A DNA stretch of 64,000 bases, taken from contig JAJDBP010000006.1 of NCBI GenBank assembly GCA_029261295.1, forward strand, positions 1-64,000. Reading direction: 5' to 3'. A program made the position numbers and the translations under genes. Below the pieces are notes generated by a model. That model worked only from the letters and a program-made list of their open reading frames with translations, had not been told where the DNA came from and searched no databases. Shown here in pieces: positions 1 to 64,000 of the stretch. This DNA comes from Nitrospirales bacterium. Lineage in GTDB: Bacteria > Nitrospirota > Nitrospiria > Nitrospirales > UBA8639. Each line of letters starts with the position of its first letter. Position 1 is the first letter of the stretch.

Positions 1-1
1 G

Positions 2-160
2 GATACGCGCACGAGCAGTGCGGTGTGGCAACGAACCAAAGGGTTGCTCGCGCAAGCGCGGGCGGTGCTGTTGGGCGTAGTACTCACCAATGCCAAGGCC
101 GAGGCCTTACGAGACTATGCGGGCGAGTATGGGGTGGCTACCGCCACGTCGAAGGCCTAA
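2..160 (+). CDS. 3' end of probable BY-kinase / chain-length regulator (partial)
   Basis: An open frame enters from the left edge and ends in TAA five bases before the O-antigen ligase start. Its 52 residues include AVLLGVVLTNAKAEALRDY, which resembles the C-terminal helix-strand-helix of CpsD/CapB-type tyrosine autokinases or the ParA-like domain fused to Wzz proteins, where a 'LLGVVLN' strand is typical. The 5' part, including any Walker motifs, lies outside the window, so the family is inferred. Position directly before polymerase and flippase genes fits a polysaccharide co-polymerase or kinase. Another in-frame reading that would extend the next gene upstream through this stretch is less plausible, because its predicted peptide is Arg/Gly-rich and has no membrane character. 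Confidence 0.5.
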   Translation, partial: DTRTSSAVWQRTKGLLAQARAVLLGVVLTNAKAEALRDYAGEYGVATATSKA

Positions 161-165
161 CGACT

Positions 166-1575
166 ATGCTGGTTCACCAAGATATCCGCGCGGTCATGGA
201 AAGCCCAATCCTTTGGGGAACGATTGTGTTGGTAGGAGTTCTTGCATTAGGAATCGCGTTACTGCAACCGACGCTGTGGTTACTGGTTCCTGCCGGGTTA
301 ATCATCTTGTTAATCGGGCTCTATTCTCCCCCAACTGCCTTGCTTCTCATCGTCATCTCAATGCTTTTCTCTCCCGAGATTGTGGTTGGAGGATATGTGG
401 GAAAAGGTGTGGGTGGGCGACCGGTGACTCTTCGCCTTGAGGATATTTTATTGATTGTGATCGGATTTTCATGGTTTTTGAAAGTCCTCATGAACAGGGA
501 ACTGGCTGTGTTCAAGTGGACGCCGGTGAATCGTCCTATTCTTTGCTATCTGCTCGTGTGTTTCTGCTCCACTCTCATTGGGATAATCACCGGGGAGGTG
601 AAGCCAACTGCAGGTTTTTTTCATCTTCTAAAGTACTTTGAATACTTCTTTCTCTTTTTTATGGTGGTGAACCATATCGACAAAAATAACCAAGTGCTTT
701 CGATTGGCATCGTCCTTTTATTCACGTGCTTTGCCGTCAGTGTTTTTTCAATTAGCCAAATTCCCTCTGGAGCACGAGCCACCGCTCCATTTGAAGGGGC
801 GATTGGGGAGCCGAATACCCTTGGTGGGTATCTCGTGTTCATGATGGCCATTGTAATCGGATTGATCCTCTATCTTGAATCTCTTCCTATCCGTGTGGTC
901 CTCCTGGGATTATTAGGTTGTCTCCTTCTTGGTTTATTCCCAACGCTGTCACGTGCTTCCTATGTTGCTGCTGCAGTGTTACCGATTGGGATTATCATTA
1001 GTCAGTGGCGCAGGCCCTGGGTTGTCGCAGCTGCAGTTGGAGCTGTCTTGTTTGTCGGGTTGGTGGCTCCAACAAGTGTGCAGGAACGACTTCTTTTTAC
1101 GATTGAACAATCGAAACATCCAGGGCAAGTGGTGGTAGGTTCCTATCGGATCGATACCTCAACATCCGATCGGATTCAAGCGTGGCGGAGAAGTATTGAA
1201 GAATGGCGAAAACGTCCAGTATTGGGGCATGGCGTGGCGAGTACATGGTGGGCCGATGCTCAGTATGTCAAAGTTTTAGTTGAATCAGGTCTACTCGGAA
1301 TCGCGTCCTTTATGTTTATCATGGCTCGACTGTGGAAAGGAGCAAGATGGTCTTTCCACCAGGTGCAGAGTTCTTTTTATAAAGGACTGACTTATGGGTT
1401 TTTATTAGGATTTGTCTCGCTCTTGGTACATGCGATTGGAGCGAATACATTTACTATTGTCAGAATTATGGAACCGTTCTGGCTTGTGGCTGCATTAGTC
1501 ATGATCCTTCCAAATCTAGAAAAGGCAGCAGTAGGTCTAACAGGCAATCACGAAAACCTCCAATCTGCGGCATGA
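166..1575 (+). CDS. O-antigen ligase / polymerase family membrane protein (Wzy_C-like)
   Basis: A 469-residue polytopic inner-membrane protein with about ten hydrophobic segments. A large periplasmic loop follows TLSRASYVA. Near residues 353-375 is the conserved Wzy_C pattern LGHGVAST...VESGLLG. Proteins of this family polymerise undecaprenyl-linked repeat units or ligate finished glycans at the periplasmic face. Start ATG 166 is preferred because the upstream extension overlaps the preceding coding frame and looks non-membrane. A flippase and glycosyltransferases follow. Polymerase and ligase cannot be told apart from sequence. No lipid A or core genes are nearby, so polymerase for an exopolysaccharide is somewhat favoured. 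Confidence 0.85.
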   Translation: MLVHQDIRAVMESPILWGTIVLVGVLALGIALLQPTLWLLVPAGLIILLIGLYSPPTALLLIVISMLFSPEIVVGGYVGKGVGGRPVTLRLEDILLIVIGFSWFLKVLMNRELAVFKWTPVNRPILCYLLVCFCSTLIGIITGEVKPTAGFFHLLKYFEYFFLFFMVVNHIDKNNQVLSIGIVLLFTCFAVSVFSISQIPSGARATAPFEGAIGEPNTLGGYLVFMMAIVIGLILYLESLPIRVVLLGLLGCLLLGLFPTLSRASYVAAAVLPIGIIISQWRRPWVVAAAVGAVLFVGLVAPTSVQERLLFTIEQSKHPGQVVVGSYRIDTSTSDRIQAWRRSIEEWRKRPVLGHGVASTWWADAQYVKVLVESGLLGIASFMFIMARLWKGARWSFHQVQSSFYKGLTYGFLLGFVSLLVHAIGANTFTIVRIMEPFWLVAALVMILPNLEKAAVGLTGNHENLQSAA

Positions 1576-1665
1576 CTTTTCTCTGCCAAGCGTCACGTCT
1601 CATTCGTGGCATGTTTTTGAAAATTTCCAGAGCCAAACTGAGTTGTACAGAGACCAGATATCACT

Positions 1666-3123
1666 ATGAGTAGTTCATCATTGTCACAAGGTGTGATCCG
1701 CGGTGGGGTCTACGTCGGGTGTGGTTTTGTAGGACAGCAAGGGCTGGCAGTTATTCGCACCATGGTATTGGCTCGGTTATTAACTCCGGAAGATTTTGGG
1801 CAACTCAGTATTGTGATGGTCACAATTTTTGCCGGATTGATGCTCACTGAGTTTTCGTTGGAGGGTGCACTCCTCCAAAAGACTGAATTGCCAGACAGAT
1901 ACATACATGCAGCCTGGACAATCATGGCGATACGTGGGGCAATTTTGTTCATTCTTGTTCAAATGGTGGCTCCGTGGATTGCCGCAATGTTTGATCATCC
2001 AGAGGTCGAAGTCTTATTGCGAGTGGGGTCGATGAGTTTTCTCTTTGTCAGCTTTTCTGCGGTCTCCATGACCTTGTTGTTGCGTGAATTACGGTATCGG
2101 AGTCGAGTGATCTTAGATGTCGCTCGGGAATTTGTGGGAGGGTTCTTTGCCATAGCATTAGCCTTGTGGATCGGGAATGTGTGGGCTTTGTTAATTGGGT
2201 TTCTGATTGGGCAAATGATACCCCTGCTCGGTACATGGTTTTTCCACTCCTATAGACCACGTGTCGTGTTTGATCGCGAGGCTTTTTCTCACTATTGGGA
2301 GTTTGGCCGCCATTTGTACTTCAGTGGTGTATTGACCTATCTCATCACGCGTGGCGCGTACTTGACCGTCGGGAAGCTTCGCGGATTGGAGGACTTAGGG
2401 CACTATCAAATGGTTGCTGGCATTGCAGAAATGGTGACAAGGGGTGTGAGTGGAACTGTGAGCCAGGTCGTGTTGCCAGCCTATACGCGTCTGACGACAG
2501 AAGGACGGAATCTTGTTGATGCTTTTGAAGAAGTCTGGCGAATCCTGCTCTACCTGTTGTTACCTCTCACGGCCATTCTCTCTATGTTTCATTCGGAAGT
2601 CGTGGAACTCATGCTTGGAGACCAATGGCTGTCCTCTTCCTTTATCCTAGCTATTTTGTTGGTAGGCCAAGCTATTCGTGCGTTTGCCGCATCTTGCGGA
2701 ACATTCATTTTGTCGTCGGGTAGGACATATTATTTGTCTAGAATTAAATGTGCTGAAGCCGTGTGCTTTATGGTGCTCATTGTCCCTTTCACAAAGATTT
2801 GGGGGTTGGTGGGTGCAGCTAGTTGTAGTGTCATTGTGTCTTGCGTGAGTCTGGTCGCCCATATCTATGCCGTTCACCAAGTGACCCCAATAATCAAAAG
2901 GGTTTTGAAAAGAACAAGCGAGCCCCTCGTTGTGACGCTCACTTGCGTTGCGCTGGTGTGGCAGGTTGTCCCTGAGGGTCTGGGGTACTCGGTTATCTGT
3001 ATGATTCTTTGGTCAGGAATATGGGGTGGGTATATATGGTTGCGGCAAGAAGCATTGCTCAGAAAAATCTGGATAGCTATTTACCATGTTCTGCCGCGCA
3101 GCCCAGACCTTAAAGGAATTTAA
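1666..3123 (+). CDS. Polysaccharide flippase (Wzx/TuaB-like, MOP superfamily)
   Basis: A 485-residue protein with 12-14 hydrophobic helices. The N-terminus (GVIRGGVYVGCGFVGQQGLA, then TMVLARLLTPEDFGQLSIV) is typical of the Polysacc_synt/MviN-like branch of lipopolysaccharide biosynthesis proteins such as WzxC and TuaB. It should move undecaprenyl-diphosphate-linked oligosaccharide from the cytoplasmic to the periplasmic leaflet. It starts 90 bases after the O-antigen ligase gene and ends eight bases before the next glycosyltransferase start, consistent with one transcription unit. Family assignment is firm; the exact substrate is unknown. Confidence 0.88.
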   Translation: MSSSSLSQGVIRGGVYVGCGFVGQQGLAVIRTMVLARLLTPEDFGQLSIVMVTIFAGLMLTEFSLEGALLQKTELPDRYIHAAWTIMAIRGAILFILVQMVAPWIAAMFDHPEVEVLLRVGSMSFLFVSFSAVSMTLLLRELRYRSRVILDVAREFVGGFFAIALALWIGNVWALLIGFLIGQMIPLLGTWFFHSYRPRVVFDREAFSHYWEFGRHLYFSGVLTYLITRGAYLTVGKLRGLEDLGHYQMVAGIAEMVTRGVSGTVSQVVLPAYTRLTTEGRNLVDAFEEVWRILLYLLLPLTAILSMFHSEVVELMLGDQWLSSSFILAILLVGQAIRAFAASCGTFILSSGRTYYLSRIKCAEAVCFMVLIVPFTKIWGLVGAASCSVIVSCVSLVAHIYAVHQVTPIIKRVLKRTSEPLVVTLTCVALVWQVVPEGLGYSVICMILWSGIWGGYIWLRQEALLRKIWIAIYHVLPRSPDLKGI

Positions 3124-3130
3124 GTATTTC

Positions 3131-4306
3131 ATGCACATTACCTATTTGGCTTTTGTTGAAATTGATATTTCTAATGCGTGTGTGGTGCATACCAGGGAAA
3201 TGTGCGAACAACTAGCAGAGCTTGGGCAGGACGTCACTTTAATTATGCCCCAACCCTTGACCATGCAAACCTGGCTTGGGGTGCGACATATTTGGGTCCG
3301 TCTATGGGGTTTTAGTCGATGGCAGAAATGGATGTTTTTTTTAGAAAGTGCCTGGCGATTATGGCGGGTACATCGTCGTCGTCCTATTCAAGCCCTCTAT
3401 GTGAGAGAGATGGACCGACATCCGTTTTTAGCTCAATTCGTCAAGTGGTTGGGGGTGCCCATGGTGGTTGAGGTGAACGGTTGGTCGTTAGATGATTGGA
3501 GACTTCTTGAGGTTTCCTCTCGAAAATCCCGTGACAGCGAGCATTGTCAACGACAACTCTTCAAAGCCGCCACAGGTATTATGGTGAGTACGAGAGGCAA
3601 TGCAGAAAAAGTCATTTCCCACTATGGAATTCCCCGTGACAATGTACAAGTACAGGAACTTGGAACAAATATAGAACATTTTCGGGGAGTGGACAAAGTT
3701 CTTGCTCGCCAAAAACTTGGAGTGCCCCTTCATACGCCAATTATACTTTTTGCAGGGAGTTTCCATCCTCATCATGATCTCACCACGCTTCTTGCCGCTC
3801 ATGCCGAATTGATATCCCAAGGTTTCGAAGCGTTGCTTTTGTTAGTTGGTGATGGAAATCAACGTGCCATCATTCAACAGAAAATTGAGTCGTCAGGTTG
3901 GAGTCGCCATATGAAGGTGTGCGGGGTCTGTCCGTATGACCAAGTGCCAACCTATTTTCAGGCTGCTGATATTGGGGTCGTTCCATTAACAACGAATAAG
4001 GTGCACCAACAACAGGGGAGCTTTTCCTCAAAGTTGTGGGACTACATGGCGAGTAGCTTACCTGTGGTCGTCACTGATCTTCCTCATACGTCGAGTTCAA
4101 AATTGCTTGAAGATAAAGCGTATATCGTTCCACCGGAAGATGCGTATGCCATGACCAAAGGTTTGATTGAACTGCTAGAAAATCACCAGTTGCGAAATAC
4201 CCTAGCGACAAATGGGCATGAGTATGTTCGAGCTCATCGAACCTGGCGGCGGGCAGCAGAGGATACCGTCTCATTTATCGAGAAACGATTAGTGGAGGCA
4301 TCATAG
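3131..4306 (+). CDS. Glycosyltransferase family 4
   Basis: A 391-residue GT-B glycosyltransferase. The N-terminal half carries the acceptor domain (ITYLAFVEI..., then HTREMCEQLAELG). The C-terminal half has the donor-site pattern LFAGSFHPHHDLTTLL and GSFSSKLWDYMASSLPVVV near residue 296, equivalent to the GT4 EX7E region. It probably adds a sugar to the lipid-linked repeat unit on the cytoplasmic side. ATG 3131 is chosen because it lies just after the flippase stop at 3123 and begins with the usual hydrophobic first strand; an earlier in-frame codon at 3086 lies inside the flippase gene. Its stop overlaps the GTG start of the next gene by one base. Sugar specificity is unknown. Confidence 0.85.
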   Translation: MHITYLAFVEIDISNACVVHTREMCEQLAELGQDVTLIMPQPLTMQTWLGVRHIWVRLWGFSRWQKWMFFLESAWRLWRVHRRRPIQALYVREMDRHPFLAQFVKWLGVPMVVEVNGWSLDDWRLLEVSSRKSRDSEHCQRQLFKAATGIMVSTRGNAEKVISHYGIPRDNVQVQELGTNIEHFRGVDKVLARQKLGVPLHTPIILFAGSFHPHHDLTTLLAAHAELISQGFEALLLLVGDGNQRAIIQQKIESSGWSRHMKVCGVCPYDQVPTYFQAADIGVVPLTTNKVHQQQGSFSSKLWDYMASSLPVVVTDLPHTSSSKLLEDKAYIVPPEDAYAMTKGLIELLENHQLRNTLATNGHEYVRAHRTWRRAAEDTVSFIEKRLVEAS

Positions 4307-6189
4307 TGTGTGGAATTGTTGGAATTCTCGCGCCAGGCCAATCATCTCAATCATTGACTCAACAGATGAAGTCTATGCGCCGGGGGTTGAAGCACCGTGG
4401 ACCCGATGGAAGGGGAAGTTTTATTGCTAAGGGTGTGGCACTCGGGCATACCCGTTTGGCAATCATTGATTTAGAGGCAACTGGGCAGCAACCGTTAACG
4501 AATGAAACCGGTGATCTTCATTTGGTCGCCAATGGGGAAATATACAATTATCGGCAACTACGTTCTGAGCTTCAAGACAAGGGGCACCGATTTCGTAGTC
4601 ATTCGGATTCAGAGGTCGTCCTACATCTTTATGAGGAATATGGTGATGAGTGTCTCCAGCATATAGATGGGATGTTTGCCTTTGCGTTGTGGGATGAGCG
4701 GCGTCACAGACTTCTTCTCGCTCGTGATCGTTTTGGCGTCAAGCCTTTGTATGTGGCTCAACAAGGGGATGTGTTGCTATTTGCCTCGGAGATGACGGCT
4801 CTACTGGAGAGTGGTGGTATTACTCAAGAAATCGATCCGCAAGCTCTTTATACCTATGTGGCTTTTTCCTACGTTCCTGCCCAAATGTGTATTTTTAAAG
4901 GTGTCCAAAAGGTTTTGCCTGCAGAGCGGATGATGTGGGAGGACGGACGTCTCACTCGCCAGATTTATTGGACGCCGAAGCCGGTGCAGGTTCCATTGAA
5001 TCGTGCTCAAGCAGGAGAAGCTCTTATCGAGCGACTTGAGGCGAGCGTCCAAGCACATTCGGTTGCGGACGTTCCCGTCGCGGCCTTTCTTTCTGGAGGT
5101 GTAGATTCTTCGACGATAGTGGCCATGGCTCGTCGGCACAATCACTTGCAGACGTTTTGCGTGGCGTTTACTGAAACCGAAAGGAATGAAGCTCCTATAG
5201 CCAAAGAAATTTCTTCTCACTTGGGAACGGAGCACCATGAGGTGACGGTCCCATTGAATCCAGTGGATCTTCTATCAAAGATCGTGAACTCTATGGACGA
5301 ACCGTTTGGAGATTCATCGGCGTTGCCAACATTTGCCGTGTGTGAAGCTGCCAGACAGGTTGCGAAGGTTGTGCTTTCGGGGGATGGAGGGGATGAAGTC
5401 TTTGGTGGGTATACGGGGCGATACCGCGTGGCAGGAATGCAAGCCGTTGTTCCTTTTCCTAAGTCTGTTGCAGGCATTTTGCGTCGCTTGCCGCCATGGC
5501 GTTCTGGGCGGCGGAGTTCTCTGCCTGAGATGTTGGATTTGGCGGTACTCCCAGATGCGGAAAGATTTGTGTTGGAACGACAGGTGACAACTATTCAGGA
5601 TCGTTTTTCTTTGTTTGGACCTACCTCCGCGGTGAAGTACGAGAAGGAGTTGCAACAGATACCTGGTGAAGCGATCCGTCAGGCTACGGATTGGCATCCA
5701 GTCCATCGAGCCTTGTGGATTGATATCGCGACGACTCTTCCAGATGACATGCTCACCAAAGTTGATCGTATGAGCATGGCTCATGGCCTGGAAGTACGCG
5801 TTCCATTATTAGATCATCGTCTTGTGGAATTTTCGTTATCACTTCCCTCATCCTGGTTAGTCAGTCCTTGGCCGGTTCAGGGAAAACGGCTATTGCGGGA
5901 GGTTGCAGCACCACTTCTCCCTGCGGGTATCCTGAACCGACCGAAGCAGGGGTTCTGCGTACCGATGAATACATGGCTGAAGGATTTCTATTTTTCCATT
6001 TTTGATGATGTCTGTCTGACACAAAACTCTGAGATAGGTAAGCATATCGACCTGGAAGCCTTAAAAGATTTACGACAAGGGCCACGTACAGGAAAGAACG
6101 GTGCAGATTTGTACGGATGTCTTGTGCTGGAACTATGGCTTCGCCGGCTCAAAGGGCAACCATCAATCCAACCAATGGAGATACTATGA
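4306..6189 (+). CDS. asnB: Asparagine synthase-like glutamine amidotransferase (AsnB type), copy 1
   Basis: A 627-residue protein with the class II glutamine amidotransferase domain first. CGIVGILAPG follows the GTG start, so the catalytic Cys is residue 2, exposed by Met removal. KHRGPDG and ANGEIYNYRQL follow. The synthetase domain has the ATP pyrophosphatase loop LSGGVDSST near residue 264. Both active sites look intact, so it should use glutamine to amidate a carboxylate with ATP. In polysaccharide loci this branch is usually thought to amidate uronic acids or sugar acids rather than make free asparagine. It overlaps both neighbours (one base upstream, four downstream). A second copy lies at 45660. 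The substrate is inferred only. Confidence 0.88.
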   Translation: MCGIVGILAPGQSSQSLTQQMKSMRRGLKHRGPDGRGSFIAKGVALGHTRLAIIDLEATGQQPLTNETGDLHLVANGEIYNYRQLRSELQDKGHRFRSHSDSEVVLHLYEEYGDECLQHIDGMFAFALWDERRHRLLLARDRFGVKPLYVAQQGDVLLFASEMTALLESGGITQEIDPQALYTYVAFSYVPAQMCIFKGVQKVLPAERMMWEDGRLTRQIYWTPKPVQVPLNRAQAGEALIERLEASVQAHSVADVPVAAFLSGGVDSSTIVAMARRHNHLQTFCVAFTETERNEAPIAKEISSHLGTEHHEVTVPLNPVDLLSKIVNSMDEPFGDSSALPTFAVCEAARQVAKVVLSGDGGDEVFGGYTGRYRVAGMQAVVPFPKSVAGILRRLPPWRSGRRSSLPEMLDLAVLPDAERFVLERQVTTIQDRFSLFGPTSAVKYEKELQQIPGEAIRQATDWHPVHRALWIDIATTLPDDMLTKVDRMSMAHGLEVRVPLLDHRLVEFSLSLPSSWLVSPWPVQGKRLLREVAAPLLPAGILNRPKQGFCVPMNTWLKDFYFSIFDDVCLTQNSEIGKHIDLEALKDLRQGPRTGKNGADLYGCLVLELWLRRLKGQPSIQPMEIL

Positions 6190-6974
6190 GTGTTTTTCTT
6201 TCAATCTATTCTTCCAAGCAACGATTAAAACGTGCGGCTCCTGGCCTTGATCCTTATGTTGGCGGAGAACGGTACTTTGAATATTCAACATTGTTGCCAA
6301 AACTACAAGGACTTCTGTCCACCGGTTCCATTTTAGATATTGGCTCAAGTAACTCGCTTTTGCCCACGCTTCTCGTGGAAAGGGGTTATAAGGTGACTTG
6401 CGTGGATCCTTACAAGGTTGTGGGGCATCAACAAGAGTTTGCCCGTAGGATGAACTATCCTTCACATCTACAGGTTGCTCTCGCAGACGGGGCAAAACTT
6501 CCCTTCCCCAGTTCATCCTTTGATGCAGTCACCTGCATTTCTACGGTGGAGCATATTCCTGACTCTGGTGATACGGCCTCCTTATGTGAATTTAGTAGGG
6601 TTGTAAAACCTGGTGGAATGGTTTTTTTGAGTTTTCCATGGCAGAAGTTTTATTACGAGTATTGGGGCAAGGAACCACTGTATGTGAATGATAATTCGTC
6701 TGAATTAAAGTTGATCGCGAGAAGTTATGATCTTCACAGTTTAGGGGAGCGCCTCCTAAATCCAGCAGGATTGCAGTTGAAGTATGGAGTACGAGGTGCT
6801 GCGCCCAACGGCATTCATTGGATGGAATCTATCCTCCGTCAGTCACCCGTACCGAGTCTGGCTGATTTGTACAGAGGCCGCAAATATGTGACCGAGTCTC
6901 TGGGTGACGAATGTTTACATCGGAGATATGTCGCTGTCCTTATCTGCGAAAAACTCAAAAAGGTGAATCAATAA
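6186..6974 (+). CDS. SAM-dependent methyltransferase (class I)
   Basis: A 262-residue class I methyltransferase. Motif I is ILDIGSSNSLLPTLL near residue 49, a slightly unusual Ser-rich version of the usual GxGxG loop. Post-motif I is VTCVDPYK. FDAVTCISTVEHIPDS gives the typical 'VEHI' motif, and VVKPGGMVFLSFP follows. The start overlaps the asnB stop as ATGA, which points to translational coupling and excludes the longer in-frame start at 6117 inside asnB. It probably methylates a sugar or a lipid-linked glycan. No specific substrate can be read from sequence. Confidence 0.8.
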   Translation: MSVFLSIYSSKQRLKRAAPGLDPYVGGERYFEYSTLLPKLQGLLSTGSILDIGSSNSLLPTLLVERGYKVTCVDPYKVVGHQQEFARRMNYPSHLQVALADGAKLPFPSSSFDAVTCISTVEHIPDSGDTASLCEFSRVVKPGGMVFLSFPWQKFYYEYWGKEPLYVNDNSSELKLIARSYDLHSLGERLLNPAGLQLKYGVRGAAPNGIHWMESILRQSPVPSLADLYRGRKYVTESLGDECLHRRYVAVLICEKLKKVNQ

Positions 6975-6975
6975 C

Positions 6976-8124
6976 GTGAATATTGTTCTGGACACGGTTC
7001 CTTTAATTTACGGTCAGGGCGCTGGGCGTCGAACAACATTCAATTTGTATAAAGAGTTGTTGTCGATTGACCACATGGATCAATTCAAGTTTCTTTGCAT
7101 TGATCGATTTCGTCGCCAAGCTGGCTATCAGGATCTTCTTTCTATTCGAAACAGTCCTGTTCGAGAGATCGGGGCACCGTTCCGTGTCGTCGAGTGGATG
7201 TGGAATCGACTCAGTTGGCCAACCTTGGAACAAATAATGGGAGAGGCTGACTTGTACCATGTTGCGGGAATACATGCTCCTCCAACGCGTCGGGCCAAAG
7301 TCCTGGTCACGATTCGGGGGATAGTGGCTGAAGTCATACCTCAGTTACTTCGCCAAAAAGACGTCCTCGCTCTACGCAAGGTTTTACGTGGAGCCATGAA
7401 ACGTGCTGATTACTATCTAGCTGTGTCGAAAACGACCAAGGAGGATATGCTGAAATACTTGGATATTTCTCCTGATCGGATTTACGTTGTCCCTCATGGC
7501 GTTGACCCTATATTCCAGATTCCGGCCAATCAGTCTGCTTTAGAGGTGAGACTGAAAGACCGTTTCGGTATCAATGCTCCCTACATTCTCTATGTCGGTG
7601 CTATTGGGCATCATAAGAATGTGATGGGGTTACTACGTGCCTATCATCGACTCCATATCCAAGGAATGGGCCATTGGCATCTCCAACTGGTTGGGCCAGC
7701 TGATAGTGCTTGGGAAGAGGCCCATCAATTTGTGACTCAACATGGGTTGGAGGAGTTCATTCATCTAGTTGGCAGGGTGAGTCATAGTGAAGAACTTGTG
7801 GATTTGTATGGGGGAGCAACCTGTTGTGTCTTTCCTAGCTTTTATGAGGGCTGGTGTTCGCCTCCAATAGAAGCCATGGCTTGTGGGTCACCCGTTGTCG
7901 TGTCGGATCGGTCTTCTCTCCCAGAAACTGTCAATGGGGCCGCTCATTTAATTAATCCTGACTGTGAAGTCAATATGGCTGAAGGTATTGCCAAGGTTCT
8001 TACGGACACATCCCTGCGAGAGCAATTGGTCACCAGTGGATTGATTCGTGCGCGGGGCTTAAGTTGGAGAGTGGCGGCAGAAGGCGTACAAAAGATTTAC
8101 CGCAACATTGAAGAGAATATGTGA
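6976..8124 (+). CDS. Glycosyltransferase family 4 (mannosyltransferase-like)
   Basis: A 382-residue GT-B enzyme. It opens MNIVLDTVPLIYGQGAGRRT, a pattern shared with the paralogues at 8774 and 10021. It carries the donor-domain strand LYVGAIGHHKNVMGLLRAY and the GT4 signature SFYEGWCSPPIEAMACGSPV, with both Glu residues of EX7E. The GTG start lies two bases after the preceding stop. Three closely similar GT4 enzymes lie within 5 kb, suggesting an oligosaccharide built from several GDP- or UDP-sugar donors. A GDP-mannose 4,6-dehydratase gene elsewhere in the window makes GDP-deoxyhexose donors plausible. Confidence 0.85.
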   Translation: MNIVLDTVPLIYGQGAGRRTTFNLYKELLSIDHMDQFKFLCIDRFRRQAGYQDLLSIRNSPVREIGAPFRVVEWMWNRLSWPTLEQIMGEADLYHVAGIHAPPTRRAKVLVTIRGIVAEVIPQLLRQKDVLALRKVLRGAMKRADYYLAVSKTTKEDMLKYLDISPDRIYVVPHGVDPIFQIPANQSALEVRLKDRFGINAPYILYVGAIGHHKNVMGLLRAYHRLHIQGMGHWHLQLVGPADSAWEEAHQFVTQHGLEEFIHLVGRVSHSEELVDLYGGATCCVFPSFYEGWCSPPIEAMACGSPVVVSDRSSLPETVNGAAHLINPDCEVNMAEGIAKVLTDTSLREQLVTSGLIRARGLSWRVAAEGVQKIYRNIEENM

Positions 8125-8777
8125 TGGCCAATACTTTTCGTCCCCATTATTTTCCGTCTGAAAATCAATTGCGTGCGGCACGGAAATGTTATGTGGAGTA
8201 TTTGCCATCAATGGGGAAAATTCTGGACCTGGGTTGTGGCCGGGGAGAATTTTTGGAATTGCTTCGTGAAAGTGGCCGGCAGGGGGTTGGGGTGGAGAGT
8301 GATCCAAGGTTAGTAGAAATCTGTCGCTCAAAGGGATTGAAGGTCGAGAATGCTGGAGTATTGGAATGGCTTGAAGAAGATACTGGACGCTGGGATGGAA
8401 TAATGATCGGGCACTTGATTGAACACCTTTCTGGTTCTGATGCGTATGCCCTGATTCAATTAGCCAGGAAGCGATTGACTCCAGGTGGCCGGATTGTTCT
8501 TTTGACGCCTAATCCCAATTTTTTGCCAGGAGTGGGAGGATTTTGGTCCGATCTCACTCATGTCCGTCCCTATCCACTTCGAAGCTTACATGACTTGTTT
8601 GACGAATTGGGATTACACATTGTGACCTCGGGTACTGATCCAGGTACACGTCTGAGGTTACATTGGCGCTATCCTTATCAGTCGATGGTCAATGCCCTTC
8701 GATTGTTTGTCTTGCGGCTTATCATGTTGGAGGATTATGACGGCGGTGAAATATTCGTCGTTGGTGAGGCTGTATGA
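8121..8777 (+). CDS. SAM-dependent methyltransferase (class I)
   Basis: A short 218-residue class I methyltransferase. Motif I ILDLGCGRGEFLELL begins near residue 33. The acidic motif II is VGVESDPR, followed by GHLIEHLSG and LTPGGRIVLLTPNP. Two adjacent starts are possible: GTG 8121, overlapping the previous stop, and ATG 8124. The choice changes one residue. Its own end overlaps the next gene by four bases. It sits between two GT4 genes, so O-methylation of a sugar in the growing glycan, or capping of the chain, is the likely role. Confidence 0.8.
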   Translation: MMANTFRPHYFPSENQLRAARKCYVEYLPSMGKILDLGCGRGEFLELLRESGRQGVGVESDPRLVEICRSKGLKVENAGVLEWLEEDTGRWDGIMIGHLIEHLSGSDAYALIQLARKRLTPGGRIVLLTPNPNFLPGVGGFWSDLTHVRPYPLRSLHDLFDELGLHIVTSGTDPGTRLRLHWRYPYQSMVNALRLFVLRLIMLEDYDGGEIFVVGEAV

Positions 8778-9901
8778 AGATTGGGGTTGATGTCCGTTGT
8801 CTAGCGGGCTCTAGTAGGCTTACTGGAATCTGCCAATATACCCGGCATCTTTTGACTGCCATGATGTATAGAGGTCGCCAATCCTATCGTCTGTACCCAG
8901 GCTATCGAAGACCGAATAATATGAATATTTTATCGATATTCCCTGATCTACCTGCGAACTCATCCTGGGCATGGAGTCCGATTCCAGGACGTTTTCTGGA
9001 TCTATCGTGGCGGCTTGGATGGCCTCCAGTGGAGTGGGTGACTGGTCCTCTTGATATTTTTTTCGAGCCAAATTTCTTTCCCCCACCTGTAAAATCCGCA
9101 GCCGTTGTCACGACTATTCCCGACCTTTCCTTTTTGCGTCATCCAGAATGGTTCCCCGTCGGGGTGGCGCAAACACGAATCCGGTTGTTAGAGGCTGCCT
9201 TGAAACAGTCCCGTGGGATCATCGCAATAAGCCGTTTTACTGCCGACGAGATTTCAGAGTGCTATCCACAGCATGCACGAAAAATTTCAGTTGTACATTT
9301 GGCGCCCGGGCCGGAGTTTTCTGTGCCGACCATGGAACAGATACGGAATCTTCGCCAAGACTTACAACTCGATGGTCCGTATTTTCTATCTGTAGGCACG
9401 CTTGAATATCGCAAAAATATTCGGCAACTCGTTCAAGCCTTTATGACTCTACGACAAAGTGGACAGACTGATGCGTGTCTTGTTCTGGTTGGGGGGCAAG
9501 GATTTGGACATGATCAGATTATCCAAGAGGCCAGACTTGGTATCGAGCATGGGTGGATTCGAATTCTCGGCTATGCAAAACAGGAACAATTACCTGCATT
9601 ATATGGAGGCGCACAGGCCGTTTGTTATTTGTCTGGTTACGAAGGGTTTGGCCTTCCACCACTAGAAGCCATGGCTTGTGGAGCGCCTGTGCTGGCCTCA
9701 CGAATTTCTGTCCTCCAGGAGATACTTGGGCCTCATGCGATCTATGTAGACCCTCACGATCCTGAGGAAATAGTTTCTGGCTTAAGCAAGACAGAAGTAG
9801 AAAAGACCGGTGATTATTCAGAAAGGGTTGCATGGTCCAAGCAGTATTCATGGGAGCGGGCAGCGGATGAAACCACCCAGGTCTTTGCAAAGGCTGTTTG
9901 A
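8774..9901 (+). CDS. Glycosyltransferase family 4
   Basis: A 375-residue GT-B enzyme, paralogous to the products at 6976 and 10021. N-terminal MKIGVDVRCLAGSSRLTGIC forms the first Rossmann strand and glycine-rich turn. The donor domain has FLSVGTLEYRKNIRQLVQAF and SGYEGFGLPPLEAMACGAPV, giving both EX7E glutamates. The start overlaps the methyltransferase stop as ATGA. The sugar donor is not predictable. The 120-base space after it is the first real gap in this stretch of the operon. Confidence 0.85.
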   Translation: MKIGVDVRCLAGSSRLTGICQYTRHLLTAMMYRGRQSYRLYPGYRRPNNMNILSIFPDLPANSSWAWSPIPGRFLDLSWRLGWPPVEWVTGPLDIFFEPNFFPPPVKSAAVVTTIPDLSFLRHPEWFPVGVAQTRIRLLEAALKQSRGIIAISRFTADEISECYPQHARKISVVHLAPGPEFSVPTMEQIRNLRQDLQLDGPYFLSVGTLEYRKNIRQLVQAFMTLRQSGQTDACLVLVGGQGFGHDQIIQEARLGIEHGWIRILGYAKQEQLPALYGGAQAVCYLSGYEGFGLPPLEAMACGAPVLASRISVLQEILGPHAIYVDPHDPEEIVSGLSKTEVEKTGDYSERVAWSKQYSWERAADETTQVFAKAV

Positions 9902-10020
9902 GATTTTCCCTCGTTTTAGGAGAGTCATGAGAAAAAATAGCTTAACCCAATTGATGAAAAATCTATTCCCTACCATACGAGATCCATCGAAAATGTTGCC
10001 ATGGTGAATTGGGGTATGCC

Positions 10021-11163
10021 GTGAAAGTTGCGCTTGATACAAGTTGCTTGATGATCAATCCTTGGAGCGGTTTAGCTGAGGTGGTTCGAAACTTTGTTGG
10101 CCATCTTCCTGGGGTCATGGGAAAGAATCAGATTGTCCTCTTTAATAATTATTTTCGAGGGAATATTTCTGACTTCGATTTTTCCTCTTTAGAAATTTCC
10201 ACCCGTTTTCTTAGAGTGCCTCGGCGCATGGTGGACTGGTGGTGGAAACAGAATTGGCCTCCATTGGATCAATACTTGAAGGGCGTTGATGTCTTTCATG
10301 GACTCCATCTTCAAGTTCCACCTACAAGGAAAATCAAGACTGTTTTAACCGTTCACGATTGTCGCTATCTGGCGCTTCCTCAATTCTATTCAGCCAATGA
10401 AGTGAAGACGTATCGGGAACAAATGACTCGATCTTTGGATCGTGCAGATCGAATTGGAGCAGATTCAGAATTTACTCGACAAGAAATTTTATCATATTTT
10501 CCCATCCACGAGGATCGGGTCAAGGTCATTCATAATGGATTTAGTCCTTGGGTGGCTCAGGATGCTCATTGGGAAGAGAATGTCACCAGATTTCTTGAAG
10601 AGAAAAATATTCCACAGTCGTATCTCCTCTATCTTGGAGTCTTAGATCCAAGGAAAAATCTTCGGAATCTGATTGATGCCTTGGCAAGCTCAAAAGCGAA
10701 GTCAAAAGAGTTTCCGGATCTTTTGCTGGTTGGGATTGAGCGTAAACAGTGGATGAAAAGTGAGGAAGCACGAAGAGCCAGAGAGTTGGAAATTTTTGGT
10801 CATATCCACATTGCGGGCCTTCTCGAAAAAGATCTTGCGTGGGGTCTCACGCAAAAATCTTTAGCCTTGTGCTATCCCTCTCTGTATGAAGGCTTTGGGT
10901 TCCCTCCGTTAGAAGCCATGTCGGCGGGGGTCCCTGTCTTAGCGGGGCGCTCGTCTTCTATCCCCGAAATTTGCGGAGATGCCGCATGTTTCGTCGATCC
11001 ATTAAATATCGAGGAAATGTCCGAAGGGTTAAATAAAATTGTCAGTGATAGTGACTATCGTCAGGTTCTTATCCAATCTGGTTATCGACGCATTCAGCAG
11101 TTTTCTTGGCAAAAGGCTGTGGAGCAATATGTCTCGCTCTATCATGAGGCGGCCAATTCATGA
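10021..11163 (+). CDS. Glycosyltransferase family 4
   Basis: A 380-residue GT4 enzyme with MKVALDTSCLMINPWSGLAE at the N-terminus, LGVLDPRKNLRNLIDAL in the donor domain and SLYEGFGFPPLEAMSAGVPV as the EX7E signature. GTG 10021 is preferred over TTG 10009: it places the first beta strand at residue 1, as in the paralogues. The gene ends in a four-base overlap with the adenylate-forming enzyme gene. Its N-terminus has a motif resembling the other GT4 enzymes here (DxxxL...G), so the three probably arose by local duplication. Confidence 0.83.
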   Translation: MKVALDTSCLMINPWSGLAEVVRNFVGHLPGVMGKNQIVLFNNYFRGNISDFDFSSLEISTRFLRVPRRMVDWWWKQNWPPLDQYLKGVDVFHGLHLQVPPTRKIKTVLTVHDCRYLALPQFYSANEVKTYREQMTRSLDRADRIGADSEFTRQEILSYFPIHEDRVKVIHNGFSPWVAQDAHWEENVTRFLEEKNIPQSYLLYLGVLDPRKNLRNLIDALASSKAKSKEFPDLLLVGIERKQWMKSEEARRARELEIFGHIHIAGLLEKDLAWGLTQKSLALCYPSLYEGFGFPPLEAMSAGVPVLAGRSSSIPEICGDAACFVDPLNIEEMSEGLNKIVSDSDYRQVLIQSGYRRIQQFSWQKAVEQYVSLYHEAANS

Positions 11164-12527
11164 ATATTCATAACGCATTCGCGCGTTACCTGTATTGGCC
11201 GCTTACACAGAAATTAAAAGGAGAATATGTCGCTCAGACTTTAGAGGAATTATCGAAGGCACAATGGGAGAAACAAGAAAAGATTTTAGATAACCAGTGG
11301 CAACGAGTGAAACGTACGGTCGCCAAAGCCTATCAGGAAGTGCCGTTTTATCGAGAAGGGTATGCGTCTCTTGGCTGGGATCCTCAAAACACTGCTTTTT
11401 CTTACCAAGACTTCTTAACCCTTCCCAAAGTTGAAAAAGAAGATGTCCGAGATCGTCTTTCTGATTTATTAAACCCAAACTATCGGGGAAGAGTGACAAA
11501 AGGAACGACCAGTGGTTCAACCGGGGAAAGTGTCGTGATGTATTACTCCACGGAACATGAGAGCTATTCAGAGGGAGCTCGTTGGAGGGCGAAAGGTTGG
11601 TGGGGTGTTGAGCCTGGGTGTTCGCAACTGGCGATCTGGGGCCGTCCCTATTCTGGGTGTCGCGATCGGTTTCTTCAGCAGATGAAGAGCTTTGGGTTGA
11701 ACATGCTTCTTTTTTCCGCATTTGATATTCGAGAAACGACTCTTCAACAGATATGGAGAACTATCCGTCGGTTTCAGCCGCAACTTATTTATGGGTATCC
11801 TTCAGGAATTTTCGCACTGGCTGAATTTCTCAAAAAAACCCAAATTTCTGCTGAAGATCTTGGAGTCAAAGTGATTATGATTACCGCAGAGGCAAGTACC
11901 GATGCTCAACGAGCTCTTATTGAAGAAGTGTTTGAGGCTCAAACGGTGAATGAATATGGATGTTCGGAAACAGGGGGATTTGTTTATGAATGTGCAGAGG
12001 GAAGTTGGCATATCTCAACGGAATTAGCCTTTATTGAATTTTTAGATCCTGAGGGAAATCCAGTGTTGCCTGGAGAAACAGGAGAAATCTTTCTCACAGA
12101 TTTGCGAAATGACCTTATGCCACTCATTCGATACCGAGTTGGTGATTTAGGGACTCCACTTTCGGGGCTGTGTTCATGTGGCCGCGGTCTTCCCAGAATG
12201 GGGGTTTCGGTGACGAAGGAAAATGCTGTGATACGACTAGCCAATGGGGAGACCTATCTGTCGGGAGAGTTAAACTATATTAGTAAAACAGTGATGGCTG
12301 AGTACCCCTCGTCAATTGCACAATTTCGTGTTCGTCAAAAGACCCTTGATTTATTCGAAATCGAGATCGTGCCAGGGAATGATCGAGTGAATCAGGCGGA
12401 AGTGCGGTTTTCTCAGCTCATGAAAGAATTTCTGGGAGACGATGTTGCCTTACAATTGAAGCGAGTGCCAACGATTGAAAGAGAATCTACAGGGAAATTG
12501 AGATATTTCGTTTCCGACGTTCAATAA
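11160..12527 (+). CDS. PaaK-like adenylate-forming enzyme (phenylacetate-CoA ligase family)
   Basis: A 455-residue member of the ANL superfamily related to phenylacetate-CoA ligases and to the CapK proteins of capsule loci. The AMP-binding P-loop is KGTTSGSTGESVVMYYS (near residue 115). A second core motif is NEYGCSETGGFVYECAEG, and LIRYRVGDLG is the usual adenylation hinge region. It should activate a carboxylic acid as an acyl-adenylate or acyl-CoA, perhaps for acylation of a sugar amine. It overlaps the upstream GT4 gene by four bases. No acyl carrier protein is visible nearby. The acid substrate is unknown. Confidence 0.82.
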   Translation: MNIHNAFARYLYWPLTQKLKGEYVAQTLEELSKAQWEKQEKILDNQWQRVKRTVAKAYQEVPFYREGYASLGWDPQNTAFSYQDFLTLPKVEKEDVRDRLSDLLNPNYRGRVTKGTTSGSTGESVVMYYSTEHESYSEGARWRAKGWWGVEPGCSQLAIWGRPYSGCRDRFLQQMKSFGLNMLLFSAFDIRETTLQQIWRTIRRFQPQLIYGYPSGIFALAEFLKKTQISAEDLGVKVIMITAEASTDAQRALIEEVFEAQTVNEYGCSETGGFVYECAEGSWHISTELAFIEFLDPEGNPVLPGETGEIFLTDLRNDLMPLIRYRVGDLGTPLSGLCSCGRGLPRMGVSVTKENAVIRLANGETYLSGELNYISKTVMAEYPSSIAQFRVRQKTLDLFEIEIVPGNDRVNQAEVRFSQLMKEFLGDDVALQLKRVPTIERESTGKLRYFVSDVQ

Positions 12528-12581
12528 TCCTCATCAGAGTAATTTTGGGAAAAATGTCTTTTGCGCTATGACGACAGAGAG

Positions 12582-13280
12582 ATGAAAAAATTGCGGATAC
12601 ATGAGTTAGGGGAGAAAGTCCGAGAATGGTTGGCGCCACCGCACCCTACATGGCAATCGCCAAGCAGTCGAAATCGAATTGAAGAATTTTTGCGCCAGGA
12701 ACACATAAGAGCTCCGCATGGTTTTCGTCTCAATATCGGATCAGCTTCAAAACGGTTCGGAATAAAAATGATGAACCTAGATTTGTTCCTTAGCCAAGAA
12801 GTTGATATGCAGGGAAACGTGTTACGTCTTCCCTTGAAAGATGGGAGTGTGGATACGATGGTGTGTACTGGTGTGCTTGAGCATATTTCTAATCCTCAAC
12901 AAGCCGTACAAGAAATGTATAGAGTTTTGAAGGAGGGTGGTCGGGCGTTTTTTGAAACGCCTTTTATGCAGACGGTGCATGCCTCCCCGGAGGATTATTC
13001 GCGCTGGACGCCACATGGCCTTCGTCATTTATGCCAGGGGTTTGAAATGAGTGAATGTCAGGTGGTAGCTGGTCCTGGGTCGGCTCTTGCCTGGCAGTTT
13101 CAGGAGACGATGGCGATGTTGTTTAGTGCAAGGAGCCTCTTACTCTACCGAATCGGGTTACGAGTATTTGGCTGGTTGGCGATTCCATTGTCCTGGTTAG
13201 ATCTCATCTTAGAGAAGCATCCTCTAGCTTGGCATGCCGCATCTGGGTATGCCGTAGTTGGAGTGAAGGCCAAGAAGTGA
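12582..13280 (+). CDS. SAM-dependent methyltransferase
   Basis: A 232-residue methyltransferase-fold protein. The SAM loop is degenerate (RLNIGSASKRFG, lacking the usual GxGxG). The downstream core is clear: DTMVCTGVLEHISNPQQAVQ and VLKEGGRAFFETPF, matching the 'methyltransferase 11' pattern. A C-terminal hydrophobic stretch (LGLAIPLSWLD-like, near residues 200-215) could associate with the membrane. ATG 12582 is preferred; an in-frame TTG at 12561 would add seven residues. It is the last gene of the first run. A 341-base gap follows. Confidence 0.72.
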   Translation: MKKLRIHELGEKVREWLAPPHPTWQSPSSRNRIEEFLRQEHIRAPHGFRLNIGSASKRFGIKMMNLDLFLSQEVDMQGNVLRLPLKDGSVDTMVCTGVLEHISNPQQAVQEMYRVLKEGGRAFFETPFMQTVHASPEDYSRWTPHGLRHLCQGFEMSECQVVAGPGSALAWQFQETMAMLFSARSLLLYRIGLRVFGWLAIPLSWLDLILEKHPLAWHAASGYAVVGVKAKK

Positions 13281-13621
13281 GGGTAGGACCATCTCAGTTT
13301 CCCCGACAATTTTGCAGAGCAGGTCTCATCTCCATCAGAGCTCGGCAATAGTTGCCTATCTTTACCAATCCTTACAAAGATTCTTCCCTCTCATTCCTTA
13401 TGCCCGTCTTCAGTTTTCCTGACAGAAACGTCAATAAATCTCAACTTAATCCCTCTATCTGCCGATAATTAAATATAACGAGCTGTGTTCTGAGAAGTAA
13501 AAGCCGGAATACTTCCCCACCATAGTTTAGTCAGTTGGAAACCGAATGGTGCTTCTTGATATTTGCAGGGGAGAATTGATGTACGTAGATAATAATTTCA
13601 GCAATAGGGGAAAACCAATCC
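13281..13621. other. Intergenic region with shared upstream motif
   Basis: No convincing gene is present. A frame from 13579 would give only a 17-residue peptide ending just inside the next gene, and I do not call it. The stretch is AT-rich and probably holds the promoter for the GT2 gene at 13622. It contains the 29-base element described separately at 13440, which has a near copy at 19121. Confidence 0.6.
13440..13468 (+). promoter_or_regulatory. 29-base element shared with 19121 (copy 1)
   Basis: This 29-base stretch contains CTCTATCTGCCGATAA. It matches the stretch at 19121-19149 at 26 of 29 positions. Both copies lie on the + strand, 150-200 bases upstream of a + strand gene (GT2 at 13622; phosphatase-like gene at 19350). 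That placement suggests a common regulator or promoter element. What binds it is unknown. Confidence 0.45.
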
Positions 13622-14599
13622 GTGAGAGACCTTAAATCTGAATTAAAGGTGGCGGAGTGGAAACCGGGGGACACTGTGGTGCGACCCTTTGTTCGTTACC
13701 CTCATTCCCAGTCTTCATCTGGACGTATTTGGCAGGTCGATCCTTTCCATGAACAGGTAGATTTATCTGTCGTGATTCCCACATCAGATGCAGATCGAGG
13801 GGGTTACTTTCTGGATTTACTTGGACAAATTAGTACTCAGGATTTTCCGTATTTTGAGCTTATTGTTGTGCGTGGAGATTCGAGGCAAGGGCGTGCCATT
13901 AACATAGGAGCGGCAATGGCCAAGGGGAAGTACATTCTCACGCTGGATGATGATACCTCACTTCCTGATTCCACCACCTTCAGGAATCTTGTCGCTTTGC
14001 TGGATGCCCATCCTGATATTGGAATCGCTGGAGGGAATAATGTGATTCCAGAGGATGCGAGTACCTTTGTCCGAAACACGATGAGGCAGATTCCTCGGCG
14101 TTCATGGAAGCCGGTTGAGACCATCACGGATTCTGACCTTGCAGAGCATCCCTGTATGATCATGCGTACAGAAGAATTCAAGATGATAGGCGGAGAAAAT
14201 GAACTTCTTCCGAGAGGCCTTGATCCTTTTCTACGACAAGCCTTCCGTGAATCCGGGAAACGAGTCGTGGTGGTACCTGACGTGCGGTATCATCATTTGC
14301 CTCCAGGTTCCTGGAAATCCTTAATCCGACAATATTTTCGAAATGGCAGTCAGGGGGCGTGGGTTAATCGACACAATCCCCAATGGGTCATCCAAACTCC
14401 GAGCCACCATGGCACATTTATGACAGTGTTACCCTTGTGGAAACGCGTGGTTCGTTATCCTCGAGATTTGATCGTGAGCATCATCAAGGGGCAATGGATT
14501 TGGTGTGTTTGTCAACTGAGCTATGCAGCGGGATTCATCATTGGGTGGGTGACCGAAAGTTGCGATCTCCTCTCTATTAAGAAGCCAAGTATCTCATGA
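13622..14599 (+). CDS. Glycosyltransferase family 2
   Basis: A 325-residue GT-A enzyme. The nucleotide-binding strand is DLSVVIPTSDADRGGYFLDL, and the metal-binding acidic cluster is ILTLDDDTSLPD (DxD equivalent near residue 115). The C-terminal part has HHLPPGSWKSLIRQYFRNGS and a terminal hydrophobic segment. The first 45 residues before the GT domain have no family match that I recognise. GTG 13622 is the predicted start; no strong ribosome-binding site is visible. The order of GT2 genes here suggests side-branch or terminal sugars on the polymer. Confidence 0.8.
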   Translation: MRDLKSELKVAEWKPGDTVVRPFVRYPHSQSSSGRIWQVDPFHEQVDLSVVIPTSDADRGGYFLDLLGQISTQDFPYFELIVVRGDSRQGRAINIGAAMAKGKYILTLDDDTSLPDSTTFRNLVALLDAHPDIGIAGGNNVIPEDASTFVRNTMRQIPRRSWKPVETITDSDLAEHPCMIMRTEEFKMIGGENELLPRGLDPFLRQAFRESGKRVVVVPDVRYHHLPPGSWKSLIRQYFRNGSQGAWVNRHNPQWVIQTPSHHGTFMTVLPLWKRVVRYPRDLIVSIIKGQWIWCVCQLSYAAGFIIGWVTESCDLLSIKKPSIS

Positions 14600-14656
14600 A
14601 GAACAATATTAGCTACGAGGGAATTTCCTAATCAGGGTTGTTGAGAGAGAAGTTAT

Positions 14657-15727
14657 ATGACAGGAAATCTAAAGCCCAAGCCAGCGTATCCATTAGTTTC
14701 AGTAGTGGTTCCCGCTTATAACGAAATCGAAAATCTTCCAGAACTTTACCTACAGCTGAGCCAAGTCTTTGACAGTATGGATGCTGATATGGAGTTTTTG
14801 GTTGTGGACGATGCTTCTACTGACCAAACCCTCATCTGGTTGCGAGAAATTTCTCTCATCGATGCAAGAGTTCAGTATGTAAGCTTTTCACGAAATTTTG
14901 GTCATCAAGCTGCTGTCACTGCCGGTCTTCAACATGCATCAGGAGAGGTAGTGGTGGTCATGGATGCAGATCTGCAGGATCCTCCAGAGGTGATTCCGCA
15001 AATGATGGAACGTTGGCGCGAAGGTTTCCAAGTGGTCATGGCCAAACGAATCGAACGGACGGTTGATCCGTTAAAAAAACGTTTTTTCGCGTGGGCGTAT
15101 TACCGCATGTTGACTCGTCTTTCCACAGTAAAAATTCCCGTTGATGGCGGGGACTTCTGTCTGATGGACCGTGTCGTGATTGATACCCTCAATCGTTTGC
15201 CAGAGCGTAATCGTTATGTCCGTGGCTTGCGGGCCTGGGCTGGTTTCAAGCAGACCGAACAGCCTTTTCGTCGGCAGGAACGTCTGTTTGGAAAATCAAA
15301 ATATAGTTTTCTTCAATCCCTTGCTTTAGCACTGGATGGCCTCGTGTCGTTTTCCCCCAGTCCCCTCCGTCTGGCAACTCACATTGGCCTAGCCACGGCC
15401 TTGTTGAGTGTAGGCATGACCTGCTTGGTGTTGTATTGGCGTTTCTTTACCAACTCTCCATTGGTTGGGTATGCGACTATTATTGCTGCCTTTCTTTTTT
15501 TTGGAGGTATTCAGTTACTGACCATTGGCATTTTAGGTGAGTACATCGCCCGGATCTATGATGAGGTCAAAAATCGACCAAACTATGTTGTGAATGAGGT
15601 GAGAACGCGAAACACCTCCTATGCTGGCATGAACTCAATTTCGGTGTATGGGCATGTTCCTACTTCTCAGACTGTCTCTCTCGATTCCGAAAGAGTTGAG
15701 CCTGTTGGCCAATTTATCAGGCGATAA
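14657..15727 (+). CDS. Dolichol-phosphate-mannose-synthase-like GT2 (GtrB-like)
   Basis: A 356-residue enzyme. Its GT2 domain has VSVVVPAYNEIENLPELYLQ, VVDDASTDQTL and VVVMDADLQDPPEVI (the DPM1-type DxDLQDP motif). Two C-terminal transmembrane segments lie near residues 240-305, followed by LGEYIARIYDEVKNRPNYVV, the end typical of GtrB/ArnC/DPM proteins. It should transfer a hexose from a nucleotide sugar to undecaprenyl phosphate. A GtrA-like flippase candidate is two genes downstream, giving a split gtrB-gtrA pair with a methyltransferase between. The lipid-linked sugar could serve the GT39-like enzyme encoded at 17147-18892. Confidence 0.87.
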   Translation: MTGNLKPKPAYPLVSVVVPAYNEIENLPELYLQLSQVFDSMDADMEFLVVDDASTDQTLIWLREISLIDARVQYVSFSRNFGHQAAVTAGLQHASGEVVVVMDADLQDPPEVIPQMMERWREGFQVVMAKRIERTVDPLKKRFFAWAYYRMLTRLSTVKIPVDGGDFCLMDRVVIDTLNRLPERNRYVRGLRAWAGFKQTEQPFRRQERLFGKSKYSFLQSLALALDGLVSFSPSPLRLATHIGLATALLSVGMTCLVLYWRFFTNSPLVGYATIIAAFLFFGGIQLLTIGILGEYIARIYDEVKNRPNYVVNEVRTRNTSYAGMNSISVYGHVPTSQTVSLDSERVEPVGQFIRR

Positions 15728-15790
15728 CTGTAAACCTCTAGAACCTCTTTTTATGGAACTCTGCGAGAAAGATAAAGTGGGAACCATTGA

Positions 15791-16522
15791 ATGAACCCAA
15801 CTATGTACCATACCTTCAGAGAGGTAGAAGATTCGCATTGGTGGTTTGTTGGCCGACGAAGAATCATCAAGCATATTCTTTCCTCACTGCAGTTATCTCA
15901 TCGACCACGAATTCTAGACGTTGGGTGTGGAACTGGGGGAACACTACCTTTGTTGGCCGAGTTTGGAAATGTGATAGGGGTAGAAATGGAGGATTGTGCG
16001 ATAGATATGGCGCTTGATCGACGGGTTGGGGAAATACGAAAAGGTGGGTTGCCTGATAGCTTGCCATTTTCAACGGAAACATTTGATGTGATTACCTTGT
16101 TAGACGTGCTCGAACATATCGATGATGACCTTTCAAGCTTAGGAGCCCTTCACGCATTATTGGCGCCAGGAGGGTATATTATTCTTACGGTTCCTGCTTT
16201 TCCTTTTTTATGGAGTCAACACGATATTGACAACCATCATAAACGCCGGTATCTCGCCTCGACCTTAACGAATGTCATAGAAAGAGCGGGCCTCAATATT
16301 GAACATCTTACCTACTACAATATGTGGTTTTTCCCATTGGCCGCTGCCATGAGATTCATGAAAAAGTTCATTCCTGGTAAAGAAATAGGAAGCGACCTTC
16401 AGTTTCCAGGAAAACTAATCAATCGTATGTTTCAGTCGATTTTTGGTAGTGAACGCCACTTCGTTACATGGGCCAGTATGCCATTTGGCCTCTCACTGGT
16501 AGCTATTGCCCGTAGAGCGTAA
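15791..16522 (+). CDS. SAM-dependent methyltransferase (class I)
   Basis: A 243-residue class I methyltransferase. ILDVGCGTGGTLPLLAEFG is motif I near residue 40, GVEMEDCAIDMA motif II, and VITLLDVLEHIDDD the core acidic region. PGGYIILTVPAFPFLWSQHD followed by HHKRRY is characteristic of methyltransferases found beside DPM-like transferases. It lies between gtrB-like and gtrA-like genes and overlaps the weak upstream starts of the latter. Probable modification of a lipid-linked sugar. Confidence 0.82.
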   Translation: MNPTMYHTFREVEDSHWWFVGRRRIIKHILSSLQLSHRPRILDVGCGTGGTLPLLAEFGNVIGVEMEDCAIDMALDRRVGEIRKGGLPDSLPFSTETFDVITLLDVLEHIDDDLSSLGALHALLAPGGYIILTVPAFPFLWSQHDIDNHHKRRYLASTLTNVIERAGLNIEHLTYYNMWFFPLAAAMRFMKKFIPGKEIGSDLQFPGKLINRMFQSIFGSERHFVTWASMPFGLSLVAIARRA

Positions 16523-16592
16523 GAAGGAAATCTCTTTTGACAGTGATGTACGAACAAGCACAAGACACCTTCAAGATTGTTGGAAGATGAAC

Positions 16593-17048
16593 ATGGTCAT
16601 TCAAAAAGGGTTCACGTCAGATTCCTTGATTGCTTGGCTTAGTTCCCGAGGATATGAACTTTTCAAGTTTGGAATTGTCGGTGGCACAGGGGTCGTGGTG
16701 TATTATGGCATTCTGTGGTCTTTAGTCGAGGTGTTACACATTCCCGTTCTCCTCTCAACCAGCATGACTTATCTGGCTGTGACGATTCAAAATTATCTCT
16801 TGCATTTTACCTGGACATTTCGAAGTGTTCGTTCTCATGCTGCTTCCTTTCCAAGATTCCTGCTGCTGAATTTTGGTGGATTTTTCATGAATTGGATAAT
16901 TATGTACTTAGGTGTTGAGCATTTTGGGCATTCCTATCTCATCGTTCAAGCTGTGTCTATTCTGCTCATAGGAACAAGTAATTTTGCCTTGAGTGCCAAT
17001 TGGATTTTCCTGTCTTCTTCTCATCCCCAACGCACCTCAAGAACCTGA
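16593..17048 (+). CDS. GtrA-like membrane protein
   Basis: A 152-residue protein with four hydrophobic helices and the GtrA family opening LFKFGIVGGTGVVVYYGILW. GtrA proteins are thought to flip undecaprenyl-phosphate-linked glucose or other sugars made by GtrB. ATG 16593 has GGAAG six bases upstream and gives the usual family length. An in-frame TTG at 16506 would add 29 residues but overlaps the methyltransferase gene. It is the last + strand gene before a convergent minus gene. It pairs functionally with the gtrB-like gene at 14657. Confidence 0.82.
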   Translation: MVIQKGFTSDSLIAWLSSRGYELFKFGIVGGTGVVVYYGILWSLVEVLHIPVLLSTSMTYLAVTIQNYLLHFTWTFRSVRSHAASFPRFLLLNFGGFFMNWIIMYLGVEHFGHSYLIVQAVSILLIGTSNFALSANWIFLSSSHPQRTSRT

Positions 17049-17146
17049 ATGTATGGAATGGATGCTGACGTCAGAATTTCGGAAAATTTGATGAAACTTT
17101 TCAGGGCATGCGCAGGATAGATATTGGCGATGGACCTTTGCCTTGT

Positions 17147-18892
17147 CTAATGTGATGTTTGAGCCAACACATCTTTTCCCCCACCGGTGATTTCGTAGAT
17201 TCCTGCTTCCGGCCATGCCTGATAATTCGTTGGTGGCTCCACATTTCCATCGAAAGCTGGAGGCGAGAATTGGATCTGGTCATTGAAAGGCTTGATCAGC
17301 CTTCCTTGAGAAATTTCTTGTAAAACCCAAGGAGGAACGATTTCTTTGGCCCGTCCGGCTGAGATTTCCGCTTGTTTGGGGTGCCATACGAGAAGAAAGT
17401 TTTCTGGCCATGGGGAATTTCTCTGTTCAGCCCATTCGGTAGGGATTGGCTCCCAGGTGGCGATGGGTGGCAGGGAAGTAAACCCTTGTAAATAAGAAAG
17501 GGAGTGGGCGGTAAGAGGATCGGTCAGAATTGGGAGGGAACTGTTCTGAGGTAAGGCTTGAGCCTTTGAATGGAGTTCCGCCGAATGTGTCTTGGTCGTG
17601 GAGTATTCATGACGAAGGTAGTGCCACCAATTTCCAATCAACACCATTAAAAGTATGAGAGGGAGAAGGGGTTTGGGTCCATGTTGGGCTCTCAAAATGC
17701 CCAAAGCAACAAGAAGGGCCGCAACAGCACCCTTTATACTCCACACATTATCCTGTTGCCATGCTAGTAGTCCGGAGGCTGCAACCACGCACATGACCAA
17801 GATGATGGTGAGTCGCGCTGTAGGCGAGAGGCGAATAACAGGAAAACGTAGACATGCCTCAGCTACCAAAATGGCGAGTGGCATGATGATGGCACTACCA
17901 AAACGCAAATCCAAATGAACGGGATACCAATGAAGAAAGCTGGTGGAAAAATGACTCAAAATGAGTAATGGAGCGAAGACGGCCAAAAGGAAATGAATCG
18001 TAATGAGTCGAGTCGGTTGATAAGCAGGTGCCTTCCACAGTAAGACAATTCCCACAACAATGGGGAATGCGGCGAATAAAAACCCATCTATTGAAGCGCG
18101 AAGAATGGAAAGCCCGGTGAACCGTACCCAAAAACGCGATCCTTCATATGGGATGATCCAAGGAGAGCCGGCGAGGTTATAGCCTCCCTGTGCGGCTTCA
18201 AGGAAATAGAAAGGATTACCGGTCTGCCACCATAGGAACGAGAGATAGGGTATTCCTATAAAACACCCCCCTAGAAAAAAGGCGATAAGCGGTATGTCCC
18301 GTAAAGAACCTTGACGCCAACTCAGCAACAAAAATCCACCAAGAGTTACCATAATCATGGGTGCGACGCTAATACGGGTGGTCAAAGCCCAAGCGCAGGC
18401 CAATCCGCTGAGACATGCCCAGAGGTGGCGGTGTTGTACTTTATTGGCGACAATCAAAATCCATCCTAAGACGAATACCCCATAGAGAAAACCAGCCGGA
18501 ATGTCAGGCATGCCTATCGTGCCGGAGCGATAGAGAATGGGATTCAACCCACAGATCAAGGCAGCGAATATTGCGGGGATGTGCCCATATAACCGTTGTG
18601 TCGTAAAGGCCACCATTCCAATTGCCAGTAAACTGCTTGCAAGTGGAAACGCGATCGTTGTCCAGTCGTGGATGCCGAATCCTAGATATAAAACGGTCAT
18701 GGGTACCAGGAAGCCTAAGCGGGTCGTATGTGTGTTGGTGAAGAAGGACGGCTCTCCATTCGCCATGTCTGCAGCCAATTTGGCATAGAGGACATCATCG
18801 CCATGGAGTTCCACTCCCTTAAAGACTAACAAAGGAAAGAGGCATGCCACTCCCACAGCCAGGAAGAGCCAGAGGTTGGGTTTAACAGTCAT
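17147..18892 (-). CDS. Glycosyltransferase family 39-like membrane protein (PMT/ArnT type)
   Basis: A 581-residue polytopic protein. The first periplasmic loop after helix 1 has ELHGDDVLYAKLAADMANGE, and the paired acidic residues match the catalytic loop of PMT/ArnT-type GT-C enzymes. About twelve hydrophobic helices follow, then a soluble C-terminal tail. It should use a polyprenyl-phosphate sugar donor on the periplasmic side. ATG 18892 is chosen because GGGAGAAAGG lies directly upstream; an in-frame extension to 19099 lacks hydrophobic character. It is encoded opposite to its neighbours, convergent with the gtrA-like gene and divergent from the gene at 19350. It is a plausible acceptor for the GtrB product. 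Confidence 0.8.
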   Translation of the reverse strand: MTVKPNLWLFLAVGVACLFPLLVFKGVELHGDDVLYAKLAADMANGEPSFFTNTHTTRLGFLVPMTVLYLGFGIHDWTTIAFPLASSLLAIGMVAFTTQRLYGHIPAIFAALICGLNPILYRSGTIGMPDIPAGFLYGVFVLGWILIVANKVQHRHLWACLSGLACAWALTTRISVAPMIMVTLGGFLLLSWRQGSLRDIPLIAFFLGGCFIGIPYLSFLWWQTGNPFYFLEAAQGGYNLAGSPWIIPYEGSRFWVRFTGLSILRASIDGFLFAAFPIVVGIVLLWKAPAYQPTRLITIHFLLAVFAPLLILSHFSTSFLHWYPVHLDLRFGSAIIMPLAILVAEACLRFPVIRLSPTARLTIILVMCVVAASGLLAWQQDNVWSIKGAVAALLVALGILRAQHGPKPLLPLILLMVLIGNWWHYLRHEYSTTKTHSAELHSKAQALPQNSSLPILTDPLTAHSLSYLQGFTSLPPIATWEPIPTEWAEQRNSPWPENFLLVWHPKQAEISAGRAKEIVPPWVLQEISQGRLIKPFNDQIQFSPPAFDGNVEPPTNYQAWPEAGIYEITGGGKDVLAQTSH

Positions 18893-19120
18893 GCCTTTCT
18901 CCCAAAATTGTGAGCTGCAAATTTGATTGGTATAGATGGAGAAAGGTTCACGAATTGTGACAGTAGTCGAACACCTTTTGCACTTCGTAGATGAGGATGA
19001 GAGGTTGTCTCGAGAATGGCAATCGCAGGCATGAGTAATATTCATTTGAGAAATGAGCGAATCGACTCTTTCTCTACCTACTATCTTAATCGGCAGCAAT
19101 TGATAGAAACTTAAACAGAC

Positions 19121-19149
19121 CTCAACTTTTTCACTCTATCTGCCGATAA
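19121..19149 (+). promoter_or_regulatory. 29-base element shared with 13440 (copy 2)
   Basis: Near copy (26 of 29 identical) of the element at 13440-13468, lying in the divergent space between the GT39-like gene and the gene at 19350. Just upstream, 19085-19097 reads GCTGCCGATTAAG on the minus strand, an inverted partial copy of the CTGCCGATAA core. Two opposed copies in a divergent promoter region suggest a regulator site serving both directions. Confidence 0.45.
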
Positions 19150-19349
19150 AACAATACAAGTGAACCATCCATGTGACTCCAAAAGGAACAGAACGGACAT
19201 CGTTAAGTGTGTTGGTTTTAGGCTATTCGCTGAGAGATCCATCCCAGGAAAGGAGCGGGGGAGAATGGGAGAATGTGGCCACCCAAAATGAAATTGCGTA
19301 AAGGTGTAAAGGAAATCTAGTTCCTTTAGAACCATACGAATAAAAAGTT

Positions 19350-20765
19350 ATGAGAAAAATAATATTGTTTGAGCTTAACGAAGTACCTTTTGTCATTCTT
19401 GATGACTTTTGTCAAAAAAACCCTGAGTCGCATCTTGCCCAAACTCTTCCTTATTGTGCGCAGTATGAAACCTATACCGAAGATAAGGGTGAACTTCATC
19501 CCTGGGCGACTTGGCCAACCCTTCATAGAGGGGTCTCCAATCAACAACACCAGATAAAAGATTTTGGACAAAACATTGAGAAGATTGATAAAGAATATCC
19601 TCCTATCTGGAAACTATTAACTGAACAGAGTATCTCTACCGGTGTGTTTGCTTCTATGAATAGTTATCCTCTACCTCAGAACTATGGAAGTTATGCCTTT
19701 TACGTTCCAGATCCGTTCGCGGCAGATAGTCAAGCCTACCCTGATTATGTGATTCCATTCCAAGCCTTTAACCTGGCCATGTCTAGAAAGTCTGAGGTCA
19801 ATGTTGATGGGGGAATTGATATCAAAGCAGCCGTAAAAATGTTAGCAAGCCTTCCGTTGTTGGGTATTACTCGGGCCACGCTCCGAAAGGTGGGAGGTCA
19901 GCTCATAGAAGAGAGAAAAAATGCACACATCAAAACGAGGCGTAGAAGTTATCAATCTGTCTTGTCTTTTGATGTATACATGAAACTTCTTAAGACGCGG
20001 CAACCAGCGTTTTCAACCTATTTTTCAAATCATGTGGCGTCAACGATGCATCGTTACTGGGCAGCCACCTTCCCAACTGATTATGAAGTCAATCATCTTC
20101 CTGAGGCTTGGATCCATAAGTATCGTGGGGAGATTGATTTTGCGATGGAAAAGTTTGATGAGTTTTTTAAGGAGCTGACCACCTTTGCCGATGACAATCC
20201 GGCTTATCAGGTTGTGGTGGCAAGTAGTATGGGCCAGAAAGGAAGCATTGCAGAGCTGGTCAAGACCCGGACGAGTGTACAAGATGTTTCAAGGCTCATG
20301 TCCAGGCTTGGGCTTAAGGTCGATGAATGGGCTATTCGTCCGGCCATGCATCCACAATGCAATGTGATGATTCATGGGAACAAAATCCAGGAATTCACCA
20401 AATCTCTTGACGGATTCGTCATTGATGGAAGGCGGCTCCAATACCGAAACAATGGAGAGGGACATTTCAGTCTTGATTTTGGGCATGTGAATCTCGTCGA
20501 TGACTTTGCGACGCTACAGGCGGAAAAGGTTTCTTTCGAAGAGCTTGGGATTAGCAACAATTTAGTTGAAGATGAATCGATTGGCACCGCGTATCATACT
20601 CCAGAAGGGTCTCTGTTTATCTACGATCCCTTGAATAAGGTGCCCCAGAAAGGTAGAAAGCATCAATGGTCCACCTTAAGTATCGCTCCCAGCATTCTTG
20701 AAAATTTTGGTCTGCCTGTTCCTCCCTATATGTCGCATCTCAGGGTCCCTGAAATGGTTCATTAA
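19350..20765 (+). CDS. Alkaline-phosphatase-superfamily protein of polysaccharide loci
   Basis: A 471-residue soluble protein without a clear signal peptide. N-terminal KIILFELNEVPFVILDDFC, followed by HPWATWPTLHRGVSN, matches the start of alkaline phosphatase/phosphodiesterase-fold proteins often encoded in exopolysaccharide clusters. The Thr of 'WPTLHRG' is in the usual nucleophile position. Later metal-ligand candidates include VVVASSMGQKGS and a C-terminal AYHTPEGSLFIYDP, near the expected HxPxG motif. It probably hydrolyses or transfers a phospho-group on a glycan or lipid intermediate. The substrate is unknown. No ribosome-binding site is clear. Confidence 0.68.
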   Translation: MRKIILFELNEVPFVILDDFCQKNPESHLAQTLPYCAQYETYTEDKGELHPWATWPTLHRGVSNQQHQIKDFGQNIEKIDKEYPPIWKLLTEQSISTGVFASMNSYPLPQNYGSYAFYVPDPFAADSQAYPDYVIPFQAFNLAMSRKSEVNVDGGIDIKAAVKMLASLPLLGITRATLRKVGGQLIEERKNAHIKTRRRSYQSVLSFDVYMKLLKTRQPAFSTYFSNHVASTMHRYWAATFPTDYEVNHLPEAWIHKYRGEIDFAMEKFDEFFKELTTFADDNPAYQVVVASSMGQKGSIAELVKTRTSVQDVSRLMSRLGLKVDEWAIRPAMHPQCNVMIHGNKIQEFTKSLDGFVIDGRRLQYRNNGEGHFSLDFGHVNLVDDFATLQAEKVSFEELGISNNLVEDESIGTAYHTPEGSLFIYDPLNKVPQKGRKHQWSTLSIAPSILENFGLPVPPYMSHLRVPEMVH

Positions 20766-21155
20766 ACAAGTCAGGGCATCTGCCCATTCTATCCTTGCTA
20801 AGATGTGTTTTCTCATCCAAGTCCTGCGGTGTAACCTCTGATTCTTATTCAACCCTTAATCTGCACAATCTAGAAGGTTTTCCCTTCACGTGGGCAATAA
20901 AATCTTGCCTGGTCAGAATCAGATGAGTTCTGGACACCTGAGTGTCATTTTCTGGTTCATTGACTCTGAAATATACGGCATTGATATTGCTCACTTTCTA
21001 GTTCCTGGACTCTCCGAACACTTTGTTCAAGTATTAAGCAGATTTTCGTCAAACCTTTGACAATCTATAGGGCGTCTTGACGGGATTGGGATGCCTGGAC
21101 TGTTCCCTGTCATGAAGGAAATATACCTGTACCCTTCCTCATTCGATTAGAAAAC
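20766..21155. other. Intergenic region
   Basis: No gene is supported here. The region separates the first polysaccharide block from the first peptide cassette. A short inverted repeat, GACAC-CTGA-GTGTC at 20933-20946, is the only dyad I noticed. A TTGACA hexamer at 21057 lacks a good -10 partner at normal spacing. Confidence 0.5.
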
Positions 21156-21158
21156 TTG

Positions 21159-22241
21159 ATGATGATTAAGACCCCTAGGCAAAAGAAGAAAGCTCCGTTA
21201 ACTGATTTACATCGAGTCGTGGGAGATGTGCTGTCAAATCGAAGTCCAAATCTCTTCTACAGTAAATGGGAAGGGGTAGTAGATAGTGCTTCCCAACAGG
21301 GAGTGTCCGGCTTCCTATATAAGCATGTGCGTGACAGGGCGACCGAAATAGCGATTCAGCCGGATGTTTTGGAACGATGGCGGAAGGATTATGTCAGCAA
21401 TCAAGCAGTGTATTTGCGGTATCTCTCTCTCGTTCAACCAATTTTCAAAAGACTCACTAAAGAAAATATCCCGTTTTTTATCTACAAAGGTTGTTCCCTC
21501 ATTGAGCGATATTATCGAGATCCTGGGTTGCGGCCCATTTCCGATATTGATCTTGTCATGCAACCCAAAGATATTCTCTCAGGTTCTCACATTTTCGAAG
21601 AACATGGGTTCATACAAGAACCCACGTTTGGTCACCATTTTTATCGGGATGAATTTTGCCTTGATGTCCATGTAGACCTTTTCAGGCTGGATCGAGTGCC
21701 TTCCAGAAAATTTGCCATTACCCATGATGGAGCTGGTTTGTGGGAACGCTTAGATCGCCTTAACATTCAAGGGTGTCCTGTGCGGACTCTTGGTGCCTAT
21801 GATGAATTTATTTTTCTGTGCTGGCATGCAATGAAGCATTCATTCTCACATCTGAAATGGCTCGTCGATCTTGGGGTAATGTATCACATACTCTCCCGAA
21901 GCTCGGATTTTTTAAAGCATCTTTCACATCTTCCGGATGATTCAGTTCGTAAGAGTGTTTGGTATGTGTTGCGTCTTCTTCAAGAATGGTTTGAAATGGC
22001 CATTGAGCCAGAAGTACAAAAAAATGTGGAGCCCAAAAAAACTGGGTGGATGGAACAACAGGCATTTAATTTAGTTCGAGAAGGAGCGATGAGTTCTACC
22101 TTTGCAGAAGTGAGTTTCCTGGGCAGTATGTCTGGTGTTCAGCCAAAACTGCAATTTATGAAAGAAATGATTAAGGGGGACGAATTTGACCTGAGACGAG
22201 TCGTTAGTGCTGGATGGACGACCATGAAGTCGGCGTGGTAG
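21159..22241 (+). CDS. Uncharacterised nucleotidyltransferase family protein (PF14907-like)
   Basis: A 360-residue protein. The motif KGCSLIERYYRDPGLRPISD, followed by IDLVM, lies near residues 110-135 and gives the D-x-D pair of a polymerase-beta-type nucleotidyltransferase. A further acidic motif is LDVHVDLF. The sequence pattern matches the family often found beside PqqD-like and HprK-like genes, and near lasso-peptide kinases (PadeN-type). It may transfer a nucleotide to a peptide, sugar or phosphate group. It lies 88 bases before the twin-arginine peptide and starts the first peptide cassette. Three consecutive starts (TTG 21156, ATG 21159, ATG 21162) are possible. Its biochemical role in this setting is not established. 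Confidence 0.78.
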   Translation: MMIKTPRQKKKAPLTDLHRVVGDVLSNRSPNLFYSKWEGVVDSASQQGVSGFLYKHVRDRATEIAIQPDVLERWRKDYVSNQAVYLRYLSLVQPIFKRLTKENIPFFIYKGCSLIERYYRDPGLRPISDIDLVMQPKDILSGSHIFEEHGFIQEPTFGHHFYRDEFCLDVHVDLFRLDRVPSRKFAITHDGAGLWERLDRLNIQGCPVRTLGAYDEFIFLCWHAMKHSFSHLKWLVDLGVMYHILSRSSDFLKHLSHLPDDSVRKSVWYVLRLLQEWFEMAIEPEVQKNVEPKKTGWMEQQAFNLVREGAMSSTFAEVSFLGSMSGVQPKLQFMKEMIKGDEFDLRRVVSAGWTTMKSAW

Positions 22242-22329
22242 TTCAGCAGAAGAATCCTTTCTGACGTTGTTTAATGTCGGTTTCTCATTATGGAGAGAAA
22301 GACGATTGAATATACGAGGAGAAACAAGT

Positions 22330-22560
22330 ATGACGAAAGGGTTATCTCAAAAATCCACTCAGGCAATTACCCTCTCGAACAAACCCGCCGGAAAGAAATT
22401 GCCGGCTACAATCGGGCGGAGGAAGTTTTTTAAGTTGAGTGTGGGGGTTGGTGCTTCGGTTCTTCCGTACGTGATTCCGACCATTTATACCTTCACGGTG
22501 CCTAAAAACGCCCTTGCCTGCCATATGGGTGTCACACATGGAATGAGCACTTGTGGGTAG
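22330..22560 (+). CDS. Small twin-arginine peptide with Cys/His/Met tail
   Basis: A 76-residue peptide with GAGGAGAA-like spacing upstream (AGGAGA eight bases before ATG 22330). Residues 1-28 are polar. A twin-arginine signal follows: GRRKFFKLSVGVGASVLPYV, then IPTIYTFTVPKNALA. The remaining tail is CHMGVTHGMSTCG. If cleaved after NALA, the product is a 13-residue peptide with two Cys, two His and two Met; ALAC could also act as a weak lipobox. PqqD-like, HprK-like and methyltransferase genes follow directly. I read it as the likely substrate of the cassette, by analogy with short Tat-signal peptides in similar clusters. The modification is unknown. Confidence 0.72.
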   Translation: MTKGLSQKSTQAITLSNKPAGKKLPATIGRRKFFKLSVGVGASVLPYVIPTIYTFTVPKNALACHMGVTHGMSTCG

Positions 22561-22628
22561 TAGGTAGCTCAGATGTAACCATCACAGTCTTTTCTGGAGT
22601 TTTAGTACCAATTCAGAGGTAATATGCA

Positions 22629-22925
22629 ATGAATATCACGCCATCGGCTGTTGAAATTTTATCCGACACGATTCCTAAAAAGAATGAAGCCATTTTAGAC
22701 CGGGAGCTGGACGGAGAAACGGTGTTGTTTAATCTTAGTACCAACAAACTCCATTCTCTCAATGCGACAGCCGGTTTTATTTGGAAGGAATGTAACGGGG
22801 TCAACACTATGAATAGCCTTGTGGAATTGCTTTCGCACTCTTTTGCAGTAAAAGCAAAACAGGCGGAGAGGGATCTGCGTGTGCTTCTTAAAGGGATGTA
22901 TCATGCAGGCCTTATTGAATTGTAA
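22629..22925 (+). CDS. PqqD-like peptide-binding protein, copy 1
   Basis: A 98-residue protein with the PqqD/RRE fold pattern. A beta hairpin carries ILDRELDGETVLFNLSTNKL, then HSLNATAGFIWKECNGVNTM, then a helical C-terminus ending DLRVLLKGMYHAGLIEL. PqqD-type domains bind leader peptides for RiPP enzymes; stand-alone relatives occur in HprK-related kinase clusters. It has AGAGGT upstream of ATG 22629. It lies 68 bases after the small Tat peptide gene and overlaps the kinase gene by 23 bases, so it probably presents that peptide to the kinase. Family assignment is strong; the partner is inferred. Confidence 0.82.
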   Translation: MNITPSAVEILSDTIPKKNEAILDRELDGETVLFNLSTNKLHSLNATAGFIWKECNGVNTMNSLVELLSHSFAVKAKQAERDLRVLLKGMYHAGLIEL

Positions 22926-23856
22926 ACGTTCCCTCAGGGCGACTCCTTCTTCCTCAGCCTCTCTTCTGAATCTTGGATTTTTAGGTCTCACCTTCTGTGT
23001 CACGGCTTCGCAGGCTCGATTTCTGAAAGACGTGTCTCAGCTCATGCGGGGATTTCGTCGAGGTCCTCTCACACATGTCACCTATCTTATTGAAATTCGA
23101 GGTGCTCCGGCATCCTCGTTAAAAACGGTCAAAAATCATAAACATATTCGGACGGTTCAGATTCGAATCAATAGTCGGATTCGCTATCGTCATGTCCCGA
23201 TTAATGAATTGGGACCGTTTCTGGAATGGATCATTAATAGTCTTGTGGTGCGGGCTTCTTGGGGACAGGATCGTTATTGTTTAATACATGCTGCAGTGGT
23301 GGTAAAAGGCAGGAAGGGTATTCTCATTTCTGGCATGTCTGGTTCTGGTAAAAGTTCCCTGTCGCTGGCTCTCCTGTATCGGCATGGGTATCAGTATTTG
23401 ACGGATGAAATTGCTTGTTGGGATACCAAGACAAAGAAAATTGTCGCCTATCCTAAAGCGATCATGCTGAAAGAGCGAGGATTTCTTCGATTTCAGCAGA
23501 CCTACCCGCAACTCCACACTCACATGTGGGACTCCAAGCGATTTTCTCAGAAGGTTTGTTTTTTTATGCCTACACAGAAAGCTTCTTCTCGAGTAAGAAA
23601 GACGGCAAATATAAACCTGGTCATTTTTCCCAGATACCGCGAACGAGAAAACTTGCGCATCTCCTCTCTTCCTAAGGCTCAGGCGCTCCTGTCTTTGCAA
23701 AAGGAGCGATTCGACTCGATAGGGTTTGGGCAAGGTGATTTCGACACGCTATCTGGTTTGCTAAGCGGAACCTCAGTCTCAAGAATCCTTTATCACAATG
23801 TGTTTGAGGCCGCTGATATGATTGACAATTTAGTTGAGCAGAGGAGGGCCTCATGA
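22903..23856 (+). CDS. HprK-related kinase-like protein, copy 1
   Basis: A 317-residue protein. CLIHAAVVVKGRKGILISGM, followed by SGSGKSS, forms the HprK-type P-loop at residues 144-151. YLTDEIACWD follows as the acidic motif seen in HPr kinases. The C-terminal part contains NINLVIFPRYRE. There is no HPr gene or phosphotransferase system nearby, so the substrate is more likely a peptide or carbohydrate. In lasso-peptide loci, related kinases phosphorylate the peptide. The start at 22903 lies inside the PqqD-like gene, and its stop overlaps the next start by four bases. This ties the three genes translationally. Confidence 0.8.
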   Translation: MQALLNCKRSLRATPSSSASLLNLGFLGLTFCVTASQARFLKDVSQLMRGFRRGPLTHVTYLIEIRGAPASSLKTVKNHKHIRTVQIRINSRIRYRHVPINELGPFLEWIINSLVVRASWGQDRYCLIHAAVVVKGRKGILISGMSGSGKSSLSLALLYRHGYQYLTDEIACWDTKTKKIVAYPKAIMLKERGFLRFQQTYPQLHTHMWDSKRFSQKVCFFMPTQKASSRVRKTANINLVIFPRYRERENLRISSLPKAQALLSLQKERFDSIGFGQGDFDTLSGLLSGTSVSRILYHNVFEAADMIDNLVEQRRAS

Positions 23857-24815
23857 TTTCTTACTACCACATGTGTCTCAATGACCCTCCGAGGATAAAT
23901 GCTTATCGGCAAGCCATTCAAACGGTTATGCGGCGTGGGGATGTTGTCCTTGATCTTGGTTGTGGGTTTGGAACCTATAGCATGTTTGCCGCGCAGGCAG
24001 GTGCGAAGCAGGTGTATAGTATTGATCAAGGTGACGTGATTGGTACAGCTAAGGAGTTGGTAAAACATAATGGATATGACAAGAATATTCAGTTTTTTCA
24101 AGTGCGTTCAGATGATTTTCACCCACCCCAACAGGTCGATCTCATTGTTACCGAGTTTTTTGGTTCGGCAGCACTTGAGTTGTTACTCACTCCGACATTG
24201 TCTCGTGCTGTCCAGCAATGCCTGAAACCCGGCGGGCGTGTCATTCCACAAGCCGTTAAGATATATGTAGCGCCGTATGAAGATCCTGAACGTTATCGAA
24301 ACGATATTGGAAAATTCGGTCGGGGTGCCTATGAGCTTGATTTCTCACCAATGGCCAGGATGATGGCGAATAACGTTTCTCCGACGTGGCTCACTAAAGG
24401 TCGCCGATTAGCCAGACCAGCTTTGCTTGAAGAGGCGCAATTACCTCGTCAAAATACCACCGAGTTGAATTCGAACCTCGTATTTAAATGTCAAAAAGAA
24501 GGAACTGTCCATGGCTTCGCCATGTGGTGTGACTTAGATCTTGTTGACGGAGTACGACTGACTACCGCTCCAGAAAAACGTTCGCTTGCTTGGGGACAAT
24601 ATTATCTTCCCTTGGAGAGACCGATTCCTGTCGGGCCAGGTCAACGAGTATGTCTTGACCTTTCTGTGCAGATGGGGGGTGATGAACAGCTGTGGTGGCA
24701 GTGGAAAGGGCATCGGCTAAAAGGGGAAAAGAGTCGTCCTACCTATACGTTCAAACAAAATAACTTTCGATCAATTTCACTTCCATCAAAGGCGAATCGA
24801 GAAGTTGCAGCTTAG
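23853..24815 (+). CDS. PRMT-like SAM methyltransferase
   Basis: A 320-residue protein resembling protein arginine methyltransferases. Motif I is VVLDLGCGFGTYSMFAAQAG (residues 31-50). Post-I is VYSIDQGD. The segment VTEFFGSAALELLL places Glu101 and Glu109 like the PRMT double-E loop, although one residue closer than I recall for PRMT1. A C-terminal barrel has AWGQYYLPLERPI, resembling the THW-loop region. It overlaps the kinase gene as ATGA. Bacterial PRMT-like enzymes are uncommon. Coupling to a PqqD-like protein and a small peptide suggests a peptide or protein substrate, but glycan methylation cannot be excluded. Confidence 0.72.
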   Translation: MISYYHMCLNDPPRINAYRQAIQTVMRRGDVVLDLGCGFGTYSMFAAQAGAKQVYSIDQGDVIGTAKELVKHNGYDKNIQFFQVRSDDFHPPQQVDLIVTEFFGSAALELLLTPTLSRAVQQCLKPGGRVIPQAVKIYVAPYEDPERYRNDIGKFGRGAYELDFSPMARMMANNVSPTWLTKGRRLARPALLEEAQLPRQNTTELNSNLVFKCQKEGTVHGFAMWCDLDLVDGVRLTTAPEKRSLAWGQYYLPLERPIPVGPGQRVCLDLSVQMGGDEQLWWQWKGHRLKGEKSRPTYTFKQNNFRSISLPSKANREVAA

Positions 24816-24854
24816 CCTTTCTGATTTTGGAACAATTTAGAGTCGAGAAGGTGC

Positions 24855-26396
24855 TTAAGTTCGAGTGAGAAAAATAGGATTACTGATAAGCTCTCCGTAC
24901 CCCTGAATGTCGATGCGGTAATACATTGATTTTTCGAGAAGAGCTTGTGTGTCGGTAAACTGAATCTCAAAGGGTGTGTCTTGGTTGTAAGTTGCGACGA
25001 CTTGTCCGGTCCTGATTATTCTGATGGAAACAGAATGATCCCCATGTTCTGTGGAAAAGCCGGAGATTTTTACGGATGGAGTGCACGCCTTTTGAAGAAT
25101 TAAGGTTTCTCCTGACTTTGTAGGTAAAGTTGCATCTCCGCATTGGACAGAAAAAGTTTGTAGACGTAATCCATGGGGGTTTCTATATTGGCCAACAGCA
25201 TACGCGTGGCCGGTTCTGAGGGCCTCTATCACTCCTGCCGTTGAGCGTTCCTGGACCCAAACACCAGTCAGGACTTGGTCTAATTCTATCCCTGCTTGAC
25301 CTTGGGTATGAAAGGCGATTTCCCCATATGTAAAAGGTGGGTTTTTGCGATTTCCGGTAAGGTATTGTTGAAGTGCTTGGTCCCAGATTCCACCTGGATC
25401 TGTTGCTGTTCGGGTGTCCTGATAGACACCACCAAATCCTGTGTAATTGTTGGTTTGAAGAAGCATCTCTGGATGGGGATCGGTTTTAATGGTTACCATT
25501 CCTAATGGAGTGATTGAGTGTTCGCTATAGTCTTTGGCTTCAGTCAAAGACCAAACGGCAAGTCCATTGAGTTTGGTGACGGTATCGATGACTGCTTGAT
25601 AGGGGCGATGTCCTAACTCTGACTCATAGGGGGAAAATTGAGGCTGACTCAGTGGCCAAGCATTGAAAAACAGAGCGATGGCCATCCCAGCCAGGCCACC
25701 TCCAATAATTTTGCACCATGTAGAGAATAAAGGGTTACTCGAAAGGCCTGGTTGATTCCCGTTTCGTCGCCAGAACCATATCGCTGGGAGTAACAATAAA
25801 GTTGGAGTGAAATTTAGCGCAGTCTGCCAGCCATATTGGTAGGACTGAGTGTTGCCTAAGGCAGGGAGGTCCGCATAGTCATCTTCATTGGATAAGCCCA
25901 AGACGAGTAAATTTTTTTGGGCGTCATGCATGGTGAATGTGTCGTTCCATACAGAACCGGTCCAATGATAATAGGGTGCAACCTCAACTCCGGGTACAAC
26001 CACCATAGTGGGATGACGAGCTTGGACTTCTTTAACTTCCTGAAGAAATTCCTTGATTCCATATTCCATGACAGAGGGGAGGTGGGTGTGTGCACGCAAC
26101 GCGCCACGAAATGGAAAGAGCCCATACTCATAACGGAGGGAGAAATTCTCTGAGAGCACGACGGCGTCAAGGGAGCGTGCTTTCGCATCTCGAATGACTT
26201 CATCTAGAGTCCAACTGCCCGTGCTCATTGTACTGTGTACATGAAAAGCTGCCATGAGAGGTTCCCGTGGTATTTCGGCAACAGCACAAGGTGAAAGGGG
26301 AAGAACACTCCAGAAAAGCCCAATAAAAAGTAGAGCGACAACCTTCGCTTTCTTCCAGGAAATGGTCTTGGGTTGGCGAAACTTCTTGTTCAGCAT
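24855..26396 (-). CDS. PHP-domain metallo-phosphoesterase-like membrane/secreted protein
   Basis: A protein of about 513 residues. An N-terminal hydrophobic signal or anchor (VVALLFIGLFWSVLPLSPCA) is followed by MAAFHVHSTMSTGSWTLDEV, the first PHP-domain metal motif (HxH). ARSLDAVVLSEN and VVVPGVEVAPYYHW are later PHP motifs. Two internal hydrophobic helices near residues 190-245 and a beta-rich C-terminus make it longer than simple PHP proteins. It may cleave a phosphoester outside the cytoplasm. ATG 26396 is preferred, but an in-frame TTG at 26468 is possible. It is the last gene of a minus-strand run with SGNH and gmd genes. Confidence 0.72.
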   Translation of the reverse strand: MLNKKFRQPKTISWKKAKVVALLFIGLFWSVLPLSPCAVAEIPREPLMAAFHVHSTMSTGSWTLDEVIRDAKARSLDAVVLSENFSLRYEYGLFPFRGALRAHTHLPSVMEYGIKEFLQEVKEVQARHPTMVVVPGVEVAPYYHWTGSVWNDTFTMHDAQKNLLVLGLSNEDDYADLPALGNTQSYQYGWQTALNFTPTLLLLPAIWFWRRNGNQPGLSSNPLFSTWCKIIGGGLAGMAIALFFNAWPLSQPQFSPYESELGHRPYQAVIDTVTKLNGLAVWSLTEAKDYSEHSITPLGMVTIKTDPHPEMLLQTNNYTGFGGVYQDTRTATDPGGIWDQALQQYLTGNRKNPPFTYGEIAFHTQGQAGIELDQVLTGVWVQERSTAGVIEALRTGHAYAVGQYRNPHGLRLQTFSVQCGDATLPTKSGETLILQKACTPSVKISGFSTEHGDHSVSIRIIRTGQVVATYNQDTPFEIQFTDTQALLEKSMYYRIDIQGYGELISNPIFLTRT

Positions 26397-26527
26397 CTCA
26401 TGGGGATTCTTGGATGTAACAAAGCGAACGTTAAGGGAGTGAAAATTTTTTTGCACGTGATGGTTCAAGGTTCGAAAGCTTTTGGAATCTACTTAGTAGG
26501 TGGGAAGAATCCCTTCGCCCAATCAAT

Positions 26528-27841
26528 TTATTTTTGTCGCAGTGATACTATCGACTTGGTTGGCGATTCTTTATATTCGGGAAATGTGTTTAGATCGGCA
26601 GCAACTTTTTTGGCAATGGCCCTATGCCCATATGCGTTCGGATGGCCGTCCTGTGAAGCCTGATACGGTTGAATCCCGGAATTAAACGCGTCACGTAGGG
26701 CAGGTAATGCGTCGACATATTCAATCCTATGATTTTTCAGGAACGTTTTCGTTATTTGCCAGAAAGCGATTTCATTTTCAGTTAGATGACGATAGCTGGT
26801 GGAAGGGTTTCGCCAAATTTCCTTAAAGACTAATTCCTTGGTTGGGATAAGGACGGCCAAAAAAAGAATATTTTTTTCGGCGGCTCGTTTGTGCATGATT
26901 TCTATGGATTTCAATGAAATTTTATGCCCTTCTGAAATTCTGTGATCGTTGAGATTCAGTGCGGAGAAGCGAGATTCTGATGTGAAAATCGTCTTGAACT
27001 GACCATTGTCAAAGACCTGGGTATAGCTCTTGTGTGCTTCGGCAAAGGCTTTTACATCGTCCCATGGATCTCGAGGGTGAGCATCTGCAGAATTCTGGAA
27101 TCGGGAAGCAAGCCGTGGAAGTTCATATGTCGTCCTACGAAGAAAACCATATGTCTTCGAATATTTTGAAAAAAACACAGGGGGAGCGAATGTTTTAGGG
27201 GTAGCCTCATTGGGTTGTTTCTGCTCCAGATTGGTTGTTCCTCCCATCGTAAACACTTTTGTGACATGATCCCGTAGAGACTCCAATTTTTCGGCTTTCT
27301 GGATATTCTCTTGTACGCGTTGATCTGTACTTTTTAAATCAAGGAGTTGTCCATGGCTATACACGAAATTGAACGCATCATAGAGGTCATTACCTGCATA
27401 GAATCCTTGGAGGATGATTTTTGGTTTCAAGGCCAGGGCCTCTTCCAACTGTATCAGGCTGTGAGCAGGTCCATAGCCCGGAACAGCCATGTTGTATGCT
27501 TGCTGTTCAACCATCAGGCCCAATTGATTGAGCCAGGTGTCTTCAGGGTTAACCCCTGTCCCATAGGTTTGTGAATCGCCGAGTCCAACAATATCTGATT
27601 GCTCCGGCGCCTTGGGGTTCCGAAATCCCCTATCATCGTGCCCAGGGAATTCAGGGTTAAGTCGTTTGCCTAATTGAGGATCAGGAATTATAGGGGCGGC
27701 ATATGGTGAGGAAAGGAGCCTTTCGACACGGGGTGAGGTGAGTGCCAAAAAACTTAGGGAGACTTCAACAAAACACAACATCAGGAGAATGGCAAGCCCG
27801 GTAAAAGCAATTCGCTTTTTAGTCACTTTCATGCCATTCAC
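26528..27841 (-). CDS. SGNH/GDSL-type hydrolase, membrane-anchored
   Basis: A 437-residue protein. A single N-terminal helix (IAFTGLAILLMLCFVEVSLS) is followed by the SGNH blocks. GLGDSQTYGTG has the catalytic Ser, YNMAVPGYGP the Gly block, YAGNDL the Asn block, and ASQDGHPNAYGHRA the Asp-x-x-His catalytic pair. All four blocks are present, so it is probably an active O-acetyl esterase or acetyltransferase of the AlgX/AlgJ type acting on periplasmic glycan. The GTG start at 27841 lies 30 bases after the gmd stop, consistent with one operon. An internal ATG nine bases later is an alternative. Confidence 0.8.
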   Translation of the reverse strand: MNGMKVTKKRIAFTGLAILLMLCFVEVSLSFLALTSPRVERLLSSPYAAPIIPDPQLGKRLNPEFPGHDDRGFRNPKAPEQSDIVGLGDSQTYGTGVNPEDTWLNQLGLMVEQQAYNMAVPGYGPAHSLIQLEEALALKPKIILQGFYAGNDLYDAFNFVYSHGQLLDLKSTDQRVQENIQKAEKLESLRDHVTKVFTMGGTTNLEQKQPNEATPKTFAPPVFFSKYSKTYGFLRRTTYELPRLASRFQNSADAHPRDPWDDVKAFAEAHKSYTQVFDNGQFKTIFTSESRFSALNLNDHRISEGHKISLKSIEIMHKRAAEKNILFLAVLIPTKELVFKEIWRNPSTSYRHLTENEIAFWQITKTFLKNHRIEYVDALPALRDAFNSGIQPYQASQDGHPNAYGHRAIAKKVAADLNTFPEYKESPTKSIVSLRQK

Positions 27842-27870
27842 TTTGATTCTTGAGGATTGCGAGAGGCGTA

Positions 27871-28914
27871 TTATGGATTGGCCAATGAAAAAGGTCTCTG
27901 CTCAGTATTGGGAGTGACCAATTCGGGCGCTATTGTTTTTTGCCGGCCTTGGAACAGCTCCAAATCCGATTCGACCATTTCCTCGATTAATTCCTGGAAT
28001 TGTACTTCGCATGACCACCCTAGTTTCTCTCGTGCTTTTGAGGCATCCCCTAACAGGGTCTCCACTTCCGCTGGGCGGAAGAAATTTTCGTCCACGGCAA
28101 CAAATTCACGATAATCCAGCCCGAGGTGAGAAAAAGCCACCTCTAAACATTCTTGGACTGAATGTTGTTCGCCAGTCGCGATCACGTAATCGTCTGGTTT
28201 GTCCTGTTGAAGCATGAGCCACATGGCTCGGACATATTCTCTTGCATGTCCCCAATCTCGCATCGCTCCCAAATTTCCGAGCTGAAGGTTCTTCGCCATT
28301 CCAAGCTTAATGCGTGCAGCATACGAAGTTATTTTTCGGGTGACAAATTCGAAACCCCGTCTTGGGGATTCATGATTATAGAGAATCCCGCATGAGGCAT
28401 GGAGGCCATAGGCCTCTCGATAATTCCGGGTAAGGTCAAAACCGGCAACCTTGGTAATCCCATAAGCTGAACGAGGATGAAATGGAGTTAACTCATTCTG
28501 GGGAGTCTCTCGAACCTTCCCGAACATCTCGCTTGATGCCGCAAAGTATAAACGGCAGTTGGGTGCGCAATCCCGCAACGCGGCCAATATATGATGCGTG
28601 CCATTGATGTTGGTATTGAACGTAGAAAATTCATCGTCAAAGGAATAGGTGACAAAGCTTTGCGCGGCTAAGTGATAGCATTCATCGGGTTTGACCTTTT
28701 GGAAAATTCGATACAGGCTAGGCAGACTTTCGAGTGACGCTGAATGCAATTGAAGTTGATCTTTTATGTGAAGAATTCTCAACAGACGGTGTTCCGGGTC
28801 TTCTAAGGCCACTCGTCTAATCACTCCGTGGACTTCATACCCTTTTTCAAGGAGAAATTCAGCTAAATAGGACCCGTCTTGCCCGGTGATTCCAGTAATC
28901 AAAGCGCGTTTCAT
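27871..28914 (-). CDS. gmd: GDP-mannose 4,6-dehydratase
   Basis: A 347-residue short-chain dehydrogenase of the extended type. The NAD(P)-binding motif is KRALITGITGQDGSYLAEFL at the N-terminus. HLAAQSFVTYSFDDE is a characteristic Gmd segment. The catalytic Tyr-x-x-x-Lys is SAYGITKVAG, and NHESPRRGFEFVTRKIT is a strong Gmd signature. It makes GDP-4-keto-6-deoxy-mannose, the precursor of GDP-fucose, GDP-rhamnose or GDP-perosamine, so it supplies donors for the GT4 enzymes in the window. No fcl/GMER-like partner is visible here. It is the first gene of the minus-strand run. Confidence 0.93.
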   Translation of the reverse strand: MKRALITGITGQDGSYLAEFLLEKGYEVHGVIRRVALEDPEHRLLRILHIKDQLQLHSASLESLPSLYRIFQKVKPDECYHLAAQSFVTYSFDDEFSTFNTNINGTHHILAALRDCAPNCRLYFAASSEMFGKVRETPQNELTPFHPRSAYGITKVAGFDLTRNYREAYGLHASCGILYNHESPRRGFEFVTRKITSYAARIKLGMAKNLQLGNLGAMRDWGHAREYVRAMWLMLQQDKPDDYVIATGEQHSVQECLEVAFSHLGLDYREFVAVDENFFRPAEVETLLGDASKAREKLGWSCEVQFQELIEEMVESDLELFQGRQKTIAPELVTPNTEQRPFSLANP

Positions 28915-29206
28915 GTGTGATTCCTCCAGGATAATTGGTCAGGATCTTTATCGTGTGTTTGGGTATAGGTATGTGGAAAAGAGTTCGTAGAATTCATGAA
29001 ATATCCAAGGAGTCCGGTAAAAAATGGCTAATAATGACTACTATCTTTAATCTATATCGACAAACTGCTTGAAAAACTTAAGGCTAGAATATTGGTGAAC
29101 TAGATGGCCGAAATCATTATGGGCCTATCTGATTTGAGATTTCTTGACCGAAGAGGTTCTTCTGATAGGGTTTTATTTAGTGGTTCAAGCGGAGGAAATA
29201 TTCCAA

Positions 29207-29647
29207 GTGCGCTCTGCAATGATGGCTCACACAGCCGTGAAAGCTGGACAAGACATCTGGGTGACAGTGAAGGGAGATAGTATGAAGCCTCTCCTTGTCT
29301 CGGGTGATCGAATCCTTCTTGAACCCGTAGATTTCCCTCAAATTGGCGACCTGATTACGTTTTATGAAACCTCTACCCTCTGTACGCATCGTGTCATTGG
29401 AAAATTTCAAAAGGCTGGCCAACAGTTGTTTCAAACAAAAGGTGATTGTTGTGGCCAATGGGATCAGCCGGTCTCACTTGAGTCGATCTTGGGAAAAGTC
29501 GCTGTCATTCAGAAGGGGGCTTGGCGGTTTGCGCTGAAAGGGCCGTTGTGGAGGGGATTGAATTATTTTTTTCTCATACTATCTTTAGGCATAGGAGGAA
29601 TTCTTGCACTCAAATGGAAAATCTCACAAATCATTCCATCCCATTAA
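29207..29647 (+). CDS. Signal peptidase I-like protein (SipW/ER type, Ser-His dyad)
   Basis: A 146-residue S26-family peptidase. VTVKGDSMKPLLVSGDRIL carries the nucleophile Ser25. TLCTHRVIG carries His61 in place of the general-base Lys, which is the SipW/archaeal/ER subtype. KGDCCGQWDQPVS follows as the later conserved GD box, and one C-terminal transmembrane helix lies near residues 118-138. GTG 29207 is preferred because GGAGGA lies ten bases upstream; TTG 29144 has no such site. The 3' end overlaps the PqqD-like gene by 34 bases. It may cut the leader of a co-secreted peptide or of the large proteins downstream. The target is inferred. Confidence 0.82.
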   Translation: MRSAMMAHTAVKAGQDIWVTVKGDSMKPLLVSGDRILLEPVDFPQIGDLITFYETSTLCTHRVIGKFQKAGQQLFQTKGDCCGQWDQPVSLESILGKVAVIQKGAWRFALKGPLWRGLNYFFLILSLGIGGILALKWKISQIIPSH

Positions 29648-29925
29648 AAAGTTCCCATGTGGCCTGGCAGATGGTAGATGGAGAAGCGGTCATCCTTCAT
29701 ATTTCGGGGCAAGTGCTTCGGGGACTTAATGCTGTGGCAAGCTATGTTTGGGAACGAATTGATGGAAAACAGACGATCGAAAAAATTGCCCAGGAAGTAT
29801 CAGAGAATTTTTCTCGTGCCGAAGAAAACGTTCTTGAAGATGTGAAGATCTTCCTTGGTGAGCTTGTTAAGAAAAATATGGTTAGCTTTTCTGGCGTGGT
29901 CGCACACGAAAAAATACTCCTCTAG
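29614..29925 (+). CDS. PqqD-like protein, copy 2
   Basis: A 103-residue protein. VAWQMVDGEAVILHISGQVL and GLNAVASYVWERIDGKQTIE match the PqqD/RRE hairpin-helix pattern, with a helical C-terminus DVKIFLGELVKKNMVSF. ATG 29614 has AGGAGG upstream at a slightly long 14-base distance, within the signal peptidase gene. The overlap with a SipW-type peptidase gene suggests the two proteins act on one peptide. It is only distantly similar to the copy at 22629. The nearest small peptide gene on the same strand is at 40141, 10 kb away, so a precursor next to this gene may be missing or undetected. Confidence 0.78.
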   Translation: MENLTNHSIPLKSSHVAWQMVDGEAVILHISGQVLRGLNAVASYVWERIDGKQTIEKIAQEVSENFSRAEENVLEDVKIFLGELVKKNMVSFSGVVAHEKILL

Positions 29926-30520
29926 CTGTAAACCCAATCTCCGGCTTTCTACCTATAACAAAAATTTCTGTGTCGTTGGTGTTTGAGATTTTGGGTTTAA
30001 TCGCCTCTATACTTTTCCTCAACCTTTTCAGCTTTTCTTCAGGCGCACTCCTTTTTCCCCACTTTCCCCTCATTTTTCGAAATTTCCCCAATCTCCGATT
30101 TTCTCTTTTAACATGTTTTTTCGTGGCGTTGGTTTTAGCAATTAATTCCACATCCTAAATATCTCATAGAGTGTCTGTACTAATTAAGGCACTGTTTTCA
30201 TTTTCTCCTCTGGTCTTCCTTGCCATTTCTTAGTTCTCTCTTAAAGGGTTAACCCAGGTCATCAAAATTTCATACATTCGATGTATGCTTCCCCTTGTGT
30301 GCTTTGATTGCATTTTTATTTCTGTTCTTGGAGGTTCGTATTCGTTGGTCTTTTTCTTTCCAAGCACAAAGGTATTAATTGTCCATTCGTTAATTGAAGA
30401 AATGGGTGTTTTCACGCTGTTTCTGGAAATTTATTCTTAATAATTCGTTTTGCTCTCCGATAAAGAAATTGAAATATGAAAAGGATTCAGACTCTTTCGT
30501 GAAACCAAAACGGGAGAAAA
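29926..30520. other. Long AT-rich, pyrimidine-rich leader region
   Basis: About 595 bases without a supported gene. A frame at 29970-30158 would encode a hydrophobic 62-residue peptide, but it has no ribosome-binding site and arises from a C/T-rich run. The + strand is markedly pyrimidine-rich between about 30007 and 30120. Two palindromes at 30246-30287 are listed separately. The size and composition suggest a long regulated leader or promoter region for the large secreted protein downstream. Confidence 0.55.
30246..30287. promoter_or_regulatory. Paired palindromes, candidate operator
   Basis: GGGTTAACCC at 30246-30255 is a perfect 10-base palindrome. CATACAT-TCG-ATGTATG at 30271-30287 is a perfect 7+7 dyad with a three-base centre. 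They lie 15 bases apart and about 235-275 bases upstream of the large secreted protein gene. Such close dyads commonly bind dimeric regulators. No regulator gene lies adjacent. Confidence 0.35.
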
Positions 30521-33500
30521 ATGAAAATGCTGTTTTCAGGAATTTTTTGGTATTGGAAAAATCAAGATATGGACTCACGGATCTGGTATAAAAATTCTTT
30601 GTTCAAAAGGAATCCCAATCTTTTTTTTATGGTGGTTTTTCTCTGGATGTGTTTAGGAGGAATTCCGTCCACGAATTCAGTTTGGATCCCTTTGGGATAT
30701 TCGGATGTCTATGCGGATGATATTATGTTTGACGCGGCCAGCTCGCCGGCAGCGAGCGGGGTTGACACAAATACTACGCTCAGTTGGCAACATACGATTG
30801 GCTGTGAACGTAGTCGTGTTCTGATTGTTGGAGTGGAGGTGGAGGACACGAGTGCGGCTGACTCCGTGGTTAGTAGTGTGACCTATAACGGTGTGAATAT
30901 GACGCGAGCGGTATCGGTCCAGCAAAGCAGTACCGGATTTATTATGGATGTCGAAATCTGGTATTTGCTGGAAGCCAATTTACCGGATGCAGGGAGCTAT
31001 ACGATTACTGTTACGACTACGGGTCCCACAAGGGAACGGTATGGTGGAGGCATTTCTCTTTATAATGTTCTGCAAGCCGCTCCCGAAGCGACCAGTACAC
31101 AAACCACCGGTTCTCCACCAGCGACATTTAATACGACCATTACCACATTAACTAATGGTGCGTGGGTGGTTGATGCCATTGGGAGTGGAAATTTTAATTC
31201 CGCATTTACCACAAGTCAGATGGGGCAGGTGGAGCGTTATGACTCGGGAACGACCGGGGGTAGTAGTACAGGGGCAGGAAGTACGAAGCCCGTGGCTACG
31301 GCAGGCTTGACGACGATGGGATGGAATCAGACTGGCGCGAACCGAATGGCGCATGTGCTAGCAGCATTTGCTCCGGATCCAAGTCCGGCGGCAACTGATA
31401 CGTGCCCCTCGACTTCCACCATCACGTTCCGCGCAAAACAAACCGCGTCCTCAGCGAATGCCGCTAGTTTAATCGTTACGAAGCCTACTGGCACTGCTAC
31501 GGGTGATCTCCTAATAGCCACGATGACCTTTGATGACGGAGGCGATACCTTGAGTGCTCCAGTGGATTGGACGTTAATCGAGCCGGCATCGCCAGGCGCA
31601 GAACAGATGCGGACGCGGTCCTGGTACAAAATAGCTCAGGCTGGTGAACCCGCGTCCTATACGTTTAGTTCATCGGGTGGAAATGATAATACGATCGTAC
31701 ACATTGCCGCTTTCTATGACACACGAGGCGTGAATGTAACGGGGTGGACTCTGGAAGACTCTTCTTATGCCTATCAAGATACGACTTCTACGACCATAAC
31801 ATCGCTTACTGTTACCGGTGTGACCAATGGGCTTCTCTATACGGGCTTTTCCAATGATGATCAAGAGGTTGTCTCGAGTGCACCCGGCGGAATGACTGAG
31901 CTGGATAGCCAGAATGTGGCGACCGTGTCTCTGGCGACGTATTACGAATTCCGCGGCGCAGGGGCTGTCACCAAAACCATTAGCTGGGGAGGAGCGGCTG
32001 ACGAGTACGCGGCCATTGCCGCGGTCTTTAGCTGGTCGGCGACTTCTACCGGTGAGGGCGTAGGCTCAAATCAAGGCACCACAATCAGTTGGTCACACAC
32101 TATTGGGGGAGGCGACAACCGACTGTTGGTGGTCGGGGCGGAGATTGAGGATGGGATTGCCGCTAACGCCGTGGTCAGCGGCGTTACGTATAATGGAGTG
32201 GCAATGTTGCCCGCTGTTTCAGTTGCGGCGACCAATGGGTTTTCCAATAATGTCTCGCTCTGGTACATGCTCGAGGCCTCCTTGCCGGTAGCCGGAACGT
32301 ACACGGTAACCGTGACGACCACTGGGACTACCGACAATCGTATTGGTGGATCCGTCGATTTTGCTGATATGAAACAAGCCGCTCCAGAAGCGACTAATAC
32401 ACAAACCACCACCACGGGGCCATACGACCCGTTTAACACCACGATTACGACCTTAACGGATGGGGCCATTGTCGTGGATGCCATTGGAAGCGGGAGTAAC
32501 GCTCCTGCTGGGTTCACAACGAACCAGACCGGGCAGGTGGAGCGTTATGATTCAGATAGCGCAGGGGTCGGTAGCACAGGGGCAGGGAGTTCCAAAGCTG
32601 TGGCCACGGCGGGTTCAACGACGATGGGATGGGATGTGACATTCACCAACAACCGGTTGGCGCATGTGGTCGCGGCCTTTGCACCAGCGGATACGCCCAC
32701 CCCGGCAACGGACCTGACTGTGACCTCATTTAATTCCGCTAGCGATGTGCACTGGGATAATCCCGGCGGCGACCTGACGAATGTCTTGATTCTTGCCAAA
32801 ACAGCAGATTGCACTTTCACTCTCAATCCTCTGGGGACCGAAGCGATTAATACAACGGTGGGCAATGGGGTGGTGCTCTTTAACAATGATCCGACGGCCA
32901 ACCTTGGCTCGACTGCCGTGACGGTGGGAGGCGCAACGACGGTGAGTTATACCGCTTCTACTGGCCGTCTCATGCATAGTAGCCTCACAAATAGTACAAC
33001 CTATTGTTACAAATTGTACATTCGTAATGGAGGCATTCTTGATGATAAAAGTGGCAGCGGTCGCCCGGAAGTGGAGGCGACTGCCACGAATGGGGTGAGT
33101 CCGAATCCGCGCTGGAGTCTCAACCTCGAGTCTACCAACGGGGCGACGTTGGTGCCGCCGGGGCTTGATCCCGGCTCACAAGTCTTTACGTCATTTGGCA
33201 GTGGCACCATGGTGGCCGTGGGGGCGGCTGATGGCATTTTGGATTGGCGTACACTGCCGGCGTCCGGGAGTATTCAAGACCAGTCGCCTGTGCTCCCGAT
33301 TTCTGGTGGTGCCAATTGTGGTGTGGCGGGAGCGACAAATTGTTTGATTGCTACATCCCAAGATGGGTTTGTGTATTCATTGAATGCGGCCACGGGGGTG
33401 ACGACATGGTCCTATCGCCATGCCGTGGCGGATATGCTGCAAGGAGCGGTAGGGGCGCAACTCAAAGATTACACGAACGTGGGCTTTACACCTTTGACTG

Positions 33501-34327
33501 ATTTACTCTTTGTGACGACGCGCAATGCCAGTACGACGGCGAATAAGGTGTATGCCTTGAATCCTACTTCCGCGCCCGCATCCCCTAGCTGGCTGTTTAC
33601 GGGTGGAGGGGCGACGTCGATGGATATGATTAATGCGGCTCCGGTAGTGGATTACGACAACAATCGCATTTATGTCACGAGCAGTTCCAATGGGAATACC
33701 CAGCGGAGCCTGTGGGCGTTTAACAGTACCAATGGCACCCTGCTGAGTACGGGGACGACGTATGGAGGGACGACGGTGGGGGATATCACGGTGTCGCCGG
33801 CGTTGAGTGATGATGCGGGGACGGTGTATGTCGGGACAGCAGGCGGGAGTGTACGAGCCTACAATACGAGTGATGGGTCGCTGAAGTGGACGTTAGCCAC
33901 ATCAAGTGCAGTGGTCTCGACCCTGTGGTTGGATTCGGCCTCCGATGATCTGTTCTTCAGTACCGCCAATGGGACGGTGTGGCGTGTTAGCGACGATGGG
34001 GGCTCGGCTTCGGATGTGTGGGGGGGCAGCAAGCCGGTCTTCACCTCGGCGACGCTGCCGTTGGTGTTGGGGGGGACGGACAAGGTCTTTGTGGGCGGTT
34101 GTACGGGAGCCAGTTGTGCCAGTAGCAGTGAAGGGCGGGTATATCAAGTGAATGCTACGACAGGGGCGCGGGAGCAATGCCGGATACTGGGGACGAATGT
34201 GACTCCAGGTGATCCGGCGTTTGATGTCGTGGATGGGCAACTTTTGGCGGGAGCGAGTAACGGCAAAGTGTATGCGTTTGCAGCGCCGGCCGGAATTTTA
34301 GGGAGTGATCCAGCATGTATTCCATAA
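30521..34327 (+). CDS. Large secreted modular beta-propeller protein, copy 1
   Basis: A 1268-residue protein. A polar N-terminus is followed by a hydrophobic signal segment (about residues 34-52) and a candidate cleavage site at VYADD near residue 67. Modules: a beta-sandwich with WQHTIGCERSRVLIVGV (about 80-285), a second module with TGDLLIATMTFDDGGDT (290-500), and a third resembling the first (WSHTIGGGDNRLLVVGAEIE, 510-735). A Thr-rich linker domain follows (740-870). The C-terminal PQQ-like propeller (890-1260) has blades such as GTVYVGTAGGSVRAYNTSDG. It ends in CIP. Probably a surface or matrix protein. GGGAG precedes ATG 30521. Overlaps the next gene by 13 bases. Confidence 0.78.
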   Translation: MKMLFSGIFWYWKNQDMDSRIWYKNSLFKRNPNLFFMVVFLWMCLGGIPSTNSVWIPLGYSDVYADDIMFDAASSPAASGVDTNTTLSWQHTIGCERSRVLIVGVEVEDTSAADSVVSSVTYNGVNMTRAVSVQQSSTGFIMDVEIWYLLEANLPDAGSYTITVTTTGPTRERYGGGISLYNVLQAAPEATSTQTTGSPPATFNTTITTLTNGAWVVDAIGSGNFNSAFTTSQMGQVERYDSGTTGGSSTGAGSTKPVATAGLTTMGWNQTGANRMAHVLAAFAPDPSPAATDTCPSTSTITFRAKQTASSANAASLIVTKPTGTATGDLLIATMTFDDGGDTLSAPVDWTLIEPASPGAEQMRTRSWYKIAQAGEPASYTFSSSGGNDNTIVHIAAFYDTRGVNVTGWTLEDSSYAYQDTTSTTITSLTVTGVTNGLLYTGFSNDDQEVVSSAPGGMTELDSQNVATVSLATYYEFRGAGAVTKTISWGGAADEYAAIAAVFSWSATSTGEGVGSNQGTTISWSHTIGGGDNRLLVVGAEIEDGIAANAVVSGVTYNGVAMLPAVSVAATNGFSNNVSLWYMLEASLPVAGTYTVTVTTTGTTDNRIGGSVDFADMKQAAPEATNTQTTTTGPYDPFNTTITTLTDGAIVVDAIGSGSNAPAGFTTNQTGQVERYDSDSAGVGSTGAGSSKAVATAGSTTMGWDVTFTNNRLAHVVAAFAPADTPTPATDLTVTSFNSASDVHWDNPGGDLTNVLILAKTADCTFTLNPLGTEAINTTVGNGVVLFNNDPTANLGSTAVTVGGATTVSYTASTGRLMHSSLTNSTTYCYKLYIRNGGILDDKSGSGRPEVEATATNGVSPNPRWSLNLESTNGATLVPPGLDPGSQVFTSFGSGTMVAVGAADGILDWRTLPASGSIQDQSPVLPISGGANCGVAGATNCLIATSQDGFVYSLNAATGVTTWSYRHAVADMLQGAVGAQLKDYTNVGFTPLTDLLFVTTRNASTTANKVYALNPTSAPASPSWLFTGGGATSMDMINAAPVVDYDNNRIYVTSSSNGNTQRSLWAFNSTNGTLLSTGTTYGGTTVGDITVSPALSDDAGTVYVGTAGGSVRAYNTSDGSLKWTLATSSAVVSTLWLDSASDDLFFSTANGTVWRVSDDGGSASDVWGGSKPVFTSATLPLVLGGTDKVFVGGCTGASCASSSEGRVYQVNATTGAREQCRILGTNVTPGDPAFDVVDGQLLAGASNGKVYAFAAPAGILGSDPACIP

Positions 34328-35190
34328 CACGGTATGACAATCAATCTCTCATAGGGGCGCTTGGGGTGCTACTGGTGCTCCCGCTCTCTTTTCTGTTCGT
34401 CGATGGTGTCGAAGGGCAAAACACGAGCACCAGGTATGATCCGGCTACTAGGAATGATCCTGCTATCCAATTTCAGTCTGCTCCAGGCCGTGCCGAGAAC
34501 AGGCCGTCGAAGATTCGAAAGGGTACGACCAGAAGGGTTCAGGCCAAAGAGCCAAACAAGAGCCCCAGATATGATCCCATTCTCCGGCATGACCCCGCTA
34601 TCCAATTTCAGTCTGCTCCAGGCCGTGCCAAGAACAAGACGTCGAAGATTCGGAAGGGTACGACCAGAAGACGAAGTACGATCATTGGTGGAGGGGTACC
34701 TCCCCGGGGTGACCAGTCGTCCTCTAGTCCTGTCGCGACGTTGATCTTTACGAATACCCTCATGGAAGGGAGTGTTTCAGGAAACCTAGTGTCGCATTCT
34801 GCTCGGCGCAATTATTACGGGGACGAGGAGTTTTCCCTTGCTGAGACTCGAGATTTGTCGATCGTGACCTGCTGGAAGAAATTGCAAGGGGATCATCTAC
34901 AAACCATGCATATCTATGGTCCGGATGGCCATTTGTTTCAGAAACGAGTGGTGCCTTTTTCAACGGAGTCCCAAAGGAGGACTCGACGTCGGAAGATGCG
35001 AGGTATTGAGAATGCCGTGGATGTTCGACATGCGCGCCCAAGGAAGGGTCGGCAGGAAGTGACGGTTAACTTCCCCATTACGGGGACTTGGGTGAGTCAG
35101 CATCAAATGGTTGGCACCTGGCGTGTAGAGGTGTACCACAATGAAGCCAAAACCCCGAGTGCCACTGGCAGTTTTACATTGACGGAGTAA
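34315..35190 (+). CDS. Small secreted partner protein, copy 1
   Basis: A 291-residue protein not assigned to a known family. An N-terminal signal (IGALGVLLVLPLSFLFVDGV) is followed by a basic, low-complexity region with two copies of a 104-base direct repeat (RYDP, DPAIQFQSAPGRA, SKIRKGTTRR). The C-terminal beta-rich domain contains ATLIFTNTLMEGSVSGNL and GTWVSQHQMVGTWRVEVYHN. It starts inside the end of the propeller gene, so translation is probably coupled. The C-terminal domain is conserved with the copy at 39318, while the basic repeat region is not. It may bind or anchor the propeller protein. The function is unknown. Confidence 0.7.
   Translation: MYSITRYDNQSLIGALGVLLVLPLSFLFVDGVEGQNTSTRYDPATRNDPAIQFQSAPGRAENRPSKIRKGTTRRVQAKEPNKSPRYDPILRHDPAIQFQSAPGRAKNKTSKIRKGTTRRRSTIIGGGVPPRGDQSSSSPVATLIFTNTLMEGSVSGNLVSHSARRNYYGDEEFSLAETRDLSIVTCWKKLQGDHLQTMHIYGPDGHLFQKRVVPFSTESQRRTRRRKMRGIENAVDVRHARPRKGRQEVTVNFPITGTWVSQHQMVGTWRVEVYHNEAKTPSATGSFTLTE
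34432..34535 (+). repeat. 104-base direct repeat, copy 1
   Basis: First copy of an in-frame direct repeat within the small partner gene. The second copy begins 135 bases downstream. A 33-base core (34462-34494) is identical in both. It duplicates the DPAIQFQSAPGRA and SKIRKGTTRR peptide segments. Confidence 0.85.
34567..34670 (+). repeat. 104-base direct repeat, copy 2
   Basis: Second copy of the repeat at 34432-34535, at a period of 135 bases (a multiple of three), so the reading frame is kept. The paralogous gene at 39318 lacks this duplication and has only short DPA-type repeats in the same place. Confidence 0.85.
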
Positions 35191-35535
35191 CCGCCTTTTT
35201 CGCACAGAAGGTCTTGGTCCACGATAATTCCTTAGCGTTGCTGAGATTTTCAGCAACTGTTTTGTCCTCTCTCCCTAGTTTTTCCCACCCTGGTTTTAAG
35301 TTCCCTTTGTGGAACTACTGCCTATCTCGTCAAAAATTTGACTAGTTGAAAGCCTCTCTCACCATTCCAATATTTATTTTCCCTTTAATTTCCAGAACAT
35401 TCAGTTTGCGCTCCCACTGGCCTGACAATTGCCTAAATTTAAAAACGGGCAGATAGGAGAATTTTATCCTGAGAAAGCAATGGTAAGAAATTTTCGACAA
35501 ATAACAAAAAATTATTTTCCCCTCGAAGAGAAAAA
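35191..35535. other. Intergenic region between duplicated units
   Basis: No gene is seen. The region contains AGTTCC-ctttgt-GGAACT at 35299-35316 and GTCAAA-AA-TTTGAC at 35329-35342, two short dyads. A sigma-54-like TGGCCTGACAATTGC at 35418 is listed separately. It is not obviously similar to the leader of the first unit, so the two units may be controlled differently. Confidence 0.5.
35418..35432 (+). promoter_or_regulatory. Sigma-54-like promoter candidate
   Basis: TGGCCTGACAATTGC has the GG and GC dinucleotides at the -24/-12 spacing of sigma-54 promoters and matches TGGC-N7-TTGC. The fifth and sixth bases differ from the usual TGGCACG. It lies 104 bases before ATG 35536. No enhancer-binding regulator gene lies in this window, so the call rests on the match alone. 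Confidence 0.35.
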
Positions 35536-38500
35536 ATGAGAATGTCTTTTACGGAAAATTCTTGGAATTGGGTAAATCAATCTGAGATCTCCCTGATATG
35601 CCTGAAGTCAGATTTATTCACAAGAGGGCAAATGCTTCTTTTTGTCATGGTTTTTCTCTGGATATGTTTAGGCGGAATTTCGGTTAAGAATCTCGCTGGG
35701 CTTTCTTGGGGAGTGTCTGAGGTTCGTGCGGAAGATATTACCTTTGACGCCGTTAGCACGCAGACCGCTGAGGTATATGAAGATTTCACACTCAGTTGGC
35801 AACATACGATTGGGTGCGAACGCAGTCGTATGCTGGTAGTTGGTGTGGCAGTTGAGGATGGCAATCTCGCCGACGTGACGGTCGACACCGTGACCTATAA
35901 CGGGGTAGCGCTGACGAAGGCCACTTCAGCGGTCACTGTCACCACTTGGGAGATGAATGTCGAAATCTGGTACATGCTCGAGGCCGATTTGCCGGATGCT
36001 GGAACCTATACGGTGGAAGTGACCACTGATGGTCAAACTTACAACAAAACTGGTGGGGCTATTTCTCTTTACAATGTTCTGCAAACCGCACCGGAAGCAA
36101 CGAATACACAGATTTCTAATGTGGGGCAGACAACGTTTAATACCAGCATTACTACTGTGACAGATGGTGCGTGGGTAATCGATGTAATTGGAAGTGGGGC
36201 TCCCAGTACCACATTTACGACAAACCAAACCGGGCAGGTGGAGCAGTACGATTCAGGAACTGAACCCGATAACAGTACCGGAGCAGGGAGTACCAAACAT
36301 GTGGCAACGGCGGGTTCGACAACCATGGGGTGGAACATCACGGGTTCCAATCGACTGGCGCATGCGCTGGCAGCGTTTGCACCGGATCCTAGTCCGGCGG
36401 ATACCGACACGTGCCCTGCGACCTCCACGATCACATTTCGCAATAATTCAAGCCTGACAAACACCGCTGATAATAACGTTGATGTTTCCATGCCGACGGG
36501 TACTGTCGAAGGGGACTTGCTGATCGCCACGATGGCATATGCGGATGGAGCTGACACCTTGAGCGCGCCCATTGATTGGACCCTGATCGAGCCGGCCGCT
36601 CCGGGTGCTGAATCGATGCGAACCCGGTCTTGGTACAAGGTGGCGCAAGCTATAGAAACTGGTCCCTATACCTTTACTTCTTCGGGTGGTGCTGATGAAG
36701 TCATCGTGCAGATTTCCTCATACTATGACACGCAAGGGGTGAATGTGAGTGGATGGACTCTGGAGGATTCGTCCTACGTCTATCAAGGGACCACCCACAC
36801 GAATATCACGACTGGGAGTGTCACGGGTGTGGCAAGCAATGTGCTCCTCTATTCCGCCTTTGCCAATGATGATGATGAGGCGGTCCAGTCCGCTCCGGGG
36901 GGCATGACGACATTGGATGAACAGGAATTGGTTGGGACCAATCTGGCGTTGGCCTCCTACTACGAGTTCCGTGGGGCTGGTGCTACGACCAAAACTATTG
37001 GTTGGGCAGGAGGGCAGGAACAGCTCTCGGCCATTGCCGCGGCCTTTAGTTGGTCGTCGTCCACTACCGGTGAAGGGGGGAGTTCAACACCTGGGACCAC
37101 ACTGATATGGCCTCATACGATCGGGAGCGGCGACAATCGCCTATTGGTGGTCGGGGTAGAGAACGAGGATGGAACGGCTGCTGATGCGGTCACGAGTGGT
37201 GTCACCTACAATGGGGTAGCCATGACGCAGGCTGTCTCAGTTGCGGCGACCAACGCGACTTCCAATCATGTCTCGCTCTGGTATTTGCTGGAAGCCTCGT
37301 TACCTGTGGCGGGGACGTACAACGTAGTTGTGACGACTACCGGGATTACCGACAACCGCATTGGAGGGTCCGTCGATTTTGCAGATATGAAACAAGCAGC
37401 TGCGGAGGCAACCAATACGCAAGCCTCCACGTCACCAACATCCCCGTTTAATACAAACATTACGACTATAACGGATGGGGCCATTGTCGTGGATGCTATT
37501 GGTAGTGGGACAGTTAGTGCCGGGTTTTCAACGAATCAGACTGGGCAGATTGAGCGGTACAATTCAGGTAGCACCGGAGGAGGGAGTACGGGTGCAGGGA
37601 GTTCCAAAACCGTGGCCACAGCGGGTGTGACGACGATGGGCTGGGATGTGGTTAGTGCCTCTCGTTTGGCGCATGTTGTAGCGGCATTCGCTCCAGCAGA
37701 CACGCCCACACCGGCAACGGACCTGACTGTGACGTCATTTAATTCCGCCAGCGATGTACAGTGGGATGATCCAGCTGGTGATCTGACGGATGTGCTTATT
37801 CTTGCCAAAACAGCCGATTGCGCTTTCACACTCAATCCTCTGGGGACCGAGGCGATTAATACGACGGTGGGTAATGGTGTAGTGCTCTTTAATAATGATC
37901 CCACGTCCAATCTTGGCTCGACTGCAGTGACGGTAGGCGGAGCAACCACGGTGAGTTACACGGCTTCCACTGGTCGCCTCACGCATAGTGGGCTCTCGAA
38001 TAGCATGGCGTATTGTTACAAGGTGTTTATTCGGAATGGGGGTATTTTTGATGATAAGAGTGGAACAGGGCGACCGGAGGTAAATGCGATAGCGACCAAT
38101 GGTGTGAGTCCGAATCCGCTCTGGAGTCTCAATCTTGAGTCTATTAATGGTGCGACATTGGTCCCACCGGGGCTTGATCCTGGAGCTCAAGTCTATACCT
38201 CGTTTGGCAGTGGCACGTTGGTGGGGGTGGGGGCAGCCGATGGCATTTTGGATTGGCGCACGATGCCGGCGTCCGGGAGTATTCAAGACCAGTCGCCGGT
38301 GCTCCCGATTTCTGGGGGCGGTAATTGTGGCGCGGTAGGGGCGACGAATTGTTTGATTGCGACCTCCCAAGATGGATTTGTCTACGCGCAGAATGCGGCA
38401 ACGGGGGTGGCGACCTGGAACTATCGTCATGCCGTGGGGGACATGCTGCAGGGCGCCGTGGGGGCGCAGCTCAAAGATTATACCAACGCTGGATTTACGC

Positions 38501-39330
38501 CTTCGACGGACTTACTTTTTGTCACAACGCGGAATGTCAGTGCGACGGCAAATAAAGTATATGCCTTAAATCCCACCTCAGCTCCAGCGTCGCCGACGTG
38601 GATTTTTACCGGGGGTGGAGCGACCGCGATGGACATGGTGAGTGCCGCGCCAGTGGTAGATTACGACAACAATCGGATTTATGTGACCAGTAGCTCTAAT
38701 GGGAATACCCAGCGGAGCCTGTGGGTGTTTAATAGTAGTAATGGCACGTTGTTGAGTACGGGGACGACGTACGGTGGGACGACTGTGGGCGATATTACCG
38801 TTTCCCCGGCCTTGAGTGATGATGCGGGGACCGTGTATGTCGGTACGGCGGGTGGGAGTTTACGGGCCTATAATACGAGTGATGGGTCGCTGAAGTGGAC
38901 GCTGGCCACTTCGAGTGCGGTGGTCTCGGCACTATGGTTGAATTCAAGTACCGATGACGTGTTCTTCAGTACGGCCAATGGCACCGTGTGGCGTGTGAGC
39001 GATGATGGCGGCTCGGCCTCGGATGTGTGGGGGGGGAGCAAACCGGTTTTCACTTCCGCGACGTTACCGGCTGTTATCGTCGACAAGGTCTATGTGGGTG
39101 GCTGCACGGGCGGAACTTGTGCCAGTAGCAGTGAAGGCCGGGTGTATCAGGTCAATGTCGCAACGGGAGCGAGAGAAGCCTGCCGGATTCTGGGCACGAA
39201 TGTGACCCCGGGCGATCCCACGTTTGATATTACTGATGCTCAGCTTTTGGTGGGGGCAAATAATGGGAAAATTTATTCATTTTCGGCTCCGGCCGGAATT
39301 TTAGGGAGTGATCCAGCATGTATTCCGTAA
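35536..39330 (+). CDS. Large secreted modular beta-propeller protein, copy 2
   Basis: A 1264-residue paralogue of the product at 30521 with the same order of modules. A polar N-terminus and hydrophobic signal (FVMVFLWICLGGISV) come first. Then come a WQHTIGCERSRMLVVGVAVE module, an EGDLLIATMAYADGADT module, a third module with WPHTIGSGDNRLLVVGVENE, and the PQQ-like propeller (GTVYVGTAGGSLRAYNTSDG). The C-terminal residues GILGSDPACIP are identical to copy 1, including the near-terminal Cys. Divergence is higher in the N-terminal modules than in the propeller. It overlaps its partner gene by 13 bases, exactly as in copy 1. Surface or matrix role inferred. Confidence 0.78.
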   Translation: MRMSFTENSWNWVNQSEISLICLKSDLFTRGQMLLFVMVFLWICLGGISVKNLAGLSWGVSEVRAEDITFDAVSTQTAEVYEDFTLSWQHTIGCERSRMLVVGVAVEDGNLADVTVDTVTYNGVALTKATSAVTVTTWEMNVEIWYMLEADLPDAGTYTVEVTTDGQTYNKTGGAISLYNVLQTAPEATNTQISNVGQTTFNTSITTVTDGAWVIDVIGSGAPSTTFTTNQTGQVEQYDSGTEPDNSTGAGSTKHVATAGSTTMGWNITGSNRLAHALAAFAPDPSPADTDTCPATSTITFRNNSSLTNTADNNVDVSMPTGTVEGDLLIATMAYADGADTLSAPIDWTLIEPAAPGAESMRTRSWYKVAQAIETGPYTFTSSGGADEVIVQISSYYDTQGVNVSGWTLEDSSYVYQGTTHTNITTGSVTGVASNVLLYSAFANDDDEAVQSAPGGMTTLDEQELVGTNLALASYYEFRGAGATTKTIGWAGGQEQLSAIAAAFSWSSSTTGEGGSSTPGTTLIWPHTIGSGDNRLLVVGVENEDGTAADAVTSGVTYNGVAMTQAVSVAATNATSNHVSLWYLLEASLPVAGTYNVVVTTTGITDNRIGGSVDFADMKQAAAEATNTQASTSPTSPFNTNITTITDGAIVVDAIGSGTVSAGFSTNQTGQIERYNSGSTGGGSTGAGSSKTVATAGVTTMGWDVVSASRLAHVVAAFAPADTPTPATDLTVTSFNSASDVQWDDPAGDLTDVLILAKTADCAFTLNPLGTEAINTTVGNGVVLFNNDPTSNLGSTAVTVGGATTVSYTASTGRLTHSGLSNSMAYCYKVFIRNGGIFDDKSGTGRPEVNAIATNGVSPNPLWSLNLESINGATLVPPGLDPGAQVYTSFGSGTLVGVGAADGILDWRTMPASGSIQDQSPVLPISGGGNCGAVGATNCLIATSQDGFVYAQNAATGVATWNYRHAVGDMLQGAVGAQLKDYTNAGFTPSTDLLFVTTRNVSATANKVYALNPTSAPASPTWIFTGGGATAMDMVSAAPVVDYDNNRIYVTSSSNGNTQRSLWVFNSSNGTLLSTGTTYGGTTVGDITVSPALSDDAGTVYVGTAGGSLRAYNTSDGSLKWTLATSSAVVSALWLNSSTDDVFFSTANGTVWRVSDDGGSASDVWGGSKPVFTSATLPAVIVDKVYVGGCTGGTCASSSEGRVYQVNVATGAREACRILGTNVTPGDPTFDITDAQLLVGANNGKIYSFSAPAGILGSDPACIP

Positions 39331-40049
39331 CACGGCTTAACAACCAATCTCTCAGGGGGGCGCTTGGGGTGCTGATGGTGCTCTCACTTTCATTTTTGTT
39401 AACCCATGAGGTTGAAGGGCGAAACAAGAGTTTCAGTTTTGATCCTGCAATCAGAAATGACCCCGCTACCAGCTATGATCCAGCCACAGGAGTGAATCGA
39501 GAGAGAAAGTATAAGACTAAAGGACGAAACTCAGTCCGTGGTGACGCTCTAGCACCGCATCGATCAAAGAAAATTTCTCGTCCCATTGCGACGTTGATAT
39601 TCATGAACACTCTCAGCGAAGGGATTGTGACAGGTGATATAGAGCAGCATCCTGGTCAGCAGAATTATTTTGGCGACGAAGAATTTTCAATGGGTGAGAC
39701 TCGAGACATGTATATCATTACTTGCTGGAAAGAACTGAAACTACGAGGGGATCATTTGCAAACGGTGCATCTCTATAGTCCTGACGGCCATCTGTTTCAG
39801 CGACAGGTGGTACCCTTTACTACGGCAACTCAGGTGGATTCGAGGCGTCGAAAGATGCGCCGAATCGGGAATGCTGTGGATGTTCGTCAGGCCCGGATGA
39901 GGAAGGGCCAACAGGAGGTGACGGTGCATTTTCCAATTGCGGGTACATGGGTGAGTCAGCATCAAATGTTGGGCACTTGGCGTGTGGAGGTATATTACAA
40001 TAAAGCCAAAACGCCGAGTGGCCGTGGTAGCTTTACCATGACGGAGTAA
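39318..40049 (+). CDS. Small secreted partner protein, copy 2
   Basis: A 243-residue paralogue of the product at 34315. The signal region (LGVLMVLSLSFLLTHEVEG) and the C-terminal domain (ATLIFMNTLSEGIVTGDI; GTWVSQHQMLGTWRVEVYYN) are well conserved. The middle region is shorter and carries DPA repeats (FDPAIRNDPATSYDPATG) instead of the duplicated basic segment. It starts within the end of the propeller gene. No family recognised. The conserved C-terminal domain, rather than the linker, is likely the functional part. Confidence 0.7.
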   Translation: MYSVTRLNNQSLRGALGVLMVLSLSFLLTHEVEGRNKSFSFDPAIRNDPATSYDPATGVNRERKYKTKGRNSVRGDALAPHRSKKISRPIATLIFMNTLSEGIVTGDIEQHPGQQNYFGDEEFSMGETRDMYIITCWKELKLRGDHLQTVHLYSPDGHLFQRQVVPFTTATQVDSRRRKMRRIGNAVDVRQARMRKGQQEVTVHFPIAGTWVSQHQMLGTWRVEVYYNKAKTPSGRGSFTMTE

Positions 40050-40140
40050 GGTTGTGTTTTTCTTTGTCGCTCGAGTATTCCAAGCAAGAAGATTATGAAT
40101 GGTGGAAATGATTGTGCCTTAAGCATTCAAGGAGATCATC

Positions 40141-40305
40141 ATGGTCAAGAATTCAGATGAGATGCAGAAAACGAAAAAATCCCTTTTGCCGTATGTCAGG
40201 CCACAAATCCTGTGGGAGGAACCCTTTGAGCCGGTGACTTCCGCTATTAGTTGTGGAAAACGGCCTGGTCAGGGTGCTGCCTGTATGGGCGCTCCAATGT
40301 TTTAA
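40141..40305 (+). CDS. 54-residue Cys peptide, candidate RiPP precursor
   Basis: A short gene with AAGGAG six bases before ATG 40141. The N-terminus is polar and Lys-rich (MVKNSDEMQKTKKSLLPY). Then comes VRPQILWEEPFEPVTSAI, and the C-terminus is SCGKRPGQGAACMGAPMF, with two Cys and many Gly/Ala. It ends nine bases before an HprK-like kinase gene, and a radical SAM/SPASM gene follows that. A leader-like N-terminus, a Gly/Cys core and an adjacent SPASM enzyme are the usual marks of a RiPP precursor. The modification and the mature product are unknown. No similar peptide could be searched. Confidence 0.72.
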   Translation: MVKNSDEMQKTKKSLLPYVRPQILWEEPFEPVTSAISCGKRPGQGAACMGAPMF

Positions 40306-40314
40306 CAACAAAAA

Positions 40315-41136
40315 ATGAACAAGATTACGGTTATTGAAATGGGCGGGCTCGCCTGTGCCATTACCACGAATGATGTGGAATTGTGGCACGTCATGGAGCA
40401 ACGCTATCAGGGATTCTCCTCCACAAAAGCTCCCAAATTTCATATCGAAGTCGAATGCGTCGATTCTTCTTTATCTGGTGATTCGCCGCTCGAAATTTTG
40501 AGCGGTCCTGTAACGAGTCACCTGAATGGACAATGCTTGCAGATCATGGGCGAGGGGTTTAGTGCCGGCTTTAATTTTGCGTCCGGAAGAGGACATATTT
40601 GCCAGCCATTGAACCTCACGCCGCTCGATCTGTTTTTGAAGGCCATCTATGGTTATTGGCTTTTTCAAGAAGAAGCATTTTTTGTTCATGCTTGTGCTAT
40701 CGAACGAGATGGAAAGGCCGCAGTCTTTTTTGGCCCCTCGGGGAGTGGGAAATCTACAATTGCGCGAATGGCAGAGGATACGGTTTTAGCTGATGAATTA
40801 GTGATCGTCAGGAAAGATCAACTCATGAATAGCGATGGGAGTCCAACCTTTTCCGTTCATGGTACCCCTTTTTGGGGTGGAGTAAATTCTCGAGTGCCCT
40901 TGTCGAAATTGTTTGCGCTCCACTTTAGTCGTGAGGAGGCTACATTGAATGCCATGCCCCCTGTGTCGGCGCTTCGGAAGCTGCTGTCATGCATTGGGTA
41001 TTTTTCGCCATCGCCTCAACAACAAACGCATCTGTTTGACCTGGCCGTTTCCCTTGTGCAGGGGTTGTCATGTCATGAGTTAACTTTTTCACCTCAGCCG
41101 CAGTTTTGGAGTTGGCTTGATGCACACAGCTATTGA
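40315..41136 (+). CDS. HprK-related kinase-like protein, copy 2
   Basis: A 273-residue protein. FFVHACAIERDGKAAVFFGP, with SGSGKST at residues 142-148, is an HprK-type P-loop preceded by the family's conserved His. VLADELVIVRKD is the following acidic motif. It is shorter than the copy at 22903 and only distantly similar to it. It lies between the 54-residue peptide and the radical SAM gene, and overlaps the latter by 17 bases. The gene order predicts that the peptide, or a part of it, is its substrate. No HPr protein is encoded here. Confidence 0.78.
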   Translation: MNKITVIEMGGLACAITTNDVELWHVMEQRYQGFSSTKAPKFHIEVECVDSSLSGDSPLEILSGPVTSHLNGQCLQIMGEGFSAGFNFASGRGHICQPLNLTPLDLFLKAIYGYWLFQEEAFFVHACAIERDGKAAVFFGPSGSGKSTIARMAEDTVLADELVIVRKDQLMNSDGSPTFSVHGTPFWGGVNSRVPLSKLFALHFSREEATLNAMPPVSALRKLLSCIGYFSPSPQQQTHLFDLAVSLVQGLSCHELTFSPQPQFWSWLDAHSY

Positions 41137-42334
41137 ACCGTTTAACAATGATAAGCCATCCAAGGCTTCGCATTACGACCGGTATATACAAGAGGCAGAA
41201 CGTCATTTTGTTCCTTTGAACGTGATGCTTGAACTGACACATCGGTGTCACCTCAATTGTGTCCATTGTTATTTAGAGGATAATCACGAATGGAGAGCCA
41301 AGGCTCAGGAATTAACTGCCGAGGAATTCTGTCAGGTCATTGATCAATTGGTTGATGCCGGGTGTCTTTTTCTGACCTTAAGCGGTGGAGAAATTTTTCT
41401 GCGTGACGATACGTTGGTGATAGCTCGTTATGCTCGAAGCAAAGGATTGGCCTTGCGACTCTATACTAGTGGAACCTTGATGACACCAACCCTCGTTGAG
41501 GAGATTACTCAGCTGCATCCTCTTTCTGTTGAGTTTTCGATTTATTCCGCCGATAACCCTGATCTTCACGATTCGATCATTCAGATTCCTGGTTCACATC
41601 AAAAGACCCTTGAGGCAATCCGTATTTTGTCTCGTACAGACATTCCAGTCGTCATCAAAACTCCGCTCATGCGTGAGGTCTTCAGTGAATACCCAAAAAT
41701 CTTGGAATTGGCAAAGGAGCTTGGGGTGTTTTATAAATTAGACCCAACGGTTAGCCCCAAAAACGATGGGGATCTCTCTCCTTGCCATCTTCGTTTGACG
41801 CAAGACCAACTCCTTGCCATGTATGCTGACCCGAACCTTCCATCGGCACCGGAGATTCAGGCACTTTCTGAAGGAAAGATCCCTCATAAGTCAGAAGATG
41901 AGGTGTGCGATCTTGGAAAAACAGCATGTGCCATCTCTCCTTTGGGTGATGTGTATCCGACTCTGGGCTTTCCTTGGTCTGCTGGCAATGTACGGGAAAC
42001 GTTATTTCGGGAGATTTGGGAGAATTCCCCGTTGTTCAAACGCTTAAGAGAAGTTCAAGTCAAGGATCTATCCGACTGTTCGGGTTGTGAAAAGTTTTCC
42101 TATTGCGATCGCTGCTGCATGTGGGCCCTGATGGATGAAGGAGATTTTTTCGGAGGGTCGTTATGGGCGTGTGAAATAGCCTCGGCCAAAGAGAAGGCGG
42201 CAGGACTTCCTTCCGACCCAACTCCTTTTCAGCTAAAGAGTCGGGATGACAACAGTATTCAGCGCACTCAGTTTACGACAAAGGATCACCTTGTGATGCC
42301 TCAAAAATTACCTGTGAAACGTGTAGCTAGCTAA
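41120..42334 (+). CDS. Radical SAM/SPASM peptide-modifying enzyme
   Basis: A 404-residue enzyme. The radical SAM cluster motif is HRCHLNCVHCY, with Cys43, Cys47 and Cys50 (CxxxCxxC). The barrel includes LTLSGGEIFLRDD and VEFSIYSADNPDLHD. The C-terminal SPASM-like region has CAISPLGDVYPTLGF and the cluster CSGCEKFSYCDRCCMWA, then ACEIA; the Cys often found in 'VYPC' is Thr here. SPASM enzymes typically install thioether, carbon-carbon or epimer changes in ribosomal peptides. ATG 41120 is preferred over the adjacent TTG 41117. It overlaps the kinase gene. Confidence 0.88.
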   Translation: MHTAIEPFNNDKPSKASHYDRYIQEAERHFVPLNVMLELTHRCHLNCVHCYLEDNHEWRAKAQELTAEEFCQVIDQLVDAGCLFLTLSGGEIFLRDDTLVIARYARSKGLALRLYTSGTLMTPTLVEEITQLHPLSVEFSIYSADNPDLHDSIIQIPGSHQKTLEAIRILSRTDIPVVIKTPLMREVFSEYPKILELAKELGVFYKLDPTVSPKNDGDLSPCHLRLTQDQLLAMYADPNLPSAPEIQALSEGKIPHKSEDEVCDLGKTACAISPLGDVYPTLGFPWSAGNVRETLFREIWENSPLFKRLREVQVKDLSDCSGCEKFSYCDRCCMWALMDEGDFFGGSLWACEIASAKEKAAGLPSDPTPFQLKSRDDNSIQRTQFTTKDHLVMPQKLPVKRVAS

Positions 42335-42399
42335 TCTAATCCTACCTGTGCAATTTTTTTTGCTTGCCTGGCTTCGTATCGTTTTCTTTTCTTGATTTC

Positions 42400-43257
42400 C
42401 TAATGTAACAAAAGACTTCCCTCATCTTTGGCTCGTCTGAGTGCCCAATTCCAACTACACAATCCCAAAGGCACGAGCACTAGGCAAAAAGCCCCTAAAA
42501 CAAACAATTCAAGAGTGAGCTGGGTAATAGGTGTTCCTTGGTAGATGGCGAGTTGGAGCCCACGGATTGCGTAGGTGATGGGATTCCAGGCAGCAATGGT
42601 CTGGAGCCAAGCCGGCAAAACGGTCACAGGGAAAAACACCCCTCCAAGCAAGGCTCCTAACCCGTTTATGGCCCAAGCTACAGCTAGGCCGCGTTTGAAA
42701 ACCAGTAGCCATGCGGCTTCAATGAGGCCAATGCTGTTAAATGCGATGATGGCTAACCCCAAGATGCTCCCTAGGCTGAGCCAGTTGATGTGACTAAAAT
42801 CGACCCCAAACCCAATCCCCCCTAAGATAAAAAACCCTAGAACTTCAGCGGACGCATATATGGTGTTCCACGCGACGATGGCGAGCATGAGGACCCAGAG
42901 CTTAGTTGGTGACCCAAACAATACTTCCAATGTTCCTAATGATTGTTCCGATTCGATACGGCCGGACAACCCCCCAAGTGCTAACCCGACGTAGGCGAAG
43001 AAGGCATTTCCTACGAGAACATAGGGAAAATAGGAGGTGGCAAAGGGTGCGAGGTCAGATGTCATTTGATTACCAAATAAACGATCAATAAAGAAATAGG
43101 TGGCGATAGTGGTAAAAATCCCCAAGAGGGAAAACATCATCGCGAATTTATAACTCATTTCGATAAGAAATTCTTTCTTGATGTAGGCCAAAACTTTTTG
43201 AAATTCTCCTAGAGGAGAGAGGAAGGGGAGAGATGCTTGATAGTCGAATGTTCTCAT
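42400..43257 (-). CDS. ABC-2 type exporter permease
   Basis: A 285-residue membrane protein with about six helices. The pattern QSLGTLEVLFGSPTKLWVLM, followed by the hydrophobic core GLGALLGGVFFPVTVLPAWL, is typical of ABC-2 permeases of the drug/polysaccharide exporter family. Its start overlaps the ATPase stop as ATGA, so the two make one transporter. The gene pair is convergent with the radical SAM gene, with a 65-base space between. An exporter for a modified peptide or for a lipid-linked glycan are both possible. There is no peptidase C39 domain in either component. Confidence 0.85.
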   Translation of the reverse strand: MRTFDYQASLPFLSPLGEFQKVLAYIKKEFLIEMSYKFAMMFSLLGIFTTIATYFFIDRLFGNQMTSDLAPFATSYFPYVLVGNAFFAYVGLALGGLSGRIESEQSLGTLEVLFGSPTKLWVLMLAIVAWNTIYASAEVLGFFILGGIGFGVDFSHINWLSLGSILGLAIIAFNSIGLIEAAWLLVFKRGLAVAWAINGLGALLGGVFFPVTVLPAWLQTIAAWNPITYAIRGLQLAIYQGTPITQLTLELFVLGAFCLVLVPLGLCSWNWALRRAKDEGSLLLH

Positions 43258-44081
43258 GCAGCCTCAGAATTTGCGGTCAGTTGTTTGAAAACTCTTGCCA
43301 GCGAATCTGAGTGACGTTTATTCAGTTTTTGTAAGGTATCCACGGTATGGTAATCGGTAAGCTGTCCCTTATGAAGAATGGCAATATGATCACAGAGTTC
43401 TTCAACTTCCTGAAGGTTATGACTCGTGAGGATGACGGTGCAGCCCATTTCCCCAACGATGTTGTTTCGAACCAGACAGCGCACATCCTCTGCTGTGGAG
43501 GGGTCAAGGCTTCGGGTTGGTTCATCTAACAACAGAATTTGTGGTTGTTGCAAAAGGGCTCGTGCTATCCCGAGTCGATGGCGCATACCAGTGGAGTAAG
43601 TTCCAAATGGGCGATCCAAGGCTTTCAATTGAAGTTGTTCCTGTAATTGTTGGATTCGGATTTTAGCAGCGGAAGGGTTCAGTCCTTGGAATGCCGCAAA
43701 AAACTCAAGATTTTGATTGCCTGTCAGACGCCAATAAAAACTGCGCTCTTCGCTTGTACTCAGTCCAATGAGTTTCTTGACCTTTTCTTGATCGTTCACT
43801 ACATCGTAGCCATGTACTAGCACACGACCTGAAGTCGGTAGGATTAGTGTAGACAGAATTTTCAAGAGCGTTGTCTTGCCTGCTCCGTTCGTTCCCAGCA
43901 AGCCGAGGATTTTCCCACGGTCTAGGTTTAGCTGGACGTCACGGAGTGCAAAAAGAGGTGTTGGACAGTTGAGGGAATTCCGTGACCATGGCCACGGTTT
44001 TGGTGATTGGAAGTATTTCGTGAGGCGATCAATAACAATGCTAGGGGGAGAATCTGATCCCCTGACTGAAGAAAAGCCCAT
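43254..44081 (-). CDS. ABC-2 type exporter ATPase
   Basis: A 275-residue ABC ATPase. Walker A is LLGTNGAGKTTLLKIL; the signature is the YSTGM variant in FGTYSTGMRHRLGIARALL; Walker B is ILLLDEPTRSLDP; the switch His lies in LTSHNLQEV. The YSTGM-type signature is common in ABC-2 exporters of the NatA/DrrA/CcmA branch. It precedes the permease gene in the same direction. A 621-base gap separates it from the divergent methyltransferase gene. Confidence 0.9.
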   Translation of the reverse strand: MGFSSVRGSDSPPSIVIDRLTKYFQSPKPWPWSRNSLNCPTPLFALRDVQLNLDRGKILGLLGTNGAGKTTLLKILSTLILPTSGRVLVHGYDVVNDQEKVKKLIGLSTSEERSFYWRLTGNQNLEFFAAFQGLNPSAAKIRIQQLQEQLQLKALDRPFGTYSTGMRHRLGIARALLQQPQILLLDEPTRSLDPSTAEDVRCLVRNNIVGEMGCTVILTSHNLQEVEELCDHIAILHKGQLTDYHTVDTLQKLNKRHSDSLARVFKQLTANSEAA

Positions 44082-44702
44082 TTTCGGATTATCCTTTTGA
44101 TATGGTCCAGTGAATAGGCAAATGCAAAGTTTTTGCCATTCAGGACTATCTCAAGGAAATTTTAGGAAAATATTACCGTTTTTAATGCGAGGAGAAGTCC
44201 AAGGGTTACGCCAATTGAAACTGTCAGCATCCGTTCCGCAGTTTTTGCACTCATGTATCAAAAGCCTTTCTAAAGTGGGGGTATTGAATCATTCATGATT
44301 CAACTCAAATTTTTATTCATCCTTATCTTCAGTTGCACCAAATTTCTTGTTGCCGACCATCTGTATGCTTATCGACAGGTCATTTACGAAACTCAATAGT
44401 TCATGAGAAAAAAAGTGAAAAAAGAAGAATGATTTACCTCCGTTGGCTTTCTCTTTTTTACCTGAATGAATTTATTGTGGTTGAGAATTTCCCTGACTAG
44501 GTAAAATTTTCCCGTTGAGGTCACGAGGGAGCCATTTGAAGGAACCTCAGAGCTGTGGACAGTGAGCAAAGCCAGCCTTCATCAAGCTAGGAGTAAGAAA
44601 CCTTCGGGGGGCAGGCTATATGGCCTATCGGTATAGAAATTGCTCCCTATAGTACCCGCTATGATTTTTCTGACACTATACGTTTGTCCCAATCATTGAT
44701 TT
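44082..44702. other. Long divergent intergenic region, possible structured RNA
   Basis: No gene is firmly supported. A 34-residue frame at 44295-44399 looks signal-peptide-like but lacks a ribosome-binding site. The part from about 44510 to 44665 is GC-richer than its surroundings and has several short complementary segments: GAGGT with ACCTC, GCTGTGG with CCAGC, and a CTATA-TATAG pair. It lies directly upstream of the + strand methyltransferase and asnB genes, so it could be a structured leader. It does not match a riboswitch class that I can confirm. Confidence 0.35.
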
Positions 44703-45623
44703 GTGATTGCTCAAGCAACCATTTTGGAGGACGAGTCTGCCGCGGACGACGTTTCCTGTCCTTGCGGTAGTCTTCTTCCTGCTAGAATTTCCTTCCAGTC
44801 TGGGACGCGCCAATATCTTTGTTGTCAACATTGTGCCTTGGTTTTCCACAGTCCAAGGCCTCGTGCATTAGAGATTACGCAAGAATATCAGCGAGGCTAT
44901 GATGAAATATTTCACAAACCTGCTGCTGATCTTTCTCGACAACCTGTCTTCCAAAGTGTTCTTGATCATCTTTCCTCCTATGCGAATCCTCCTGGGTCTC
45001 TTCTAGATATCGGGTGTGGAACGGGGGAATTTGCATTACTGTGTCGGGAAACAGGATGGACCTCTTATGGAATCGAATTGTCTGAGCAGGCGAATGAGAC
45101 AGCTGCTCGACAAGGAATTAGGATGCTCCCTTGCCATATGTTATTGGAATCTGACATTTCTATCCAACACAATCAGCAGTTCGATGTGATTGCCTTGATC
45201 AATGTATTGGATCATGTATGTGATCCGATTGGACTCCTTCGGCGGGTCCGCTACATGTTGAAGCCTAGTGGTGTCGTGATAATACGAGTGCCAAATGCCA
45301 CTTTTCATCTCACAGTTAGACGCTTTCTTCATCTGTTCAAAGCTCAAGGTCAACAAGCGTTTCATTTGTATGTCTTTTCTCCTTCGACCTTAATTGAAAT
45401 CTTAAAAAAGGTCGGGTTGATTTCTGTTTCAGTACAGAATTCAAAAACAGGTTGTACTCCAAGCTATGCTTTGGTGAAGAACGCAGGGCAACATTTTTGG
45501 CGAGTCATATGGCGAATCGGGGGATTGGCACTTTGGTCTTTAGCTCAAGGTATCTTTTGCCTGACTAACAAGCAAGTCGTGTGGGCACCCTCATTTGAGC
45601 TTGTCGCAACGAGCGAAGAGTGA
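44703..45623 (+). CDS. SAM-dependent methyltransferase with N-terminal Cys motif
   Basis: A 306-residue protein. Residues 18-55 hold a zinc-ribbon-like pattern (SCPCGSLLPAR, then YLCCQHCALVFHSPRP), often seen before methyltransferase domains in sugar pathways. Motif I is LLDIGCGTGEFALLC near residue 100. INVLDHVCDPIGLL and LKPSGVVIIRVPNA follow as later core motifs. A C-terminal hydrophobic segment (IGGLALWSLAQGIFCLT) is present. GTG 44703 is the predicted start. The arrangement resembles the TylF/NovP-independent 'methyltransferase 13/14' group. The substrate is probably a nucleotide-sugar or lipid-linked sugar. Confidence 0.8.
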   Translation: MIAQATILEDESAADDVSCPCGSLLPARISFQSGTRQYLCCQHCALVFHSPRPRALEITQEYQRGYDEIFHKPAADLSRQPVFQSVLDHLSSYANPPGSLLDIGCGTGEFALLCRETGWTSYGIELSEQANETAARQGIRMLPCHMLLESDISIQHNQQFDVIALINVLDHVCDPIGLLRRVRYMLKPSGVVIIRVPNATFHLTVRRFLHLFKAQGQQAFHLYVFSPSTLIEILKKVGLISVSVQNSKTGCTPSYALVKNAGQHFWRVIWRIGGLALWSLAQGIFCLTNKQVVWAPSFELVATSEE

Positions 45624-45659
45624 TCTACCGAAGACGAGCAAAAGGAAACAAAAATTTTC

Positions 45660-47585
45660 ATGTGTGGAATTTGTGGGTTTTCCGGTTGGCGTTCTGAAGA
45701 AACATTAGACCTGATGATGCAGCGCCTTACGCATCGAGGGCCTGACGATAATGGGACGCATATTGAGCCAGGGGTCTCGCTTGGTGCGACTCGATTAGAG
45801 GTGATCGATCCCGTTGGGGGTCATCAGCCCATTGGCAATGAGACCGGGAACGTCTGGGCGGTACTCAACGGAGAAATTTATAACTATCGCGAACTTAGAG
45901 AAGAGCTTCAAGGAAAAGGTCATCGATTCTCGACTCATTGTGATACGGAAGTATTGGTTCATCTCTATGAACAGTATGGGGACGAGTTTGTTCGCCGACT
46001 TCGAGGGATGTATGCCTTTGCACTATGGGATCGTGATCGCCAAACGCTGTTCATCGTTCGGGATCGATTTGGCATAAAGCCACTCTATTATTTCGTGGAA
46101 GGTGAAGATGTCGTCTTTGCCTCAGAGCTTCCCGCGCTTATGTCGGTGCATGGCTCGGACGCCATTCGACCACAGGCTATCGCTCAATATTTCCAATTTT
46201 TATATGTACCGGGACCTGAGACCATCTTTGAAGGTATTCAGCAATTAGGTCCTGGTGAAATGCTAACGGTCACGAATCGGAAGATCGAAACCCGAAAATA
46301 TTGGTCTATTCAAGAAGAACGACAAGACCTCTCCTCTTACTCACAAAGCGATTGGGAAGAATTGTTCGTTGAATCTCTCAAAGAAAGTGTTCAGTCACAG
46401 CTGGTCAGTGATGTCCCTCTTGGCCTTTTTCTATCAGGAGGACTGGACTCAGCGTCTATTCTTGCGATGATGCGATCCGTCAACAATGGGACGATTCGCA
46501 CCTTCTCTATTGGTTATGAAGAGGCTGCTGATGGCTCTTTTAATGAGCTTGATGCCGCACGTAACCTGGCGGAATATTTTGGTTCTGATCATACCGAAGA
46601 AAGATTGACTCCTGATGTCGTGAAGGTCCTTCCTCAAGTTGTGGCGGCAATGGGTGAACCGTTTGCAGATTCTTCTTCTATCCCGACGTATTTGGTGTCT
46701 GAGGTGGCGCGTCGCTCCGTGACCGTGGCTCTTTCTGGTATCGGAGGAGATGAATTGTTTGGTGGTTATCCTCGATATCTGGGGATGAGATTAAGCACGC
46801 ATTATCAACATGTTCCATTTGCAGTCAGACGCTGGTTAGCCCTTCATGCCGCTCCACGGCTCCCCGAGTTTGGTGTGGCACGTGATCGAGTCGGACGTGC
46901 GAAACGGTTTTTGCAGGGAGGGTCTTTATCAATTGAGGAACAATATCTTCAATGGATGACGTTTATCCCACTCGAGTGGGGTCATGCTGCTTTCACTGAA
47001 TCATTTCTTGATCAAGTGAATTTTCGGGAAACACCTGATCGATATCAGAGGATGTTTAACGAATGGCCTTCTGTCGATCCGGCTGAGAGCGCGATGGGCT
47101 TAGATCTTCAAACATACCTAGCTGATGACCTTTTGCGGATGGGAGATCGGCTGAGTATGGCTTATTCCTTAGAGCTGCGTGTCCCTTTTTGTGATCACCG
47201 ATTGTTAGCGATGGCACTCAATGTTCCCTCTTCGGTACGTTTTTCTGGAGGGAAACTGAAATCTCTCATGCGAAAGTCTCTCGCCAAAATATTGCCCCCG
47301 AACATATTGGATCGTCCTAAGCAAGGCTTTATGGTTCCGTTAGCTCGGTGGTTGCGTGAAGACCTAAGGGAGATGGTGAATGACCTTCTCTCTGAGTCCC
47401 AGATTCGCCGTCGTGGATATGTTAAGCCGGAATATGTGCAATGGCTTTTGCGGGAACATCATTCGGGTTCCCGGAATTTTTCTGATCAAATCTATGCATT
47501 GTTGGTGCTGGAACTCTGGCACACAACCTTTGATGAACGGTGTGGTTCTATGCGTTCTTGTGTAGGGCAAGGCATGAATCGTTAA
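45660..47585 (+). CDS. asnB: Asparagine synthase-like glutamine amidotransferase (AsnB type), copy 2
   Basis: A 641-residue paralogue of the product at 4306. CGICGFSGW places Cys at residue 2. LTHRGPDDNG and NGEIYNYRELREEL are class II amidotransferase motifs. LFLSGGLDSASILAMM is the ATP-binding loop near residue 258. Both halves look active. It lies 37 bases after the methyltransferase gene and 12 bases before a GT4 gene, in a clear polysaccharide operon. Two intact copies in one locus suggest two amidated residues or two separate polymers. The role in glycan amidation is inferred. Confidence 0.87.
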   Translation: MCGICGFSGWRSEETLDLMMQRLTHRGPDDNGTHIEPGVSLGATRLEVIDPVGGHQPIGNETGNVWAVLNGEIYNYRELREELQGKGHRFSTHCDTEVLVHLYEQYGDEFVRRLRGMYAFALWDRDRQTLFIVRDRFGIKPLYYFVEGEDVVFASELPALMSVHGSDAIRPQAIAQYFQFLYVPGPETIFEGIQQLGPGEMLTVTNRKIETRKYWSIQEERQDLSSYSQSDWEELFVESLKESVQSQLVSDVPLGLFLSGGLDSASILAMMRSVNNGTIRTFSIGYEEAADGSFNELDAARNLAEYFGSDHTEERLTPDVVKVLPQVVAAMGEPFADSSSIPTYLVSEVARRSVTVALSGIGGDELFGGYPRYLGMRLSTHYQHVPFAVRRWLALHAAPRLPEFGVARDRVGRAKRFLQGGSLSIEEQYLQWMTFIPLEWGHAAFTESFLDQVNFRETPDRYQRMFNEWPSVDPAESAMGLDLQTYLADDLLRMGDRLSMAYSLELRVPFCDHRLLAMALNVPSSVRFSGGKLKSLMRKSLAKILPPNILDRPKQGFMVPLARWLREDLREMVNDLLSESQIRRRGYVKPEYVQWLLREHHSGSRNFSDQIYALLVLELWHTTFDERCGSMRSCVGQGMNR

Positions 47586-47596
47586 TCGGAGAATTT

Positions 47597-48817
47597 ATGA
47601 ATGTATTGATGCTAGCAGAGGTTTCGAGTGAGTTCGTCATCGGTGGGGCTGAACGCGTTCTGCGCGAACAACTTGTTGGGCTGTTTAAGAGAGGGCATGG
47701 TATTCAGGCCGTCGTGAGATCACCACAAGAAGATCTGCCTTCACAGATTGTTGTGGATGGGATCTCTGAAAGCCGGTATCACCCGATACGAGGGAATGCT
47801 GTGGCATTTGTTCTGTCTTCCATTGTGCGATCAATTCGGGCCTTTGATAGGGGGCGTGCGGGAAGGATTCCAGATGCTGTTCTCATTCATCAGGCACTCG
47901 CAGGGCTAGGTCCAATCCTTTTGCGTAAAAGGTGCACCTCAAATTGGGTGTATGTTTGTCTTTCATTGGCTCATGAAGAATATGTGACTCGCCACGTCCT
48001 CCATCAAGGCTATCTTGCGAGAGGCCTGTACTTCCTTCATTCACATTTGAGGCGTTTGGTGGAACGGCTTGTGATCCGTCGTTGTCACACCATTGTCGTA
48101 TTAAGCGAGTTTATGAAGGACCGAGTTCTCACTTTCCATAATGTGCCAGAAGAACGTATCCAAGTCATTCCGGCTGGGGTCGACCACGAACGCTTCCACC
48201 CTTCTAATGATCGATTAGAAGTGCGGTCAACTTTGGGGCTGCCTTTGGACAAAACCATTCTGTTTACTGTCAGGAATCTTGTCCCAAGAATGGGGTTAGA
48301 AACGCTACTGCATGCCATCGCTGAGGTAAAGGGAAGCGTCAAAGATTTTTTGGTACTCATCGGAGGCCAAGGGCCTCTAGGCCCTATTCTTGAAGAATTG
48401 ATCGTGAAGCTAGATTTAACGGATGTCGTTCGATTAGTAGGATTTATTCCCGAAGACAATCTGCCTCAGTATTTCCAGGCTGCTGATCTTGTCCTCATGC
48501 CCACTCATGAATTGGAAGGATTTGGCCTGGTGACCGTGGAGGCCCTGGCTTGTGGCACTCCTGTCTTGGGAACGCCTGTTGGGGCCATTCCTGAAGTTCT
48601 TTCTCTATTAGATTCAAGTCTTATTGCCAATGACCGCAATAGTCCTGCCCTTGCGGAAGGGATGAAACGCCTCATTCGGCGTATCCGGGAGCACCCGGAT
48701 AGTTGGGCAACCTTATCTCGCCATGCTCGAACAGTAGTTGAGCAACACTTTACCTGGGTGAATCATAACGCCCAGCTGGAAACGGTTCTTCGAGAAGTCG
48801 TTCCAATGAGAGCGTGA
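47597..48817 (+). CDS. Glycosyltransferase family 4
   Basis: A 406-residue GT-B enzyme. N-terminal MNVLMLAEVSSEFVIGGAER carries the glycine-rich acceptor loop GGAER. The donor domain has FTVRNLVPRMGLETLLHAI and MPTHELEGFGLVTVEALACG, with the EX7E glutamates. ATG 47597 has CGGAGA upstream and lies 12 bases after the asnB stop; an earlier in-frame codon lies inside asnB. It belongs to the same operon as the next GT4 gene. Confidence 0.85.
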   Translation: MNVLMLAEVSSEFVIGGAERVLREQLVGLFKRGHGIQAVVRSPQEDLPSQIVVDGISESRYHPIRGNAVAFVLSSIVRSIRAFDRGRAGRIPDAVLIHQALAGLGPILLRKRCTSNWVYVCLSLAHEEYVTRHVLHQGYLARGLYFLHSHLRRLVERLVIRRCHTIVVLSEFMKDRVLTFHNVPEERIQVIPAGVDHERFHPSNDRLEVRSTLGLPLDKTILFTVRNLVPRMGLETLLHAIAEVKGSVKDFLVLIGGQGPLGPILEELIVKLDLTDVVRLVGFIPEDNLPQYFQAADLVLMPTHELEGFGLVTVEALACGTPVLGTPVGAIPEVLSLLDSSLIANDRNSPALAEGMKRLIRRIREHPDSWATLSRHARTVVEQHFTWVNHNAQLETVLREVVPMRA

Positions 48818-48826
48818 GCCAATTTG

Positions 48827-50041
48827 ATGCCTCTAAAAGTTATCCATCTCATTACGAGGCTAGATTGGGGAGGGTCAGCTCGTAATACTATGTTGACCGT
48901 TCTGGGACATGATCGTTCCCGTTTTCTTCCCTTTGTGGTGGCAGGACATATTGGGGAGTGGACCGCTCAAGGGGGGACGCAAGCCACCGAGGCCAATTGC
49001 CAAACTTTGGATGCAGCGGGAGTGCCATGGAAATGTCTTTTCTCATTAACGCGAGAAATTAATCCTGTAAAGGATATCTCAGCTCTTTGGGGTCTGATTC
49101 AGCTCTTTCGACAAGAACGCCCGACTATCGTTCATACCCATACCTCAAAAGCTGGTATCTTAGGTCGTCTTGCGGCGTGGGTGGTCGGTGTGCCAATCAT
49201 CATTCATACACCGCACGGTCATGTATTTTACGGACATTTTGGGATTGTCCTTTCAAGAGTGTTTCAAATGCTTGAATGGGTATGTGCGAAGGGAACGAGT
49301 AAAATTATTACCCTGACCGAGTTGGAAGCACAAGATCACCTTCAGCGGCATATCGGGAAAGAAGGCCAATTTAAGGCTGTTTTTAGCGGAATTAATGTGG
49401 CGCAATATCGAGCGGCATCAGCGACAAGGCTGAAAAGCCGTTTTGGTTTGGGTTGTTCGGATGACGATATTATTGTGGGATCAGTAGGGTGGCTTACTCA
49501 TATAAAAGGCCACCGGTATTTGATTGAAGCCATGGCGAAATTGAAGCCCCACTATCCTAAGCTGCAATGCCATATTATTGGAAGTGGTCCACTTGAAGAA
49601 GAGTTGATGATGCTAGCTGCGGATTTAGAGGTCGCCTCCTCTATTCAATTTCTCGGATTTACAGATGATGTTCCCTCATGTTTATCGGCCATGGATCTCT
49701 TTGTCCTTCCTTCGCTAAATGAAGGAATGGGACGGGCTCTAATCGAAGCCATGGCGGCAGGTTTACCTGTTGTGGCTACGAATGTTGGAGGAGTTCCTGC
49801 CATTGTCCAAGATAAACATACAGGATTTCTTGTGCCGCCTGGAAATGCCGATGCGATTGCAAAATCTCTTGAACAGTATCTACAGGACCCAGAGTTGGCG
49901 AAGACTATAGGTGCCGCGGGGAGAGAGTACATTAGCGGGAAATTTGATGTGTCATCACTGATTCAAGGGGTAGAGTCGGTATATGAAGAGGCATTGCTTG
50001 AACGCGACAAAATGATCGCCGTAAAAGAAGTGCCTATTTAA
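48827..50041 (+). CDS. Glycosyltransferase family 4
   Basis: A 404-residue GT-B enzyme. It opens MPLKVIHLITRLDWGGSARN, with the GGxxRN loop. IVHTHTSKAGILGRLAAW is a motif common in GT4 enzymes using UDP-sugars (the 'HTHTSKAG' segment). The donor domain has VGWLTHIKGHRYLIEAM and LPSLNEGMGRALIEAMAAGL. ATG 48827 follows a TTG at 48824 and lies nine bases after the previous stop. The HTHTSKAG motif and lack of signal peptide fit cytoplasmic addition to an undecaprenyl-linked sugar. Confidence 0.86.
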   Translation: MPLKVIHLITRLDWGGSARNTMLTVLGHDRSRFLPFVVAGHIGEWTAQGGTQATEANCQTLDAAGVPWKCLFSLTREINPVKDISALWGLIQLFRQERPTIVHTHTSKAGILGRLAAWVVGVPIIIHTPHGHVFYGHFGIVLSRVFQMLEWVCAKGTSKIITLTELEAQDHLQRHIGKEGQFKAVFSGINVAQYRAASATRLKSRFGLGCSDDDIIVGSVGWLTHIKGHRYLIEAMAKLKPHYPKLQCHIIGSGPLEEELMMLAADLEVASSIQFLGFTDDVPSCLSAMDLFVLPSLNEGMGRALIEAMAAGLPVVATNVGGVPAIVQDKHTGFLVPPGNADAIAKSLEQYLQDPELAKTIGAAGREYISGKFDVSSLIQGVESVYEEALLERDKMIAVKEVPI

Positions 50042-50289
50042 CCATCCTGTTTTGTCATCATTTCCTCCTTGCTCATCCGAGTGTTCTTTGCAGCCAATAG
50101 ATCAAAGCCAGAAACAAGGTAAAAATTGCCTACCTCGCACTCGAATTCGAGCGACAAAAGGACGTGTATTCTTGGATGTCCTATAAGGTGAAAAGAATGT
50201 ATTAAATCTAAAGTTTTGGCCCGCAAAACCGATATAGATCACATAACCTACTTCATTGAACAACAACGAGCGGGTCCGTCAGTTTTGCT

Positions 50290-51021
50290 ATGCGTGTTGC
50301 CATCCACCAACCTCAATTTCTTCCCTGGCTAGGCTATTTGGACAAAATCAACCAGGCGGATTGCTTCGTAATTTTGGACAATGTGCAATTTAAAAAGAAT
50401 GAATGGCAGAACCGAAACCAAATTCGAACTCATCAAGGATCTCAATGGCTCACGGTCCCGATTCTGCATTCTTTCGGGCAATTAATTTGCGATGTACAAA
50501 TTAATAATTGTGATCATTGGAAACGAAAACACCTGGCGGCCTTAAAGACCCATTACGAAGGGGCTCCGTATTTCTCTCAATATTTTTTTGAGCTTCAAAA
50601 GATGTATTCCAGCGAATGGCAGAGCTTGTCAGAGTTCAATGTCAGAATTCTCCATTGGTTGCTTGATCATTTTGGTATTGCTACTCCTATTCAGTTGTCA
50701 TCTGACATGAATCTTCGGCAACAACCAACTGAACGGCTCATTGATATTTGTCGAGTGGTCGGCGCCACCACGTATTTAGCTGGCAAGGGGGCTCAGAGTT
50801 ATATGGATCAGGGGATGTTTGAGAGGGCGGGACTCAATCTAGAGCTCCAAGATTTTCAGCCGCACGTTTACCCGCAGCGCTATGAATCATTCGTGCCATG
50901 TCTGTCGGCTATTGACTTGTTATTCAATTGTGGACCTCAGTCTATGCAATATCTCAATGGGTTGGGGGTTCCAACAAATGAAAATGATTTTGAACGTATT
51001 CTCACTGCTTGTTCAGCCTAA
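50290..51021 (+). CDS. WbqC-like family protein
   Basis: A 243-residue protein of the WbqC family. The opening MRVAIHQPQFLPWLGYLDKI and the segment FVILDNVQFKKNEWQNRNQI are near-diagnostic. WbqC-like proteins lie in loci for amino-sugar O-antigens; their activity is not well established. The gene is preceded by a 248-base gap with no gene. It is followed after 23 bases by the PIG-L deacetylase gene and then by the DegT aminotransferase. This trio suggests handling of an acylated amino sugar. Confidence 0.85.
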   Translation: MRVAIHQPQFLPWLGYLDKINQADCFVILDNVQFKKNEWQNRNQIRTHQGSQWLTVPILHSFGQLICDVQINNCDHWKRKHLAALKTHYEGAPYFSQYFFELQKMYSSEWQSLSEFNVRILHWLLDHFGIATPIQLSSDMNLRQQPTERLIDICRVVGATTYLAGKGAQSYMDQGMFERAGLNLELQDFQPHVYPQRYESFVPCLSAIDLLFNCGPQSMQYLNGLGVPTNENDFERILTACSA

Positions 51022-51044
51022 TGGTCGCATAGGGGAGACTTACT

Positions 51045-51713
51045 GTGGCGCGTGAAATGAAGCCAACTTTATCTGATGGTGAAATGCCGGCTCCTAGAAT
51101 TTTGGCCTTAGGGGCGCATCCTGATGATATTGAGGCTGGTTGTGGGGGGACATTGATTAAGTATGCTCAATCTGGTCATCAAATTTTCTTGATGGTACTC
51201 ACAGGAGGGGAACAAGGGGAACCAGCTCCTGGTGTTCGCAAAGCGGAACAAGAACAGGCTGCAAAAATTTTATGTGCCGAGAAAATATTTTGGGGTGGTT
51301 GTGAGGATGCTCATGTGCCATTGGGTTACGATATCGTTCAGAAAATCGAGTCTGTAGTCGAAGAAGTCAAACCAAATTTCATTTTTGTGAATTACGGAGA
51401 AGATACGCATCAGGATCATAGGCATTTAGCCATGAGTACCATGTCGGCCACGCGGTACACAAAAAATGTGTTGTTTTATGAAGGGCCGACGACTCAGAAT
51501 TTTTCACCAACAGTCTATGTGGATATTGAATCAGTTTTAGAAGATAAAGTGTTAGCCCTCATGTCTCATAGTTCTCAGGTCAATAAAACCAACATTGAAG
51601 GCTTAACCATATCTGATTTTGTCCGTTCTGCTGCCCAATTCCGTGGTTTTCAGGGGCGTGTCAACAATGCAGAGGCATTTGTGCCTTTACGCTTGTTTAT
51701 AAATCTTGGTTAG
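51045..51713 (+). CDS. PIG-L (LmbE-like) deacetylase
   Basis: A 222-residue zinc-dependent deacetylase. ILALGAHPDDIEAGCGG gives the AHPDD zinc motif at residues 24-28. NYGEDTHQDHR gives the later HxDH zinc ligands. Proteins of this family remove N-acetyl groups from sugars such as GlcNAc-PI or bacillithiol precursors. Between WbqC-like and aminotransferase genes, it may deacetylate an amino sugar before re-acylation. GTG 51045 is the predicted start. Confidence 0.88.
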   Translation: MAREMKPTLSDGEMPAPRILALGAHPDDIEAGCGGTLIKYAQSGHQIFLMVLTGGEQGEPAPGVRKAEQEQAAKILCAEKIFWGGCEDAHVPLGYDIVQKIESVVEEVKPNFIFVNYGEDTHQDHRHLAMSTMSATRYTKNVLFYEGPTTQNFSPTVYVDIESVLEDKVLALMSHSSQVNKTNIEGLTISDFVRSAAQFRGFQGRVNNAEAFVPLRLFINLG

Positions 51714-51724
51714 ACTTTTCTAGA

Positions 51725-52792
51725 GTGAATGTGATTACGGCCATTCAAATTCCCCATTCAAAGCCTCAGGTTGGGCAGGAAGAAATAGCTGCGCTCACGG
51801 AGGTGATTGAATCTCACCAGGTGGCACAAGGTCCACGTATTGCTGCTTTTGAAAGTGGGATGGCTGATTTTATCGGTGTTTCGGGTGGAGTGGCGGTGAG
51901 CTCAGGGACGGCAGCTCTCTATCTCGCCTTGCAGGCCCTGGGTGTGGGTCAGGATGATGAAGTCATTATGCCCAGCTATGTCTGTGCGGCCCCCTGGGTG
52001 GCTACCAGTCGATTAGGTGCCAATCCAATAGTTGTTGATATTGAGCCTGATACCTTTAACATTGATCCGGAAAAGGTGAAGTCTACCATCACCTCCAAAA
52101 CTCGAGCGATTATCGTGCCTCATATGTTTGGACTGCCCGCCAACCTCACACAGCTACGGGCCTTTGAGATACCAATCGTTGAAGATTGCGCTCAAACCCT
52201 GGGGGCCATACAAGAGGGAGTGCATGTCGGAACTGTTGGTGACGCGACGATCTGCTCATTTTTTGCCACCAAACTTCTTTGTGCCGGAGAGGGTGGGATG
52301 GTGTTGTCTCACAACCATGCCCTTCTGGACAGGGTTCGAGATACTCGGGAATTTGATGAGAAATCCCAATTATCAGCAGAAAGCTTTAATTTTAAAATGA
52401 CCGACCTTCAGGCTTCGATGGGATCATGTCAACTGAAGCGGTTGGATGCAGCCTTGGTTAGAAGAGTGGCGATTGCTGAAAGGTATACAAGGGAACTCAC
52501 TGGTCTTCCAGTCGTTCTTCCTTTGACGCCGAAAGACCGAACGCACATTTACTATCGCTATGTCTTGACCGTCGCTCAACCGCTTGATGGTTTATTGAAT
52601 CGATTGCAGGAGCGGGGGATTCAATGTCGTCGACCAATTTTTAAGCCGCTTCATGACTATTTAGGATTGCATGGGCGCTATCCGGTGAGTGAACACGTCT
52701 TTGCTTCTGCTCTTTCTCTTCCCATTTATCCTTCACTCACCGAGGACGAAATTGACTTGATTGTTCAAGCTCTTTGGGAGGAACTCGATTGA
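51725..52792 (+). CDS. DegT/DnrJ/EryC1/StrS family sugar aminotransferase
   Basis: A 355-residue PLP enzyme. SSGTAALYLALQALG binds the cofactor phosphate. IVEDCAQTLGA carries the PLP-ring Asp154. SFFATKLLCAGEGG carries the Schiff-base Lys183. The family transaminates keto-sugar nucleotides to make 4-amino or 3-amino sugars. The gmd product, GDP-4-keto-6-deoxymannose, is one possible substrate (giving GDP-perosamine), but they lie 23 kb apart. GTG 51725 is the predicted start. The stop overlaps the next start as TTGA. Confidence 0.9.
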   Translation: MNVITAIQIPHSKPQVGQEEIAALTEVIESHQVAQGPRIAAFESGMADFIGVSGGVAVSSGTAALYLALQALGVGQDDEVIMPSYVCAAPWVATSRLGANPIVVDIEPDTFNIDPEKVKSTITSKTRAIIVPHMFGLPANLTQLRAFEIPIVEDCAQTLGAIQEGVHVGTVGDATICSFFATKLLCAGEGGMVLSHNHALLDRVRDTREFDEKSQLSAESFNFKMTDLQASMGSCQLKRLDAALVRRVAIAERYTRELTGLPVVLPLTPKDRTHIYYRYVLTVAQPLDGLLNRLQERGIQCRRPIFKPLHDYLGLHGRYPVSEHVFASALSLPIYPSLTEDEIDLIVQALWEELD

Positions 52793-54003
52793 CAAACTTA
52801 CCAACTCAAGTCTTGAAATGGGAGCGGTGGATGGTTTTGGGAGGGCTCTTTTCGGTCTTTCTCCTGATGCTGCCATGGGTCCGTTCTTTCTTTGTGGAGT
52901 CAGGACAGAGATGGCTCTATATTTTTTCAGTCTCATTGATTTTTACGATGACGAGTACGCCCGTGGCCCGATGGCTCGGATTTTCCTTGAGGGTGATGGA
53001 TTACCCAGGGGATAGACGGATTCACCAGTTGCCGACCCCCCGACTGGGTGGGCTGGCGGTATTTTTTGGGTTTATATTGGCGGTTTTGGCCAATATGGTT
53101 CTCCCAGAAAAAATTGTTGTGGTGCTGCTTACTGGCATCCTTCTATTGGTCGTGGGAATCATGGACGATACTTGGGAGCTTCCGGCTTGGACAAAATTGG
53201 TGACGCAACTCGTGGCCTCTGGCGTGGTGATTTCCTGGGGAATCGTGTTGACTGTTTTTCCAGAAGGACTTTTTGGCAATACGGCCAATATTATTCTTAC
53301 CATTATTTGGCTGGTGGGGATTACTAATGCGTTTAATTTTATGGATGGGATGGATGGATTAGCCGCAGGGCTTGCCGTCTTGATTGCCTTCTTTCTTGGG
53401 TTCCTGGCATTTCAGACGAATCAAGTTGAGCTAGGCTGGTTGTCCATTGCCATTATTGGTGCGAGTCTCGGATTCCTGCCGTATAATTTTAGAAATGGAA
53501 GCCCAGCCATGATTTTTCTGGGTGATGGGGGATCGACTTTTCTTGGTTTTACCCTCGCTTCCCTGGCAGTAATGGGCTTTTGGTCTGATCATAACCCGAT
53601 CGTTTCATTTATTAGCCCCATACTTATATTTTGGGTGTTGATTTACGACATGATCTATTTAACGGTAGATCGAGTTGCGACGGGAAAAGTCAGCTCAATA
53701 AAAGAATGGTTAGATTATGTAGGCCAGGACCATCTTCATCATCGGCTTGCGCGAGCACTAGGAAGTCAGCGAGCGAGTGTACTCATGATTTTTACATTGA
53801 CTATTTGTCTTGGCTTGGGCGCCATGGCCCTTCGCAAAAACGATGCTCCGGAAGCGATCATGCTTTTAGCTCAAGCCAGTTTGATGGTCATCATTATTAC
53901 CATTCTCGAGTATCGAGGTCGGCTACATTATTCACATAAGTCTGAGAAAGAGTCCGAAGAAGCGGTTAATGCTTCTGGAAATCCAGTTTACCTTGTGAAG
54001 TAG
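52789..54003 (+). CDS. WecA/MraY-like sugar-phosphate transferase
   Basis: A 404-residue membrane protein with about eleven helices. Conserved motifs are GIMDDTWELPAWTKL (DD motif), NAFNFMDGMDGLAAGLAV, FLGDGGSTFLGF and DHLHHRL. It transfers a sugar-1-phosphate to undecaprenyl phosphate, the first step of lipid-linked glycan assembly. TTG 52789 is preferred, with GGGAGGA about six bases upstream inside the DegT gene and a TTGA overlap with its stop; TTG 52774 would start before that site. It is the only recognisable initiating transferase in the window. Confidence 0.85.
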   Translation: MTNLPTQVLKWERWMVLGGLFSVFLLMLPWVRSFFVESGQRWLYIFSVSLIFTMTSTPVARWLGFSLRVMDYPGDRRIHQLPTPRLGGLAVFFGFILAVLANMVLPEKIVVVLLTGILLLVVGIMDDTWELPAWTKLVTQLVASGVVISWGIVLTVFPEGLFGNTANIILTIIWLVGITNAFNFMDGMDGLAAGLAVLIAFFLGFLAFQTNQVELGWLSIAIIGASLGFLPYNFRNGSPAMIFLGDGGSTFLGFTLASLAVMGFWSDHNPIVSFISPILIFWVLIYDMIYLTVDRVATGKVSSIKEWLDYVGQDHLHHRLARALGSQRASVLMIFTLTICLGLGAMALRKNDAPEAIMLLAQASLMVIIITILEYRGRLHYSHKSEKESEEAVNASGNPVYLVK

Positions 54004-54057
54004 ACACGTTCGTTTCTATTTTGTTCTTCCAGCCGGAGTTCGCCTTTTCCCCAGCTG

Positions 54058-55119
54058 CTATTCCATCATTAAAGTGTGAATCCGATCGTCAGTTCCTCCT
54101 AGGTCTAGAAACTTTTGGTAGTGGTGCCTAGCTTTTTGCAGGTCTTCTTTGTGAAATTCGTAAAAGGCTCCTATATTGAATTGTCCTTCCACTGAATCAG
54201 GTTGTAAGGCTAACCCTTCCTGGTAGATTTTTTCTGCTTTTTCTATTTGCTTCTCTGCAACCAGCAGGACACCCAAGTTCATATAGGCCTCGGAATCAGT
54301 GGGTTGTAATTCGGTAACTCGTTGGAAATGTTCAATAGCTTTTTGCAATTGATTGTGTTGTTGATAGAGGAATCCTAAATTGTAATGGGCTTCGGCATGG
54401 TCTGGATTGTTGACTAAGACGTGTTCATAAGCGTCAATGGCTGGTTCAATCTCCTGATTTTGCTCAAAAAGCCGTCCTAATAAATACCAGCCTTCAGTAT
54501 GTTGTGAGTCGTGTGTTGTGAGGCGAGTGAGGAGCTCTTGTGCACCATCGTGTTGATGGCGTTGCATCAGATGATACGCCAGATGGAAAAGCGCTTCCGA
54601 GGCTAAGGGTTCTTGCTTGAGAACTGCTTCGTATTCTTGGATGGCTTCGTTGGTTGAACCCCTTTGATCAAATATCTTGGCCAAGGTGAGTCGTGCTTCC
54701 CAAAAATTTGGGTAAAGAGTTAACGCTTGTTGAACTGCTTGCTGTGCCTCTTCCATCTTGCCGAGGTTCACATAGAGTAACCCCAAATCATAGTGAGCTT
54801 GAGCAAAATTTGGATTGAATGTCACAGCTTGCCGCAAGGCAGGAATTCCCGAGCTTGCGTTTTGGGTTTGCTGAAATTGCACTACTCCCAAAAGATGATG
54901 GGCTTCGGCATAGGATGGGAATTCCTTTATGGCTTCTTGGAGAAGAGATTCAGCTTGTTGAAGGTTCTGGTCTTGAATAGCTTGGCTTGCGTTGTGGAAA
55001 AGCTCTTGGGCCGAATGTCCAGACCCTGTGCCAGGCCAGAGTGCCATACATACAAAAAGAAAACTAGCAACAGCTCGTATGGTTTGGCGAATGAAATAGA
55101 TTGAATGTCGTGTTCTCAT
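54058..55119 (-). CDS. TPR-repeat secreted protein
   Basis: A 353-residue protein. A signal sequence (IRAVASFLFVCMALWPGTG) is followed by about eight tetratricopeptide repeats. Recurring motifs include AHYDLGLLYVNLGKMEEA, AHYNLGFLYQQHNQLQKA and AYMNLGVLLVAEKQIEKA. Such proteins usually act as periplasmic scaffolds in polysaccharide or outer-membrane assembly. It is convergent with the WecA-like gene (54 bases between stops). It has no close partner on the minus strand other than the TonB receptor gene 199 bases upstream. Confidence 0.85.
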   Translation of the reverse strand: MRTRHSIYFIRQTIRAVASFLFVCMALWPGTGSGHSAQELFHNASQAIQDQNLQQAESLLQEAIKEFPSYAEAHHLLGVVQFQQTQNASSGIPALRQAVTFNPNFAQAHYDLGLLYVNLGKMEEAQQAVQQALTLYPNFWEARLTLAKIFDQRGSTNEAIQEYEAVLKQEPLASEALFHLAYHLMQRHQHDGAQELLTRLTTHDSQHTEGWYLLGRLFEQNQEIEPAIDAYEHVLVNNPDHAEAHYNLGFLYQQHNQLQKAIEHFQRVTELQPTDSEAYMNLGVLLVAEKQIEKAEKIYQEGLALQPDSVEGQFNIGAFYEFHKEDLQKARHHYQKFLDLGGTDDRIHTLMME

Positions 55120-55218
55120 GATGGCCTCAATTTGCGATGACGGAAAAATGAAAAATGGGATAGTGGTAAGGTATCAAAAAGGAGGGTATGAAAAAAATGC
55201 AATCTCACTTTTTTCACC

Positions 55219-55251
55219 ATCGGCACCCCGGTGATTGCCCGGGATGCCGAT
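55219..55251. terminator. Strong hairpin between TPR and TonB receptor genes
   Basis: ATCGGCA at 55219-55225 pairs with TGCCGAT at 55245-55251. An inner CCCGG/CCGGG pairing extends it, and the loop is seven bases. It lies downstream of the TonB receptor on the minus strand. Neither side has a clean U-run directly next to the stem, so it may be a terminator that relies on the T-rich stretch near 55190-55200, or an RNA-stabilising hairpin. Confidence 0.5.
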
Positions 55252-55317
55252 TTAGTGTTTCTTAACGAGATTCCAAGGAATTCTCATCATAAGAAAATAT
55301 GGAACGTACCTTTTTGG

Positions 55318-57534
55318 CTAATTGAAATTATAGCGTACTGAAACTCCTCCAAACACATTTCTTCCCGGGAAGGGAGAAAAGGCAGGGCTGGTACCCGGGT
55401 TCAGGCGTGCGGTGAAATAGTTGGCATCAAAAATATTATCCAGTCGTGAAAAGAGTTCAAGCTCCCAACTCTCTAAAACGGTTGTGTGATAACCAGCTTT
55501 GAGGTTGGTCACCGTATATGAAGGGTTCTTTTGGTCGTTGGCCCCTGGCGTTGGGGAAACCTGATTGGTGTCGTTCAGGAAATAATCTGTTTGATAGAGC
55601 CACTCGAATCCTCCATAAATTCCTGAGGTATGCTCATAGGTCGCATCAATGACCAGACGATGTTCAGGAATCCCTGGTAATCGTCGACCAGATACGTCAA
55701 TGCCATTGACGGTATATTTTTTGAACCGGTAGTCGGTATAGGTGTAGGCTCCTTGAATTTGAAGGCCAGGAATCGGGCGGTAGGCGAGCCCAAACTCAAA
55801 GCCATCATGATCCGATTTTCCTGCATTTCTGAAGCATTGAACAAAGAAACATGGACCTGGCGCATTAAAGGGGATGAGTTCGTCTTTGAAGCGTTGTCGA
55901 TACACTGCAAATTCATAAAAGACTTGATTCCCCATTTCCCCCTTCACGCCAAGTTCATAGTTAGTCGATTTCTGAGGGTCAACCCCAGGATTGAGACCCG
56001 ATCCTGTTGGGTTATTAGGATTCCGAAATTCTGTCCCGGTTGGGGTTTCGAAAGATTGACTCACGGTGACATAGAGATTAGCCCACTTTGCTAGGCTCAA
56101 ACGTAATCCTCCCGAAGGTGTCCATTCGGAAAAATTTCGACGGCTGGAGGTGTTTCCACCTACGGTAGGAATATTGTCGTGAATCTTAAATCGCACTCGG
56201 CTATATCGAACGCCACCAATGATTTCCAGCCTTTCAAAAATCTGGAACTCGTCTTGAAGATAAAACCCATCTTGGTAGACCCGTTCTTGATTGTACACCC
56301 GGAGCATGCCTTTTGTTCCCAAGACATTGTCATAGTTTCGCGTAATCGTATTTTGATCTTGGCGGTCATAGCCAAGAATGAGCCGATTTGGGAGGCCAAA
56401 AATGGGAACAGTATTGATATATTGAATAAAGGAACCCCATTCAATGCGTTTGTGGGTGAGGTAGCTTCCAGTAAAACAACAGAGAGGATGATCGAGTCTT
56501 CGAGTTCCAAAAAACCCAGTAAGGCTGATAGCCTGATTTTGTGTCAATTGATTGCGGTAGGTGAGTGATGGTCGCCAACGTTTATCTCGTCGAGCCGTTC
56601 GGAAGGCTGAATAGGGGGTATTCCTAGGGAATGTAGCCGGAGGGACAGCATGGAGTGTTTGTTGAATTTGTCGCGGATTGGTTTCCGCTTGGGTCTTCGT
56701 CAAACTGCCTGGAATGTCGATATCGGGTTGACTATAGGTCAGAATGAACGAGACATCTGAATCTGAGTCAATTCGATATTTCAATTTTCCAAAAAAGCGA
56801 TGGTTCTTGACTGTGCTGTTCCTACGATAGCCACCAGCATCTACATAAGAGTAACTTCCCATATAACTAAGATTGTCCTTCAGGAGCGCTCCTGCGGTTT
56901 TAAATCGGCTTTTAAAGAAATTATAGGCTCCGAAGGTAAAACGCTGTTCGGCATAGACGTTATCGGCAGAGCCTTCTTCAATGACATAATTTAAGACTCC
57001 GGCTGAGGCATTGCCGTAGAGGGCGGAATTGGGTCCGCGCAATACTTCAACTCGTGAAATTGCATCAAGATCAATAGGTTCAAGTCGGGTTTGCCCATCA
57101 GGTTCCGTTAAAGGGATTCCATCAATAAGGACTCGGATTCCTCGAACGCCAAAGTTTGCGCGTTGCCCCGTTCCACGAATGGAAATTCGTACATCATCTG
57201 GACCAAATCGACGCTCAGCAAAGACACCAGGAACCACGCGGAGAGTTTCATCGAGTCCTGTTGCCGGATTGGCACGTTGTATTTGAGTTTGATTGATAGA
57301 ACTGACAGCGCCCGGGACTTGCGTTAAGACTTTCGGGGTTCTAGTGGCAGTGACGACGACTGGGTCAAGAGTTTCTACCGCGTCGTCTTCAGCATTTGCC
57401 GCGAGTGCAAGTTGTGGACTGTGATCTTCTCGTGTTTCGGAATTTCCCGGGGAAGGAAGAAAACTCACAAGTAGAAAAGTTAACAAGAATGTAGAACTCA
57501 ATATAGTGGTTGCTTTGCACAATCGAACGGACAT
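55318..57534 (-). CDS. TonB-dependent outer-membrane receptor
   Basis: A 738-residue receptor. A signal peptide is followed by TLDPVVVTATRTPKVLTQVP, a TonB-box-like region. The plug domain has VRISIRGTGQRANFGVRGIR, LIDGIPLTEPDGQTRLEPID and VEVLRGPNSALYGNASAGVL, and a 22-strand barrel fills the rest. The plug pattern is closest to the FecA/iron-siderophore group as I recognise it. Metals, siderophores or other small ligands are possible. It follows a small Cys/His protein gene and a BNR-repeat gene, with which it probably forms an operon. TonB-ExbB-ExbD lie 5 kb away. Confidence 0.9.
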   Translation of the reverse strand: MSVRLCKATTILSSTFLLTFLLVSFLPSPGNSETREDHSPQLALAANAEDDAVETLDPVVVTATRTPKVLTQVPGAVSSINQTQIQRANPATGLDETLRVVPGVFAERRFGPDDVRISIRGTGQRANFGVRGIRVLIDGIPLTEPDGQTRLEPIDLDAISRVEVLRGPNSALYGNASAGVLNYVIEEGSADNVYAEQRFTFGAYNFFKSRFKTAGALLKDNLSYMGSYSYVDAGGYRRNSTVKNHRFFGKLKYRIDSDSDVSFILTYSQPDIDIPGSLTKTQAETNPRQIQQTLHAVPPATFPRNTPYSAFRTARRDKRWRPSLTYRNQLTQNQAISLTGFFGTRRLDHPLCCFTGSYLTHKRIEWGSFIQYINTVPIFGLPNRLILGYDRQDQNTITRNYDNVLGTKGMLRVYNQERVYQDGFYLQDEFQIFERLEIIGGVRYSRVRFKIHDNIPTVGGNTSSRRNFSEWTPSGGLRLSLAKWANLYVTVSQSFETPTGTEFRNPNNPTGSGLNPGVDPQKSTNYELGVKGEMGNQVFYEFAVYRQRFKDELIPFNAPGPCFFVQCFRNAGKSDHDGFEFGLAYRPIPGLQIQGAYTYTDYRFKKYTVNGIDVSGRRLPGIPEHRLVIDATYEHTSGIYGGFEWLYQTDYFLNDTNQVSPTPGANDQKNPSYTVTNLKAGYHTTVLESWELELFSRLDNIFDANYFTARLNPGTSPAFSPFPGRNVFGGVSVRYNFN

Positions 57535-57593
57535 AGTTCCTCCAATAAGACGGAAATCAACAAATGAAAACTAAGAATGTGGATATAAAACAA

Positions 57594-57917
57594 TTAAAGA
57601 AAACAGGGTGGTGCACGAGTGCACAGACCAAGAGATGGCTTGTCGGGGTTATCAAATATGGAATAGAACGGTTGTTGGTGAAGATATAACGAGGGACTCC
57701 AAAAACCCCCTGCTGAAAGCAGAGCTGTTGAAGAGACAAAGGCCGTCTGGCAGGCGGAGAAACATAAGGTAGAATGATTGGAAGAGTTGGAGTGATGGGT
57801 GACGCTTGATTTGGAGGGCTCGCATGCGAATGCGAAACCAGTCAACAAGGCGTACCAAAAAAGCAGGCAACTAATACACAACAATTTCTGCCTATTAATA
57901 GTGGGGTGGAGTGTCAT
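57594..57917 (-). CDS. Small secreted Cys/His protein A
   Basis: A 107-residue protein not assigned to a named family. A hydrophobic N-terminus (LLCISCLLFWYALLTGFAFA) is followed by a short His/Ser-rich segment (THHSNSSNHST), then LCFSACQTAFVSS with a CxxxC motif, and a low-complexity end. It starts inside the end of the BNR-repeat gene (ATGA overlap) and stops 59 bases before the TonB receptor, which supports it being real. The layout resembles the proteins at 60331 and 62458 and, loosely, DUF2946-type proteins near metal receptors. Metal binding is inferred. Confidence 0.6.
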   Translation of the reverse strand: MTLHPTINRQKLLCISCLLFWYALLTGFAFACEPSKSSVTHHSNSSNHSTLCFSACQTAFVSSTALLSAGGFWSPSLYLHQQPFYSIFDNPDKPSLGLCTRAPPCFL

Positions 57918-59176
57918 CGTTGTGGAGGAAATGTTACGGCTTGAACGATCATGACATTATTTGGAAAGGCATGTTCAATCCAGGTAATGGCTCCTTCACC
58001 CTGCCGGTTGAAGGCAATAGCTGGATATTGGGCTTTGGCTTGGTTGAGACGTTGTGGTGCACTGAATGTGGAACCCTGATCTAAAGAATAACGCACATAG
58101 ATTTCTCGTCGAACCGGTGAGAGTTCTTCCCACACCACCATGATGTGTCCTTGTGGATCGATGGCCATCTGTGGTTTGTCAGGGAAAGTGCCTTTGGATT
58201 GGTTGAGCATCATTCGTGGGCTAAAAGTCTTTCCTTGATCATCAGATGTCGCGAGATAAATGCCAGGGATATCATTGGGACCTTCCGTATACCAGGTAAC
58301 ATAGAGCCGGCCTTGATCATCTACGGCGATGGATGCCGGGCGATGGGGGCACCCTTGAAAATCCCAACGATCTTGTCCGACCACAACCGGTGAGGAATAG
58401 GTTTCCCCCCCATCAGTTGAGCGCGCCACAACGGTTTCCCGAAATTTCTCTTCAATAATTTGTCTCCAAGCGATGTAGATTGTTCCATTTGGGGCGGTTG
58501 CAAGAGAGGTTCGACAACACACGCAGGTCTTTCCTTCGAGAGGAACATTCTTTTCAATGGTTTTTCCCTTTGAAAGAGATCGTGCGACATAGGTTTTTGG
58601 ATTTTTTCGGCCTTCGCGAGAATCGATCCAGGCCAAATGCACGGTCCCATTTTGATCGACACAAAGATTGTCGAAGGTATGACTTGTCGGAGGAATATCA
58701 TCGTTCACAATAATCGGTGGGGAAAATAATACGTTTTTGGTATGTGATGTGCTTAATCGCAGAAGGCTGGCAAAAGGGTTCTGTTGGCTTTTAGGATTGG
58801 GTGATGACCATGACAGATGGATTCGGTTGTTGGGTCCTAATGCAAGCCCAGGAGATTGATGAATTGCCGCCACAGCGGGTCCTCCGTTATTGACATGCAG
58901 AGGCGCAGGAAATTCCTTGGCTCCAGGCTGTATTGAGGCATAAAAGAGTTCATGCCGGTCCTTGCCTGCCTCTATCCATGCCAGGTGGCGAGTGCTACTT
59001 TCGTCAATTTGAATAGCGGGTCCTGAAACGGTTTTGGTGTGATGATTCAGGCGAATTTTTTCTCCGAAGATGATCGTTGAGTCTTTCACATTGTCATTGG
59101 AATAACCTAAGCCGGGTGCAATAACTAAAAATGAGGCGGACATGAGTGATAGGAACATTTTTGTATGGATAGACAT
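57914..59176 (-). CDS. Secreted BNR/sialidase-fold repeat protein
   Basis: A 420-residue protein with an N-terminal signal (MFLSLMSASFLVIAPGLGYS). Asp-box repeats are visible: ARSTDGGETYSSP, ATSDDQGKTFSPR and RYSLDQGSTFSAP; YVARSLSKGKTIEKN is a weaker one. This indicates a six-bladed sialidase-like propeller. A CVCCRTSL segment adds an unusual Cys cluster. The Arg triad of true sialidases was not identified, so an enzyme role is doubtful. Its stop overlaps the small Cys/His gene start, and the TonB receptor follows; ligand capture at the cell surface is a plausible role. Confidence 0.75.
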   Translation of the reverse strand: MSIHTKMFLSLMSASFLVIAPGLGYSNDNVKDSTIIFGEKIRLNHHTKTVSGPAIQIDESSTRHLAWIEAGKDRHELFYASIQPGAKEFPAPLHVNNGGPAVAAIHQSPGLALGPNNRIHLSWSSPNPKSQQNPFASLLRLSTSHTKNVLFSPPIIVNDDIPPTSHTFDNLCVDQNGTVHLAWIDSREGRKNPKTYVARSLSKGKTIEKNVPLEGKTCVCCRTSLATAPNGTIYIAWRQIIEEKFRETVVARSTDGGETYSSPVVVGQDRWDFQGCPHRPASIAVDDQGRLYVTWYTEGPNDIPGIYLATSDDQGKTFSPRMMLNQSKGTFPDKPQMAIDPQGHIMVVWEELSPVRREIYVRYSLDQGSTFSAPQRLNQAKAQYPAIAFNRQGEGAITWIEHAFPNNVMIVQAVTFPPQR

Positions 59177-59328
59177 GATAATCCCCCGAGATCAATATAG
59201 TGGAATAGTAGCTATTCAATTTTTAAAACGAATGAAGAAGATAATCCTGGAACATGTGGTGGTCTACCGCTTTTTGCCGTTGCTTACCTATTCCTGCAAC
59301 ATCTTGTTGATAATGGATCGACAAAGAA

Positions 59329-59372
59329 CAGGGTGAAGGCCAAGGAGGTCGATCCCAAATGCCTTCACCCTG
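59329..59372 (-). terminator. Rho-independent terminator candidate
   Basis: A perfect 12-base inverted repeat (CAGGGTGAAGGC at 59329-59340 with its complement at 59361-59372) sits 24 bases past the stop of the minus-strand gene 59396-60181. On the minus strand it is followed by TTCTTTG, a short U-rich tail. It separates that gene from the downstream BNR-repeat operon. Confidence 0.7.
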
Positions 59373-59395
59373 TGAGACCCAGGGTTCGGGGAAGC

Positions 59396-60181
59396 TTACC
59401 TTGGGCCATCAATGTTGAGACGGACATTCGCCATGGTTCTTCCAGGTGGTCTATAAAAACTTAATGGGTTTAATGCCTGATAGCTGACATGTGCTTGCCG
59501 CCCTACATTTGGATCAAAAAAGCCGTCTGACATCCCTGTCTCGTGGGTAAAGAGGGGGCGTTGAGGCTTGGCGTTTTCATTGTAGGCTTTAATCATCTGC
59601 TGAAACTTCAATCTTCCGGTCTCAATTCGATCAATTTCATCGTCGGTACCATAGGTGACGGTTGGTGGATAAGGACGACATGTGTCAATGGCTGCACCGA
59701 TAATGGGTTGGAGGCGCAAGAACGTATTGAGAGCTTGGAGCGCAATTGGTTTTTCGTGTGTTGGAAGGCTTTTTAAAAAGTCCTGTCGAGAAATGCCTGC
59801 AGGCGTTGTCTGGGTAAAGATGACTGCGCGACTATTTCGAAAAGCAATGGCCGCATCAGTGAGAACTCCATTGGATAGATCTTTGAGCGTGATGAAATAG
59901 GTGTAGTCTTTACTTCGTGCGATGGCCGGATCATTTGGAATGAATTGGCCAGGGATGCGGTGGATCTTAAGGTCGCGATGGTGAGCGGCCTTAATTTTTA
60001 TGCTGGTTCCCTGATGAGGCTTATCACAAAGGTATGGACTAAACGGCTTGGAATCAAGAGTGAGGCTAAAGATCTCGTTCCCAATGGCGGGAGTATTCAA
60101 CATACCTATTACGATGGATACACTAAGGCATGTGAAGACGATATTTGGGTGTAAAAGATACGTTGCTAGACCCTTCAGCAT
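59396..60181 (-). CDS. Secreted protein of unknown function
   Basis: A 262-residue protein that I do not recognise. An N-terminal hydrophobic segment (IVFTCLSVSIVIGMLNTPAI) marks export. Later segments include LCDKPHQGTSIKIKAAHHRD, AIARSKDYTYFITLKDLSNG and a Pro/Arg-rich end (SFYRPPGRTMANVRLNID). ATG 60181 is chosen because AAGGAG lies seven to eight bases upstream; an earlier in-frame codon at 60217 lacks such a site. The TonB-linked neighbourhood suggests an envelope role. A terminator follows. Confidence 0.65.
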   Translation of the reverse strand: MLKGLATYLLHPNIVFTCLSVSIVIGMLNTPAIGNEIFSLTLDSKPFSPYLCDKPHQGTSIKIKAAHHRDLKIHRIPGQFIPNDPAIARSKDYTYFITLKDLSNGVLTDAAIAFRNSRAVIFTQTTPAGISRQDFLKSLPTHEKPIALQALNTFLRLQPIIGAAIDTCRPYPPTVTYGTDDEIDRIETGRLKFQQMIKAYNENAKPQRPLFTHETGMSDGFFDPNVGRQAHVSYQALNPLSFYRPPGRTMANVRLNIDGPR

Positions 60182-60330
60182 GGAAGACTCCTTCTCTACT
60201 CGAGAGCTAAGAACCAATAACTGGAACAGACTGGTTAGAATCCTAAGGTTCGAAGATTCAATGACAGCTCAGCTGCAAAACTCATTTGAAAAATCTCGCC
60301 AACCGCTGTTCGTAGTTTGTTAGGTTGAGA

Positions 60331-60651
60331 TCAAGAATTGAGGGAAGGAGGCGGGCCGCGGGAGCTTGGAGGATTTGTGAATTCGAGATTGAAGATATTA
60401 GGGTGAGGAAGATCAAGGAGGGATAGTAGCTGTGTAGTATGTTCCACGAAAGTGGGAAGAGCTTGAATCCCTTGACCTGCTTGGCAGGACCAACTACACC
60501 AGGTTTGTTCGTGGGTTTGTTGGTCATGCCCATTGTGAGCAAGGTGCGTAGACAAATTCTGAGTCAGAGCTGTGCTGACAAAAAGAAAGCTGATCCCTAG
60601 GAAAAGGGAGAAAACTCGGCTCAAGGTTGGACGTTTTTGTGGGAATCCCAT
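60331..60651 (-). CDS. Small secreted Cys/His protein B
   Basis: A 106-residue protein. A hydrophobic signal (FSLFLGISFLFVSTALTQNL) is followed by a His-rich segment (THLAHNGHDQQTHEQ), then TWCSWSCQAGQGI with a CxxxC motif, and the C-terminus SSRGPPPSLNS. The layout matches the product at 62458 closely: His cluster, WCxWxC-type motif and RGPP end. ATG 60651 lacks a clear ribosome-binding site, and an in-frame TTG at 60681 would add ten residues. Metal binding, perhaps copper, is inferred from the His/Cys content. Confidence 0.62.
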   Translation of the reverse strand: MGFPQKRPTLSRVFSLFLGISFLFVSTALTQNLSTHLAHNGHDQQTHEQTWCSWSCQAGQGIQALPTFVEHTTQLLSLLDLPHPNIFNLEFTNPPSSRGPPPSLNS

Positions 60652-61207
60652 ACGTAAAGATCGATCCTTATGCCTAAGCAATAAGATTGACTCAAATTAT
60701 CCTGTTTGCTCAAGGGTGTCCACCTATGCCTGCTTGCCGATGCTACACTTTTCAGGCTTATCCAGAATTTTTGAAGTCTTGAACTGTAAGACTATTCTTG
60801 AAGAACTTATTTTTTCTCAAATTTAGAAGAACACGCAAGATGGTGAATTTTCCAAATTGGGTTTTTTGAAAGTGTGCTGAGTAAAGATTGTGAAATGGGC
60901 ACTTTAATTTGAGTAAATTTTCTGCATTTTAAACACGTGAAGATTTTCTCAAGGTTCTTGTTGCACCCGTGAGTAATAGGTGGAAGGCATGAGTAGACAA
61001 TTTCCTTGGTGAACGCGTAAAAACCTTTCCTTGAGGAACTCTTGGTTTTTTAATCTATTTCAACACATGCTCTTGAGGTTTTAGGAGTGTGTGAGGGTTT
61101 CTAAGCGAGAACGTTCACTCGTCTGTCATCTATGGCGTCTTGCATGCTGGCGTAGTTGTCTGCGGGCAGAACATTCTGGTGCTTAGAGGTCCTTGGGAGG
61201 TCACGTT
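60652..61207. other. Intergenic region
   Basis: I see no supported gene in this 556-base stretch. It lies between divergent genes (minus 60331-60651, plus 61208). Frames present are short and lack ribosome-binding sites. No clear palindrome or promoter match stood out. Confidence 0.5.
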
Positions 61208-61768
61208 ATGAGAGGTAATTCGAGAAGAGATGTTACGGTTGGGTTAGGCTTGATGGCACTCATGTTCTCGGGAATATTTGCTGCTCAAATGGCTTTTGCT
61301 AATGGAGATCATGAGCCGGTAGAGGCTACGTTTCAGACCACGGGAACCATTGTATTAAAGCAAGCCCTACGCGGCGGAGATTTCATGCTATTAGAAGATG
61401 TCACCCCCCTCCAAGTCGTAGGAGGGCATGTCGCGATGAAAGTACCATGTAATGGAAAGGGTGAAACCCCTCTTCAGGTGCTTGTTGGATCAGCAAGTGA
61501 ATCTGGGTCTGCACTCACTGCAGTTGAACTTGAATTTATTGAGGATATTTCTAGCCCGGGGCGAGATTGCGTGTATCATGCTGATCTTGACGTGGATCAT
61601 ATCAAAGGTGATCTGTTGGCAGAGTCTGGAAAAGAGGTCAATATTACAGATATTGCTTTAGCCAATTCCGCGAAAAGGAGAGTTCAGTTTGGTGTAGATA
61701 ATGGGAACACCGTTACGGTCAATCTTCTCACCGCTCCCAGTGAAGATGATCATCATGATGACGAATAG
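61208..61768 (+). CDS. Secreted protein with acidic His tail
   Basis: A 186-residue protein not assigned to a family. An N-terminal signal peptide (GLGLMALMFSGIFAAQMAFA) is followed by a beta-rich domain (TTGTIVLKQALRGGDFMLLE) with two Cys (VPCNGKG, GRDCVYHAD). The tail SEDDHHDDE is rich in Asp/Glu and His, and the mature start NGDHEPVE has another His. GGGAGG lies eight bases upstream of ATG 61208. A strong terminator follows, so it is a single-gene unit. The tail suggests divalent metal binding. The neighbours are TonB-related genes, consistent with metal homeostasis. Confidence 0.7.
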   Translation: MRGNSRRDVTVGLGLMALMFSGIFAAQMAFANGDHEPVEATFQTTGTIVLKQALRGGDFMLLEDVTPLQVVGGHVAMKVPCNGKGETPLQVLVGSASESGSALTAVELEFIEDISSPGRDCVYHADLDVDHIKGDLLAESGKEVNITDIALANSAKRRVQFGVDNGNTVTVNLLTAPSEDDHHDDE

Positions 61769-61825
61769 TGAATCCAAAACCATAACTCTCGATGCACAAT
61801 AAGAGAGCTATGGTCTTTCCTTGAT

Positions 61826-61864
61826 GGGGGGTTCAGCCGTTTATGGCTGCCCCCCTTTTTTTTG
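61826..61864 (+). terminator. Rho-independent terminator
   Basis: GGGGGG and CAGCC pair with GGCTG and CCCCCC, with a two-base TT bulge and a short GTTTAT loop. A run of nine T follows directly (61856-61864). It lies 58 bases after the stop of the gene at 61208. This is a textbook intrinsic terminator. Confidence 0.92.
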
Positions 61865-62022
61865 AAAAACAGGTTCATGGCAAAATGGGTAGAACGACAT
61901 CTAGCCCCTCCTCTTAGTAAAGAGGGCGCATATTTTCAGTAATCCTTTAAAAAAAATCCCCAAGAGCCTTCACTTATTTAAAAGGTAGGAAAGAGAATGT
62001 CACATCGGGATCTTTTTTATTT

Positions 62023-62241
62023 TCATGCTCTTACTTCCTGAGACTGGATTAATTCGATGTCCCAATTGTCTTTCCGATTTTGCTCCACGAGTGCTTCGAT
62101 GGAGTCTTTAAAAATTCGTAAGCTACCTTTTCCAATTTTTGTGGCTTTCAGACGGTCCTCTTCTACCCAACGGTAGATAGTCCAGCGGCTCACGTTTAAT
62201 GCTTTTGCGGCTTCACCGACTCGTAGTAGTTCAAGATCCAT
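62023..62241 (-). CDS. Small excisionase-type helix-turn-helix protein
   Basis: A 72-residue protein. LLRVGEAAKALNVSRWTIYR, followed by WVEEDRLKATKIGKGSLRIF, is the MerR-like/excisionase winged-helix pattern (HTH_17). It is too short for an effector domain and has no integrase, phage gene or att-like repeat nearby, so it is probably a local regulator rather than a true excisionase. It lies downstream of the exbD-small protein genes on the same strand, after a 216-base gap. The C-terminus QNRKDNWDIELIQSQEVRA is polar and not recognised. Confidence 0.78.
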   Translation of the reverse strand: MDLELLRVGEAAKALNVSRWTIYRWVEEDRLKATKIGKGSLRIFKDSIEALVEQNRKDNWDIELIQSQEVRA

Positions 62242-62457
62242 TAAATGTCCTCCTAGAAAGCCTAGGGCTTTTCATGCTTATGCCCCAAAGCCTTTCAAGT
62301 TTTGGAAAATATGTTCTCATCATTCCTGAAACGACATGAGATTGATTCAGGAAGTCGAATATTCCTAGATCCAGATGCACCAAGCATGAAAAAGTTCCTG
62401 CTCTCCTCGCATCTGTACAGTACTTAGCGTAAATGAAAATTTGAAATAGACCGGATT

Positions 62458-62829
62458 TTAGACCAATGGAGGCCCACGAGGAGAGGCAAAGGAGAAGGGA
62501 CGAAAAAGGAAAGGAAAAGCAAAGGGGGACAACATCCAAAAAAGGATAAGTGCAAAAAATGAAGACAGGTTTTCTATTGGTGTGGTCGAAGTGGCGATTT
62601 GTCCGACATGGCAGGCCCATGCACAGAGGATGGAAGTGGATGATTCATGCCCCTGATGGTGTTCAGGGTTGGGATTAATGGTTGCAGAAGCACAAAAGGT
62701 TCCCAGGCCTAAAAGAGTGAGGTGAATGCCGAGGAGGGCCGCCACGAAAATAGTGGTGAATGGAATTCCAGTGGTTCTCTTCATGGCCCACAGAGAAAAT
62801 TTCCGGTTGAAATGTTTATGGAAAACCAT
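62458..62829 (-). CDS. Small secreted Cys/His protein C
   Basis: A 123-residue protein. The signal region (TIFVAALLGIHLTLLGLGTF) is followed by His-rich PNPEHHQGHESSTS, then ILCAWACHVGQIA with a CxxxC motif, a second hydrophobic segment (FFALILFWMLSPFAFPFLF), and the C-terminus FASPRGPPLV. It starts 18 bases after the exbD stop on the same strand, so it is probably co-transcribed with tonB-exbB-exbD. An internal start at 62784 is possible. The product at 60331 shares the same architecture. A metal-related role is inferred. Confidence 0.68.
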   Translation of the reverse strand: MVFHKHFNRKFSLWAMKRTTGIPFTTIFVAALLGIHLTLLGLGTFCASATINPNPEHHQGHESSTSILCAWACHVGQIATSTTPIENLSSFFALILFWMLSPFAFPFLFRPFSFASPRGPPLV

Positions 62830-62847
62830 GGGATCTCGTATCCGTGT

Positions 62848-63258
62848 TTATTCTGTCGATGATGGTTGTGTCGCAATGCCCATACTTGTGATTCCACTGA
62901 GTCGAATAAGATCCATGACTTTTATCACTCGACCATGGGGGACATGTTCGTCGGCATTAATAAGTAAAGAAGGATCTGAAGAAGTTTGTCGAAGGTCGGT
63001 GAGTCGTCTTTTGAGATCCTCAAGCGTGATAATCTCTTTGTTGTAATAGAGTGTACCTTCACGAGTGAGCGTGAGTGAGACGTTTTCAGTTTTGGTGTCT
63101 GTTGAAGATTCTGCTGTGGGTAATGAGACCGGCATGCCTTGTTGGATCGTCATAGACAACGTGGCGATCATGAAAAACACCAATAAAAAGAACATGGTGT
63201 CAATCATAGGGATGATTTCAATGCGAGCTTTCTTTTTGGCTGCGGCTGGGAGTCTCAT
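62848..63258 (-). CDS. exbD: ExbD/TolR-type biopolymer transport protein
   Basis: A 136-residue protein with one N-terminal helix. IPMIDTMFFLLVFFMIATLS carries the conserved membrane Asp of the proton channel. The C-terminal periplasmic domain follows (LLINADEHVPHGRVIKVMDL). It works with ExbB and TonB to energise outer-membrane receptors. The start overlaps the exbB stop as ATGA. Gene order tonB-exbB-exbD favours the Exb assignment over TolR. Confidence 0.9.
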   Translation of the reverse strand: MRLPAAAKKKARIEIIPMIDTMFFLLVFFMIATLSMTIQQGMPVSLPTAESSTDTKTENVSLTLTREGTLYYNKEIITLEDLKRRLTDLRQTSSDPSLLINADEHVPHGRVIKVMDLIRLSGITSMGIATQPSSTE

Positions 63259-63866
63259 GACTTTATCGAATTCACAAGGCCTTGGAGTGCCGCTTCAGCT
63301 TTTGTCGCATAATGTTCAATTTTCTCAGTCTCTTGTTCCATACGAGCGATGAAAAAGTTATATGGGATTAAGGTTGTCACTGCGACGAAAATCCCGGCAG
63401 CCGTGCAGATGAGGGCTTCTGCCACTCCACCAGTCACTGCGTGAGGGTTTCCCAAGCCAGATTCGGACATAATGCCAAAGGAATCTACCATTCCGATTAT
63501 GGTCCCCAATAGTCCTAAGAGTGGCCCGAGAGTAATCACGGTATCCAAGGCGGGCAGGCCGCGTTTCATTTTTGTGAGTTCTGCAATGGCAGTCGCTTCC
63601 ATGGCTTTAGATGGGTACTGCGCACGCTGAAGCACTCCGGTCGAGATGACACGAAGTACTGGACTGGGATGTTGCTCAGCCACGGCCAGAGCATCGGCCA
63701 TTTTCTCTTGTTCGATAAGGGAGAGCATTTTGGGTGCCAAGCGGCTCGCACTGAATTTTTTGAAATAGATAAAGCGTTCAATGCTGATGGTGAAGGCGAA
63801 AACAGAGCAGGCAATAATCGGAATCATCATCCACCCGCCGCTCATCAGTATATTCATGAATCCCAT
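63255..63866 (-). CDS. exbB: ExbB/TolQ/MotA-family proton channel protein
   Basis: A 203-residue protein with three hydrophobic helices. The first helix is MMIPIIACSVFAFTISIERF. LDTVITLGPLLGLLGTIIGM is the strong MotA/TolQ/ExbB motif, and VAEALICTAAGIFVAVTTLI the third helix. It forms the inner-membrane motor with ExbD. It lies 30 bases after the tonB stop on the same strand and overlaps exbD by four bases. Confidence 0.92.
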   Translation of the reverse strand: MGFMNILMSGGWMMIPIIACSVFAFTISIERFIYFKKFSASRLAPKMLSLIEQEKMADALAVAEQHPSPVLRVISTGVLQRAQYPSKAMEATAIAELTKMKRGLPALDTVITLGPLLGLLGTIIGMVDSFGIMSESGLGNPHAVTGGVAEALICTAAGIFVAVTTLIPYNFFIARMEQETEKIEHYATKAEAALQGLVNSIKS

Positions 63867-63896
63867 TCCGGTGTCTTTCTCTCAATCGTGTAATCG

Positions 63897-64000
63897 TTAG
63901 CTATTCAAATCAAATTTTATCGGAATATCAACCCATTTTGAGATGGGAATATTTCCGTCTTTGGCGGGTTGAAATGTCCAACGTTGCACAGCGTCTTGTG
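63897..64000 (-). CDS. tonB: TonB C-terminal domain (partial)
   Basis: A partial minus-strand frame running off the right edge. The 33 visible residues include AVQRWTFQPAKDG and IPIKFDLNS, the characteristic C-terminal strand of TonB energy transducers (the 'W.F.PA..G......V.IPI.F.L' pattern). The stop lies 30 bases before exbB, confirming a tonB-exbB-exbD order. The membrane anchor and Pro-rich linker lie outside the window. Confidence 0.85.
   Translation of the reverse strand, partial: QDAVQRWTFQPAKDGNIPISKWVDIPIKFDLNS

Follow-up and report, generated by a model that had tools for sequence, protein, structure and literature searches.

A candidate RiPP-type maturation cassette with an HprK-like kinase and a radical SAM/SPASM enzyme at a 54-codon gene of a Nitrospirales bacterium

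To understand what a gene of only 54 codons does beside two putative modification enzymes, the surroundings of an open reading frame at 40141-40305 (+ strand) were analyzed in the window, by which we mean the whole stretch of 64,000 nucleotides at positions 1 to 64,000 of contig JAJDBP010000006.1 of a Nitrospirales bacterium. The first-pass annotation had described this frame as a Cys peptide gene followed by an HprK-like kinase and an overlapping radical SAM/SPASM enzyme, had placed the unit at 40141-42334 and had suggested that the peptide could receive both a thioether-type and a phospho-modification. This raises the questions whether the frame is a gene and which of these modifications its product could carry. 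The genes concerned are:

about 29144-29647 (alternative start ATG 29222), + strand: S24/S26 signal-peptidase-like protein with a Ser-His dyad (SMxP ... HR); NCBIfam sigpep_I_arch, Pfam Peptidase_S24
29614-29925, + strand: PqqD-type RiPP recognition element (Pfam PqqD); overlaps the 3' end of the peptidase gene
30521-34327, + strand: large protein with a C-terminal PQQ-like/BamB-like beta-propeller (Pfam PQQ_2), copy 1
34315-35190, + strand: 291-aa protein, copy 1 of the propeller-partner family, 63% identical to the product of 39318-40049
35536-39330, + strand: large beta-propeller protein, copy 2
39318-40049, + strand: 243-aa protein, copy 2 of the propeller-partner family; 198-aa orthologue in genome G394
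40141-40305, + strand: putative precursor peptide of 54 aa with PYxxPxI leader, WEEPFEPVTSAIS and core C38GKRPGQGAACMGAPMF; called from orthologue, codon pattern and family motif
40315-41136, + strand: HprK-like kinase with His125, Walker A Lys146, Asp160 and Glu161
41117-42334 (ATG 41120), + strand: radical SAM/SPASM protein, putative maturase (Pfam and NCBIfam)
42403-44084, - strand: ABC-2 permease (42403-43260) and ATPase (43257-44084), convergent; probable product exporter

The 54-codon frame is preceded by a good ribosome-binding site (AAGGAGATCATC before the ATG) and its product ends with SCGKRPGQGAACMGAPMF. The N-terminus is leader-like as had been described, although the term Lys-rich mildly overstates the 4 Lys found among its first 13 residues. 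An orthologue, MADEPEAEKKLQRPQPYTKPKIEWEEPFEPVTSAISCAKRPGQGVPSCTAAPRL, is encoded at the equivalent position in the Nitrospirae MAG JACQCE010000117.1 (genome G394, locus L062), which belongs to another family of the window's class. The two peptides are 55% identical, and 22 of the 29 identical residues are specified by different codons. Over residues 25-45, mismatches were counted at 0 of 21 first, 1 of 21 second and 15 of 21 third codon positions. Such a pattern argues for a selected protein and is strongest beside and inside the presumed core; judged by this comparison, the frame is a genuine gene under purifying selection and not a chance ORF. Conservation extends to the C-terminal block of the orthologue, where the second Cys is offset by one residue, and the expectation that a homologue would precede an HprK/SPASM pair agrees with this locus. 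It is the only strict orthologue of the peptide known. Neither peptide carries a C-terminal Ser or Thr, the window peptide ending in ...PMF and the orthologue in ...PRL. NCBIfam and Pfam hold no family for the window peptide, NCBIfam none for four related precursors, and a 10-bit match to NF005638 (DNA polymerase III delta') was discarded as noise. When used as a query against relatives, the peptide gave chance-level matches only (best E=0.003, with internal stops), because it diverges fast; the kinase is the better probe.

Gene content, gene order, conservation and motifs can be read directly from the two loci. In the window the order is signal-peptidase-like gene, PqqD gene, two successive pairs of a beta-propeller gene and its 243-aa-type partner (a tandem duplication, 30521-40049), peptide, kinase and radical SAM/SPASM gene, the kinase gene starting 9 bp past the peptide stop and the radical SAM gene overlapping it. 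The MAG has the identical order with one propeller/243-aa pair, its propeller counterpart lying directly upstream of the 198-aa gene, which is followed by the peptide. In the window the unit covers ~13 kb. The first-pass annotation had called the three genes from 40141 to 42334 correctly, but drew the unit too narrowly and overlooked the PqqD and peptidase genes, which belong to it, as well as the phylum-wide family described below. An internal repeat around DPAIQFQSAPGRA was seen in the 291-aa first partner. A model of the 243-aa protein was mostly beta strand, at low confidence (pLDDT 51). Among 270 genomes of the class, the 243-aa family was found in just two, the window genome and G394, and the kinase had no match in 20 other genomes of the window's genus; the unit is therefore patchy, and given this patchiness it is either mobile or often lost. 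The cassette is surrounded by an exopolysaccharide-biosynthesis-like region (window 1-16522 and 44703-54003) with glycosyltransferase-like genes, methyltransferases and two AsnB-like amidotransferases.

To characterise the cassette, we screened 396 genomes of the phylum with the kinase, of which 50 gave a match. Forty regions around kinase matches, that of G394 included, were fetched by kinase similarity alone, some of them cut by contig ends. Of these 40 HprK-centred loci, 37 contain a PqqD gene, 38 an S26-type peptidase gene, 36 a radical SAM gene and 31 a filtered precursor. As precursors we accepted short same-strand ORFs near the kinase with Y-x-x-P-x-hydrophobic and a Cys 12-32 residues past the Tyr; after two outlier, unrelated-looking ORFs had been removed by hand, 37 peptides were left, the window peptide included. 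All 37 carry YxxPx[hydrophobic], the lasso-leader/PqqD motif, as the filter required. The distance from YxxP to the first core Cys was 18-20 in 37/37, where 12-32 had been permitted, and the residue before this Cys is Ala or Gly in 28/37. At the C-terminus Ser (30/37) or Thr (3/37) was found in 33 of the 37 peptides, compared with 14-16% Ser/Thr for other ORFs of the same loci; only four peptides depart from this rule, among them the window peptide and its orthologue. All of these survey counts overstate independent support, since the relatives are phylogenetically dependent. In nine Nitrospirales loci (L074, L076, L077, L079, L084, L090, L096, L097 and L100) there are three radical SAM genes together with an NTP_transf_5 gene; these loci encode as many as three precursors in tandem, all from a single sequence family (...ILSACSL...DSGPRxS). 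The radical SAM gene of L066 (2951-3878) and the PqqD gene of L064 (5837-6112) appear to be split across frames, by decay or assembly error. The cassette type thus recurs across the phylum and appears to be unnamed in the databases searched.

The window PqqD protein scored 55.6 bits against Pfam PqqD (cut-off 23.4) and is 44% identical to that of the G394 cassette. In lasso peptides YxxPxL is needed for recognition by the PqqD-like B1 protein (PMC10368454). The peptidase scored 53.6 bits against NCBIfam sigpep_I_arch (cut-off 51.85) and also matched Pfam Peptidase_S24; SMxP and HR were present in 40/40 peptidases of the related-locus set. This Ser-His dyad is of the kind known from archaeal and ER-type signal peptidases. 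In the radical SAM enzyme both domains exceeded their Pfam cut-offs (Radical_SAM 70.6 bits, SPASM 36.5 bits). Its CxxxCxxC motif reads CHLNCVHC and its SPASM cysteines are CSGCEKFSYCDRCC. In the window and in G394, Thr replaces the Cys of the SPASM G-x4-C motif; most relatives in which the motif can be recognised have Cys there. The enzyme is 62% identical to its G394 orthologue, the single locus returned when the radical SAM alignment was run against GTDB contigs. For the convergent ABC-2 pair adjacent to the unit, the guess that it is an exporter has gained ground: a homologous permease lies on the cassette contig in three of the five relatives searched (G128, G346 and G391; not found in G394 or G290), and the pair is plausibly the product exporter.

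Subsequently, the kinase is considered, on which the proposed phospho-modification depends. It matched named HprK families weakly (HprK_rel_A 27.6 bits, cut-off 200) and has a PEPCK-like P-loop; a scan of GTDB contigs with it gave no match. Neither the AlphaFold model of the kinase (pLDDT 52) nor that of the 243-aa protein was good enough to use, and the kinase model's weak PEPCK match is no more than consistent with an HprK-type P-loop fold. HprK-like kinases of lasso clusters phosphorylate a C-terminal Ser (PMC9266682; PMC8498205), and PadeK-type kinases, which modify this Ser, require a His-Lys-Asp-Asp motif (PMC9266682). All 41 kinases have the first three residues of this motif (His, Lys and Asp) and either Asp or Glu as the fourth; in the window kinase these are His125, Lys146, Asp160 and Glu161, and Glu occupies the fourth position in half of the set. 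In a kinase tree the window and G394 sequences form a pair (support 100/99) next to the long-branched relatives G290 and G128. As the precursors of these two neighbours end in Ser or Thr, the loss of the C-terminal Ser is probably specific to the window/G394 pair. Phosphorylation of the window peptide as first suggested is thus not borne out, since the presumed C-terminal acceptor of most relatives is missing here and in the orthologue.

Taken together these results support the idea that the window peptide is made as a leader-plus-core precursor and is served by enzymes of its own: a conserved short gene stands beside modification enzymes, and a PqqD-type recognition element occurs together with its cognate leader motif PYxxPxI. 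What each enzyme does, in which order, where the leader is cut, what chemistry the product has and that it is exported are inferred from the protein families. The PqqD protein would bind the leader via PYxxPxI and present the precursor to the radical SAM/SPASM enzyme, which would modify the Cys-containing core, most plausibly by a thioether or C-C cross-link. The signal-peptidase-like protein would then cut the leader off before Cys38 (A-I-S|C), which leaves Cys as the first residue of the core, and the ABC-2 pair would export this core. The C-terminal Ser is probably phosphorylated by the kinase in most relatives. Because this Ser is lost in the window peptide, the kinase may there use a hydroxyl inside the peptide (T33, S34 or S37) or a different substrate. 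We regard this RiPP-type maturation of the 54-aa precursor, with all of its steps, as probable. Against it weigh the missing presumed phosphoacceptor in the window peptide and its orthologue, the Thr in the SPASM motif of both enzymes, the single strict orthologue, the phylogenetic dependence of the relatives and the removal of two ORFs by hand.

The state of the kinase bears on a different view, namely that it is a relic or regulator and that only the radical SAM/PqqD branch works, peptide phosphorylation having been lost in the subfamily. Both members lack the C-terminal Ser/Thr, and the His typical of kinase column 204 (29/41) is Phe or Pro in both. However, both genomes retain the gene, at 44% identity, with the catalytic His, Lys and Asp in place, and we consider this view unlikely, though to be taken seriously. 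The propeller genes suggest another product altogether, a cofactor or ligand that derives from the peptide and serves the exported propeller and 243-aa proteins, instead of a free secreted RiPP. The pair lies inside the cassette in both genomes, its 243-aa family is limited to these two among the 270 of the class, and the maturase falls in the PqqE/MftC/AhbD sequence range. Yet other cassettes of the HprK-centred family are without the pair, BamB-type propellers are common and imply no cofactor, and most related precursors resemble RiPP cores with several Cys, which makes such a cofactor improbable.

A lasso-peptide cluster of the ordinary kind, with HprK as its tailoring kinase, would likewise have a YxxPxI leader, a PqqD-like B1 protein and an HprK-like kinase, and an AsnB-like gene lies at 45660-47585. 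The AsnB-like protein reached 238.6 bits against a lasso-cyclase cut-off of 525 and fitted an XrtA-type amidotransferase better (561), and no B2-type transglutaminase-like leader peptidase (Transglut_core3, PF13471) was matched in the genome assembly. With this neighbour of the XrtA-associated type and B2 not found in the assembly, a lasso cluster was rejected as highly improbable.

The proposed RiPP-type cassette was compared with known systems. Like phosphorylated lasso clusters (paeninodin PadeK, pseudomycoidin PsmK/PsmN) it combines a YxxPx[LI] leader, a PqqD-like protein and an HprK-like kinase, most relatives have the C-terminal Ser, and some related loci encode an NTP_transf_5 nucleotidyltransferase; unlike them, the window has a radical SAM enzyme and an S26-type peptidase instead of B2 protease and lasso cyclase, and its peptide is without the C-terminal Ser. 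SynChlorMet (NCBIfam ScmC, ScmD, ScmE and ScmF) also joins HprK-like, PqqD-like and radical SAM/SPASM proteins in one cassette. The window proteins, however, stay far below its cut-offs (ScmC 22 of 125, ScmD 39 of 100, ScmE 76 of 400, ScmF 64 of 400 bits), there is one radical SAM enzyme where two are named for SynChlorMet, and the window adds S26 peptidase, propeller and exporter genes. SkfB, a sactipeptide-type maturase, and PqqE are radical SAM/SPASM proteins by sequence as well and the nearest solved structures, but the resemblance is modest (52.6 and 43.5 bits, mostly in the radical SAM core), and the window PqqD is a separate gene. A further cassette, of HprK_rel_A type, was seen in the window itself at 21156-24815, with an NTP_transf_5 protein, PqqD, a PRMT-like methyltransferase, an HprK_rel_A-like kinase (111 bits, cut-off 200) and a Tat-like short protein ending in PYVIPTIYTFTVPKNALACHMGVTHGMSTCG. 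It resembles the unit in its HprK-related kinase, its PqqD and a Y-x-x-P-x-I before ALAC in the short protein, and differs in having no radical SAM gene, a Tat-like N-terminus and a kinase distant from that at 40315. In the literature searched, no paper was found that combines radical SAM chemistry with HprK-type phosphorylation on one peptide, and nothing was returned for SynChlorMet or for HprK with SPASM; 'HPr kinase' co-occurred with 'radical SAM' once, the HPr kinase there being that of lasso clusters.

On present evidence, the cassette would work like a phospho-RiPP cassette while belonging to no named class. The best reading of the sequences is an uncharacterised phospho-RiPP-like cassette family, akin in kind to SynChlorMet and to phosphorylated lasso systems but short of each membership threshold that was applied, of which the window holds an unusual member. 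More tentatively, and at somewhat below an even chance, it may represent an unnamed Nitrospirota RiPP class with radical SAM cross-linked cores that start with Cys through a Ser-His signal-peptidase-like protease and are phosphorylated at a C-terminal Ser by an HprK-like kinase; the window subfamily would have lost this Ser, kept kinase and maturase, and gained two exported protein kinds. The window member would thereby be a natural exception, in which the role of the kinase can be asked without its usual acceptor.
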